Shown: positions 1-64,000 of the stretch, piece after piece
Numbering within the stretch: position 1 is the first letter of the stretch
Layout: each line of letters starts with the position of its first letter
NCBI GenBank assembly: GCA_013407085.1
Contig: JACCGJ010020878.1
Span: forward strand, 45,623-109,622
Source: Atriophallophorus winterbourni
Taxonomy: Eukaryota; Platyhelminthes; Trematoda; Plagiorchiida; Microphallidae
DNA: 64,000 nt
Direction of reading: 5' to 3'
Notes under the pieces: generated by a model
What the model was told of the DNA's origin: nothing
Databases searched by the model: none
What the model saw: only the letters and a program-made list of their open reading frames with translations
Made by a program: the position numbers and the translations under genes

Positions 1-2284
1 TATACGAATTATTGATCAGAATGGTTCACATTAGGAGAACAAGATACCAGTATCGCTGTAAGTAGAGCTCATCAGCAGTGTATATTCCGTCTCAGTTCAG
101 GTTCTAATTAAGGACAATCGCCCTCGCAGTGCCACGCATTTTGGTTTGAGCTACCGTGCACTGTTCGAATAAGCGCGATTATTACTTCATGTTACAAATG
201 AGTGAACTTTGCTTTCGTAATGAAAAACATTTTCCTGGTCGAGAAGCAAATCTTGACCGATCAATAGTAATTTTTAACGTTGATACCAGGATGTTTGATT
301 AGCATTTGTAAGCTGTAAATGTGCTGTTTAAGTTCGCGTACTGTCTTCAAAATAAGGGACTTCATTAATAACTTGGTCGCACGCAATGATATTATATTGC
401 ACAACGCACCAAGTGATCAACAACAATGTAATTTGGCCGCATTCAGCATTAAATGAATACACCATGGATAGTGTAGATATGATTGATTAAAGCATGATAT
501 AATCCATTGAAAAAGTGAAGGTGAGGGACAATCTTATTTTGTTGCAAACACCAGCAACTGTAAGAATTGAATGTTTGTAGAACATCGTATACCATATGTG
601 ACAATTCGTACCATCATATTAAATGCATTAATTTTTCTGTTTACATAGCGAAGCTGGTTACGTTTGAAAGCATAAACATGAAGCAGCAATCTCGAATTGT
701 GAATTCTCAGATAAATCAGCAAGTTGGATGGAGGAGGTATGTCACCTCCGTGAATGACAAGACGTAATTGAAAAATCGAGAGAATGGTGGTGTTTTGGAC
801 ATTTAAATCGTGAATCAAAATATTTCTGTTTCAAAATAGTTTGTCACTGTTTTTCTAGCTCTCTATTTGGAAGCGCACGATCTAATAATTTTTCGCCTAC
901 TAAGATAATCATGGAACATAGAAATATTGATATATATACATCAGCAACCTAAGCTTTCGTTTCCCATTGTCATTTATTGGAACGGGATTTTTTATTAACT
1001 CTCAATGATTAATTCTCTAAAGTGGAGTTTGAATCTGTGTTTATGATAAAGGTTTGACTTTAGTAGAAGATAAATTAATGAATAAATCTGACGTAATACA
1101 AATAGGTGATATAAAATATAAGAAAATCGCAATTCTATTGGTGATGCATATTTGAGCGTTTTCTTATTTACACGGACACAAAAAATAATAAAAACGTAGA
1201 ATATTCACTGATTTCTGTTGTTGCTATAATTAATTAATTCCTACTTAAATGTAGTTATAACGGTATGGCAGTCATGTGATGTGTTTGACTAATTAACGAA
1301 TTAATAGGATCATTAAAAATTTGCGCATTTTTCTTTCATACTTTCTTTCTCAAGTTTGTTATATCCATTCCTGTATCAATACCTTACGATTCATGTTTAA
1401 GCATATAAGGATATCCGAATAAATTTTATTTGGCGAACAATTAAATATCTAATCGAAACATCATGTGTATCAATGTTTGTTTCCGTATTTATCCTTCAAA
1501 GGGAGACGGATAAGCAAAAGTTCTTCGGCTGCCGATGTAATCAACTTCGATTTCAGTAACATTGGTGTGTTGCAACTCGGCAAATCATTTTCAAAAACTG
1601 CTGAAATTCTGAGGTATAACATTACATGGAATAGACCCATTAGACCAAGGATACGTTGTGCATTGAACAAGAAGAAGAACAAAAGTGGCTTTATTCGAGT
1701 ACACAAATTTTCAGCGATACTATTAATTCGACCACACGAAATAAAATGTACATTTTTCTTCACAAACAAATTGACTAATACGGATGATCCCACTTCAGTT
1801 ATTCTACTGTCAGTTTCTTCCTCAAATCGAGAATAACCTTTGTATGTTCAACCAAATATCGAGCCAGGTAAGGAATAAACGTATCTTTGAATTTCTCAGC
1901 TCTTACATACAGGACGATATGTTGACTAGGCGTAGCTGGGAACGATCTGCAAGCCATAAGGACCTCATTCAGTGGGTGTGCATTGTCAAACGATATGACT
2001 CTGACCAATCTGTCACATTGACGAAAAATGCGTTCGACGATCATATCACGTATTGACTCGGTAGACAATGAGCTCGATCTTGAAATTAATTTGATTCCTC
2101 TCCTGATCATCAATAAATCCTTTTTGAAAATACCAGGAAAAATTATACGGGATGTGTATATTGAAATTGGAACAATGCAGTAAAAAATAAAAACATCTAA
2201 CTACATCAGGAGGAACAGCTGAAAAACACAGACTTAAGGCGTAAAATGATAATCTTTTTCACATTCAAGTACTATGAAGTCACA
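1..2284. other. Unassigned region, no supported gene
   Basis: I see no exon set, RNA gene or recognisable transposon here. Moderate-length ORFs overlap on opposite strands at 534-818 and 1465-2113. The minus-strand frame at 1799-2113 (104 codons) reads somewhat protein-like but has no motif I know. It lies on the 3' side of the minus-strand CR1 fragment that starts at 2285, so it could be 3' debris of an older insertion. Nothing here is called as coding. Confidence 0.5.
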
Positions 2285-4850
2285 TCATCGGTTTATTTGA
2301 GACTCTGTGATAATATGACGCCAAGATACTTGAAACATGCGCTTCGGCTGACGCTCGAACCATGGGAGGAATTCGTGGGAATTCCTGGGAGCAGAGTTTA
2401 ACGACGCTGACCAGCCTTGTTTGAAAATATTACATCTTTGCATTTTTGAGGATTTAACGATAAGCCGAGTGAGGATGACCACAGGTTAATGTTATTGATA
2501 ATAAAACCAGATGTAGGTGGTCAAAAACAACAACAATATCATCAGCATGTTTTAGAATAAGAGTGGAATGAAAGCAATCAAGATCAGGAATGTAGATAGA
2601 AAATAAGAAGGTGGAAAGTATTGCTCCTTGTAGAACACCGCGAGAAATCGCTACAGATTTGGACACTTTACCATTCGCAGCAGTATACTGCACGCTGTTC
2701 ATTAAAAATACACCCTATCCTGTGAACTAGGTTCAGGGGTACACCACAATCATGAAGTTTTTTGAGCAAAGAACTTCTGATAACACTATTTAAAGCGTTG
2801 GTGTAATCAAGAATACAAACCTGCACCGCTTTTGATTTCGAATCCAATCACCGGGATATATGGTCAGTTAATAACGCGAGTTCGTCTACTGTAGAACGAG
2901 TTTTGCGGTACGCGAACTCATGCAAATCTTCTACCTGGCAACTCGAAACAAGTCTCCGTAGCACTATGCTTTCCAGTACTTTGAGCAGCTGCGACGTACA
3001 CGCAATAGGGCGGTACTTACCAGGATCATTTTTGGGGATTGGTATTCCAACAGTCAGGAATATTACTTATCTCAATGCATCTATTGAAGATAGATGAGAT
3101 CAGCGAAGAAAGTTCACGTGTGCATTCTTTTAGCAAAAGAGGGAGAAGATAATCGAGGCCTGCAGCCTTCGAGGCGGACACAGCTAAAAGTGACTTCATA
3201 GCTTCCACTGAGCTTGTTAAAGTTGAGAAATAGGATGGGGGAATAAAGAAAATCAGTGATTTCTTAAGTTCCAGTAGGAGAAGATAAAAAAGATTCATTT
3301 AATGAATTAATATCATGGATAAAGGGTAGTACCTTTCTGTCTTTGCTACACAAACCTTTGAGCGCTCTAGATAATTGAGGACTGTTATTCGTTCTCAAAA
3401 TTGATTTAACATATATATATCGCATGCGTTCAATCTCAAGCTTGATCGATGAAAACAGCTGGAAAACAGCGTGACGATCAAGAATTTGTAAAGCCTTTTA
3501 CTTCAGTCTTCGGTGGCGCTTCAATTTATTATAGGAAAAACAATCAGGTCGAATAAAAATTGATTCCTGTGGACAGCATAGATCAAACCAAAAGTTGAGA
3601 TTTGATGTAAAAACGTCACATTCAAGGGAAAAGTCCGGTTCGTAGAAATACGGAAGTCAGTCTCGCTTAGCATGGTTCTCAGCGCTGAAATATTGTCAGG
3701 TTCGCAGGCTCTACTGGTCACTTTTCGCACGATTCTGCGAGTCATGTAACTATGCCCCTTAGTTCCGTAGATTTTAGGGATTATTGAGATCACACAGTGA
3801 TCAGAATTTTCATTAAGCTCAGATTTACGAGCATTAGAAATTTGTGGCGCATCAGTGAAAGCGTAATGTAGACAAGCATCAGAACGCGTTGGAAAATGAA
3901 CAATGTTCGAAAGCTACAAAAGTGAAAACATAGAATGATTAGCGTGACTGAGGTCATCAGCAATTAAGATCAAAGAATTTTGGTAGGGAGCAAGTTCATT
4001 GAGAATTTTATCAACAAAATGCACGATAATTGTTAGAAGGACATTGGGGACGACATACACATTTAAAAGAATAAATCAATGAAAGTTAGAAACATGCCGT
4101 GGTTTGCATTAAATAACAAGACAGGAAACCTCCGGTTTTTCTAAGGTAACAATAATTTTGCTATAGGCACACAACTCTGTGCCAACATAAGTTGAAACTC
4201 CACCGCCACGATTTGCAATTGGACAGGTTCGATCCAAAAGAAAGCACTGAAAACCATAAATTTTATTCAAATCAGTGTTGATTTCAGAATGCAAAAAAGT
4301 TTCTTGATACATTAGCAACACCGTAACGAATAAAATAATTTGAACGAAGTAGAAGAGAAATTTCATCATATTTAGACAAAAAAGATTGCACATTGTATGT
4401 AAAATACAAGGTATTGGCATTCGAGTAATTACACGACGTTGACGAAGACCAACCTGCCAACCTGGACGGTGTTTTTTGACTTTTTTTTGAGAATTTTTAT
4501 AATAATCTATCAAATGTCTGACGACTGACACAGCAAAAGTTTTTTAATAGGATCTGACTATGCAGCAAAGCTGTATCGCAGAATTCGTTCAAAGTGTTTC
4601 TAGGTTGACCTGAACACATGGCAGAAAAACAAAAAATCGGAATCCAAATTGACGAGGATAAATGTTAAAAAAATGTTTGTGTGGAGGAATTAGTAATTTG
4701 CGCAGCCTAGTAGTGTAGGAAATAAGCCCACTTTCAAGTTCTAATTGTCGAGCAACCTGAGTGTAATGCACACAAAGTGTTAATACACCAAGAAAAAATT
4801 GTTAAATAGTTATTTTTTCTCAACATACACGCAGACACTCAGCCGCAATA
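2285..4850 (-). mobile_element. CR1-type non-LTR retrotransposon, decayed
   Basis: Read on the minus strand, successive broken frames give the CR1 order. An endonuclease-like block lies near 4109-4531 (NRGGGVSTYV), a connector near 3521-3793, the start of reverse transcriptase near 3026-3298 (SKAAGLDYLLPLLLKEC), and RT core motifs at 2454-2702 (SRGVLQGAILS and HADDIVVV, in place of the usual F/YADD). Several stops and frameshifts separate the blocks, so it is a dead copy. The 5' end toward 4850 is uncertain. Confidence 0.8.
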
Positions 4851-6639
4851 AAAATCAGCATATCCGTGTTACCTGTCGCCGAAATTTTAATTTCGTACGT
4901 GTCTGTTTAATCTGAAATGCCCGCATGAAACTATTGTTACCGCTCCTAGCGTCAAAACTTTAATTTGAAATTTGGACACTTATTCTTGCATAAAGATATG
5001 ATGAAACCTGCTTGTTTACACACTGTAAGCATTCAAGTATTATAAGTGACATTCATGTTTATTAGTTATTTTATTTTTAAGAACCGATATTTAATATCAT
5101 TTGGTAATTATAAAGTTATTTACTTTTTGTTACCATACATTCTTGAATCATGAATCTTGAAATTCTGAGGTTTTTCGTCAAACCTTAAAAATCCTCTAGA
5201 CATATATATATATATATATATATACAAATATATATATATATATATATGCAAAATATTTCTTATCAAATTAAATAACAAAGTATCAGAAATACTTGAAAAA
5301 ACTAGTATCATTTACCAAAGAGGATTAAACCAAAGGGTTGCAACTTCTTAACCTATGTTCATGTATTTCCGGAAAGGGTGTTTTCTAGGTATAATGACTA
5401 GCACTTTCTGACATACAATCTCTCGAAAGAAGGAAGAAAGATGTTTTCGGAATCCGTTCAAACAAATATTAAATTTTAAGTTGATGCAACATGAATTTAA
5501 TGGTCAATGTTTCTAATTGTCTTTGTGTCATATTTGATTGCAACTGCTGCTAAGCACGTGCTTAATGATTCTATGCAGCGCACAACCAGATATGCGGAGA
5601 ACCCAGAAATAACGGTGCTAATAATCACGAGTTAGAGACGAATTTCACTACACCGATTATAACAATACCATTTTTGCAACATAAGCAGCATCTCAACATT
5701 TATACTAACTTTTAAACTACAGAGTGATAAATACTTGTGTTGGACCAGTTGGCACAAATTTCGTTTAGTAATAGAATGAAAGTGACAAGCGTACCACAGG
5801 GATTCGGGACCTTGAAGGTTAACCTGGGTTTTACCAACATGCATTTGACGCGTGTTTAAACCCTGGCAATGTATATAATTATCTATATGATTGACACTTT
5901 TTTCTTGAACATTATTGGTGAACGTAACTAACGATGAATATGTGTAAATCAGCACGCATTTGACACGTGGGTTCGAAACGACGTGTTAATTGTTTGATGT
6001 TGATTCCAACGTCCTAGAAATCTATTAGTTAAAACGTAAAGTAGTTTCGAACATGGAACGCAATATGACTTCCAAAGTCATGGCGTAATATCACACACCT
6101 AAATTAGGTGTCAAATGAATGAATTGTGGATTTATTGGTCGTTATTTGAACTGATTACATTGTTAATGATTGATTGATGATTTGCGCTGGATAAAACAAT
6201 ATGTCCGGTTCGCGTATGATAATATCGAATAGATTGTTATTTATCCCACATGGTGAAGACAGTATGCAAAATGTCGTCTGATACTGATGCCGATTGTTGA
6301 TCTCCGATAAAACCGTCAGCATGGAAATTGTGTTGATAGGTCTAGTAGTTCAAATCAACGTGGAAAATATTGTTCCTCAGTTAACCCAAGTTTAGGCCAT
6401 TTGAAACATTTGGATGGACGAAAACTACATTGGGCTGTGATGCACAACCTTGGAGGACCACCGATGAAGCAAGCTGAAATCACAGCGTTCAAATAGAGCA
6501 CAACTGCTTTTCAGCCGATTTACTTCAATATAATGAAAACAATCTTGCTGGTGTAAGTTCATTCTTATTCATTCAGCGAATTCGACCGGTTTAATACAAA
6601 GAGATACGTAAACAAAGCTGGAGGTAAAGTTTGTTAAAT
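4851..6639. other. Unassigned region
   Basis: AT-rich sequence with a TA microsatellite at 5202-5248. A minus-strand frame of 107 codons at 5632-5955 has no motif I recognise. No exon with supporting splice sites or duplicate copy was found, so nothing is called as a gene. Confidence 0.45.
5202..5248. repeat. TA dinucleotide microsatellite
   Basis: About 47 bp of nearly pure TA repeat, interrupted once near the middle by CAAA. Confidence 0.95.
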
Positions 6640-6850
6640 ACTTTACTGTACGTCAGTGAAACCTGGACCACGCACGCAAGACATGAACGCAAGCTTAATG
6701 CTTTTCATCTACGAAACATCCGTCGTATCTTGAACATCGTGAGTGGACAGAGTGACTAATGCTGAAGTGCATTCAAAAGCTGGTCTCCAGAGAATACTCA
6801 CTCTATAGCGACAGCGCCGCCTGCAGTGGCATTTTCATGTCTACAGAAGG
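6640..6850 (+). mobile_element. 3' fragment of the 21-25 kb non-LTR family
   Basis: About 210 bp closely matches the 3' part of the element at 21189-25140. Shared stretches include GTGAAACCTGGACCA and CATCTACGAAACATCCGTCG, followed by the segment matching the element near 24615-24720. It is a short dead fragment of the C-terminal coding part. Confidence 0.8.
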
Positions 6851-6861
6851 GAAACTTTTCG

Positions 6862-6862
<1 letters not shown>

Positions 6863-6901
<39 letters not shown>
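6863..6901. repeat. TA dinucleotide microsatellite
   Basis: About 39 bp of uninterrupted TA repeat directly after the retrotransposon fragment. Confidence 0.95.
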
Positions 6902-6903
<2 letters not shown>

Positions 6904-7680
6904 CACACTTGTGTGAATGGTTTTCATATAAATTGATTATATTCATTTTGATACTAGGTTGGTTAATTTGTTTGATAGAGAAGACCTTTATTCATTAGAC
7001 TCAAAAAATCCTGCAGGATGATTAGGTAAGTCACATATACATAACCTCTTTCAATATTGGTCGTTATATGCGGATCACAGATTGTTGCTGGACCTCAAGT
7101 TATATGACTAAAACTTGATTATAATTTTACCGCTTCACATTCAACTGACTGGTGGTGTTATTTGCTGTTCAAGACTTAGTTTGTTCGACGATAACTAATG
7201 AGTTATAATTTTCTTCCTGCGAGCATATAATTTGGTGAAATATGAATTAGGATAAATTGCGTCGAATCAACATCTTGGTTTTGATACATGCATTTTTGTT
7301 CAGATAGCTATATCGAGAAATCTAGTAGGTTTTATAACATAAAACTGTTTGTTTCAAGTGGCTGTGTATTAATGACAATTTGGAGCTGCATTCTGAAGAT
7401 TATATTAGCGATACTGCATGTTTGGTTACAGATTCGTGCATAACACATTGTTTTGATCAGTATTTGACACGTGATGAATTATTCACTCAATAAATGAGCA
7501 TCCTTGCAGAGTATGTACTCATCAGACAATAAGCTTGCAAATGTGTGGACACATTTTGAAGGCAAGATGCTTCAGATGATAATTATAAAGCTTGGTAATC
7601 ACATGTTCACGATGACAATTTAACCTCAAAAAACGTCAAACTCAAATTGATTTCTTAAAAAAATGAATCGAGACAATTTG
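6902..7680. other. Intergenic DNA leading into duplication copy A
   Basis: No gene seen. From about 7380 onward the sequence aligns with copy B beginning at about 38211, just right of the Tigger element. A shared stretch is CACTCAATAAATGAGCAT. Confidence 0.5.
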
Positions 7681-8013
7681 TGAATATTGGACGGAGAAAT
7701 CAGATGTACGAACCACATATTATTTTTCAAATTGTCGTAGATTTGTTAATGAAGCTTCGTGTGCGTCTTCTTTGAGTCATCTACAATCGTGAAATCTCAG
7801 TGATTAAGCTGATACAATGTGCACCAGTTGAAAACTTTCCAACTGCAAGTCATTCGATATTACTCGTGAAACTTCAGTTTGCGAGGTCGATTCAATCAAA
7901 GAATTCACAATTTTTTAATCGTATCATAGCCGTGTGCACAGCTATATTCAACCAAATTGGCAGAGATCATGCGCTTTGTCTGTGCTGAGTGCGGCCGTGA
8001 CCCTTTGGTATTA

Positions 8014-8020
8014 ATATAAA
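8014..8020 (+). promoter_or_regulatory. Putative TATA box of the copy A gene
   Basis: ATATAAA lies 67 bp upstream of the exon 1 ATG. The same motif sits at the same 67-bp distance upstream of the ATG in copy B. The intervening leader (shared CATATCGTGGCGCA) is conserved too. The conserved spacing is seen; promoter activity is inferred. Confidence 0.55.
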
Positions 8021-8080
8021 TGTTCTTCTTTCATCTATATGGCCATATCGTGGCGCAGAGAAACGCATTTCAAAATTAAA

Positions 8081-8138
8081 ATGCTTATCCATGTTATTAT
8101 AATCTGTATGACATTAACTTTTCCGGTACGATGTGGAA
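8081..8138 (+). CDS. Exon 1, signal peptide
   Basis: 58 nt from the ATG to a strong donor (GTAAGT), ending in phase 1. It encodes 19 residues with a hydrophobic core and small residues near the end (VRCG), typical of a signal peptide. The start was chosen because it is the only ATG between the TATA motif and the donor and because it is shared with copy B. Copy B keeps the ATG but loses the downstream half and the donor. Confidence 0.75.
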
Positions 8139-11100
8139 GTAAGTTTGATGTAGAATTGTTTTATTGCTTGGTTGTCGTATACCTAAGATAATTGTATAGC
8201 GCGTTTATTTCACTCAACAACGCTGCTTAAATTTATGCTTATAATCCACGACTGGGTAGCTTGTATCCTTGTGAATGAGAGCACAATTAAACCGATCAAA
8301 CTGTGTGAATGCTAAATGCCTATATCGTAAAGTAGACTTGTTTCGGTCGTTTGCATTGAAAGAGATATACAAGTTTATTCATATGAATTATTCTTTGTAT
8401 AATTTTCATTACATGACTCGCAATTTGAATGATATTATTAACGCAAATTATATAATTAATTAAAAATATTTACAGTAATTGAGTTTGATGGAAACCTGTG
8501 TGCAAAAATGCATACAAATATCAACATTTAATACATCATTTGCGTTGGCATATATCTGCCGTGCATTCTTAAACATGAAAAGCTTCACAAATGCTGCAAT
8601 ATACACTCATAACATTCTTTGCTTTTTACAAATTTCACTCTGTATAGACAGGAAATCACGCTGACTGGATGACTATTATTAATCTTATATCAAAACAATT
8701 TTCATTGAATTTCGTTATGGTAATATTGTTTTCGTCATTAATAAACCACTTAATCGAACTAACTGTCATGGATCCGTTAGAAAAACTCAGAATTTCATAA
8801 ATTAGACATTAAGTCTCGTACTCAAGTGATTAAATATAATCCGCTATCTAAGTGAGAAATTTCATCTTCAAGTTTTCAAAATAATAGCGTATGTGAATCA
8901 AGTAGTGCTTGTATGCCACTGCTGGATAAGTTCGGTATGAACAACCTGTTCAATCACATGAGCCTAAACTCGTGTATACAGCGGTTAAATCCATGACCAT
9001 GAACGAAATATCTCATTTGCATGCATTTCCATCACACCGACAGACCGGTTTCGCGCTATTTGCACTCACTCGGTAAGGATAATAGGATTATCATTGGCAT
9101 GCGCATGAAACAGTGGATGCATGGTTAACAAGCTGCGCTTTTATGTCATTATTGTCATAGGTTGGTAGGACCAACCTGTTCAAACACATGAGCACAAACT
9201 CATGTACATTGAGGTCAAACCACATCACTTTTAACAAAATAGATCGTCTACATTCATTTCCATCACACATTAAGTAGGGACAGTAGGATAAGTATCCGCA
9301 TGCACTTTTTCGTTCATGACATGGGTTTATACACTGTCTATATTAGACTGGACTCAGGTGATTGAACAAGTTGGTCTCACCAGGGTTATTCAACGGTTGC
9401 ATGCAAGCTCAAATTGATTCCAATTTTAAAACTGAGTCAAGTGCATGTGTTTCCTGAACCTACTGTCCCTACCTGTTGGGTGCATTCACTAAAAAGCCGG
9501 TCGTGCGGTGTGTGACGGAAATTCATGCAACTGAGTTCTTCGTTAGTATGTAATGTCATTAGAATGCTACTGTAAGTAATATCGCAAATGTTTAATTTGA
9601 ATGATCGTTTTATAATTATTCACTTGACACTTAATATTGGCATAAATTCGCTATATTTTTGGTCTGCTCATAGCTAAATATTGTGTCTGTGTATGCGCAA
9701 ACTGTTCATTTCCCAAATATATGATCAATGTCAGATATCCGTCCAGCCAAATTAATTACTAAAAATCTAAAACCGTGAAACTTAATGTTTGTAACTTTTA
9801 TTCAGGCCATATGTATACTCTCGAAATTTCGACTAACTAGTACCATGCTAGGATTAAGTTTCATTTTATTTATCATTGAATTGAATTGAAGCTTGCTTAT
9901 TTGTCTACTAGCAGCTATATTTCTGCTCGTTGACTTGGAAACGAATATGTTTGCCCACAACGAGCAATGCGGACAAATTACACCAGAAAAGATGAAACAC
10001 ATGGCCGAAGTGGTGAATTTTACAATTTAGATTTATACAATTTCTATATACCATACACATTGTGCATGGTACAATTTAAATAATGGTTCATTTCTGTAAC
10101 TGTTTCCGCCTCAAGTAAATTCAACATATATGAAAGAATAAGTATGATATGGACATGAAGGTTAACAGAAACAATAGGTATACTTTGAATGATGCATTTC
10201 GGAACTACGTTACATTTAGGACGTGTATTTTAATCATGATATAATGTATTCATCTTCTTTGTTGTTAATCACCGAATGCATTTTCTGTTTCATATGTAAT
10301 TCATTTGGGCATATCGGCATTTTAAAGGCATAACACATTAATTTCGATCAATTGTTAACGATGTATGAATGTGAATAATTAATCACATATTTTAGGTTTT
10401 CAACAATTAACCAATGTTTCTCAATTGTTTCTTCCGTTGACGTATTTCTAACAGAATATCAGTCAAGCGAAATGTGATTAGTATAATATAGAATCAATCG
10501 CGACTTGATGAAATCAATTTTACAAAATCTTTTTTTTCAACTCGATTAACGTGTACACTTATTGCATTAATAGAACTGGCCTAGTTTTGGCATTTGAGCA
10601 AACGACAGTCAGTAGAATGTAAATTCAATTAGTAATGGATTATTATCTTATATATGATCTTCCATTAATCCTTGAATGACCTCCACGGAGAAACTGATTC
10701 GTTTGATTCGCTATTTTGATCAATTAAACTATTGACTAGCAAAACATTTTGCTCTTGCTATTTGAAAATTAGGAATTATTAATTTCACCTGAGTGGAAAG
10801 TGAGGTGTTCCACAAAAGCAACTCATGAACAATGGAGACCTGTCCCAGAGTACCTAACTATTAAGAGCGCCAAGTCGCCAATAACTTGCACTGTAAATTA
10901 GAAACTTAAGAACTCTTGAGGAAATGATACAATCAGAGTTCCAAATCAATGTTTGAATATACCATGTTTTTGTGTCAATTGAGTGGATAATAGGTCAATA
11001 TTTATTAGTCTGGAACAAACTTTCAGAAGTCAAAGTGCGTTCAGCCAGGTGTAATGACGCCGACACGATATACGTTTTATACGGGTAAATTATATTTTTG

Positions 11101-14100
11101 TGCTTCAAGAATATGGTGTTTCATTGCATCAATGCACTTCACAGCATTCTAGAATAACATTGACATTTTGCCAATCCCCAAACTGTTCCATCCACATTGT
11201 CAGTATGTTCCATATAAAATGATCGCATTATTTTATACTCTGTTCTGGATGCTTTGTTTTAGATAAAAAAATCTCTTAGCTTACCCAATTGCTCCGTAAC
11301 AAGATATCACATTGTGGGTTATCGCATGGTTCTCGCTGAAATAAAAATAAATCTCGAATTGGGGAAATTGACGCTCTTAGAGGGCTTGATTGAATTACAG
11401 AAGACCACGAATTTCCTTGCTTTCCGAACACAAGGTATGTGACAAAACGCGTGTTGTCCCGTTGCATTCTAACACGTGTGACTATATTACGTTCAGGTCA
11501 AGCAGCACACCCTCGTAGAATGTGTGCTACTTGTTTTTATAAGATTTCCTAAGCACTTAGCCATTGTGAGTATGTATACTTTAAATTGATCAAGGCTATC
11601 GCAAGCGACTTCCTGATTACTAAATGTGGCAAATTTGTTTACCGCTGTTCAAACAAAACAAGGAGATTTTCGCATATTAAACAACTCATTTAATACAACG
11701 AAGCAGGATACTTACATGTGTGTGCATTTTTGAGTGTTCACAATGAGCAGCTGACGAAAATAAATAATAATCCGCAAACAAGCGCGACTATTAAATTAAT
11801 TTGTTTTTTTAGCATAGATCAAAAAACACCAAGCAATTCAATAAATTCTAATTAAGATTAAACACGGAGTAAAATAGTGAACAATTTAAGGTATATTTTT
11901 TACATTAATTGTTGAATTGTGTCTCTGATATTTGACTCCGAGGCAGAATATTTTGAACAATTAATATAACACTGAACATGGTTATCGATTTCAGGGTGGT
12001 TTCTGTAAATTAATTAAAGCTGTTGGATTTTTATTCTTGTCTACTATATTTCGCCATATCTATTTTTGTCTAGATGATCGGAACAAAATGGATTTGAAAA
12101 TGCTTGGCAGTATGGAAACAAGTATGTCCAAGTATATTTGGTGCTCACAACTAAATCCCTTACAGCCACAGTTTTATTAAAATTCTCTATCAAAATTAGT
12201 AAAACGGCATCTAAATAAACGTCCGCCTAGATCCACCGGTTCTACGTCACACAAATGCCTTGTGAGATTATATATAACATTTGTCTTTGTTCATCCACGT
12301 TCTGGCTTGTGAAATCTTTTGCGCAATCCCACTCAAAGCAATAACTACATGGGGTGGGTGGATGATTTTACGTTCATAGTTGTTTTGGTTCTTTGTGTTT
12401 CCATTAAATTTGTCGAGATTCGGATTAAATTCGAAATTGAAATGAACGTTGCTAATCTGGGCTACCAAATTTTGCGCAATCAGTTCGGTTTGTGTCATGA
12501 GCACGTAAATCTCTTTTCGTTCACGTCATGCTGCAAGGACATAGGCTTTGTACTTACTCAGCAACATATTTATTATCCACACGTAAAATATCTTCATGTT
12601 TGCCTTCACAATCAGCTTGCGTTTGTGTCAAATGCATCATTGTGGACTGAATATTCGTCTCTTTGTCCAGAGATGATATTTCCACGTTCGTTAAGATTTG
12701 CGGTTCGATTTACTGGTTGCAGCAGCCAGTTTCTAAATATGATGATTAGAGGCAACACAATCTATTTTCCTAATGCGTTGGCAAAGATTATTCAGATCAT
12801 TATTTCAATTTTCGCATAACGCTGACAAACTGTCAATTAACGGCGGAAGCAGATCTTGATATTAAGCAATAATTTAATGGCTGCATGGTCGGCAAACGGC
12901 ATGTCACAAATTAGCATATCCAGTAAGTTCATTTTTATTCTCCGAGTTTTACCGCATGATCAGGACGACATTCAGTGATCTGTTGTTTAACTTATTTATT
13001 GCCTGATGAGATCACCATCTTGTTTGACGCACAGAAATCCCCTGCAGAGCATCAATACCTATTTATGTTTATATTTATGTTAATATATTCTTTAATGTAC
13101 TTTCAATTAAATAAATACCATTCATTTAATTATTTCGCTCAAACAGATCTTAAATGTTAATTGGTTTCTGATGATTAATTGCAATTGATTTTTCGGAATA
13201 ACTTATTCAACTCTGTAGTCGAAGTGAAATACTTGTATCATATCAATACTTTATAAACGTTTGACAATATTTGCACACAATATAGTGCTTTGCGCGCATT
13301 AAAATTGCAGAATTCTCTACGCATTTGCAAATCAAAGTTGCGCTGGATGACTTTCAGAAAGTTGCTCAATTGCACGCCGCAAATGAGAAAATTTTCAAAG
13401 TATGTCAACGGAAATAGTTTTATCACATTTTATATACTAGGCTAAACATTCTACAAATTAAAATAAGCTATTGATCTGACGCTTCGATGTACAGTTTAAT
13501 TGCGTTTTTCGACCAGTGAGCAACAATACCGTTAGGAGTGTTGAGATCCGCGAGTATTTGTCCATGAACAATTTTACGCTCAAGTAACGCAATTTCTGGA
13601 AAGCTGAATATTTCGGACTCGTCATAATTTTGTTTGATCCGCTTAAAGCAACGTATCTGTGTTATACGTGCACCGGTTAGGAAAATGCTTCATTCTACAA
13701 CAAACGCAATCTTTTCAGAAGCATGATTGCAGGATCGGCAAAATTTTACTTAACACTGTGTATGATAAATGATAAATGATATTGTTAAAGGTTGCACATC
13801 TGTTTAGCGGGATGCTTTCACATATTTTCCTCGATTATTGAACAGACAAATAGGTCGATAAAAATAGCCGCACGGTGGAACGAAGTCGTGGCGATATTGG
13901 GGCGATATCACGGAGCGCGCCTCGAGACAATAAAATATCAATTGAAATCATGTTCGATTTCATTATTTTCTTTCAATCGTGTTTTGCATTATTATTGCAA
14001 ACAACCCTCTGTCATGGCGCGATATTTGAAATTTTCGAATGAATATAAACCCTCAATACGCGGTATTGATTCAAATGATCCGCATGAAATATTGCTCGAA

Positions 14101-17100
14101 GTACCATAAATTTTAATTAGCTCTGTTTCTGGTTTTTGGCTAATGTAACGTTTGACTATCACAGTATTGTTCAGACAGAATCCAGAATCAAGTCGGAAGT
14201 TTCGTATAAGTGCAAGAACAATATACAAGCATTCTGTTTAATGCTTCTCCATTTAATATAAATGAATATGATAATGATGAAACTGGTTGATCAGGTAAAT
14301 GAAATGGCAAATGACATCTTACCAGATATATTCTATGCTATGATGAAATTAGATCAGCAATTGATGATGCATCTCTAAGGCAAAGGCTATATAAGATTAA
14401 ATCATTTGATTTTGATCGACATCAACTTAGTGGAAACGTGTTGTAATATAAGCGAACGATTGATTTCCAGAAACTGACCTTAACGTTAATGAGATATTTT
14501 GAAAACGCAACAATGCGTTGTTAATAAACGAATAACTTCCAGGTTCCGATTTTATGTACCTGAATAACTTGAATAATAGTCTACCATCTATATTTTGATG
14601 AATCCTAGCAACAAATTGTTTCAATATTTCAACCTGCTGGGAATAATATACAAGTTGACGCATCTCGTGAAACGAACATCGACAGAAAATTAATTGACCG
14701 GATAGCTAATGTTCGCATGACCCTAAAATATGATTACAATTTGCGGAGATTTCCGGAATATTGGCCGCTCAATGCTTTGCCGATTATCGTTGGTAATACA
14801 AGCACTAACGTCCAAATCGAATATGGATTGTATCCAGATGGTGGTAAGCAAATTGTATAACGTGTCACATTTAACGACAATTCGTAGCTATATAGTCATT
14901 GTAAAAGTCTTGGCCCCGTAGAAACACACAGTTAATCACAACTTTGCTTACAATTCAGATGACGTTACCACTAGCAAATGTTAGCACTACTGGTTACTGT
15001 GAAATCGGATATCTCTGACATGAAACTAAACAGCATAAGTTGATGTACAGTGTGGGAATTTAACGAAATAACCATCAAACAATTTTGCTGACGTTCCGCT
15101 TAATTGCTCGATGTGAGTCGATACATCATCATAGAACATTAACATTTATAGGACAGTTCGTTGTTTGACAAGTCGCACTTGTCACGTCTCATAATAAAAT
15201 AGCATCAAAACCCTATGCTATTTTCTTAAATCAACTTCATTCCCAAAATTTTAATTCTCGAAATGATCTTCCTACATGTTCATTATCAACGCAGAAAAAG
15301 CTACAAGCTATTATGTTTGACTACATATTGTGCATTCGATATAAAGGGTCTATCACCATGCATGTAGCAATCCTATGTAAAATGTCTGCATCAGCGTTTC
15401 CTGTAATCCAAACATAATACCGACAAAAAGCGTAATGAATGTTGAGGAGAATTGTTTATTATTGAAAAAAATATTCAGTCAAACCTTGCATCGGTAATCG
15501 TAACATAATATACGATACAAAATCTGAGTTTATATGAAATCCGATTGGATTTACAATTACATGACATTAGGACGTAGAGTTTTATTTATTTATATTTTGT
15601 TGTTGAATGGCACTTAATTTGTAAGTGTGACATATTTCGTGGAAACAATTGGATGTGCGTGTTACAAGTCCTCGTTATCTTAGCAGACTTTCATATACGG
15701 TGAGAGCTGAAAGTGTCGACTTATTTGAGAATTCATTGTTTTTATATCATATAAAATTAGGTTTGATTAGAAATCAGGTGTGTTATTTGGGGTTTTGTTG
15801 AATTTGTATGCGTAAAATATTTCGTTCCAAACATAGTTCTGTGCTCATTTTCAATGATTCTAAAGTTTATCATATTCATTCAAACTGCAATTTCAATCAC
15901 CTACGCCAAATCGTGAACACATACTTCTCTGTACAATGTATCTTGCATTACAAATCTTAATGTATTTAAAATAATTTTTCTTCATTCAATCAAATATCTA
16001 TTTAGCATCAACTCCGAATGTGACAGGTGTGTCAGAGTAACGCCAATCGATTATAATCTAGTGTATTCTAAATGAATTTTGTCCACACATATCTTGAAAA
16101 GTTGGGCTGTAAATCGTTGCAGTTGTGTTGTATTAATTATTAGTCTTTGGTGATCTCTGTTAACGGTGGCACTACAAAAATGACATTAAACATTGTATTG
16201 TATTTTGCAGGTAGTTATTTCGAAGCTCTTGCACAGTTCGGCATACGGGATTATCCCACAGTGATACCACATCTATGGGTGAATAAACACAAACAATTGT
16301 ATGGATAATAGCTGAGACGACCCAAACGCCTTCTGAGTAAGCGAGGTCATAAAACGTCTGTAGTGTCTTGTTGGGAATACTGGAACCAATCACTAGTAAA
16401 ACGACCAACAAATTCCGTATATAAATGACTGACACATTTTTTGCGACAATAGCAACAATTTCATTATATTCTTTTGCTGTCTAGCACTGAATTCCTATTG
16501 TTTGCGATCATGGTTTATCAACGGTACAATCAAGGTCTTAGTGCATTTAAAAATATACAAATTACAGTTTCAATAATCCTGCATTGCTGTGATTTTACAA
16601 TGGATATGCGTTTCGGAACGCAGCCTCATAACATCAATGAATAAAATTATGCTTCCCGCAGTCTTCATTACCGATATTGCTTCCTTTACAGTAATTCAAT
16701 TCATTGTGAAGGTTACGGAAAACGAGGTCACCGGAGATTTTTGCACACGCGTGAGAATATTTCACCGTTTCGACTTTAATAATGTTTTGTAATACAATAC
16801 ACCGCAGTTTTCTGTTATAAGAACTTCTTATTGTCATGTTGTACAAGCTAATCCATCCTTATTCTCCAGACAAAGTGATGAATGTTCACCCAGCCGAGTG
16901 GGCTGCAAGCGCGGATATCATATTTACATGATAATGAAAATGCATACACCAGATGTTTGCCACATTGAAAAATGTTTGATGGTTTTCTTAGCATCTATTA
17001 TCGATTTGTTGATCACGAAAAAAATCAAATGTGATCTATATATCGTGAATCTCCACAAAATTGCGAAAGGTTTAGTTTGATCATTGATTACGTTGCACTC

Positions 17101-20100
17101 GAAACTTGTTCGATTGCGATGGAACAATTTCGCGGTATTTAAAGTGATGGGTGCTTTTTCCAAAAAGCTTAATATGTGAGAGCAAGGTATCAAATTTTAA
17201 CATTAAAGTTTCCTGGAATGGTTTTTAACATAATATGAACTGTTGTGCTGATTGTATAGATACAAGCATTCGAAAAAGCCCACGGCTTATATGTAAGCTT
17301 CGCTTTCGGAAATCTTACACAAGCATTGGAAATTGATTTCTTGAACAAAATCCTATGTAGATCTTATTGAACATCGTGTGGTAAAGTGGTGGATACTACA
17401 AATTTATTGATTCTGATCATGCTTGGTAAATTCGAATAACTCGTGAGGCTTTTAATTGAGAAAATGAAAAATAGTCATTCTTTTCCAAATTGGGAATAGA
17501 TACATTTTCTTTATAGTTTGCCAAATGGTATTACCTTTAAACAATTATTTTGTACCTGTAAAACATAAAGGTAAACAAAAGTGAGAAAACTACCAAACAA
17601 AACGTAGGCAAAATTAATAAATAATGACATGATTTCAAATATTGAAGACATTCTGTTGCGAGAAGAAATGAAATCTTAAAACGCTGAATAAATTAACACG
17701 ATTTAAATTTCGTTTTCAGCTGAGAAATATCTTCCTACATATAATCAACTACAACATCGAAAGCTGCGTCATAACAAATGATACGAAACAAAATCCCAGT
17801 CGATTTCAGCGAATTGAACTGGAAGTTAATTTGACCAAACTATCATTGGTAACAAAATTGCTGGTGGCAATAAATGGACACACAATGGGATATTATTTCA
17901 CGTGGAATAAATTGCCACAGTTTCCTAATTATGGTAAGAATTCAAAGAAAATTGTTCAAATACGTACACGTGTTTATTAAATGCTACCATTTGGCACGCG
18001 TCTCAAGTATCTTCTGAAAACCAAGTCCAGCTGCTGGCAAGCAGGAGTGGCTCCCCGAGCCCAGCTGAACTGCTTCTACCAACAGGAAAAGGGGCGAGAG
18101 CGAGTGACTGGCGCCTGAGAACCAGTTCGCCTCGGACAGATAGAGCTCGTTAGCCTGGGAGGACACTTAATCTAATCGAAGTAAAACTTTGATTTTAAAC
18201 CTCCGCTGCCTTGCGGGATACCCGATCACGGGAAAGGCTTCGGGAGAAAAAACTGAGGAATAATCTGAAACAGAGTCTGGCAGACGGTTATTTGGTGCAC
18301 ACCTCCTCGTTCTGGCAACTTATTGCTGCCTCGCAGTTCGCACTTAGTTGTGCAAACGCTAGAAAAGCAGACTCGCGCAAAGGCCTACTGATGCTGCGGA
18401 CGCCGATTTGTACATAAATTCCCGAAAATCTTCATTGAAACCGACTCATCTTCCAGGTAGAAATGGTCGCACAGAATTACTTAAAACGAATTTGTTTCAC
18501 AACTTTAGGATTTGTATTTCTTTGCTTGACATAAAATTCGCGATTGAAGTAGAATTAAGGTCCACATAACAATCACCAATTTTTACGTCAAAGAATCAGT
18601 ATTATTTTGTAACAGGCTCACATGACCGTACGGTGTTAGAAATAATTTATAAAGTTGCTCAACACATTTCTTTCAGATGTTTACTATGAGAACTGCGAAA
18701 AAGGACTTGTTGTTGGTCAGTTTATTCATCTTCATTTTTTGCGATTATTTAAATTAACTGATTCAAACTTTCTGAACATATTATTGTATATTTTACATGG
18801 CATCGTTCGATATATGAATGAGAATATAGAAGGATGTGTAAAACCGAAAAACATGACATATGCGCGTGCTTCACGGGAACTCGTCACGTAACTCTAAACT
18901 ACGACAAAATGAGACTTTTCTCGAAAAAGTCGTTATAAATTGACCTCTTACCATTTGATATAATTATCAAATTGCACAAATTTAGTTAGCAATGCTGCCA
19001 ATAAATTTGTCAACATGTATTTAGCAAAAGTTGTTTCGTGTGTATTCTATACACGATTTTATGTGAATTTGTTTCCGATCAAATCAATATCACAACTCTG
19101 ACTCAAATTAGAAGCGCACAATTTCCTTTCAAATATTGTGAAAGCCTAAACCATAGTAATTTAAACTGGTGATAGCAAATACAAACTGATTTGTTTCGAG
19201 ATGTTGAGGTGCAAATTTCTACATGCCAAGTGATACAGTGATTTAAGTATACACGATGCTCACCAAAAGTAATTACTAAAATATAGAAATTAACGTCAAT
19301 TCTTCTAGTGCAGTAGAGCAGGACATGGTACAATGGTTCATTATTCGTCGTCACTTGATTAAGTTATCTAGCAAACACCTCGTTTAATCGAGAGAATACT
19401 GTGATAAAATTGTGTAACAATTTGAATTCGCATTGATAGAACAAAATATAAAATTGTTTATGAAAAACGTATTTTCAATGAAAGTTTGCTATCAAATAAA
19501 TCATTGACACATTGTTGTTGGATCATTTCTACCCTACTCAGCGGTGTTGATTTTGGATACGTCATTTAAAATGAGCGAGAATCAACTCGGATTGGAGAAT
19601 GAACAATGCCAACCTGTAAGCCGTTATATTTATGTGTGCGCATTATAATCTAATAAATTTTTAAAGACCAAAGCAATATCCATGTAACACATCGATCATA
19701 CTCAATAGGAAAATGAAAAAAAATTTATAATCTGAAACTGTCACTTTTCTGTTAAGCATGACCTATGCGACCCTCACATTGCTCAACACGACGTGAGAGT
19801 TAATTTATCATCTCACACGCTGATTTCATAAAATAATTACGATTGAACAATCAAGGTTCACATTTAGGCTGCTGTTGTATAAGGTTGGTACCGCTAACTT
19901 TATCAATTACATATGTAGATGGTAATAAACCCATGACCCTGAATTAAATTATGTATTTGACGAGTTGGGAAATATTCATATGAATGCGGATTGTTCAAGA
20001 TTTCAGAATCAACAGGATTTCAGAGAGATGTAATGACTAATCATTCAAAAATCCGAATTTTAATGGACGTACATGAGGCTTGTTGTGCCTGAATTATTTT

Positions 20101-20885
20101 GGTTTTTACTATCTATGTATGTTTTTCGTTAGCAAATGTATGAAGTCTCCCCCGCGTTTACCAAATGATTTGTATGTTAAACGGAGCGGTTACTTGCAAA
20201 TAATCTTAAACTGACATTATTTTCAAATTGGCGAGTATTATCTATTGTCTCATGTAATTCTGGAAGCCGTAAAAAAACTCGGCGATGGCTGATGGAACAT
20301 TTTCTAATAATTGCCTAATGTGAACATCAGTTCAGTGTCAAAACCATTGTGTTCACCAAACGCGCTCGTTTAAATGTATCACTCACTTGGATGACTTTGA
20401 TTTCTGCCTAAATTTACTTTTTTGTAACCATACACGACTCAGTATAAATCTAGTTATTTGTTTGCAATTAAGAGACAGTGCATGCCGGTAGCTATTTTTT
20501 CTTGTCAGATGTTATTTGTGATAACTTTTTAATTCATCGGTAACTCCACATAACGGAAATTACAAATGATGGTTTCTTACCGATTCATATTTTGTACTAA
20601 ATATTCTATGACATTTTGATCTAATGTTTACATCAACACCTAAAATTGACACAATATGCCATTTTTCTAAATGTTTCACAACCATAGATCGTCGTGGTGC
20701 TTGGATATTATCAAATCACAGCCTCATGCAAAACAAAGACGACATCCGAACTAGAACTCAGACTTTTTACACTCGATGTCTACTGGTACACTCCGGCATC
20801 GCTTATGCATTTGATGGTCGCACAAAACTTCACAAATCTCGTCCGAAATGTGCGCTGGAACGTGTTACCAAAGGTTTTCAATTAA
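8081..20885 (+). CDS. Novel 13-exon secreted modular protein gene (429 aa)
   Basis: Exons: 8081-8138, 9915-10012, 11263-11434, 12074-12121, 13311-13399, 14609-14792, 14838-14843, 16006-16026, 16662-16750, 17720-17933, 18677-18715, 19542-19615, 20688-20885. Every junction has AG/GT, phases match throughout, and the sum is 1290 nt with no internal stop. Twelve exons have a counterpart in copy B; exon 11 does not. Exon 1 encodes a signal peptide (MLIHVIIICMTLTF). The rest forms four related modules, most carrying a Cys at the end of one exon and another in the next (exons 9/10 and 12/13). A W-N-x-L-P motif recurs in exons 10 and 13, with a variant in exon 6. N-glycosylation sequons (NCS, NVT, NDT, NLT, NFT) fit a secreted protein. 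The family is unknown to me. A divergent fibronectin-III-like fold is possible (alternating strands, conserved Trp, last module cut short) but weakly supported. The small symmetric exons recall schistosome micro-exon genes. Confidence 0.8.
8907..9312 (-). repeat. Two degenerate hammerhead-repeat units in intron 1
   Basis: Two tandem units (8907 and 9137) of the same roughly 237-bp family as the array at 31453-32405. On the minus strand the first keeps a hammerhead-like outline, but its CUGAUGA core is mutated (CCGAGUGA). The second has lost the core by deletion. Copy B has the equivalent pair at 39776-40207, so they predate the duplication. Confidence 0.75.
9313..9540 (+). repeat. Opposite-facing hammerhead-repeat unit in intron 1
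   Basis: The same family in the + orientation, meeting the previous units head to head at about 9312. The ribozyme core (CCTGTTGG in place of CCTGATGA) is degenerate here. The copy B counterpart at 40208-40435 keeps its core. Confidence 0.7.
9915..12121 (+). CDS. Module 1 (exons 2-4)
   Basis: Exon 2 (9915-10012, phase 1 to 0) encodes a segment containing DLETNMFAHNEQCGQ. Exon 3 (11263-11434, phase 0 to 1) contains SLPNCSVTRYHIVGYRM and a run of alternating hydrophobic residues. It ends at a near-perfect donor (ACACAAG then GTATGT). Exon 4 (12074-12121, 48 nt, phase 1 to 1) encodes a linker containing KMLGS. All three are length-conserved and open in copy B (98, 172 and 48 nt). A tandem NAGNAG acceptor at exon 2 could add one codon. 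Antisense ORFs over exons 2 and 3 are shadows. Confidence 0.8.
12245..13160. other. Copy A-specific 0.9 kb insertion in intron 4
   Basis: Copy B passes directly from the sequence matching about 12240 to that matching about 13165, so this DNA was gained in A or lost from B. It holds a 166-codon + strand ORF (12319-12819) whose start is hydrophobic (FTFIVVLVLCVSIKFVEI). It also holds overlapping minus-strand frames, including one at 12268-12504. I recognise neither. It may be an unclassified mobile element or an intron-nested gene; no terminal repeats are evident. Confidence 0.4.
13311..16026 (+). CDS. Module 2 (exons 5-8) with two microexons
   Basis: Exon 5 (13311-13399, 89 nt, phase 1 to 0) and exon 6 (14609-14792, 184 nt, phase 0 to 1) form the body. 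Exon 6 ends FPEYWPLNALPIIV, a variant of the W-N-x-L-P motif of exons 10 and 13. A 45-nt intron containing a CACTAAC branch-like motif leads to a 6-nt microexon (14838-14843). A 21-nt microexon (16006-16026) encoding STPNVT follows. In copy B exon 5 has a stop and a 2-nt deletion, the exon 6 donor GT is GA, and both microexons persist. This module has no cysteine, unlike modules 3 and 4. Confidence 0.75.
14838..14843 (+). CDS. 6-nt microexon (exon 7)
   Basis: TATCCAG, then ATGGTG, then GTAAGC: a clean acceptor and donor bracket six bases, phase 1 to 1. Copy B has TATTCAG, ATGGCG, GTAAGC at 47956-47961. Inclusion adds Asp-Gly. Skipping it leaves the frame unchanged, so it could be alternatively used. 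Microexons of this size are known in schistosome micro-exon genes. Confidence 0.6.
16006..16026 (+). CDS. 21-nt microexon (exon 8)
   Basis: TTTAG, then 21 bases, then GTGTGT; phase 1 to 1, encoding STPNVT plus split codons. Copy B has the same length (49174-49194), encoding SAPSVT. NVT is a potential N-glycosylation site. Confidence 0.65.
16662..18715 (+). CDS. Module 3 (exons 9-11)
   Basis: Exon 9 (16662-16750, 89 nt, phase 1 to 0) contains KVTENEVTGDFCTR. Exon 10 (17720-17933, 214 nt, phase 0 to 1) contains NIESCVITNDTKQNPSRF and ends YYFTWNKLPQFPNY. Exon 11 (18677-18715, 39 nt, phase 1 to 1) encodes VYYENCEKGLVV. Its donor (TTG then GTCAGT) is the weakest in the gene and the frame stays open to 18891, so its 3' limit is less certain. 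Copy B keeps exon 10 intact, exon 9 has lost its acceptor and gained a stop, and exon 11 is gone. Confidence 0.75.
17985..18420 (+). mobile_element. 5' fragment of the 21-25 kb non-LTR family, in intron 10
   Basis: A GC-richer island that matches the 5' leader of the element at 21189-25140: the GTCCAGCTG block, AGATAGAGCTCG versus AGATGGAGCTCG, and AAACCTCCGCTGC versus AAACCTCCACTGC. Only the leader is present, which is unusual because this class normally truncates at the 5' end. It is absent from copy B. An incidental minus ORF (17984-18166) and plus ORF (18211-18417) lie in it. Confidence 0.7.
19542..20885 (+). CDS. Module 4 and C-terminus (exons 12-13)
   Basis: Exon 12 (19542-19615, 74 nt, phase 1 to 0) ends LENEQCQP. 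Exon 13 (20688-20885) contains YYQITASCKTKTTSELEL and ends VRWNVLPKVFN then TAA. The WNVLPKVFN tail aligns with WNKLPQFPN of exon 10, so the protein stops at the point where earlier modules splice onward. The TAA is shared by copies B and C, so this end is ancestral. Exon 12 is intact in copy B; exon 13 there has a stop nine codons in. Confidence 0.8.
19870..19945 (-). repeat. Hammerhead-repeat remnant in intron 12
   Basis: A short piece of the 237-bp repeat family (ATAAGGTTGGTACCGC, then TAAACCCATGACC). The ribozyme part is missing. Copy B has the equivalent remnant at about 55290-55390. Confidence 0.55.
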
Positions 20886-21176
20886 AAAATCCATCCAAAA
20901 TGCAAACGCCACAATCAATTTAACAAAACATGCTTGAATGCGCAACACAATTTTACCAAACGCTTGCACCGAAATACACGAATTTAAAAGCGTGGTAATT
21001 CTTAACGTTATTGTTGATATTAATTTTTACCACTAAGTACATTTTCACATTTGTAGTGGAATATATATAATTTGATTTTGAAACAAAATATCGCAGTTTG
21101 TTATTTGACAAAGAAAGCGTGATTTGATAACCGAGTTTCTCAATCGCTTGATTCCAGTTGTATTTAATCGACTGTT

Positions 21177-21188
21177 AGCCATTTAAAA
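21177..21188 (+). repeat. Target-site duplication, left
   Basis: AGCCATTTAAAA, repeated exactly at 25141-25152, flanking the non-LTR insertion. Copy B has the single uninterrupted site (TTAGCCATTTAAAATTT at about 56585-56601). Confidence 0.9.
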
Positions 21189-24100
21189 GGTTCCAAGCTT
21201 GTCAAAGCCGGGGCGGTGTTAGGATAATCTCTTAATTCCAAAAATGCACTAATAGCACGGGTCTCATATAGATTCTGACAAAAACGTCCAGCTGGTAGCC
21301 TGCACGCGTGGTCCTGTGTGACCCATTTACTGCTCCTACTGACAGAATAAAGGGCGAAGGCGGTTAACAGGTGCCTCAAAAGCAGCATGCTTTGTGCAGA
21401 TGGAGCTCGTAAGTCCATGAAGGCTGTCCACCTAGGAAAAGGAAAACCTTTATCTCAAACCTCCACTGCTTTATAGTTACTTTCAATCATTGAAAAAGTC
21501 TTCAGGAGTCAATCTGGAGAAAATTCGGAGGCGGAGGCCCGTTAGACAGTCCGAAGTTTTCTACAAATTCGCCCTGCCAACTCCGACGACGGCATCGTTG
21601 TCCAAACGTATCACCCTAGCTGTTTCTTTGGTATCGGTGGTGCCGTGGAGCGGGAGCACTTACTGCGTGGGAAACAGCTAGTTCTCCACTTTGAAATTCC
21701 GCTTCTGTGAATAATAACACGGGAAGCAGCAGATACCGGTTAAATGCTATAGCACGATTGGCGTAAAGCTGAGCACCTGGGCTGCTTACGATAGTAAGAG
21801 AGAATTTCAGGTCTCATTAAACGCCTACTGCTCGCCTCAAGCTTGGCAGCCCTCAATGAATATGGGGCTGCCTTGCCACGATCTGCTATTTACATTGGGT
21901 GCATGGGGATTAGGAATCAACCGACAAGCAGACTGTATTTTTCCGCACCAGCGAATCGAAATATCAAACAACAAATGTCAGTTCTAAAACTTGGAACCTG
22001 GAACGTCCGGCCCATGTTTCCAGGATTTCATTACGACGTCTCGAATATCAGAGGCGTTAGAAAGTCCGCCGTGATCAACAACGAGCTAAAGAGACTAAAT
22101 GTCGACGTGGCTGCCCTGCAAGAGTCGCGTTTACCAGACACTGGTATACTAACAAGAAGAGATTACACATTTTCGGAGAGGAAGCGGTTCCGATGAGCCT
22201 CGACTGCATGGAGTTTGGTTTGCCGTTCAAAACGACCTACTCAAAGCAACAGAGTCGAGCAGCAGGGGACATACGGATTTTGAGTCTGAATCTTAATTGC
22301 ATTACTGGTACCATAATGTTGGTGAACGTTTATGCACTGACGATCTATGCGACGCCTGCTCAAAAAGACGCTTCTTTATCACAACCTCGCAACGGTCATT
22401 AAAAACGTGCCACAAAGAAAATGAGAGCGTTATTGGGCGATTTCAATGCTAGATTACGAGTCTTGGCAAAACTGCCGCGGGAGGTACTGTGTAGTATAAA
22501 ACAAATGAAAATGGACAACGCCTTCAAGAATTACGCCCACAGTTTAATCTTCGTATCAGTTACACTTTCTTTCAAACAAAGCCACAGCACAAGGTCTCTT
22601 GGGAATATCCTCGATCTAAGCATTGGCACCTACTAGATCTTATTCTTGTTGGACGGACTAATATAAGAAGCGTACCTCTCATTAGTTCATAGATCAACAT
22701 AGACGAGACTGTGACACTGATCATTTACTGGTCTGTGCAAAACTGAAGCTTTCTGACTCGAGATTTCACCGCACCAAATTGACTGGTAAACCTAGGATTG
22801 ATGTCACTCGCATGTGCGATTCTAATCTAGCTGCGCCAATTGCAAAAAGCTTCATAGCCGAGTTCAACAAGACAACCCCAATTGAAACGGCTTCAGAAAC
22901 TGGGAATCGATGTAAAGCTGCATAGGCCGTGCCGCACTTTCCACTTTCGGTCCGAAGAAAGTTGAACGAGCAAGTGGTTCGAAGCAAAAGCTTCTGAGTT
23001 GACTGCTGTCAGCATATGCCAACAAATGAAAACGTAGGACGTTTAAGAGCAGCTTGAAATAAGGTGCAACAGACTGCAAGGCGATATGCAAAATGACTAT
23101 TGGACAGAAATTAGCCTCAGTATTTAAAAAGCTGCGGATACTGAAAATGTTCACGGTATATATAATAAGATAAAGAAAGCCATTGGTCCAAACAAACTTA
23201 AAACGGCTCCCACTAAGTCTACATCTGGTGACCGATTGTGGGCAAACCTCAGCAGATGGAAAAATAGGCAGAGCACTTCTCTTCTCTCTACTCTGGGGAC
23301 AGTACGATTTTACCTCATGTATTTGAAAATGTCGAGCGGTTGCCGACTATTGAATATCTAGATACTCCCCCAACTCTTGATGAGCTCAATGGAGCAATCG
23401 ACCGATTAGCGAATGGGAAGGCCCCTGTTTACGACGGAATTCCGCCTGAACTCATAAAATGCTGTAGAGCAGCATTATTGCGACCGCTCCACCTTTTGCT
23501 TCTGCAGTGCTGGCAGGATAAGTGTGTCCGACAAGAGATGCGATACACAAAGATCATCACGCTGTTCAAGAATAAAGGAGATAGAGGAGATTCTAACAAT
23601 TACAGATGAATCTCCCTTCTGAGTGTTGTAGGCAAATTGTTTGCTGAAGTCTTGTAGATCTGGCTGCAAGTTTTAGCTGATAGTATTTACTCCTATTCTC
23701 AATGTGGCTTTCGCAAGGGAAGATCAACCGTTGACATGACCTTCTCCCTGAGACAACTTCTAGAAAAGTGTCGGGAACAGCGTATGCCATTTTTCGCTGT
23801 TTTTATTGATTTAACGAAGGCATTCGACTACGTCAGCAGGGAGGGTATTTTCAAAATGCTTTATTTGATAGGCTTTTTTACAAGGCTGCTGAAGCTAGTT
23901 ATTTCGTTCTACTCTGGCATGGAGGGCTCAGTCCATTTTAACGTTTTCAGGTCAGAAGCCTTTGAAATTCGCCAAGGCATCAAACAAGGGTGTTTTCTTC
24001 CTTCCAAGCGGTTCGGCATTTTCTCTGCTCTGCTTCTGAAGCACGCCTTTAGGACGAGAACAGAAGGTATTTACATACGCACGCGATGTGATAGCAAGCT

Positions 24101-25140
24101 TTTTAACCTGAACCGGTTCCGAGCACAAACCAAGGCACGAAATGTGCTAATCTGTGAACAGCTGTATGCCAAAGATCCAGCCTTTATTGCTCACTCGCAT
24201 GAGAACCTTCAGTCTCTAATGGACTGTTTTTCGTTGCCATGCAAAGACTTTGTGCGGACAATCAGCATGAGCAAGACCAAAGTCCTTGGTCAAGGGACTG
24301 TATCGCCTCTCATCATAACTGTTGGAAACTGTCAGTTTGAATCACTATATCAGTTCACATACCTTGGTTCAACCATTGCGTATAGCCTCTTGCTAAGCAC
24401 GGAGATTGATTAGCGGATTGGCAGAGCAGCTGTCATTCTGTCTCGATTAAACTCTCGTGTTTGTGGCAACCGCAATCTGACTGTGAAAACAAAAATGATT
24501 TTATACAGCGCGTGCCTAATAATTGCTTAACTGTACGGCCGTGAAACCTGGACCATCCATTCAGAACACGAACGTAAGCTGAATGCTTTCCATCTACGAA
24601 ACATCCGTCGTATCTTGAATAATGCTAAAGTGCTTTCAAGAGCTCGTCGACAGAGCATGTTCACCCTAGAGCGAAAGTGCCGCCTGCGCTGTTTTGGTCA
24701 TGTCTATAGAATTGAAAAATGGTTGTATTTTCGAAAGATCTACTCTATGGTCAGTTGCACAAAGAAAGCCGGCCATTTGGGCAGACCGCAATTGCGGTAC
24801 AGAGACGTTCGCAAAAGAGATATGATAGTTCTTGACATTGACCGGGCGAGTTGAAAAGAACTTGCTCTTGACCGCTTACATTGGAGGCATTGTGTAAAGC
24901 GCCGTCTGCAAGCTGGGGAGGAGCATACACAGCTCTTGGCTTCTGAACGCAGATCACGCCGCCGGCGTGCAACAAATGCAATACAACCGAGTTCTGAATT
25001 TCGTTGGGAGCGCTGCGGGAGAGATTGTTCCTCCCGAATCGGAATGTTCAGTCATTTGAACGCTGTTGATCATGAACATTTACGTGACTTTCATGTACAT
25101 CCATGGTCGAAATCGACAGAAGAATGCTAACAGCAAAAAG
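21189..25140 (+). mobile_element. Non-LTR retrotransposon, near full length, inactive
   Basis: 3952 bp between perfect 12-bp target duplications. Order: GC-rich leader to about 21840, AP-type endonuclease (LKLGTWNVR at about 21970-22020; LLGDFNARL near 22421), reverse transcriptase from about 23340 (NGKAPVYDGIPPELIKC, then FIDLTKAFD, then TYLGSTI), and a basic C-terminal region with a cysteine-histidine motif (C-G-R-D-C, then H). The catalytic YADD box reads YAKD and there are many stops and frameshifts, so it cannot code for a working polymerase. Related to endonuclease-RT elements known from several animal groups; I do not commit to a clade. It lies 304 bp past the stop codon of the copy A gene, same strand. 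Confidence 0.9.
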
Positions 25141-25152
25141 AGCCATTTAAAA
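25141..25152 (+). repeat. Target-site duplication, right
   Basis: AGCCATTTAAAA, identical to 21177-21188. The sequence beyond resumes alignment with copies B (56595 onward) and C (about 31215 onward). Confidence 0.9.
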
Positions 25153-25389
25153 TTTTCGTAAAAGATTTAATATGAATCTCTTAATACCTTAAGGCACAAA
25201 GTATTATCTCGTGGAAGTTTTCGACTAAATACAGTCTTTTGCAATTATGTTTTTTGAGATCACAAGCCTTGGGTATATGTTTTCCTCAGTGGAAAGCAAG
25301 CTGTAATTCCTGCTGATTCAGATTCTGCATGCATTCGGTAATTTCTATACACCTTGATATGTTGAAAAATGTGTCACATAAGATTATTA

Positions 25390-26549
25390 AAAAAGACGAA
25401 TGTTTGACGTACTCCCAATCCAATCCTTTGGAATATTTTGCGATTGATACGCCCTATATTGAAAATATCAGAATAAGTGATATATAACTGCAGAAATTAT
25501 ATGCGCTAACTAATCGGCAATATTATTCAAGATAACCGGGTCTTAGTCTTTGTTTAGAAATGTAGCACATATATGTCATTTATTCAAGAGTTACGGTTTG
25601 CCAGAACTGCAAACCTAGATCAGTGTTTTGGACATAATGCCGATCTCAATCGGATCGATCACTTATTGCCAAATTTCAAATACAAGGCAGCACAAAGTCA
25701 TGCGAGTCTGCATAGTCTGCATAGCAAATGATGGTCTAATCGAAGTAGTTTGCTTATATCTACTAACAGCAAGACAGAGATTTCTCACAAAACTCATTCC
25801 ATGTGGTTAGGCAGACATTTAGCACTACGCGTATTAGTGTTTTACTGTCTCGTAGCCAGGTATATGGCGTGACATCAACGTCAGTATTCAGTCTTTATAG
25901 ATAAATATTAAAAGCAGCAAATGTTTTCGACTATGATTTTTGAGGCGTCTTAAAGTTATGCAGGTTCTCAGTTTCAAAGCTGAACCTTTTGTGCTAACAA
26001 TTTAACTCTCCAATAAGAAAATAAACAGTATAATTATGCGCACAGTGAGCATAACGTGAGTCGCGAGGCGGAAGCTCACTGATAGTGGCTATTGTTTTGT
26101 ATTTAGGCCCAGGGTTTTACTAATTTAAACATCGACAGAAAATAGTTCGTCAATAATTTGCAGATGCGGCCACCATAATCAAATTAATAGATTGCTATGT
26201 ATGTCAATGTGAATAAAATTATTTATTATATGGCATCATCTACCATTATGAGCACACAGTATCAAGGGTGGGATTTACCGTTTATCCACATCATTTATAA
26301 TCCACAATGACAAATATCTCAGAAATAGTGAGATAAGCATATGATCGAGATCATTTACTCCAATGCGGTCAAGATTGTTATCAGATAATATAACATATTC
26401 ATAGAGGAGCAAAACATAGAAACTGTTTTGTTGTTGTGATTTACCTACCAACGTCAGCGGACGAATGATGTAATGATAGCTTTCCTGCGAAAACACAGCT
26501 GGTTTTATCCTAATTTCAAAACAACTTCCTGCTCAAAAGGTGACTTTTA
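25390..26549. other. Unassigned region
   Basis: Alignment to copy B fades at about 25385. No exons, repeats or RNA genes recognised. ORFs at 25628-25810 (+) and 26275-26496 (-) show no motif. Confidence 0.45.
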
Positions 26550-26850
26550 ACTATGGAATTTACTAAGAAGCGAGATTCGGTTGTGAATACACTCAATAAT
26601 CTATTCGACGAAATGTTCGACGAAATTCTTTTAATTAGCGCTATCTCAAGCAGCAATCACTACAGAGTAAAAAACACACCGAATATAATCGATTTTGTTC
26701 TGACGAGCGAGGAAAATGCCATTGAGGATATATGGTAGGAACCACCACTTGAAAATAGAGATCATGTATTAATTCTTTTCCACTATATTTGTACTCGCTT
26801 CGGCGGTACAAAAACCCAAAAACAAAACAACATTTATTGCTGAAAATTCG
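26550..26850 (+). mobile_element. CR1-type endonuclease fragment
   Basis: The frame at 26553-26738 includes NTPNIIDFVLTSEENAIEDI, matching the end of a CR1-type endonuclease domain, followed past a stop by a PPLENRDHVLILF segment that fits the family's G-x-SDH-x-V region. The SDH motif reads RDH. Short, plus-strand, dead fragment. Confidence 0.65.
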
Positions 26851-27855
26851 TGAACACCAATAAAGTCATTCTACTTCTTCTTCTTCTTCTAAAGCGGAAA
26901 GAGATAGTGGCGCTCTACAATTAAAAAGAAAAATCGTTTATGTTGCATTATTAATGGCACTTCAAAAAGTCACTGGCTGGGTATCGATTAACATAGATGT
27001 CCACCAATGGTGGTCATCGAAACTTAAGATAATCTATGAATAACTAGAGCTGCAATCGATGTGGTTGCTTCGGAACCCGTGATTTCGTCATTTTGCAAAT
27101 AATCCACTATAACTCGTTAACCACACGAAGTAGAATACAGAAACAGTTATCAAAATGCGTAGCTCACCGCGATCTTTGCAATGAAAGCAAAAACCGTAGA
27201 ATAGTGAACGATTGGAACGATTGGTGAGCAAACTGATATTTACGTCGAAATGACAACTTTGCTGATAATCAGTTGGCAAGAGCAAAACAAATAAATTCCG
27301 ATAGATATGATCGAAAGTAGCACAGAATTTTTGAAAAAAGGGAAATCCCAGCAGATTCGGCGAAGATATGAGCAGAAGTGTCAGAGCAAAAAATGCGACC
27401 GCACGGTAGCTAGCTAGCACTAGCAATGTCAGGAAATATTAGTTTTCTTAATAGTAAAACATTTGTGTCAGATTAACTGAATCATTTTGTCACAAGTCGA
27501 CGACGATTTGTTCCACCGAATTCGGACATCCGAAAAAATGTTGCAGTTACTTGTAAGTCAGACAGGCAAATAATAAAAAATACTGTTTAGGCAGCCTCAC
27601 CAGCGTATATTAATGGATCCGAAAATTCTGTGTCTATCGGTCCATAATTGAATATCTGGCTTATGGAATATTTTGTAATGATGAATTAGTTTTTCTTTGA
27701 TTCATCGATAGGGGAGGTAAAACAAATTCACTTCAAGGATTCAAGGATTTATTGTTAAAAAGTTAATACTTTACAACACCACAGGATTACGGTTTGAATA
27801 AAGAAATGAAAAATACAATAGTATAAAAGCAATTGTGAATATCAAATGTAAGGCT
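26851..27855. other. Unassigned region, possible older retroelement debris
   Basis: Contains a short CTT repeat at about 26872-26890 and a 112-codon minus-strand ORF (27088-27426) that is hydrophobic but unrecognised. It lies between two CR1 fragments of opposite strand. Confidence 0.35.
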
Positions 27856-27859
27856 CACG

Positions 27860-30120
27860 AGTGTTATTATTTTGTATATGTAAGTCCAATTTCGCTTCAA
27901 ACGCCGCCAAGCAAGCAGAGCACACCACATGTTGTGCTATGAAATTCCAAAGAAATATAGCACGTACGGCGAAAAAATGGCGCCGACAATCAATACGGGA
28001 ACTTGGAACGTAAAGGGATAAGGTATGTCCGCGTGTCACTTTCCCATCACACAAATCAAGCAAGTGTTTTAGTTGATGTCATTCAGTAGACACAATTCTA
28101 TAAGTCAGAATAATATAGCGTCGTATCCTTCTTTATGTAAAGTCGCATAGACCCAGACGTCGCAATATTTCGGTGTACGGAAAATTGCGAAGACCCATCA
28201 CTAACTTTGTTGCTCTATGATAGATTTCATCGGAGAGAGCAATGTCTTTTCGCAGCCATGGAGCCCAGAGCTTTACCGCATACTCCATCGTAGGGCCAAG
28301 TTATACATTCATTATATTTGGTAACGTTACCAAAGAGAATCTTCCGAATATTCTTCGAAAGATACCTAACAATCTGTTAACCCGTCGATATATGTTCTTA
28401 GAATGCGCTGTGCTCTTCAGGTTCCGGCTAATCCACACTCCAAGATCTTTTTATAACCATCTATATGCTAGGTTTTCATTTCTTAATCGATATGTCCAAG
28501 GAACATTTCTGCCAAGATGGAGCATCTTACATTTCTGTATGTTGCATGACATGTCATTCATGGCCGCCCATTTCGACACGCTGTGCGAATCCATTTGTTT
28601 CTCACAATCCTCTGCAGAACTTATTGGCGTCCAAATTTTCATATCATCTGCGAACAGGACCATTTTGGACGACATGAGGTGGGGTAAATCATTTATGTAC
28701 AGCAAAAAGAGGAGCGAACCTAGCACAGATCCTTATGGGAATCCACAGGTGGTTTTGTACGTTTGGGTTTGGCGCTCAGTTAACTTTAACTTCGGCCTCG
28801 CGATCTGACAGATAGTCGCACAACCATGAAAGGAGTGGATCACATATTCATAAACGCATTAGTTTTTGAAGAGGCAAATGATGATTGACTCTGTCAAAAG
28901 CGTTCGAAATGTCTAGGTAGCAGACGTGGATGCAAGAACTAACTCCTCCTAATAATAATCTAACTCCTTTGGATAGTCATCTAACCCTATGAGAAGATTC
29001 GTAAGACAAGAGCAATGAGATGGAAACCCATGCTGCGCTGGCGAACTCATATTCTGCTTTTGAAAGTGCGCAACCATTCTTTTCTATACGTTCAATGAGC
29101 TTAGCAATAACAGGTAAAAGTGTGACAGGACGATAATTTGCATCGTCAGATCGGCAACCGCCATTGAAGATGGGTGTTAATACGCACGACTACCAATATT
29201 TCGGTACAACTCCGTTAAGCAACGAATAGTTGAGCATGCTGGAGAGCGGTTCACATAGCTGACGGTGACAGAACCTGAGCACATCCGTTGTGATACCATC
29301 TGCTCCTGGGGATTTCCTAACATTTAGTTGGACAAATGACTTGCAAAAATAAATGGGTTTATCGAAATATCGCACAATGTTTCGATTCCTGTTACGATTG
29401 GATACTCAAAACGTTCCACTAAAACCTTTGGCACGAACACTTTAGAGTATCAAATTGCTAGAGCATTTGCGGCTACCAACACTGTTTCAATGAGTTTTAC
29501 ACCATTCTGGATGGGAAAAAAAAACCTGGTTTGACTTTCGCTTTGGCGTACATGATTTTGTATAGTAACTTCGGGTTGCGTTCCATTTTTGACAGGAGCA
29601 TCAATTGGTGCGCTTCCACATCTTCTCGAATAAGTGCACTCACTTTGTTTAGTAACAAACGGAAATGTTGCCAATAGGTAGAAGTATTGTTGGCTTTGTG
29701 CTGCACCCATGCTGATCTCCTCAGTACTATCCACTTTTTTGTTCTGTTGCGGACAACAAAACGAAGTTCATGGACGCAGATTTTCTGAACAATCTTAGAG
29801 TTTTCGTCTATCTTCAGTTTCACAAAACCTACAATTTTGTTCCAGTGTGAATCAGGGCTTATGTTGTCCGTCTGAAAATGCGGAATCTGCGCGAGCGATT
29901 TAATCAGGGACAATTTATCTACCCGTCGAACCGCACCATTCGGGGTAAGCGATTGCTGAGTACTAGAGACATAGTCAAACACAAGCACTGAATGGACGCT
30001 AAGACCCAGCGGAGCCTGGAATTCGATCGCTTCGATAGATTGTTCTTTCGATGTTAACACCAAATCTAAGACAGAGGGGCGGTCAGAACCTTTCCTCCGG
30101 GTGCATTCGTGAACATGGTT
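27860..30120 (-). mobile_element. CR1-type non-LTR retrotransposon, decayed
   Basis: Minus-strand reading gives, from high to low coordinates, the end of the endonuclease and the connector (29497-30063), the start of RT (29190-29375, KSPGADGITTDVLRFCHRQL), and the RT core and thumb (28451-28726, LLFLLYINDLP then VLFADDMKIW). The FADD box is intact but the frames are broken by several stops. The plus-strand ORF at 28242-28808 is its antisense shadow. Confidence 0.88.
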
Positions 30121-30256
30121 GTATAACGGGTTTGAATTTAATACCTTTCTAAAAGACTAAAGTTATGTGTTGCTCACATAGATATGTTCGGGGTATATAA
30201 ATTGACGTTATAATTTTTTATTTTAATTATTCCAATTTCATTAATATTTTGTAAAG

Positions 30257-30397
30257 ATGGATCAAACAGTTATTTTTTGCACAATCTTCTTAGACACTGT
30301 AATGGATCTCATAAATCAATGGCCTCATCTTTATTATAAACTTCCATGTGAATGGAACATGCAAGTGACCTTCAATGGAGCCGATAATTGTTGCCCG
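30257..30397 (+). pseudogene. Orphan exon resembling LARGE-type glycosyltransferase
   Basis: A 47-codon open segment after an acceptor-like GTAAAG and before a donor-like CCG then GTAACT. It includes INQWPHLYYKLPCEWNMQ. That matches the conserved x-P-x-L-x-Y-x-L-P-C-x-W-N-x-Q segment of LARGE xylosyl/glucuronyltransferases (GT8 part), which modify alpha-dystroglycan in the Golgi. The residues before it diverge from the family and no neighbouring exons are visible. It is therefore either a captured exon or remnant, or one exon of a gene whose other exons lie outside recognised sequence. The family link is from remembered motif, not a search. Confidence 0.5.
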
Positions 30398-30439
30398 GTA
30401 ACTTAGCCTATCCGAAATCCAAACAAGGAAAACTGTTTC

Positions 30440-31440
30440 CAGCACTTATTTTAAACCATTCACGCCTGAGTTTGAATCTTGTTAATCGTTTTCAATAAAC
30501 AGAGAGTGAAGGACAGTAGCTGTTCTTACTTGTCAGTCGTTACCTGTGATAAATTTTCAATTAATCCAAACTCCGCATAACCGAAATTACAAACAAGGGT
30601 TTCTCGCCGGTTCGCATTTTATATGAAATCTTCTATGGTATAACAATTGAATGTTTCCATCAACACCACAAAGTCACATAATACGCTATTTTTTAAAATG
30701 TTTCACAACGAAAAATGATCGTGGTGCTCGGAAAGTACCAAATTATAGCCTAATGCGAAGCAAAGACATTTTAAGTAATTGAACTAAGAATTTTCACATT
30801 TCTACTGTTAAACTCCGGCTACGCTGATGCATTTGTTGGTCACACGAAACTGCACAAGTCTCGTCCGAAATGTGCACTGAAACGTGCTGCCAAACGTTTT
30901 CAATTAAAGAATCCATTCGCCATGCAAACCATCCCAATCCATTAAGCTACTAAACGTTCGAATGCGCAATATTATTCCACAAAACGTTTGCAACGAAATA
31001 CACGCATTTTGTCTTGCTGTTTGAAACTGTCGTAAATCCTTACGGTATTGTGCCATTATTATTTTTTCGCTCATAGCACAAAACATATTTTCACATTTGT
31101 AGTGAATCTTCATGTAATTTGATATTTAAAAAATCTCGTTTGTTCTTTTATAACCATGAACGCGTTGTCTGAAAATGGAGTGACTCGCTAACTTGAATCC
31201 AGTTGTATTCAGCCATTTTAAATTTGCGAATATACTAAAGCCTTGAGTGCCATAGTTTTCTTTCGTAGAAAGATTCAAATGAAGACAGTCGTTCCCAATC
31301 ATGTTTTAAAGAAGTCAAGCCTTTCGTATATGTTTTATCAGTGGAAAGCAAGATTTAATTCATGCTGATAGATCGCGATTTGAGATTCCACAAAAAATTC
31401 GTAATATTTGTACACCTTGCCATGTTGGAAAAATGAATAA
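30440..31440 (+). repeat. Segmental duplication, partial copy C
   Basis: Aligns with the 3' end of copies A (20440-21176 then 25141-25385) and B (55860-56835). It has the uninterrupted target site of the 21-25 kb element (near 31210) and ends where the hammerhead-repeat array begins. Confidence 0.85.
30715..30907 (+). pseudogene. Exon 13 relic of the modular gene, copy C
   Basis: Aligns with exon 13 of copies A and B, including the shared ACTCCGGCTACGCTGATGCA of copy B and the terminal TTCAATTAA. It carries several in-frame stops and small deletions. No other exons of the gene are seen nearby, so this is a partial, dead duplicate. Confidence 0.8.
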
Positions 31441-31589
31441 TATACAACGAGTGCTTGTATGCCACTGTCACTGTTGGATAAGGCTGGTACTACCAACCTA
31501 TTTAATCATATGTGTCCAAACACATGTTTGATGGGGCGTATTCCGTAAAAATGAACCAAAAAGAACATTTGCTTACTTTTTCGTCACAC

Positions 31590-31640
31590 ACACCTACTAC
31601 CGGTTTCTTGCTGTTGCACTCATCAGGCAGGGACAGTAGG
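31590..31640 (-). ncRNA. Type I hammerhead ribozyme, unit 1 (slightly degenerate)
   Basis: Minus strand: CUGAUGA (31626 to 31620), stem II GUGC/GCAA with loop AACA (one closing mismatch), GAAA (31607 to 31604), then CCGGUA. The cleavage triplet would be GUA, which fits the NUH rule. Activity is probably reduced by the stem II mismatch. Confidence 0.55.
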
Positions 31641-32034
31641 ATATGGATCCACATGCGTTTGGAACAGCGGAGGATATGGTAAACAAATAGCGCTTGTTTG
31701 CCACTGTTGGATAAATCTGGTACGATTATCCTGATGAATCACATATGTCCAAACACATGTTTAATGGGGATAAACCCTCAAATATGAACCAAAATATTCA
31801 TTTGGATGCTTTTCCGCCACAACGGTTTCCTGCTGTTTGCACTTATCAGGTAGCGACAGTACGATCACATCCGCATGCGCTTGAAACAGCGGAGAAATGT
31901 TAAACAAAGAGAGCTTGTAAGCCACTGCGGATTAATGATCGTATGATTACCGTGTTCAATCACATATGTCCAAGCCCACGGTAAATGGGGTTAAACCCAA
32001 AAACATAAATCAAAATATTTATTTGCATTTTTTT

Positions 32035-32094
32035 CCGTCACACACACACACCACGACCGGTTTCGTGCTGTTTGCACTCATCAGGAAGGGACAG
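32035..32094 (-). ncRNA. Type I hammerhead ribozyme, unit 3 (intact core)
   Basis: Minus strand: stem I 5' side CUGUCCCUUC, CUGAUGA (32084 to 32078), stem II GUGC-AAACA-GCAC (32077 to 32065, four pairs), GAAA (32064 to 32061), minimal stem III CCGG, and cleavage triplet GUC ending at 32055. Then GUGG, a GU-rich internal loop, and GACGG, which pairs with CUGUC. All invariant core positions are present. One stem I pair is U-U. The very short stem III and the internal loop in stem I resemble hammerheads of Penelope-like elements and retrozymes. Confidence 0.75.
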
Positions 32095-32405
32095 TAAGAT
32101 CATGATTAGCATGCGCATGAAACAGCGGATAAATGGTAAACAACGAGATCTTGTATGCTACTTTCAGTTAAGGCTGGTACGACTAACCACTACAATCACA
32201 TGTGCCCAAACACATCTTCATTGGGTTTAAAACCATAACCAGGAACCAAAATATTCATTTGCATGCTTTTCCGTCACAAACACACACCTACTAGCTGTTT
32301 CGTGTTGTTTCCTGTATTCAGGATTTTGACAGCAAGATGAGGATCCACATGCGCTTGAATCAGCGGAGGAATGGTAAACAAGGAGCATTTGTATGCCACT
32401 GCTCA

Positions 32406-32739
32406 CATTCAGATGAACTAAAATTAGTGTCACGTAATTTGTGTTCGCCATCGAACCATGAAGTTCTATCTCATCGCTCTTGTATAACGAATTTTGTTTT
32501 CATTACGTTAGATGACTGTACGAAATGTTTGGATGAGTGTTTTTGCAATCACGTTTGTTACATAGACATTTCGTAAGATTTTGACAAAGTCAGTCATTAT
32601 TCGCTTTCTCCTAAAGTGATTTGTTTAGCAAAATGTGGTCCACTATGGTCTTGTTCCTGCGAATTCCTTTGAGATCAGCAGGTACGAATTATTGTAAATT
32701 GATTTTTATTGACAACGCCTGAATCCATCATTCTATACA
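32406..32739. other. Unassigned spacer
   Basis: Follows the array. Short overlapping ORFs on both strands (32227-32576) have no motif. Nothing is called. Confidence 0.4.
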
Positions 32740-33260
32740 CAAGGTTTTGTGTTTGGCGTTTGTACATAAACGATTTACCGACAACATTTCAAGAAAAATG
32801 CTCCCGTTCGCAATTCATTTGCAAATTTAGACGCTAATGGGCTCTGCAGATGACAGTGAGAAAGTGCAAATGTATTTGGACGTCGTGTCAGATTGGGCGG
32901 GTATGAATGATATGACATCCGATACAGGGAAACGCAAGATGCTCTACCTTGTACATATCGACTAAGAACTGAACTCTTGGAATGAACCTCGTTGGAAAAA
33001 CATTTGAGTATGGATCAGGTGAAAGTAAACAGCACGGCTTACTGTTGAAAGTTATATCAAAAGGCCGTCCGATTATTGGACAATATTAGAATATACTTGG
33101 CGGTAACTTTAACAAGGAGTCCCACATTTGCCATACAATGAATTATGCTATAGAGTTAGATGCTTCTTGTGTGCAAATTATATTTCGCTCTCCGACAAAA
33201 CAATTCACAAAGAGCAAAGTTAGTAATGCGAAGTAATTCAAATTTCAAATGGTCTAAAAA
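32740..33260 (+). mobile_element. CR1-type RT fragment, plus strand
   Basis: Broken frames read LYINDLP near 32760 and, further on, a DSEKVQMYLDVVSDWAGMND stretch and a KRKMLYLVHID stretch. These are the RT core-to-thumb blocks of CR1. It faces the minus-strand CR1 that begins at about 33340, forming an inverted pair. Confidence 0.65.
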
Positions 33261-33339
33261 GCAAATAGTTTGCAGTAATAATGAAAAAGGAATTCATAAA
33301 AACAACAAATAATTTTATTAATATGAAGAGTCAGCTTTG

Positions 33340-34300
33340 TATTCAGGTGTGAAGTTCGATTTGGTAAGCATAGATTTTTGAATTTCAGCCTTAAACATTT
33401 TCAGGCGTGATGCTCGAATGATATAAGAAGGCGGAGATTTTCTTATAATACAATCTCAGACAACAAAGAGGAACCTTCAACAATTTGATTTACAGAGTGA
33501 AATAATTAAATTGTGGACATGAGGTCTGCTTTCAAGTGCGTCTTGTCGGATGTTCAAATGTTTGATCTACTGTATGCAGAATTTTGAATAGCACGATTAA
33601 ATCACCCTGGAGCACGAGAGTACGAAAATTATAATAGGATAACGGTTCAAATGCTCTCGTCATACGGTCTGTTTTATAAATCAGTCTTCTGGTTTGTGAG
33701 GCGGTGTATAGGCGATGGGGTCAATGCATGAGCAGCAAACTCCAATACTCGCCGCATAGTACCATGTTTGTACCTCTTTTGTGAAATTACTGAGGATCAT
33801 TATGAGCGGTACTCTGCGTTGTTGTATACCACGGAAATTGCAGTTAAGACTTCGAGTTCTCCTAAACCACACACCCATTCCTTTCTTTCTAATGACCCAA
33901 TAAATTTGCTGCTATCCCGAACAGTATGTGAATTCGATAGATTTACCTACCTTTAACATTTTACATTTATGTATGTTGAATGATAGGCAGTTTAATAAGG
34001 ACCACGCATAAAGTGAAATATATATTTTTTGTAATAGTTGACTAACTTTTATGGTGTGCACGTTAGTCCAAACTGCGATGTCATCATCGAATGAAATTAT
34101 TTTGTTGTGTATGATTTCAGCTATATACTTCGCGTGCACATGGAAGTGTATCAGCCTCAATGATGAACCTTGATGTACATAAATTGTTACTTCTACCTGG
34201 CTGGATAATTCCCCGTCAACACTAAAGCGGATGACTCTACAAATCGAGTAATCTGTATCCAGTTCAATAGTCTGCCACCGACATCGAGCTGATCCAATTT
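33340..34300 (-). mobile_element. CR1-type RT fragment, minus strand
   Basis: Minus frame 33912-34160 reads ISFDDDIAVW and then LSFNIHKCKMLKVGKS, equivalent to the FADD and KCK blocks of CR1 RT. The lower coordinates match CR1 3' sequence also seen near 35330. Decayed, with D in place of A in the box. Confidence 0.65.
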
Positions 34301-34336
34301 TTGTTGTCCTATGTTGACTGTGTTAGAAAACTGGGT

Positions 34337-34640
34337 GGAAGTACGTCGAATGCTTAATAGGTTTGAAATATTTTCCAGACTGCTTCATGGTTTCTGGACA
34401 TCATCCTACATTGCCATTTGGGATTATCTAAATTTAATATTCTGTGAGTTAAGGGCATTAAAAGATGCTAAACGTGTTAGTATGCTAGGCGACAGTACGT
34501 CTAATGCTTCATTGGTTTAAAATATTTTCCCGACTGCTTCATGGTTTCCGGTAAACATCCTATATTGTCATTGGAAATGATGAGAATTTCAGTATTCTGT
34601 GAGTTGAAAGCATTATCAAATGTTGACACTGTTATAATAT
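34337..34640. repeat. Two-copy tandem duplication, about 157 bp
   Basis: 34337-34490 and 34494-34640 share AGTACGTC-AATGCTT, AAATATTTTCC, GACTGCTTCATGGTTTC and TATTCTGTGAGTT. The incidental ORF at 34311-34520 spans the junction and is not called. Confidence 0.75.
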
Positions 34641-35199
34641 CAAATTTGGCCATACATTGCAACGTGTCAAATCAGATCGTACATTTACATGATTACTGTC
34701 CAATAAAAATGTGTTCTTGACACAATAGATTTATGCCATTTTGTCATTCACACTATTGAGGTAACCATTTACGCATTTCATATATCGTCAGCTTTTGATA
34801 TATTTTAAAACCAACTTCACGGATGGTGTCATTTTAAACTCGATTGATAAAGAAATATTGATACAGAGAAATATTAATCGGGATCTCCAAAATATGTTGT
34901 TTAATTGTGCATGAAACGCATGATGTGTAAACAATGTAAATGGGTGTAGAGATGCTTAAACATATTTTATATAGTTACCTTAGTTTGTTGTCTGCCTTTT
35001 CATTCTCATTCACATCAGTTTTTGTGCATCTCGATTGCAAAGACACTTGAAGGGCTTTATTCATGTTCTAGTAATTCGAACTGATTCAAGGTTTTGATGG
35101 TCCGAGACGCAAATATTTTACAGTAAACTTATTTTATAAATATAGGAAATGCAAAAAACAACAAAGTTTATTTATCAATGTAACTTATGAGTTAACGTG
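34641..35199. other. Unassigned AT-rich spacer
   Basis: No gene, repeat or transposon recognised. Confidence 0.4.
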
Positions 35200-36990
35200 C
35201 CAGGCCGGATTTGGTCAACATATACATGGCAAGTTCAACCTTTTACTTGTTCGAGCTTGATGAAAAATGATATGTGGGGGCAGAGACATCCATATAAAAC
35301 AAACTCCGACAGCGAAGTAAAACTTTCGATAATTTGATCTAGAGTGTGTAATAATTAACTTGTAGCACTGAGATCTGCTAACACGTGCTTATTTCCGATG
35401 AAAAAAGGGTTCAATTAGGTGATCAACTGTATGCGGACGTTTGGACAGCGGAATGAAACTACCACTAAGGAGAAAAGTCAAAATGATACGGCGTGGCAAT
35501 TCTCTCCATGTTTGGCCTATGATATAGACCGGTAAACAGGTTTGAAGCGCGGTGATATACTCGTTTTAGAAAGGCCATGCCCTTTTGTAACCATGGTGTC
35601 CATGCAACAACAAAGTACTTCTTTGTTGGTCGAGTATAGATGTTATTTATATGAGTACATGCTTTGTGAAAGTATCGAAGATCCTACTGAGCAGTGCTAA
35701 GCTTTGGTAGGTTTGCCGTGAATATTCCAATTTACTGAGAATTCACACACCCAGGCCTTTATATTTTGAAAACCATGGAATTTGCTGAGATCCAAATGAG
35801 TATGTGAATTCGATGGATTTAATGGCATATAACATCGATCATTTTTAGATGTTGATTGGTTTGCAGTTTTACAAAACCACTATTGAAGTACTTCGCTGCG
35901 TACGCAAATCCAAACTTTGAGTTCATCTGCAAATAAAATACTTTTGTTGCGTTCCACTTCAGGTTTATCATTTTCGTACACCGCGAGAGTTATGGGAACA
36001 GAAATGATCCATGAGGTACTCCAATTTTAACTTTTACTGGCCCGGGTAGTGTCACGTCTTGTGTAACCTAAATGTCTCTACCAGTGAAGTTATTCTATAT
36101 CCAGCCCAATAATCTGTAACCAAATAAGAGCTGTTCAGAATTTTGGTAGCAGTATGCTGTGGTTAAGAGGGAAAACAATCTATATACGTATTCAAGTAAC
36201 AATTTTGGATATGGCATCCATTATCCACGGCTCTAGTAGTGTGATCAATTTTAATAGGAAGATTGTTTAGACAAGATTGTTTTGTCCTAAATATGTGCTC
36301 TGCGACGGTAAGAAGCTTATTTGTTCCGAAGGTTTGGTAAGTTCACCAGCTTTAAACCGTTCAAGAAATTTAGACACTACCGGCAACAATCTGACATGTC
36401 TGTAGTTAGACACATCGTATCGGTTCCTCCCTATGTATATCATGGTGTTTAATCCACTTTTTAGTCTGTATGAACCTTGCTTCAACAAAGAAACAGTTTA
36501 AAAAATTCAGAAAGCGCTGATAATAGAGCACGAGCGTGTTAATTCAGGAGGAATAATGTGATGTCTTGGGAATCGGGTGATATTTTTATTTAAGACGAGT
36601 AGCCTGACCCAAACACCCTCGATTTTCACAGAGATTTTGTTCATTGTTGTTATTTCTGATCTGATTGCAGGTTTAATATAAAACTTCAGAGTTATATTGA
36701 TCATGTTCTTTGGTGGGTTCAGGTGCAGTGGGTGTAGTTCCAGTGGTATTAAGTAAAGCGAAAACGTCTGACTTTACCCGGGCTTTACTGTTCATCATCC
36801 GGAAAAAAGATATACTGATTTGCTACTCTTCTTTATCATCCTGGACAGGTTTAGTAACTTTGTTCCGCAACAACCAATAGGATATCCACGATTCAGGTGT
36901 ATCCAGCAGTATGCGGGTTTTTTTCGCAGAGTTTTTTTGCATTTACACATTTCCCTGTTCAAATCTGAATCACGAATTGAAATCATTTTT
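35200..36990 (-). mobile_element. CR1-type non-LTR fragment, minus strand
   Basis: Minus frame 36267-36488 reads NRYDVSNYRHVRLLPVVSKF, the NYRPV block of RT. The 36507-36704 frame is the connector. 35900-36060 shows the GTPQGS/YINDL region in antisense, and 35300-35500 resembles the CR1 3' part at about 33480. Decayed. Confidence 0.7.
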
Positions 36991-37075
36991 TTTCAATTTT
37001 TTTGAAACATATTTAGAGTGAAATTATTTTTTGTACATTTTTTAAGTAACGATTATCAACACTGCTTTATATATA

Positions 37076-37100
37076 CACTTAAATCTCGGTACTATGCTAC
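37076..37100 (+). repeat. Terminal inverted repeat, left
   Basis: Begins CACTTAAATCTCGGTACTA. The reverse complement of 38184-38208 begins CACTCAAATCTCAGTACTA. Confidence 0.85.
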
Positions 37101-37445
37101 TTCATTACTATGCCACTCTCGCTAATATGCCACTTTTGCTCGGTCCCGACAAAATTCAATACAAAATAAATTTACTATGCCACTCCATACTCTCGTTACT
37201 ATGGCACTATTCTGTGACTATTTAAAAAAGCATTTTTGCGCATTTTACGCATATAGTCAGCCGGTTTCAAGATCAAACACGCGATCTGTCTACCTGACGC
37301 CAGCTACAACAAGCCAATCACCTCACGCACAACGACAAGACTCTTTCCTACTCTTGCTTTAAGTATCGATGGCTAGACCCACGAAAGCGCGCGCACAGAC
37401 ACTCACAACAGTGACATCGTTATTTTTCAAACTATTCAGCCCATA

Positions 37446-38000
37446 ATGTCAGCTCAGAAACGCAAGCGAACCGACTTTACGCTGAAGAAAAAGTTCGAGA
37501 TCATCGATGCTGCGAAGGAGGAGCCGAATCAGCCCAAGTTGGCGAGGGAGATTAGCAAGAAATGTGGCGTCGAAGTTAAGAGGACCACCGTTAATGGCAT
37601 TCTCAACAAAAAGGATGCAATTGAAACTGCAACCAAAGCTGGAGTTCCATCGAAGCGCATGAAGCTGACACAGCCTCACGACCGGAAGTTTGAGGAGGGA
37701 GTGCTGATGTGGTTTAAGCAAGTAAGAGGACTGCATCTGCCTGTCAGCGGCTATCTGATCAAGGAGAAGGCGATAAAACTGGCCTAGCTGATGCACATCC
37801 CAGACTTCATGGCTAACGACGGTTGGTTAGACAGCTTTAAGAAACGCAATGGCGTCACGTTCATGACAGTGCAGGGCGAAGCTAGAGCGGTGGATTCTCA
37901 ATCCCTTATTGATTGGCAGCAGCAGGTTCTCCGGCCCTTACTCAGGCTGTTCTCTGTAGATGAAGTCTTCAACCTGGACGAGACTGATGCAAGTGTGTGA
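37446..38000 (+). pseudogene. Tigger/pogo transposase, N-terminal part
   Basis: One frame with a single stop (TAG at 37785-37787). Residues 1-55 fit the CENP-B/Psq helix-turn-helix (KRKRTDFTLKKKFEII, AREISKKCGV). Residues 60-160 fit the CENP-B-type second DNA-binding domain (DGWLDSFKKRNGV). The frame ends just after the first catalytic aspartate block (VFNLDETD), jumping to a short acidic tail. The catalytic DDE core is missing, so it could at most bind DNA. Confidence 0.85.
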
Positions 38001-38183
38001 TCGGCTAGACAACGAGATGAACGAGATCCGACGAAAGAAAATGCGTCAGCCGACGACTTCTGAGAGCTTTGGACTGATCGATTGAGCAAATAAATGATGG
38101 ACTTGAGAAAATAAAGCCGTTTTTACGAAACCTCGTTATTATGCCACTCTCGCTACTACGCCACTCTTGTACGCTCCCAACGG

Positions 38184-38208
38184 GTGGCATAGTACTGAGA
38201 TTTGAGTG
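38184..38208 (-). repeat. Terminal inverted repeat, right
   Basis: Inverse partner of 37076-37100, followed by TA. Confidence 0.85.
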
Positions 38209-38801
38209 TATACAGAATTCGCATTACTGGATGTTTTGTTCTAGATTAGTGCATATCACATTGTTTTCATCAGTCTTTCACACGCGAAGATTTGATCACT
38301 CAATAAATGAGCATTCGTGCACAAGATATACTCATCAAATTTTATCCAGCATGAAACAATACGATTCCAAATGGTTGTATACATTTTAAAATAAAGCTTT
38401 CTAATCAGTGAATCAGAGTCTTTGGTGGCGAAGACAATTTAACCAAAATGAACGTGAAACGTAAATTGATTTTATAAAAAATGAATCGACAAAAATTTTA
38501 AAAATTGGTCATAGAAAACGGATGTACGAACCATAATATGTTTTAAGTCGTCATAAACTTACTGAAACAGTTTCGTGTGCTTCCTTTTTCAGTCGTCTAC
38601 AAATTTCTAATGTGAGTGATCAAGTTAATACAATGTGCAGAAAAGATGATAACTCTCAAACTGCAAGTCAATCGATTTACAGCGTGAAACTTGAGTTTTC
38701 GAGGTCGAAGTAATCATAAAAGTTACAGCCATATTGAACAAAATTCGTGGAGCTCGTGTGCTTTTTGTATGCGCTGTGTGTGGCCGTGACTAGTTTTAAT
38801 A

Positions 38802-38808
38802 ATATAAA
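38802..38808 (+). promoter_or_regulatory. Putative TATA box of the copy B pseudogene
   Basis: ATATAAA, 67 bp before the ATG at 38869, mirroring copy A. Confidence 0.5.
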
Positions 38809-38909
38809 TGGTCTTCGCTCATCGATATCGTCATATCGTGGCGCAAAGCAACGCAAGTCATAATTAAAATGCTTATCGTGGCTAATATAAGCTGTATGAC
38901 ATTAACTTC

Positions 38910-39600
38910 GTTGCTGTTGACATTGCGATTTAAAAATTCTTAGCGGTGAAAGATAGAACATAACGGACTTTATAATCATTTGCTCAATTGCGTGTGTTCC
39001 TATCTTCAAATATTTTTCGAGGGTTATTGGTGGGTTCGACTATCAAATATTGTTCTTATAAAGAACCACGACGCCTAATTACATAATAAACTTCTAAAAG
39101 TCACAGTTGGACTAAGATGGTATAAAATATTGAGTAATTGCTTATGAGCACAACTCAGTAGCAACTAGTATCAATATTCACGGCCCACCGATACATAAGT
39201 AGCCAGAATCAGAAACAAATACATACGGCAGAAACCAATTTGTGTTATGTCTCTTAGTAGTTGATCTGATTCACTTGGACTTTGTGTTACTCGAATAAGA
39301 GGACAGATACGAGCACTTCTGCGAAATGTTAATGGGTGAAATAGCATTCCCGTGAGTTGTTTTGTTGAGAAGATTCAGAAGTGGTAAACATATTCCTGTT
39401 TACTTAAGGGGAAGAAAACAAATCTGATTTAAAATAAAATTACTGGGATAGGATTTGCTGGTGACATACATGAAACTCTTTGCGTCTCAGATGGTTAGGT
39501 TTTGTTGGAATAAATCCGTCACAGGAAACATTAGAATATTTATCCGGAAATCACGGCTGCCGGGTGACAATTTCAAAGTTATATCACAAAATGTTTCTTT
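38910..39600. other. Copy B-specific sequence replacing start of intron 1
   Basis: Copy A's 8115-8700 has no match here; alignment resumes at about 39610 (TTAATCGAACTAAC). It contains weak protein-like stretches near 39440-39600 but no recognised motif. Its arrival removed the signal-peptide end and exon 1 donor. Confidence 0.5.
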
Positions 39601-39775
39601 GCATTTCGTTATAGTTTGGACACTATTATACCAATTAATCGAACTAACGTGCATCGATCAGTTACAATATCTCTAAATTTTTATCTAAGTCTGATACTCA
39701 ATGGATTGAATATAATCAACGTTCTAATTCAGAAACTTAATGTTCGAGTTCTAAAAATACGGAAAGTCAATGAAT

Positions 39776-40207
39776 TGTGCATGTATGTAACTGCTGGATC
39801 AATACTGTAGGAACAACTTCTAATCGTCCGAGCCCAAACATATAACCATTAACTAAAAAATCTCATTCACATGCATTTTCATTAGACACACCACCAACGA
39901 CCAGATTTGCGCTGGTTTCACTCATCAGGTTAAGACAATGGTATCAGAATCGACATGCGCTTGAATTAGTGGATGATTGGCTGACAAGTTGCGCGTGTAT
40001 GCTACTGATGTTTAAAGATGCAACGACCGAACCTGTTTAATCACATAAGAACAAATTCATGTATAAATGGGTTAAACCCATGACCAAGAACGAAAAAACT
40101 CATTTGCATGCATTTCCATCACACACGCCCTAGGATCTGATTTGTGCTGTTTGTACTTATTAGGTAGCGCCATAATTTAAGAATCCGCATACGCTTTTTC
40201 GTTCATG
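39776..40207 (-). repeat. Two hammerhead-repeat units, copy B intron 1
   Basis: Counterparts of 8907-9312. On the minus strand, unit 1 keeps CUGAUGAG but the GAAA box is AAAU. Unit 2 has CUAAUAA. Both look inactive. Confidence 0.7.
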
Positions 40208-40435
40208 GTCATAGGTTTAAGAACTGTCTACATGAAAGTGGGCCAATGTGATTGAACAGGTTGATCGTACCAGGTTTATCCAACAGTGGTATACAAGCGC
40301 AAATTGATATCAATCCATATCCATCCAACTATTCCAAGCGCATGTGTTTCCTGACCCTACTGTCATTACCTGATGAGTACAACCAGCACGAAACTGGTCG
40401 TGTGGTGTGTTATGAAATGAATGCAACTGAGCTTT
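40208..40435 (+). repeat. Opposite-facing hammerhead-repeat unit, copy B intron 1
   Basis: Counterpart of 9313-9540, head to head with the preceding units. It contains the hammerhead core listed separately. Confidence 0.7.
40359..40410 (+). ncRNA. Type I hammerhead ribozyme in copy B intron 1
   Basis: Plus strand: CTGATGA at 40370-40376, stem II GTAC-AACCA-GCAC (one A-C mismatch), GAAA at 40390-40393, CTG, then GTC ending at 40399 as the cleavage site, followed by GTGTGG. All invariant core bases are present. It lies in the sense strand of the pseudogene intron, so cleavage would have cut the pre-mRNA. Confidence 0.6.
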
Positions 40436-43431
40436 TTCGATAGTAGGGAATGTCATTCAAACGGTACTGTAAGTAATATCAAAAATGTGTAATTTAAATA
40501 ATCGTTTGATGAATATTAACTTGACACTTATGATAAACATAAATTCTCTAAATTTTTGGTCTGCTCTCTTCTTATAATTGTGTCTCTGTTTGCGCAACGT
40601 TTTTATATCCCCAACATATGATAAATCTCAGATATCATTCCAGGCATAGTTGGTTTCTAAAAATCTAAATTAGGGATACTTAATGGTTGTAAAATTCATT
40701 CAAACCGTGTGTACTGTCAATATTTCGACAAAACAAGTGATGCGCTCAGTTTAAGTGGTATATTATTTGTCGATAACGTGAATTGAAACATGATCATCTG
40801 CCTACCAACAGCAATATTTCCGCTACTTGACTTGGAAACGAATATGTTTGCCTACCACCAGCAATGCGAACAAATTACACCAAAAAAGCTAAAACATATG
40901 GCCGAAGTGGTTAGTTTGACAAATTAGCTTTATACGTTTTCGTTCATTCATCCGCATTTTGCATGGGACAATTTATTCTTTGTTTAAATGAGGTTTCATG
41001 TACCAAACCGTTTCTCTTCAAGTTAGATCAACATGTATGAGAGAATAAGTATGATATGGACGTATACGTTTAATGGATTACTAGGTATTGTTGAAAGATG
41101 CATTTTGAGACTACGTTACATTTTGGACTTGTATTTTAATCATAATTAAATTTATTCGACAACGTTAGTGTTATTTAAAAAATGCATTTTTTTGTTTCAA
41201 AAGGAATCCTTTCGGCACATTTGCATTTCAATGTCATAACTCACAAATTCAGGTCAATTGGTAACGATGTTTGAATGCAAATAATTAAGCCCCTGATAGA
41301 AGGGTTTAACAATTAACCAATGTTTCCCCATCGCGACTCGATGAAATCAAGTTTTCAAAACATTTAGATCAACGTGATTAACGTTTACACTTATTTCATT
41401 AATATTACAGGCCTAGTTTTGGCATTTCAGCAAAGGACAGTCAGTAGAATGTAAATTCAATTAGTAATTCTTCAATACCTCATCTATGAACTTACATGAA
41501 TATTTTAATGACCCCTCCGTAGAAACTAATTCGTTTGATTCGCTTGTTTGATCACTGAAATCATTGACAAGCAAGATGTTCGATCTTGGTTTTTGAAAAG
41601 TGAGAAACAATAATTTAGCCTGAGTGGAAAGTTAGGAGTTGCACAATAGCAACTCATGAACGATGGACACATGTTTCAACTATTGAGAGCGCTAAGTCTA
41701 CAACGTGCAGTTTAAATTCGAAACTTGAGATATTTTATGGAAATGATATAATCAGAGTTACGAAACAATTTTCCAATATGCTATGTTTTCCTTATTAATT
41801 GAGCGGGTAATAGGTCAATGTTGATTTGTCTTGAACGAGCGTTCAAAAGTGAAAGTGCGTTCAGCCAGCTATAATTACACCAACACGATATACGAGGGGT
41901 TAATTATATTTTTATGCTTTAAAAATATGGTCTTAGTTTGATTCAATGGACTTTACACTATGCTAGAATAAAAATGACATTTTACCAATCTAGAATCTTT
42001 TCCATTTTACTTTGACATTATGCATTGCACAAAAAAGAATCTCCTTCATATATACTATTTTGGATGCTGAATTTTAGATAAGACGATCTCTTCGCTTACC
42101 CGATTGCACCATAACAAGATATCACATTTTGGGTTATCACATGGTTCTCGCTGAAATAAGAATAAATCTCGAATTGGGGAAATTGACGCTTTTAGAGGGC
42201 TTGATTGAATTACAGAAGACCATGAATTTCCTTGCTTTCCGAACACAAGGTATGTGACAAAACGCGTGTTGTCCCGTTGCATTCGAACACGCATGATTAT
42301 ATTACGTTCAGATCAGCCCACACACCCTCTTGTAATGTGCGTTACATGTTTTACTTAGATTTCCTCAGCACTCAGCGATTGCGAGTTTGTATACTAGATA
42401 TTGTTCAAAGATGTCGCAATGACTTCCCGGTAACTAAATGTGGCAAATTTTCCACCGCTGCTTAAACAAAACTGAGTGTTTCGCCTATAAAGCAACAATT
42501 TTATTGCAATGCCGCAGAGGCTCATTTTGTTATTATAGGCCTTACATGTGTGGGCATCATTGAGAGTTAACAATGAGTAGCTGACAAAAAAAATAATTTT
42601 CCACAAATAAGCGCGATTTCAAACATAAATTGATTATTCAGTATATTTCAACAAACACCGAATAAATCGTGAAATTCGAATTCAGATTAAAAACGGAGTA
42701 AAATAATGAACAATTTAAGGTATATTTATTATATTAATTGTTGAATTGCGTTTGTTGGTAATTGATTCCGAGGCAGACTATTCTGAACATGTTTAACGAT
42801 TACAGGGTGGCATCTGCAAATTGAATCAAGCTGTTACGTTTTCTTTAAAGTGTAACGAAAATATACTTTCATTTATCAATACCTGACAACTTTATTTCCC
42901 CATTTATATTTCTGTCTAGAGGATCGGAACGTTCTGAATATGAAAATGCTTGGCAGCTTGCAAACAAGTAACACTGAATATATTTTGGTGCTCATATCTC
43001 CATCCCTCACAGACACTGTTTTATTAGAATTGTGCATCAAAATTAGTTAAACTGCGTCTAATTAATCATCTGCCTAGATCGACCGTAGCTCAAAAAATCT
43101 TGATTGTAGATTGGTTGCTGAGGCTTAATTGCAAGTGATATTTCCGAATCACTTATGCGACTCTGTACTCAATGTGAAATACGTGTATCATCTCAATGTT
43201 TTATAAACTTTTGACAATATTCGCACACTATATAGTGCTTTTCGCGCATTGAAATGGCAGAATAAACTACACACTTGCAAATAAAAGTTGTTTTGGATGA
43301 CTCAGAAATTGAATCAATTGCACGACGCAAATGAGGAACTTTTCAAAGTATATGTCAACCGAAATGTTTTTATCGCAAGTTCATATACCTTATGAAACAT
43401 TCCAGAAATACACATCAGCTCTTTAGCAGAC

Positions 43432-46400
43432 AACTCCGCAAACTGCCGGTCCCAAGCCCGGGTGAAAAAGGAGGAGGGTTGGGCGTGGGGCTAGCAACCC
43501 TACCCCGTAAAAGACAACGCTGCTACAGAAACTTCAACAACAAAAACTGCACAAAAGCTGTCTGGACGGGAGGACTCCTCTTCAGTGGGGCTCATGACGC
43601 GTGCTGGTGAAAGCCTTCGGGAAGACAACTCGCCGATAAGGCTTCTCACGGCCAAAACAAAGACCAGGATGGGGACCTGGAACATCAGAACCCTATATGA
43701 GAGCGGGGAATTATCACAGGTAGCCAAAGAGATGGAAAGTTACAACATCAAAGTTCTAGGCCTATGTGAGACTCGATGGAATGGGAGCGGTCAAAACAGA
43801 CTATCTTCAGGGGAAACCATCATCTATTTCGGACATGAAGATATGAATCATATCCACACTCAAAGAGTGGCAATATTGTTAGCGCCAGAGGCTACGAGAG
43901 CGCTAATGGCATGGGAACCTGTCTCACCGAGACTTATGGCAGCCAGGTTCAACTCCAAGGGAAGGAGGATCACCATCATCCAGTGTGATGCGCCAACAAA
44001 CACAGCCCAAGAAGAGGAGAAGGAAGATTTCTACAAATCTTTACAGGTTCTTCTAGACCGGACTCCGCGCAGAGACATGAAGATCGTCATGGGCGACTCG
44101 AACGCTAAGGTCGGTGATGACAACACAGGCAGGGAACTCATCATAGGCAGACACGGCGTGGGTACCTGCAACGAGAACGGAGAGCTTTTCACAGACTTTT
44201 GTTCGTTCAATGACTTAGTAATAGATGGCACCATTTAGCCTCACAAAAGGATCCACAAGACTACTTGGACTTCACCCGATGGGAAGACGGAAAATCAGAT
44301 AGATCACTTCACCATTGACAGAAAGTGGAGGCGTAGTGTGCTGGACGTCAGAGTGAGGCGCGACGCCGATGCAGCCTCCAACCATCACCTGCTGGTTGCA
44401 ACAATGCTGACCAAGCTGAAGTCCTTCAACGATTTGTCGGGAAGAGCGTACCACAAGTTCAACACACAGTAATTGATGGACAAAAAGAAATCAGAAGAGT
44501 TCAACTGTGAGGTCAGGAATAGGTTCGAGGCGCTGTCGGAGTTGGCCGACGAAACAATAGAAAATCACTGGGCAGGAAAACGAAAGACCTGGCAGGATGC
44601 GTGCACTAAAGTTCTGGGAAAGAAAGAGAGGGGACAGAAGGAATGGCTGACGAAGGGTACCTGGGAGAAGATTAAGAAGAGGAGGGATTTGAAGATGGAA
44701 ATTAGCAGATGCTGTGACCTGCAACAGAAGGCAGACCTCAAAGCACAATATTGGGAGACAAACCGGGAAGTGAAGAAGGGTGCTAGACAGGACAAAAGGA
44801 AATTTATACACAACCTAACAGATGAGGCAGAGCTAGCGGCAAAGCTGAATAACATGAAGAGGGTATATGAAATCACCCGAGCCTTGTCAGGAAAGAGTTC
44901 CAAACCGAGCAATCCAGTCAAGGACAAAAATGGAAGAACCATGACAAGCGAGGAGGGGCAAAGGAAAAGATGGGTGGAACATTTTGAAGAAATTCCAAAC
45001 AGACCACCTCCGCAAACATCTTCTGATATATCACCAGCAAAGGAATCCCTATGCATTAACATCAACCCTCCAACAATTGCAGAAATCATCAATGCCATCA
45101 AGTCCCTGAAGAATGGTAAGGCACCAGACCCTGACGCATCCCCTAAGAAGCTCTAAAGGCAGACGCGACAGCGGCAGGGGAGATGTTACACCCCTTTCTG
45201 GTGAAGTTATGGGAACAGGAGAGAGTTCCGGCTGACTGGAAGCTCGGGCATTTGGTAAAGCTCCCCAAGAAAGGCGACCTTTCCCAATGCGGCAACTGGC
45301 GAGGAATCATGTTGCTGTCCATCCCCAGCAAAGTACTGACCAAAATCATCTTGGAGAGATTGAAAGAGGCGTTAGACAAGAAACTTAGAACAGAACAGGC
45401 GGGGTTTAGGCAAGATAGGTCATGGATAGATCATTTCGCCACTCTGCGTATTATCATCGAGCAATCCATCGAATGGCAGTCTCCTTTGTACGCGATCTTC
45501 GTCGACTTCAAAAAGCGTTTGACAGCGTCGACAGGAAGATAATATGGAAGCTAATGCAACACTACGGAATCCCGCAAAAGCTGACAAACATCATCCAACA
45601 GCTCTATGAGGACTCATCATGCCAGATCATCCACAACGGAAAGCTGACAGACCCCTTTCCAGTGAAGACTGGAGTGAGGCAAGGTTACATGCTCTCGCCG
45701 ATAATTTTCTTGATCGTCATAGACTGGATTATGAGAAGAAGTACAGAGGGCAGCAACACCGGCATCCAGTGGACCCCCACCAAACATCTCGAAGACCTTA
45801 ATTTTGCGGATGACATCGGCCTCCTGTCTCACAAGCAACAGCATGCACAGTCTAATCTAACGCGCCTAGCAGAAGAGGCAGAGAAGACGGGCCTAAAAAT
45901 CAACATAAAGAAAACCGAGGTGATGCGATTGAACAACCAACTACAGCAGCCACTGCATCTACAGGGGAAAGACGTGGTGGAGACTGACCGCTTTGTTTAC
46001 CTTGGAAGCGTGGTCAACATTGATGGTTGCACAGAAGACGACGTCAAGAGCCGAATCAGCAAAGCAAGGGTAGCGTTCAACACCCTGCGCCCCATCTGGA
46101 AATCTGAGGCCTTGTCCCAGCGCAGCAAAGTCCGCATCTTTAACACCAACGTAAAAGCAGTCCTCCTCTACGGGTTCGAAACATGGCGGGTTACCCACAA
46201 CATCACCAACAAGATACAAACATTTGTCAACAAGTGCTTGCGCCACATTCTTAACATCAGGTGGCCTGAGAAGATTTCAAACACAGACCTATGGCGTAGA
46301 ACCAACCAGAACCCTGTTGATCAGGACATCAAGAAAAGAAAATGGGGTGGATAGGTCACACACTCCGCAAACCAGCTGATAACGTCACTAGGCAAGCACG

Positions 46401-46600
46401 AGACTGGAATACACAAGGTAAAAGGAAAGTGGGACGACCCAAGCAGTCGTGGAGAAGATCAGTCGTAAGTGAAGCGAAGGATGCCGGAATGACATGGACT
46501 CAGCTGAGGATAGCAGCCCAGGACAGAGTTCGCTAGCGTGGCGTTCTTGCAGCCCTATGCTCCAACAGGAGTTCACAGGAATAAGTCAAGTAAGTCAAGT
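43432..46600 (+). mobile_element. RTE-type non-LTR retrotransposon in copy B intron 5
   Basis: Bounded by an imperfect 11-bp target duplication (CTTTAGCAGAC at 43421-43431, TTTCAGCAGAC at 46601-46611). It ends in a short tandem repeat (AAGTCAAGT twice), as RTE elements do. AP endonuclease from about 43660 (MGTWNIRTLYESG, CETRW). Its catalytic SDH reads SNH near 44380. RT from about 45100 (LKNGKAPDPD, then FADDIGL near 45803-45823, intact). Stops at 44236 and 44470, with frameshifts near 45150, 45515 and 46345. Strongly resembles schistosome SR2-like RTEs. Copy A has the empty site near 13475. Confidence 0.92.
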
Positions 46601-49600
46601 TTTCAGCAGACGTTTGGATGTAGACTTTAGTTGCATTCATCAACCAGTGAGGACCAATAGCCTCATGAGTGTTGAGATACGCGAGTTTTTCTTGGGGAAC
46701 AATTTTAGGCTCAATTAACACAATTTCTGAAAATCTAAATGTTAAGACATAGTCACTACTTTGCTCAGTCTACTCAAAGCTACGTATCTGTGTCACAGGT
46801 GCACCGGTTAAGAAAATGCATCATTTTACAACAAGCGCAATGTTTGCAGACAAATAAAGCAAGATCTGCGAGAGGTCACTTGAAAGTGTGTACGATTGAT
46901 GATAACTGATGAGGACGGTTGCACATCAGTTTGGCCGGATGCTTTTACAAATATTCTATGGTTTCTTACCAGACTTATAGGTCGATTATATGGAAGCATT
47001 GTAGAACGCTGGTGCTATCAATATTGCGTCGATCTACACCGAGCGTGTCTAGAGCCTAATTAATTAAAGCGCTATTTTGTTAATATAAAAATGTGAAAAA
47101 ACATCATATCTGGTCTCATAATTTCCTTTCAATCGTGCTTCGAAAGATTATCGCAAACAAACGTCTGCCCTGGCGCGAGATGTAGAATATCCGACTGAAT
47201 ACAGATCCTATTACGCAGTATTTATTCAAATAATCTTTATGACACATTGCTCGATGGAGCCTAAATTTTAATTAGCTCTATTTCTGGTTTTAGTTAAAGT
47301 AACGTGTGATTATCATAGTATTGTTTGAAACAGAATCCAGAATCACGTCGAAACATTCGTATAAATGCAAGCAGAATGTACAATGCATTCATTTAAATGC
47401 TTCTTCATTTAACATAAATGAACCTGATAATGAGGTAACATCTTAAACAGGTAAATGAAATGGTAAATGAAATTTGAACATCAGTTGATAATGCTTCGCA
47501 ATTTCAAGGCAAGGCCTATATAAGATTTAATCACTTACTTTTGCAGTAACGTGTTATAATTTAGGAAAACTCTGATTTTCCAGTAACTGACCTTAACGTA
47601 AATGAGATATATTAAAAACGCATGACTGCGTTGTGAATAATAAAAGAAGTTCCAGATATCAATTCTGAGTACCTGAATTATTTAACGGCTTCAACAATAA
47701 TCTACCATCTATATTTCGATCCTAGGAACAAATTATTTCAATATTTCAACCTGCTGTGAATAATTTACAAGTTGACGAATCTCGTGAAACGAACTACCAC
47801 AGAAACGTAATTGACCGAATAGCTGATGTTCGCATGACCCTAAATTATGATTACAATTTGCGGAGATTCCCGGAAAGTTGGACCCTCAATACTTTGCCAA
47901 TTCTCTTTGGAAATTGACACGCTAACGTTTAAATCGTCTTTTGTATTGTATTCAGATGGCGGTAAGCAAATTGTATAACGTGTTACATTTAACGACAATT
48001 TGTGGTGATGTCGTCAATGGAAAAGACTTGGGACACAAGAAACACATAGTTATTCACAACATTGACCATAATTCCAACGAGGTTACCACGAGCAAATGTG
48101 AGCATTACTGGTAACTGTAAAATCGAATATCTGTGACTTGGTACTGAGCATCATATTCGGATTTAAAAGATAGGAATATGACGAAATAAACATCAAGCAA
48201 TTTTGCTGACTTTCTGGTGCGAGTTGAGACATCATTTATGAAATCTGCGTCACCCATAGAACAGTAACATGTATAAGCCATTCAATGGTTGACAGATCGC
48301 TATCATCACGTGTCAAAATATTATTGAATCAAACAGCTAGTCTCTTTCCGTTATTTCAACTTCATTTCCCAAACTTTATTTCTTTAAATGATCTTCCCAC
48401 ATATTCATTAGATATGCAGGAATAGCCGAACAGATATGACGTTATTATGTTTGACGATATGATTGGCATTCGACATGAAGTGTCTGTGACCACTCATGTA
48501 ACAATCCATGGCAAAATTTCTGCCTCGGCTTTTTCTGTGATATAAACTGAATAGGGACAGAAATGGTATTGTACGTTGAGGAGAATTGTGGAAAAAACTT
48601 ATTCAGTCAAACCTCGCAGCGGTAATCATGATATTATATACGATATACAAGCCGTGTATATATAAAATTCGATTGGAATTACAATTACATGACCGTGGAA
48701 CGGAGACTTTAATATTATATTTTGGTTTAATGCATTTCATTTGGTATATATTTCAAATGAGGCATAATGTATGGGAATAAAAGGATGCATGTGTGAAAAC
48801 GCCTCGGTTTTTCATCAGAATTTTATTCATGGTGAGAGCTGAATATAATCCGTCATTTAAGAATTTATTGTTTTCAAATCATATTAAAGTAGGTTTCATT
48901 AGAAATCAGATGTATTATTTGGGATTTTTGTTGAATTTGAGTGCTTAAATTATTTGTTCGAAACATAGTGCGGTGTTTGAATTTACCGACTACTTTAAGA
49001 AGCGAATGTATGCTTATTTTCAAATAGTGCGAAGTTTATCATTTTCATTCGAACTGCCATTTGAATCAGAAACGCCAAACCTTGAATTCATACATCTCAG
49101 TACGATATATCTTCCATTAACAATCTGCATGTATATAAAATAATTTTGTATTCATTAAATCATATATATTTAGCATCGGCTCCGAGTGTGACAGGTTAGT
49201 CATATTAAAACAAATCAATAATAATCTAGTGTATTTATAATGAATTTTGTGCAGACATTACTTGATAAGCTGGCCCGCAAATCTTTGCCGTTGTAGTGAA
49301 GTGATTATTAGTATTTTGTGATGTTTGGTAGCGGTAACACTGAAAATATGACATGAAACTTCGTATTAAATTTCGCAGGTCGTTATATAGAAGCTCTTGC
49401 GCAGTTCGTAATATGTGTTTATCCCACATTGATACCACATCTAGTTGTGGATATATTCACACTATTTTGTGTATAATAGCTTAGACGACCCAAGCGTGAT
49501 TTTATAAAGCGAGGTCATAAAACCTTTGTAGTGTCTTGTTGAGAATAGTGGAACTAATCACTAGCCGTTTGACCAACAAATTTTCTTTATCCGTAATTGT

Positions 49601-51623
49601 CACAAATTTTATTGCGACAATAGCAACAATGATTATATATTCACTGCGTTCTAGTACAGATTTCTAATTGTTTGCGCACATCGTTTCGCGACGATACCAT
49701 CAAGATACTTATGACTTAAAAAAACAGTTCGATTTCATTATCTCAGCATTGCTGTGATTTAACAATGGATGAATTCTGGAACGCAGGCTCATAAAATCAA
49801 TTAAGAAAATTATGTTTCCTGCACTCTACATTACTGATATCGCTTCCTTTATAGTAATCTAATTCATTGTAAAGGTTACGGAAAACGAGTTCAAAGGAGC
49901 TTTTTGCACACTCGTGAGGATATTTTACTATTTTAAATTTAATAATGTTTTTTCAATACAAAACACCGCAGACTTCTTTTATAAGAATTTTGTATTGCGA
50001 TTCGGTACATTATAATCCACCACTATTCTCCATTCTAAGTGATGAATGGTCACGCAGCTGAGTGTAGCTGCAAGTGCGGATATAATATTTACTAAATGGT
50101 AAACAAAATGCATATAGAAGAAGAAGAAAAAATGACTTCAATCGTGTACACGAATTTTCAGCAATATACGAGAAATCTGCCACATTAAACAATTTGTGAA
50201 GGTTTTCTTGATCCCGGAAAACATTTAAATGACAACTGTGCATCCAGAATCTCCATAAAATTGCAGAAGGTTCAGTTCAATTATTGATCTTGTTGCAGTC
50301 GAAATGTTTTTTGACACTTCGACAATTTCGCAGAGTTTATGTTGATGGATGTTTCTTCGAAAAAGATAAAAATATCGCAGCATAGCTTTCAATCTTGGGC
50401 ATTTATTTTTCCATGAAATGTTTTACTACAATATGAACTGTTGTGCTTATATTATAGGTCCTTGATTTTCTTTTCTCTTGATTCATTTACTCTTCTGATA
50501 AGCAAACACATAGCAGCCTTACGTTGCATGTATTTTGCCACACACATGTTTAACGCAGGCATTGATATCAAGAAACCTAGAAGGCATATTTGTTGCATGT
50601 GGTTCGAAGTGGTTTTTAAATAGTCGTTGGCCTTTGAATTTTCTTTCTCTCTCTTGTTTCTATGGTTGTCGCTAAGATTTTTTGTAGAGTGACGCTTTAT
50701 TTCGTAGCTCTAAACTAAGATGGAATTATTCGTGATTTAATCTGTGCTTCATCCTAGCCCAATAACATTCGAAATAGCTCGCGTCTAATACGTAAACGTC
50801 GCTTTCGAAAATCTTATACAAAATTGCGCATTGAGTACTTCAACAAAATTCTTTGTACATCTTATCTAACATTATGTGGTAAAGCGGTGAATAGTGTTAA
50901 TTTATTGGGTCTGAGCATGCTTGTTCAATTCGAATAACTATGGAGGCTTTAAAATTTAAAAGATGACGAATAGTCATCCTTCTCCGAATTAGGATACATT
51001 TTGTTTGTGCTTTAATATTTGGTATCATCCTAACAGACCTTAATGATTATGGGACGATTATCTTGTCCCCTTAATAAAATGAAATAATAAAAGTGTGAGA
51101 AAGTTATTGAACAAAACGTCAGCATAATTATTTAAAGTGTTTTTGTGTGTGGAGCAAAATGACATGAGTTTAAATATTTAAGAAATTTTGCTGCGTAAAG
51201 AAATGAAATTTGTTCAAAGCTGATCAAATTAACACGATTGACATTTCGTTTTCAGCTTGGAAATATCTTCATACATACGATCAACGTCACCATCGAAAGA
51301 TGCATCATAACAAATGACACAAAACAAAATCCGAGTCGATTTCTGCGAATTGAACTGGATGATCCTTTGTCCAAACTCTCATTGATAACAAAACTGTTGG
51401 TTACAATGAATGAATACACCATCGGATATTCTTTCACTTGGAACGAAATATCACATTTTCCGAATTATGGTAATTATTCAAAGAAACCTGTGCAAATAAA
51501 GGCATAAGAAAACAATTGGCCAGAAAAAACGTTAAGATTTGCATCCATTTCCATCACACTATTCAATATTCATTGTAGAAAAAGCAATTATCTTTGTAAT
51601 ACCAATAGAACAAAAGGTAAAAA

Positions 51624-51627
<4 letters not shown>

Positions 51628-51691
<64 letters not shown>
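51628..51691. repeat. Compound TA/TG microsatellite
   Basis: About 32 bp of TA followed by about 30 bp of TG, after exon 10 of copy B and absent from copy A. Confidence 0.95.
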
Positions 51692-51692
<1 letters not shown>

Positions 51693-51769
51693 ACGTATAC
51701 ATAAAATCAAAATGAATGGGACGTTGATAGTTTATTAATAGTTGGGTTAGAATTCGGATTAGCTCTCGT

Positions 51770-54470
51770 ATAATCATCAAGTTTCGATTAATATATAGAT
51801 AATCTGTTTATGTTTAACAAATCGGAAGGTAGGGGATTCCAAACCAAGCACCCACGCACCGAAAAATCCTACGCTGTTTTGTCTGGAATTTAGTATTCCC
51901 AACTTGCAATTATGGCCACGGCAGTAACCTGAAGCTCGAAGATGAAATACTAAGTCCTGAGAGTGGTAAACTGTAGTAATTATTTTGTATTCGAGGGGGA
52001 AATCTCCTCGCATTCTCCGTTTTGTAAGTGTCCTCAGCTCCAGTCGTCTCAGTCGGCCGGCGAAAGTTACTTGACAAACTTAGTAGTTCTCCGGTATATG
52101 TTATCTTGAAGTAAGATGTCTTTTTGTATCCATGTTGTCCAGGCCTGTAAGGCATAGTCTAGAAACGGGTGTATATATGTTTTCATCATGAGAGGAAGAT
52201 CCACCCTGGGGAAAAAGGTCAACATATCTGCCGTTACATGCCGAGCAGCCGAGACAAGCTTTTGTAAATAGCTTCGCATTGGAGACAATGTTTCAAACTA
52301 CCGCAAATTCAGACACCCATGTGCTTTTCTTCTTTGGTTTACACCAGGTTTATGGCGCCGAGTATGTATTTAGAGTAAAAGCCAATGTCACGACCAATTA
52401 GAATGATGTTCGACTTTTGCATTTTCAACGACAGTTTATTTTTGGTTGACACTTTGGACAAAGCATTCAAATCGTTTACTTTATATCGTCAGCGAACAAT
52501 ACCATCTTACTTTTATTTAGAATTGCTTTATCATTCATGGAGACTATTGCCAGTATTGGTCTAAGCTCTGAGCCTTGTGTAGCACCGCCAGTGAAATCGA
52601 ATTTTATTCGATAATGGGCCGTCCACATAAACTCTGATGTGTTTGTTGCTGAGGTAATCACTTATTAAATCATATATTCTTGCACAAATACCGTGGTTCT
52701 CAGCTTGTTCATTAGTAAATTATGATCAACGCAGTCGAAAGCCTTAGAAATATCCAAGTAGAACACATGAATAAAGCCCGCACAACTACAGCCCTCGTCA
52801 AATTTGTCCCAGTTTCCATTATTTTGGTACCACACCAGCTTGGATAAATTATTGAACATTCAGGATAGAGGTTCAAATAAATGTGCATTACAGGTTCTGA
52901 GCAGCTATGTAGGTATCTCATATGGTCCAGGAGATTTCTTTACGTTTAATTTTCGTTTGTGCTGTGCTACCACCAGCGAAGTAATCAATACCTCACTCAA
53001 GGGCGTTCGGTCTAGACGAATGATTGTTTCTTGATCAGTCTCCGTTGATTTTGGAGCAAAAACTCCGATCTAATTGTCTGCTAACAGGTCAGCGGTCTGA
53101 TTAATGGGTTCCGTGAAGCCAGATGAAGATTGTAGTGCAAACTTTCCTGGTTCAATTTTCGTTCTATCGATTTCGTGTCTATATAAGACTTCGGAATCGG
53201 CTGCATCTGAAAAATCAATTGCGATTGGGAAGCTTGTTTATCTTCTCCAATTAAGCTTATAACTCTGTTTCGTAGTCGTGTTAATTTTGCCCAGGAATCA
53301 GATGTGTTGCTAGCCTTGTGAAACTCACACGCCGTTGGCATTTGTTTCATCCCTTTTTAGTCGTGCTTCTCAGTAAAAATTTATAACGTTGAGAAGTTTT
53401 CTTTAAAACAAACATTGAATTTTCATCCAATATAAATTTCACTTGCAACACAAGAGAGCGCTAATGACTATCAAATTCGGTGTAATCCAGTTGTGAGAAA
53501 ATATTGCTTGGAAACTTGGCACAAAAAGCACGCTCGTTCACCTTCTGATGCATTTCGTTCCGTCAGTGTTGCGCCTAGCGCTACACACGTAATTGAATTC
53601 TCGGACAACGTGATCGCTTCGTCTAAAAACTTAGTTATAAAGTAGTGCGTAATTCAAGACGTCTCGAAGTTCATATACAAGGGTTCCGGATGGATGATCA
53701 TCCCGGCTATAGAGCTCGGAAAAGTTATAATCCCCCATTGTCAATGTGAGTATTTTAACTCGTTATTACATGGCGCGAAGCATTGATCAGTTTATTGTTC
53801 AGGTCGAGAGTTGCTGTTGGAAAACGATAAATCACTCAAATAATGCATTGGTCTCCTGAAGTAAGATTCAGAGAGCACCAAAGTGTGTCATTTAAATCAA
53901 GGCTCTATAGATTGCTTGAAGTAGAGTGCTGTTCTCCAACATCACATACACGTTCGCGTCTGAATAGTATCATGCTGAGCAATCATAGTTTAATATCAGA
54001 AATTGAGGCATGGAACCACCTTTCTATTATTGCAAATATGTTTGAGCCGTGTAATTACAAATCTCGGACAATTTGATTAATTTGTTAAAAAGGCTGTTTG
54101 TGTTGTTATAGATGAACTTAATTGTACATTTCGAAATTGTTCATGCCGAATACCTCTGAATAGTATGTGCCTCTGATGATAGAACATGTGAGCTGCTTAC
54201 TGGTCGTCGACTACTTGAATCGACAATTAGGTTGCTCAGTTCGACTCGATTTGAGGCCGACCTACGTCGTATTTTCATGCATTGATTTCTTCCATTTGGA
54301 TAGAATCCCTGTTATCCGCTGTCTTTAGACTGATGAGTATTTGACGTATGACACTGGGTATTTGTGGGCTTAGTCTAGCATTAATTATTTTCCGGTACAC
54401 CAAGTAGAACTATTCTGCTTGATACCCTTTTTCCTGGCGTTATAATTACCATTTAGTTTCTACGACGAAG
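51770..54470 (-). mobile_element. CR1-type non-LTR retrotransposon in copy B
   Basis: Minus strand: RT core at 52476-52661 (ending KMVLFADDIK), palm start at 52665-52859 (DISKAFDCVDHNLL), connector at 53081-53350, and an endonuclease remnant toward 53700 (a TMGDYNFSELYS-like block). Alignment to copy A breaks at about 51510 and resumes at about 54480, opposite A's 19135. The A sequence with exon 11 (18677-18715) is therefore missing here. Confidence 0.85.
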
Positions 54471-55289
54471 TAAGTGTGGTACGATTTTAAAGCCTAAAAT
54501 GTAGTAATCTCAACTGGCGATAGCGAATATAAGCTGATTTGTTTTTTTGGTGTTACGGTGCGATACTCTACCTCCCAAGTGATGGAGTGATTTAAATATA
54601 AACGATATTCACCAAACGTAATTACTCAACTTTATGAATTAATTTCAATCCTTCGAGTGGAAAAGAGTAGGACATGATGCAATGGCTCAATAATCGTCGT
54701 CACCTGAATAAATGTTTCTGGCAAACACATCGTTTAATCAAGAGTAAAGTATGATGGATGTGTGTATTATTTGAACTTCGCATTGCTAGATAAAATCTAA
54801 AATTGAAAATAAAGAACATATTTTCAATGAACGTTTACTACCAAATAAATAATTGACATTTTACCGTTCGATCATATCGGGCCCTGCTCAGCGGTGTTGA
54901 TTATGGATACATCATTCAAGATGAGAGAGAATCGAATCGGTTTGGAGAATGAACAATGCCAGCCGGTAAGCTGTTATATCGCTGTGTCCGCATTATATTC
55001 CAATATATTTCTAATGCAAAATACAATATCCATCAATCACACAAAATATATTCGAAGCGAAAGGAATTTTTGTTTGGGCAAGCAACTGAAATCACATCAA
55101 CACTTTATACATTTTCCGTCTAGCATATACTACTTACAAAATTTATAGTTTTTTTAAGTTGAAACGTGTAACCTTTTTATTAAGCAAAACGTATGTGAGC
55201 CTCACATTGCACAAAACAATGTGAGAGTTAATTAATCATACCACAATCTGTTTTCACAGAACTTACGATTGCACGAACAAAGTGCTCTT

Positions 55290-55390
55290 TTAAGCCACTG
55301 TAGTAAAAAGTTGGTACGGCTGACCTATGCAACTACTTGTACCCAAACACACGTAGATGGTGACAAACCCATGAACATGTATTAAATTAT
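55290..55390 (-). repeat. Hammerhead-repeat remnant, copy B intron 12
   Basis: Contains AAGCCACTGTAG, TTGGTACGGCTGACC and ACACGTAGATGG, parts of the 237-bp unit. No ribozyme core. Confidence 0.55.
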
Positions 55391-56671
55391 GTATTTGAAT
55401 GCGCATCGTTCAAGTTTTGAGAATCAACAGGATTTCTGAAAGTTGTAATGACCAATCATTAAAAATCCGCATTTTAATCACAGTACATTAGGCATGTTGT
55501 TGCCTGAAATATTTTGGTTAATACTATCTATGTTGACAGATAATTTTAAGTATTTAGTCAGCAAACGTATAAAGATTTCCTCGTGTTTACCAAATAATTT
55601 TTATGTAAAACGGAGCAGCTACTTGCATATAACCTTAAATCTAGATTATTTCTGAAGTTACGAGAATTATATATTGTATTCTGTAAATCCGGAAACCGTA
55701 CATTACTCGGCGATAGGTGATGGAAGATGCACTTATTAGTGCATTCGGTGAACATCAGTTCGAAGTCAAAAATGTTGTGTTCCTTTAAACACGCTCATTC
55801 GAATATATCACTTAATTTGTTGACATTAAATTCGGCTCAAACGTCACTTGTTTATAATAAGACAAGACTGAGTTTAAATCTAGTAAATCGTTTTTTGATA
55901 AAGAGAATGTTCAGGCTTGTAGCTGTTTTTCTTGTGATAACTTTTCAATTCATCCTTAACTCCACATAACCGTAATTAAAAATGATGGTTTCTTACCGAT
56001 TCACATGTTATACGAAATCATCTATGACATTACGATATAAAGTTTTTTTAACACATAAATGTGACACAATACGAGATTTTTCATCATTTTTCACAATTAA
56101 AGATTGTCGTGGTGCTTGGAAAATTTTAAATCATAGCCACATGCAAAACAATGACAACTTCAGAACTAGAACTCACACGTTTCACCTTCCATGTCTACTG
56201 GTACACTCCGGCTACGCTGATGCATTTGCTGGTGACACAAAACTTCACAAATCTCGTGCGAAATGTGCGCTGGAACGTGCTGCCAAAAGTTTTTAATTAA
56301 CAAAATACATCCGCCATACAAACACTTGCAATCTATCAAGCTACAAAACTTTTCAATGCGCAACACTATTTCACTGAACATTTGCCCCGGGGTACACACA
56401 TTTTCTGTTGTTGTTTGAAAGCGTGACAACTCTTGACGGCATTTATCCTGCTTGTTACTCTTCACTACCCACAAAGCACACGTTGAAATTTTATTTGTGA
56501 TCAAGTATGAAATTTGATTTTCAAAACATATCGCTGATTGTTTGTTAACAAGGGTAGCGTAACCTGATGATCGACTTACTCATGTGTTAGCCATTTAAAA
56601 TTTATGCAATATATTTAAAACGAATCTCGTAACGCACTTAGGCACATAGTTTTCTATTGTGAAACGTTTTG

Positions 56672-56677
56672 AATAAA
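56672..56677 (+). terminator. Candidate poly(A) signal of the gene family
   Basis: AATAAA, the first after the copy B stop (372 bp downstream). The aligned copy A position reads ACTAAA and lies beyond the 3952-bp insertion. Copy A instead has AATAAA at 21346-21351, inside the insertion. Confidence 0.4.
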
Positions 56678-56944
56678 TACAGTGTTTCCAATCATGTTTT
56701 GAGATCACAAGACTTTGGTATATATTTACCTCAGTGGAAAGCCTTAATTCATGCTGTTGCATCGCGATTTGTGTTTTCACGACCATTATTAATTAATTTT
56801 CGCCTTGCTATGTTGAAAAAACGAGTCACGTCGAACGGCTGCGAAGGAAATATCATTTATCAAATATAATTGCATGATGATTCACCTCTGGTAATAATTC
56901 CCAGATTATATTGCCCTGCAAGTGAAATTTCAACATCTATAGAC

Positions 56945-57110
56945 AAATAATTTTGACTGCAGAATATTGGAAATTTAAATTACACATATAACCGCCAGAT
57001 TCTCTATCTACAAGACAGTCCAATGTAAGTTACCTTTCAAAGAATATTCAGAAGATTCTTGCTAGTAACGTTCACAATTCTACAGAACTGTATCCGATGG
57101 AAAGAACTTA
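56945..57110 (+). repeat. Dispersed repeat, copy 1
   Basis: Matches 60180-60330: TTTGACTGCAGAATATTGGAAAT versus TCGACTGCAGAATATTGGAAAT, and TTGCTAGTAACGTTCAC versus TTGCTAGTGACGTTCAC. No coding evidence. Confidence 0.7.
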
Positions 57111-57300
57111 AGAGGAGATCTGTTCGGTTGGGCAACCAAAACATATGTTGCTTTGCTCCTTCTGAACTAGTCGGGCAAACAAACCTACTAAAATTTGCCA
57201 GTCTGTAGAGCAGTTCATAAACGCTTAATTGCGATCGGTCAACGGTGGACGGTAACCCAGGTCGTTAAGGCGCGGGACTAAAATGGTGAACTCAGAACTA
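57095..57300 (+). repeat. tRNA-like (SINE-like) repeat, copy 1
   Basis: Shares GGTTGGGC-ACCA, GATCGGTCAAC and GGACGGT with copies at 59010 and 59410. It contains GGTCGTTAAGGCGCGGGACT, like the D-arm (A box) region of a class II tRNA. The B box is not clear here. The SINE interpretation is tentative. Confidence 0.4.
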
Positions 57301-57539
57301 ATAAAGGTTTATTGTAAAAAAGCAGTAATCCTAACAATAAACAAGATGACAAGGTATATAGAATGAAAATATTAAATAACTCAAAATTCAATAGGGACAG
57401 TCACATACCGCATGGTTCGTCATAACCTCAACAGATTATGAGCAATAAGTTCTGAGTGAAATGATTTCTTACCGAGAAAATATAACGACGAATTTCAAAT
57501 CGAGAATGTGGAATGATTAAAGTCTGTGAATGTGTTCGA

Positions 57540-58440
57540 GTTAATCTAAGGCCATAAGCTTTAGCAAGTGTTTAAGGGGATGGTTTTCAGTATGCAGGAT
57601 TTTGAATATCAACACGAGGTCACTACGTATCCATCGTTGGGTAAAATCGTGTCAATTCAGTTCATACATTCGCTATTTGTTTTGATATCTTTCCTCATCC
57701 GCGGTGCCCAGGCTTGTATAGAATATTACATAACAGGACGTATATGCATGTAAATTAACCAGGTATGTTTTCGGGCGTGAAAATCATAAATATTATTTTT
57801 AAAAGACTCAATATACGGCAAGATTTATTGTACACTATCAGGCAATGATCTTCAGGCTTAAAGTTAAAGGACAACCAGACACCGATATCGTTTCCTGCTG
57901 CGGTACAGACGAGATCTGCCGTGTCAAGCTGATACGTGTTTTGCAGCGATATTTCAAGCTCAGCATTTGAAATTTCGCAGAGCTGAATGGTAACTCATTT
58001 GACTGGGACCAACGAAATAAGTTTCACAAATCCCGCTGTATTGCCATACAGTCATTAATATATCTGATACGTTTCTATATTTTAATATGATCGGTAAATA
58101 GTATCGTTTCATGCAATATCCTGTACTTTATCATTCATATACACCAAGAACAGAAGAGGTACAAGCACCGACCCTTGCGGAACTCCACTCGTGACGTCTA
58201 TGTTTGTAGATAAGGTGCTGCCAACGTGAACTTGAACGTGTCTTTCAGTAAGATAGTCCCGTATCCAATTCAGCAACATTCCGGTTGTTCATTATGCTTC
58301 GAGCTTTTTAATTAAGATGTCATGGTTAACTCTATCGGAAGCTTTAAAGTATCGATGTAGCAAGCATGTACATCCTTAACTTCTTCTAGTGGTTTGATCC
58401 AATCCTCGAACGTTTTAAGAAGTTTAGATAAACAGCAACG
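57540..58440 (-). mobile_element. CR1-type RT 3' half
   Basis: In antisense near 58130-58200 the sequence gives the SGVPQGSVL and FLVYMND blocks of RT, and near 58330 the palm start. The 3' non-coding part extends toward 57540. Broken by stops. Confidence 0.7.
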
Positions 58441-59009
58441 ATTTATAGATCAGCAAAATTCAATATGATCTTTTAATGGTTTTCATCTGTTAATTATCCC
58501 CAACGATTTGTAAGCATTTTATGCTATTTTGCACAAATCTACTCGAAAAACAATCCTGTACAACTATGCTCATTTGTTATTTTAATTGACTTTACGCTCA
58601 AATTAACATGCACATATTTAATCACAATTATTTTGCCGATTGAGTGTTAACAAAACAAAATTATCAGATTAAATGAAAGAGAAAAAATATTGAAGAACAA
58701 CGATTGAGTCTGTTGAATGCCAACCGTTAGAAACAAAATAAAAAATCAATCTATGTATTTTCCTTTTAGAGAATAAAATGCCACTTGGATTTGTCTCTAG
58801 TACGACAGAACATGTGATCAAATTATGATTGACCAGTGTTGCATTAATAAATTAACTGACATTAAAGAACGCATTTTGCAGGCAGTATGACGCCTAAATA
58901 CGAGAAAAACTCCTGGATCGAAATAAATCACACCAACCAAATACTTCACAAAACAGTCGACCACATCATTCCGTATATGAACGTTCATTTATTACGTGAT
59001 TGAATTTCG
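58441..59009. other. Unassigned region
   Basis: A 42-codon open segment follows an acceptor-like TTTTGCAG at about 58880 (reading MTPKYEKNSWIEINHTNQ and ending at a stop near 59005). It has no recognised motif and no second copy, so it is not called. Confidence 0.3.
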
Positions 59010-59215
59010 GCCAGCCAAGGAGATCAGATAGGTTGGGCGACCACAGCAGATGTTGCTGCCTCATTCGCAACTAGCATACTGCTACTGTAATGTGCCAATC
59101 TAAAGAACATTTCATGAAGGCCTAATCCTGATCGCTCAACCGGGGGACGGTCGCTCAGGCCGTAAGTAGTGAGACTACAATGCTGATCGTTCTGTGTTCG
59201 AATTCAACACGCGAC
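59010..59215 (+). repeat. tRNA-like (SINE-like) repeat, copy 2
   Basis: Second copy of the repeat at 57095. Its 3' end (59147-59213) has GGTCGCTCAGGCCGTAAG and then GTGTTCGAATTCAACAC, resembling the A and B boxes of a tRNA. A truncated third copy is at about 59410-59510. Confidence 0.4.
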
Positions 59216-59510
59216 AGTATATGCAATGCTGATGAGCTCAAATAATAGTGAAACTCGAGTCCAGTTGTTGCAATGTGGACCGTTGTGATAAACTTTGTAA
59301 ATATTTTGAAGGACGTTATACTGATTAGTAGTTGCAAAACATACGAAACAAACTCTCTAAACAAACTGGAACAACAATGTCCATCAATATTAATCGGTGT
59401 TGCCTTACATTGTATCTGATGGAAAGGCCAGACAAGGAGATCAGATCGGTTGTGCGACCACAAAAGATGTTGCTGTCTCCTTCTTAACTGGAGGATTGCT
59501 CAGGCCATTA

Positions 59511-60169
59511 GGAATTTCAGACGAAATTGTCAGTTATAGTATATTTTTCCCAGGAAAAGCAATACACATAAGGCATAAATACACTGAACTGTGGATTACT
59601 CCAACCATGGAAATATCTTTATGAGTCAACTTCGAGTAAATCATCTAGAAATGGAATGTTGTTAATTATTTCGAATTTGAATTTAACTGAGTTCTGACAA
59701 CACATGCGACGGCATCGTTTTGTTTTGAATTATCAGCTTAGCTGTACGTTCGATATCTTTTGTGTCTTGGAGAGCAATATTTCATCAAACTATTATTAAC
59801 GATGTGCTGGAAAAGCTGAAAATCGACGTTCCCAAATTGCAAGGGAAAAGCATAGTAGCCATCTGTTTGTTGCATGAAAGACCACGTATTTTTGGAACGT
59901 AATCACACAACTAGTCCTCTTAATGTGCCAAATATAAAATATTGTTGAATATATTGGGTGTTTCGAAGAAGTGTAATGTGGCCTGCGCATTCCCACGAGA
60001 ATATTGGTTAGGCAAAATATAAAGTTGTTTCACCCATTAATAAATTCCGACATGGTTTAGTTTGCGGTTGTTATGAAACTTTTCACTTGAACAAATTGTG
60101 CTTTACAGTTTGACAACCTAGTAAATGGATTGGCACATATAATTGGTTAGGACGGCTGAAAATGATATA
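59511..60169. other. Unassigned region
   Basis: No gene recognised. Short ORFs (59397-59624 +, 59796-59996 -) are without motifs. Confidence 0.4.
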
Positions 60170-60330
60170 TCATTTGACAAAATTCGACTGCAGAATATTG
60201 GAAATCTAAACGGCACATTTAACCTCCAAATTCTCATTTATAAGTCAGTTCAATATAAGGCATTTTTTGAGAATATTAAGAAGATTGTTGCTAGTGACGT
60301 TCACCATTTTAGAGAACGTCTACATATATT
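60170..60330 (+). repeat. Dispersed repeat, copy 2
   Basis: Partner of 56945-57110. Same orientation. Confidence 0.7.
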
Positions 60331-60539
60331 TTACAATGCACACACACTTTGAGTTACGCAAATTGTTACATCTACTGGTTCCTGGATAATGGCCCATCAA
60401 CTCTAAACAAGATGTTTCTACTAACCAGCTAATTTGTATTCTGTCCAATCATCTGCAAGCGACCGCGAGAAGCTTCAATTGCTGTAGCATTATGCATTGC
60501 TTATCATGGTCAAACGGTAAGACATATAAAAGTAATAGG

Positions 60540-61110
60540 GTATCCATCGGCTACGGCTCGAGTCCAGTTATCAAGTGTTATAATAGGCAGCAGTGTCTTG
60601 TCCTAAATCCGTAATGTGCGATGGAAATAAGCTTGTTTTGTTCTAAATTTGTGATGCGTTCATCAGCTTCAATTCTCTTGAGAAATTTAGAAACTACTGG
60701 CAACACTCTGACTGGTTTGTTATTAGACACATCGCATCGGTTACCACCATTGTATATAATAGTGAATAATCCACATTCCCAGTCAGTAAACACCTTGCTA
60801 AAAATCAGTGACAGGTTAAAATGATCAGAGATTAGTGTGATTAGTACATTTGCGTATCGATTTAGGAGGAATGGTGTTATTTTGTCTGCATACGGCGATT
60901 TATTTATATAACACACGTAACCTCACCAAAACACTAGCGGGTTTAAAGGTGATTTCGGGTATGGTGTTAATCTTTGATTTGAATGTAGGCATTATATAAT
61001 ATAAGTGTTCGTTTGCGATTGCAACAACAGTGGATGTAGTTCCAATCGTAGTAACCGAGGTGAAAACGCGTTGCTTTACATAGGCCTTCTTTGTAACGAT
61101 CTGGAAGAGA
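60540..61110 (-). mobile_element. CR1-type RT N-terminal fragment
   Basis: Minus frame 60578-60916 contains KSPYADKITPFLLNRYANVL and RCDVSNNKPVRVLPVVSKFL, the start of CR1 RT. It is closely related to the element at 35200-36990. Confidence 0.75.
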
Positions 61111-61849
61111 TAAATAATGATTTGATAGGATTTACAGGATTTCGTTGTTGCCTATATTTCAGATCTATTACTGTGACGTTTCATGAACTAAACATACCAG
61201 CTGTATTATTTTCGCCTAGACCGCCCGTTTCCTAGTTTCTTATTTAAACCACGGGTTTAGCATGCATGTGATGGGAAAACATTTACAACAAAACAAATTA
61301 ATTTAAAAAAGTAATGTAGAAAAAAACGTCATGTCTCCAAAATTCTGTTTCGTATATTGGTCGAACGCTTAACAGAACGGGAAATGGAAATTAGGAATTT
61401 CAAAGCTACAGTACTGGTATGAAGCCTTTTACAAATCCTACCATTTTTCCGGTCGTGTCAAAGGGCAATTAACTTAGCTTTTATTTTCGCACCCCATCTG
61501 CCATGATGCAAACAAGAAGGCATGGAAATTTATTAAGTGGCGAATCACAAACGCAATGTCGCATCACCACCACTGGCCACTTGTGTGTTTTATGGGGAAA
61601 AGGTTTGCTAGGTGTAGATCCATCGCGTCCTCGGGTTCTGCCATGATCTTGTTCATGTAGGCTCTCCTTACCCAAGCGAGACTTGTGTATTTTGTCCTCA
61701 AACAATGACATTTTGCGCCATCTAAACGATTCTAATTCGAAACATTATTCCAGTTTATCCGGGGTTATCAATACAAATGGTCACATATACAAATACCAAT
61801 AAATACCCAACCGAACGTCTCCACCAAAACACATGATTGTCATGCCGAT
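61111..61849. other. Unassigned region
   Basis: No gene seen. The minus ORF 61481-61711 has no motif. Confidence 0.4.
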
Positions 61850-62960
61850 TATATGTCGCTTCCATCTCAACTGTTTCCGTGTCATGTAAACCAGTCATAC
61901 AATTTCTTTGAACTGATCTGGTGTCAGGAGAACCAGGCTTGCTCTGGTTCGAATTACCGTCGCGAAATTCAGCCCCAAAATCACTGTGAGCTAATTCAGT
62001 TTCATGTAATCTGATGTAAAACGTTCCTGACCGATCAGGGTATCATAATCATGAAAAAAGAAAGTTTGTAATGAATCGGTGTGTGCAGTTTATTGGTAAT
62101 GTTTCGCTTCTGATACCGAAGCTGTATCAGACCAAGGGTGTCAATACGAACAGCGATAAGGCTTGCACTCCATTTACCTGACCAATCCTGAGTTGACTAT
62201 AAACTGCACAGGCCATGATGGTTTCTGCGCTGGTTAAGATAGACAAGCGCGATCAATATCAGCTGACGCACCACCACCAACATTACAAGCCGTATAATCC
62301 CTCAGTTGGTTGGTGTTGGCAGCTGTGAATGGCTTCTGCTGCCAGATTAGCTCAATTACGTCATCGATGCGCACACTAGGGCTAACTCACAATAATAATT
62401 ATCCGCTGCAGACCTTGATATTAGTTTGTAAAGATATCAGCCTCATCCACCTTATTGACTGCATAGTTACCAGTTTTGCTGTCTTAACGGCCGCAGCGTG
62501 GAGACGTTCCATGTATGATTTTAGCAATCACGTGATCACTTCTGCGCTATCCAGATCAACGCTGTGACCTGTGTCCAGCACATGTTTAGCTAGTGCTGAG
62601 TATCTCATCAGTGATTGATATTCACTAGAATTGCGCGGCTGTATACCGATTCGATTTTTGTGTTCACTTATCCTAGAACTGAGATCTAGGGATGTTTGCC
62701 CGATATATAATCCCGAGCAGACCATGCAGTTAATTTTATATACGCAATTCTTCGCGCAATATGACGGTGATTTACGCGGAAGATCCGTTAATATAGATAG
62801 TAGTGTAAGTTTCTCTTATACATTTGTTTTTCGAAATTCGACTTATCCACGCTGGCGGTTTCTTGAGGTAAGGTATAGAAAGTGCTGCACGCCAAAGTTT
62901 TTTTGCTTTTCCTTATGGGCTTGCTTTATGTCGCCGGCAACGCTGCATAAGTGTTGAAAA
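61850..62960 (-). mobile_element. Penelope-like element, 3' part with GIY-YIG endonuclease
   Basis: Minus strand: remnants of the RT thumb near 62870-62960 (a LSIPYLKKP-like block in a shifted frame), then DLPRKSP, a cysteine pair (KNCVYKINCMVC), and the GIY-YIG core at 62528-62725 (SGLYIGQTSLDLSSRISEHK, then SALAKHVLDTGHSVDL). Penelope-like elements carry RT plus a GIY-YIG nuclease. Only the C-terminal part remains, with stops upstream. 61850-62500 is GC-richer and probably its 3' non-coding region; that limit is a guess. Confidence 0.75.
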
Positions 62961-62964
62961 TGTA

Positions 62965-63237
62965 GAAAAGCGATTCCGCACCTCGAATTTAGTTATCAGG
63001 CGGAATGGGATGCATTCCTGGCTAGGGCTGAGTATATCGCAAACTCAACGCTAGATAAACTTCAGGTGAGGCCGGACAACCCTCCGTCCCGGATTCGGCA
63101 AAATTCTTCTGATTCCAATAGGAGAAACTCAGCAATGAGTACATCGGTCATTCTTAATGTCAAGGTCGTTCAATCTAGGCACGCCAAACCTCGCACTGTT
63201 TTGGAAGTATTGATCGTTTTTGAATTTGAATCAATAT
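62965..63237 (+). other. Unidentified open segment
   Basis: Ninety-one codons without a stop and without a usable Met near the start. It reads convincingly protein-like (LEFSYQAEWDAFLARAEYIA, NSTLDKLQ). A strong donor-like CAG then GTGAGG falls just after LDKLQ at about 63063. It lies between the Penelope fragment and the Gypsy LTR. No family recognised; it could be an exon or part of a retroelement. Confidence 0.35.
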
Positions 63238-63423
63238 AGTAGTTTGACTTCATTAGCTTAGTAGCTTGGCTCAGTAGCTTGACTTCATTTCGTTCATCTA
63301 ATTGGCTAATTGTACATATATATACAAAGGAGTTGTAAATAAAACGAAGCATTCTGCCAGTCGTCTTCTTCCCACTTCCGTGAGTGTTGGGTCAGCCGGA
63401 ACTCGCTCTAAAAACACAACAGA
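63158..63423 (+). repeat. Candidate 5' LTR of a Gypsy-type element
   Basis: Possible limits TGTCAAGG to ACACAACA. Internal TATA-like run at about 63313-63324, AATAAA at 63338-63343. A primer-binding-like TGGCGACGGG starts at 63426. The left limit is uncertain because the 3' LTR is outside the window. Confidence 0.45.
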
Positions 63424-63438
63424 CTTGGCGACGGGAAA

Positions 63439-64000
63439 ATGGCTATCAGCTTTGAGCAAATGCAAGAATTACTTCAGCAACAGCAAGCACAGTTTTAAAA
63501 AATCACAGAAGCAGCTCATTGAACTTTTTTCTCAGAAGCTGAATATCAAAGAAGAACACAAAGAACAGACACAGCAACAATCAATTGACTCAATCGCAGC
63601 ATCCATCACAGAGTTCCATTTTGATGCAAAATCAGGAACAACATTCAATGCTCGGTTCAAGAAATACGGAGACATTTTCAGAGTTGAACTTGCGGGTCAA
63701 GGTGATGCATGACTTGTTCGCCTATTGTTGAGAAAACTTGATCCTGCTGAGCACGAACGTTACACTAACTACATTCTTCCAAAATTTGCTCGAGAGTTCA
63801 GCTTTGACGAAACCATTTCAACACTCACGACAATCTTCAGCGAACAATCATCCTTATTCAGCATTCGTTACAACTGTCTCAAACTGATGAAAAAGGAAAC
63901 AGACGACTACACTACGCATGCTGCTATCATCAATCGAGAGTGTGAAAGATTCAAGCTCGGTTCGATGACACCAAATCAGTTCAAATGCTTAATGTTCGTT
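63439..64000 (+). mobile_element. Gypsy-type gag, inactive, runs off the window
   Basis: Starts MAISFEQMQELLQQQQAQF at 63439, then a frameshift near 63495. It continues in the frame containing ITEFHFDAKSGTTFNARFKK and, after TGA at 63710 (where Trp would be expected), a LVRLLLRKLDPAEHERYTNY block and an INRECERFKLGS block. This is a capsid-like gag of Ty3/Gypsy retrotransposons. Nucleocapsid and pol would lie beyond 64000. Confidence 0.8.

Follow-up and report, generated by a model that had tools for sequence, protein, structure and literature searches.

Much of what parasitic flatworms present to hosts and mates is believed to consist of proteins without recognisable database relatives. Among the described systems closest to the locus considered here, the micro-exon genes (MEGs) of flatworms are encoded for the most part by symmetric exons no longer than about 36 nt, and the tandem-SEA mucins of the MUC16 type exhibit tandem extracellular modules of a size roughly as found here. 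In SEA domains, a G/S autocleavage motif sits between strands 2 and 3 and is not present in every member. Another system is an orphan family of Schistosoma japonicum, for which the published account reports a signal sequence, duplication, two conserved cysteines and no sequence homologs, and where the SEA domain was recognised only by fold modelling (PMC3886910).

The locus considered here extends from 8081 to 20885 of the window, i.e., the whole stretch of 64,000 nucleotides that was analysed (C12769:45623-109622, reaching the contig end, from a genome assembly of 537 Mb). It is almost certainly a real gene: it has a defined multi-exon structure, is constrained at the protein level and belongs to a family spread over the genome. 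Like flatworm MEGs, it encodes a secreted-looking product and possesses small symmetric 1-to-1 exons (48, 21, and 39 nt), but unlike them it is encoded mostly by exons of 58-235 nt, with 1/12 exons under 36 nt and 3/12 being 1-to-1; as such, the 12 exons do not have the composition of a MEG. As in MUC16-type mucins, the modules are in tandem, roughly 90-115 aa long and presumably extracellular, whereas profile similarity is not above controls and the placement of the cysteines looks different. The nearest published parallel may be the S. japonicum orphan family modelled as SEA, which as published shares with the present one a flatworm origin, a signal sequence, duplication, two conserved cysteines and the lack of a homolog by sequence (PMC3886910). 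As described there, the S. japonicum proteins have one domain of ~120 aa, some members with a C-terminal transmembrane region (PMC3886910), whereas here four modules are present, none of the six highest hydropathy windows lies beyond the N-terminus and SEA is not supported. The likeness is one of description; no member of the S. japonicum family surfaced in the protein-database searches.

Genomic context

Four related copies were found on the contig, three of which (copies 1, 2, and 3) appear as related stretches within the window:

Copy 1: related stretch at about 7.4-21.1 kb, gene at 8081-20885, plus strand; the gene under study, intact.
Copy 0: contig positions 20428-1367, minus strand (inverted); upstream on the same contig, outside the window, intact.
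Copy 2: 38217..56582, plus strand; paralogous gene, broken.
Copy 3: 30444..31436, plus strand; fragment, last exon only.

The contig also carries mobile and repeated elements. In an intron of copy 2, a LINE-type element (window 43495-46354) encodes an endonuclease, a reverse transcriptase and DUF6451 in an interrupted frame; among its best 120 matches listed, the top named one is from the gastropod Littorina saxatilis (76%), schistosomatids stand at 48-59% and the top match overall, a nameless one, at 85%, and a transfer of this LINE between snail and worm is possible. At window 37068-38212, a transposon fragment with a DNA-binding domain of the CENP-B type has a second copy, 92-95% identical, at C12769:26680-27679. 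A tandem repeat of ~236 bp (window 31440-32400, 8890-9270, and 39836-40437) is related to repeats within intron 1 of copies 1 and 2. A short dispersed element at 17971-18363, perhaps a SINE, recurs at window 21255-21472 and at 18.8-19.2 and 35.5-35.8 kb of the contig.

The mitochondrial code read from COX1 of the same assembly supports a flatworm: TGA occurs in frame and, under table 9, AAA stands at Asn-like, AGA/AGG at Ser-like and ATA at Ile-like positions, as judged from the positions known to be conserved in COX1, this code being common to flatworms and echinoderms. Besides the COX1 on C6618, further matches lie on C4859, C4746, C11485, C8922, C10138, C4773, and C15234, most of them interrupted by TAA/TAG stops, and probably represent mitochondrial DNA copied into the nucleus; under table 9, the best match on C4859 likewise reads open.

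Exon structure of the gene

The initial annotation had proposed a hidden gene made of 13 segments with AG/GT borders, joined in phase from 8081 to 20885. This chain could be rebuilt and amounts to 1290 nt, i.e., 430 codons (429 aa and the stop). The multi-exon gene itself stood up to the analyses of conservation and dN/dS reported below; its description as complete with 13 exons and 429 aa was wrong in detail, and three corrections lead to a best model of 12 exons, 1305 nt, and 434 aa, listed hereafter with identities to copy 0 unless otherwise stated:

Exon 1: 8081..8138, plus strand, 58 nt, phase 0 to 1; start ATG and signal-peptide-like hydrophobic stretch; counterpart of 58 nt with GT donor in copy 0, identity only 44/58.
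Exon 2 (module 1, first half): 9915..10012, plus strand, 98 nt, phase 1 to 0; identity 90/98; length of 98 nt and AG/GT borders also seen in 3 further loci.
Exon 3 (module 1, second half): 11263..11434, plus strand, 172 nt, phase 0 to 1; identity 149/172, and 160/172 with copy 2; same phases in distant relatives.
Exon 4 (linker): 12074..12121, plus strand, 48 nt, phase 1 to 1; identity 41/48; length of 48 nt and AG/GT borders also seen in 3 further loci.
Exon 5 (module 2, first half): 13311..13399, plus strand, 89 nt, phase 1 to 0; identity 71/89, singly not above background (P 0.12); 89 nt with AG/GT in 6/7 other aligned loci, the seventh being copy 2 with 87 nt.
Exon 6 (module 2, second half): 14609..14843, plus strand, 235 nt, phase 0 to 1; initially ended at 14792; identity 212/235.
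Exon 7 (micro-exon linker): 16006..16026, plus strand, 21 nt, phase 1 to 1; identity 19/21 (P 0.059); length of 21 nt and AG/GT borders shared by copies 0 and 2 and by L014.
Exon 8 (module 3, first half): 16692..16750, plus strand, 59 nt, phase 1 to 0; identity 50/59.
Exon 9 (initially exon 10; module 3, second half): 17720..17933, plus strand, 214 nt, phase 0 to 1; identity 173/214.
Exon 10 (linker): 18677..18715, plus strand, 39 nt, phase 1 to 1; identity 35/39; length of 39 nt and AG/GT borders also seen in 3 further loci.
Exon 11 (module 4, first half): 19542..19615, plus strand, 74 nt, phase 1 to 0; identity 70/74; length of 74 nt and AG/GT borders also seen in 5 further loci.
Exon 12 (module 4, second half): 20688..20885, plus strand, 198 nt, ending with the stop TAA; identity 169/198.

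Where the small exons could be aligned end to end outside copy 1, AG/GT borders were found in 24/24 alignments and the length was kept in 23/24, this set including copies 0 and 2 as well as some near-identical pairs. In copy 0, all 12 exons have the lengths, phases, frame, and GT/AG sites of copy 1 and all are open; the aligner places a gap at the extreme end of the last exon (199 vs 198 nt), where the frame reaches the same stop. Copies 0 and 1 code the same residue at 331/435 codons (stop included). The terminal TAA, which follows ...FN and was initially credited to three copies, is present in copies 0, 1, 2, and 3.

The corrections concern (i) the start of exon 2, (ii) the end of exon 6, and (iii) a segment formerly counted as exon 9. 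For exon 2, the acceptor AG chosen initially is absent in copies 0 and 2, where an AG lies 3 nt downstream. For exon 6, the donor at 14843 scores better than that at 14792, 43/51 positions of the extension are identical in copy 0, and the motif IE[YF]..YPNG is retained in 3/5 distant relatives, the other two differing there; against the longer exon, copy 2 carries stops and a 1-nt insertion in this extension, but copy 2 is broken elsewhere too. As for the third, the 33-nt segment at 17260-17292 is not supported as an exon: it counts 34 nt by eye in copies 0 and 2, matches copy 0 at 19/32 and copy 2 at 20/26 positions, with a single stop when copy 2 is read in the aligned frame, and has no alignment across it in the other 29/30 loci tried; as both its ends are in phase 0, leaving it out preserves the frame. 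Other candidates were likewise discarded, namely a 68-nt segment at 16211-16278 (1-to-0), which misfits the phase of the next exon and shows background conservation, a 0-to-0 segment from 20024, the acceptor of which is not retained in copy 2, an upstream acceptor for exon 8 at 16662, lost in copy 0, and versions of exons 2 and 6 with shortened or displaced borders.

Conservation and constraint

Between copies 1 and 0, the exons of the corrected model are identical at 1123/1305 positions (86.1%) and the introns at 6005/8139 (73.8%); random sets of the same size averaged 73.4% and 0/1000 reached the exon value. With dN at 0.129 and dS at 0.255, dN/dS is 0.51 (bootstrap 0.37-0.73), and dS, at ~0.25, is near the intron difference of 26%, as expected if constraint bears mainly on the protein. 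Taken singly, 9/12 exons stand out at P < 0.05, the exceptions being exons 1, 5, and 7. The comparison of copies 1 and 2 gives 1066/1246 for exons and 6409/8410 (76.2%) for introns, 0/1000 random sets reaching the exon identity, and a dN/dS of 0.52 (bootstrap 0.38-0.76); the differences between these two copies show no excess at third codon positions, a question settled by dN/dS. For the 13 segments of the initial annotation, identity is 1052/1224 (85.9%) versus a mean of 75.7% in random same-size intron sets, of which 0/2000 attain it, and again 0/2000 when exon 3 is left aside. Exon 3 is unusually alike in copies 1 and 2, and the conservation test was therefore repeated without it and, chiefly, with copy 0. 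Within window 11304-11469, these two copies differ at 5/166 sites, compared with 58/255 and 47/217 in the flanks (about 22%); this stretch and its match in copy 2 are likely a gene-conversion tract crossing the exon end.

That copy 1 would be a young pseudogene, by chance still open and with a conservation predating its loss of function, appears highly improbable. Copies 2 and 3 are indeed broken and dN/dS is only moderate, but copies 0 and 1, about 25% apart at synonymous sites, have both stayed intact, whereas copy 2, equally diverged, has accumulated several lesions, i.e., stops in exons 8 and 13 of the initial numbering and a 2-nt deletion in exon 5, with exon 1 aligned only partly and the 39-nt linker (18677-18715, initially exon 11) not aligned. 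Copy 3 shows several stops and has lost its AG acceptor. In addition, 45/50 exon sequences of the family (loci L008-L057, chosen as matches and including copies 0, 1, and 2 and duplicates) are without stop, the exceptions being L021, L028, L029, L032, and L057.

Protein architecture

The six highest hydropathy windows (19 residues) are all N-terminal, the best starting at residues 5-7, and on hydropathy only, the protein is probably secreted with a signal peptide. Four modules of about 90-110 aa follow (residues 20-109, 126-233, 241-331, and 345-434), each composed of a 1-to-0 exon and a 0-to-1 exon, the final one ending in the stop; this pattern repeats four times, with 1-to-1 linkers of 48, 21, and 39 nt in between, in agreement with the secreted-looking modular protein first suggested. 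Cysteines common to copies 0 and 1 are found at 9 (in the leader), 38, 62, 258, 276, 338, 367, and 383, and four N-glycosylation sequons are shared at 61, 238, 280, and 416. In modules 1, 3, and 4, a Cys pair spans the phase-0 junction and probably forms a disulphide, while module 2 has none.

The proposal that the protein grew by module duplication fits the fourfold exon-phase pattern and the Cys pair of three modules, but sequence similarity between modules is weak. Module 3 versus module 4 gives E 0.0037 (reversed control 0.071), module 1 versus module 4 gives E 0.02 over only 7 columns (reversed control 0.61), and the remaining four pairs reach E 0.12 at best; when the second halves, numbered as initially, were aligned in greater depth, exons 6 and 10 reach E 0.014 (controls 0.19) and exons 10 and 13 only 0.066 (controls 0.18-0.23). 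Duplication is thus argued mainly from the exon pattern.

As initially stated, the protein could be matched to no named family, with no convincing relative in Pfam, the PDB or the protein database. In the latter (5.8 billion proteins), 6890 and 7994 candidates were scored with none at E<=10, such searches scoring only candidates that share short words within a length range; flatworms are represented there, the LINE of the window having retrieved proteins of Schistosoma, Trichobilharzia, and Heterobilharzia. The best Pfam match, Glyoxalase_2 (E 0.01, 16.2 bits versus a cut-off of 30.1), is absent in copy 0 and not convincing, as are the weaker sub-threshold matches to P2_N, BetaGal_gal-bd, Peptidase_U32_C, and HOOK_N_NuMA. 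By sequence, the best PDB matches (E 0.23, 1, and 0.11) were judged to be chance, and neither Rfam and tRNA searches nor the literature at abstract level gave a convincing result. The FN3 or other beta-sandwich fold proposed for checking gained no support from the sequence searches in Pfam and PDB.

It is rather unlikely, though worth weighing, that the modules are highly diverged SEA (ferredoxin-like) domains, which would make the product a tandem-SEA secreted or tegument protein. By eye and uncomputed, modules 1-3 agree with a strand-helix-strand-strand-helix-strand succession, recognised SEA domains share very little sequence with one another (MUC1 vs 1ivz, E 0.023), and S. japonicum offers the published precedent of an orphan family with a modelled SEA fold (PMC3886910). 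Against it, SEA (PF01390) gave no match at E<=10 in the Pfam searches, in which HMMER filters remove most matches above about 0.1, and hhalign against a SEA reference of only five sequences, one of them partial, gave E 0.18-0.77 with reversed controls at 0.15-0.61, i.e., nothing above controls. No G/S cleavage motif was noticed in the translations by eye, and AlphaFold on two single exons gave unusable models (pLDDT 42 and 37).

Gene family and selection

A search of the genome with the initial 429-aa model returned 98 matches at E<=10, including about 80 at E<=0.01 on 20 contigs, these counts being lower bounds, with several contigs that look duplicated (e.g., C12303/C14799 and C7322/C6823). 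Matches above E 0.01 were not used for counts; sequences were still taken from some of them, namely two short stretches (L056, L068) and three stretches of the C10721/exon 3 type (L054, L055, L065-L067), of which L065-L067 were admitted to the omega test on exon 3 on account of a fitting splice phase and FLAF motif. Close genes occur on C12303, C8300, C7322 (two) and others, and distant ones, some 24-40% identical, on C12591, C6738, C4704, C6573, C6493, C4279 and others. In the 214-nt exon, 7 residues are invariant among 13 sequences, including Cys16 and Thr61-Trp62, and a search with its distant version yielded 15 matches at E<=0.01, of which 7 belong to the distant and 8 to the close group, 15/15 without stop. 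With a signal-peptide-like start, many paralogs, pseudogenes and no homolog found elsewhere, the locus has the features of an orphan secreted multigene family, which is large and fast-changing and, on these sequence grounds, apparently lineage-restricted. Most likely, this is an orphan flatworm family of secreted, presumably host- or mate-facing proteins under birth-and-death evolution.

Maximum-likelihood omega was estimated on short exons, with p values from chi-square at one degree of freedom, uncorrected for three tests. In the distant subfamily (n=7), the 214-nt exon gives omega 1.90, with lnL -930.71 vs -933.96 at omega 1 (2 delta-lnL 6.5, p about 0.01). For exon-3 relatives (n=7), omega is 1.83 (lnL -683.07 vs -684.70, p about 0.07), three codons having been dropped from two sequences. 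The close subfamily is represented by 6 sequences, two of them nearly identical, and its omega for the 214-nt exon is 0.78 (-681.38 vs -681.85, p about 0.3), not different from 1. Pairwise dN/dS in the distant subfamily (6 sequences) points the same way as its omega, at 1.23, but with a bootstrap of 0.82-1.96 is not clearly above 1. These values hint at diversifying selection in the distant subfamily, as seen on two short exons in which gene conversion may have acted.

An ordinary extracellular or tegument structural protein, engaged in no arms race and with a turnover reflecting relaxed constraint after duplication, is a doubtful but sizeable alternative. It would agree with the close subfamily, where omega is either under 1 or indistinguishable from it, and with a bootstrap including 1 in the distant one; the distant maximum-likelihood omega of 1.9, the exon open in all 7 sequences, and the conserved Cys and Trp speak against it.

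Biological significance

The preferred explanation, i.e., a functional secreted family gene acting at a contested surface, stands as a whole at about even chances. The stretch 8081-20885 is almost certainly a functional 12-exon flatworm gene. Its 434-aa product, probably secreted, has a putative signal peptide ahead of four modules (about 90-110 aa each) that short linkers connect, a Cys pair being present in three of these modules. The family has spread through duplication, with tandem and inverted copies on the contig and more on other contigs, and sheds copies as pseudogenes. Its products may act outside the cell at the host-facing skin or gut, or at mating or egg contact, and binding to a changing partner, host or mate, may drive the amino-acid turnover hinted at in the distant subfamily; this role of outward-facing binding protein with a changing partner is put forward tentatively, at somewhat less than even chances. 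It is on the unlikely side, yet conceivable, that the modules form a family unknown outside this flatworm lineage, in which a three-exon cassette (1-to-0, 0-to-1, 1-to-1 linker) is repeated and has expanded into many secreted genes under diversifying selection at the host interface.

The family has been delimited from raw sequence, down to where its exons begin and end, which copies are intact and which broken, and which relatives are distant, and an initial hint of diversifying selection has come with it. It provides a concrete list of genes for checks of expression stage, secretion and structure, and illustrates that a large multi-exon family can escape both ORF scans and homology searches.
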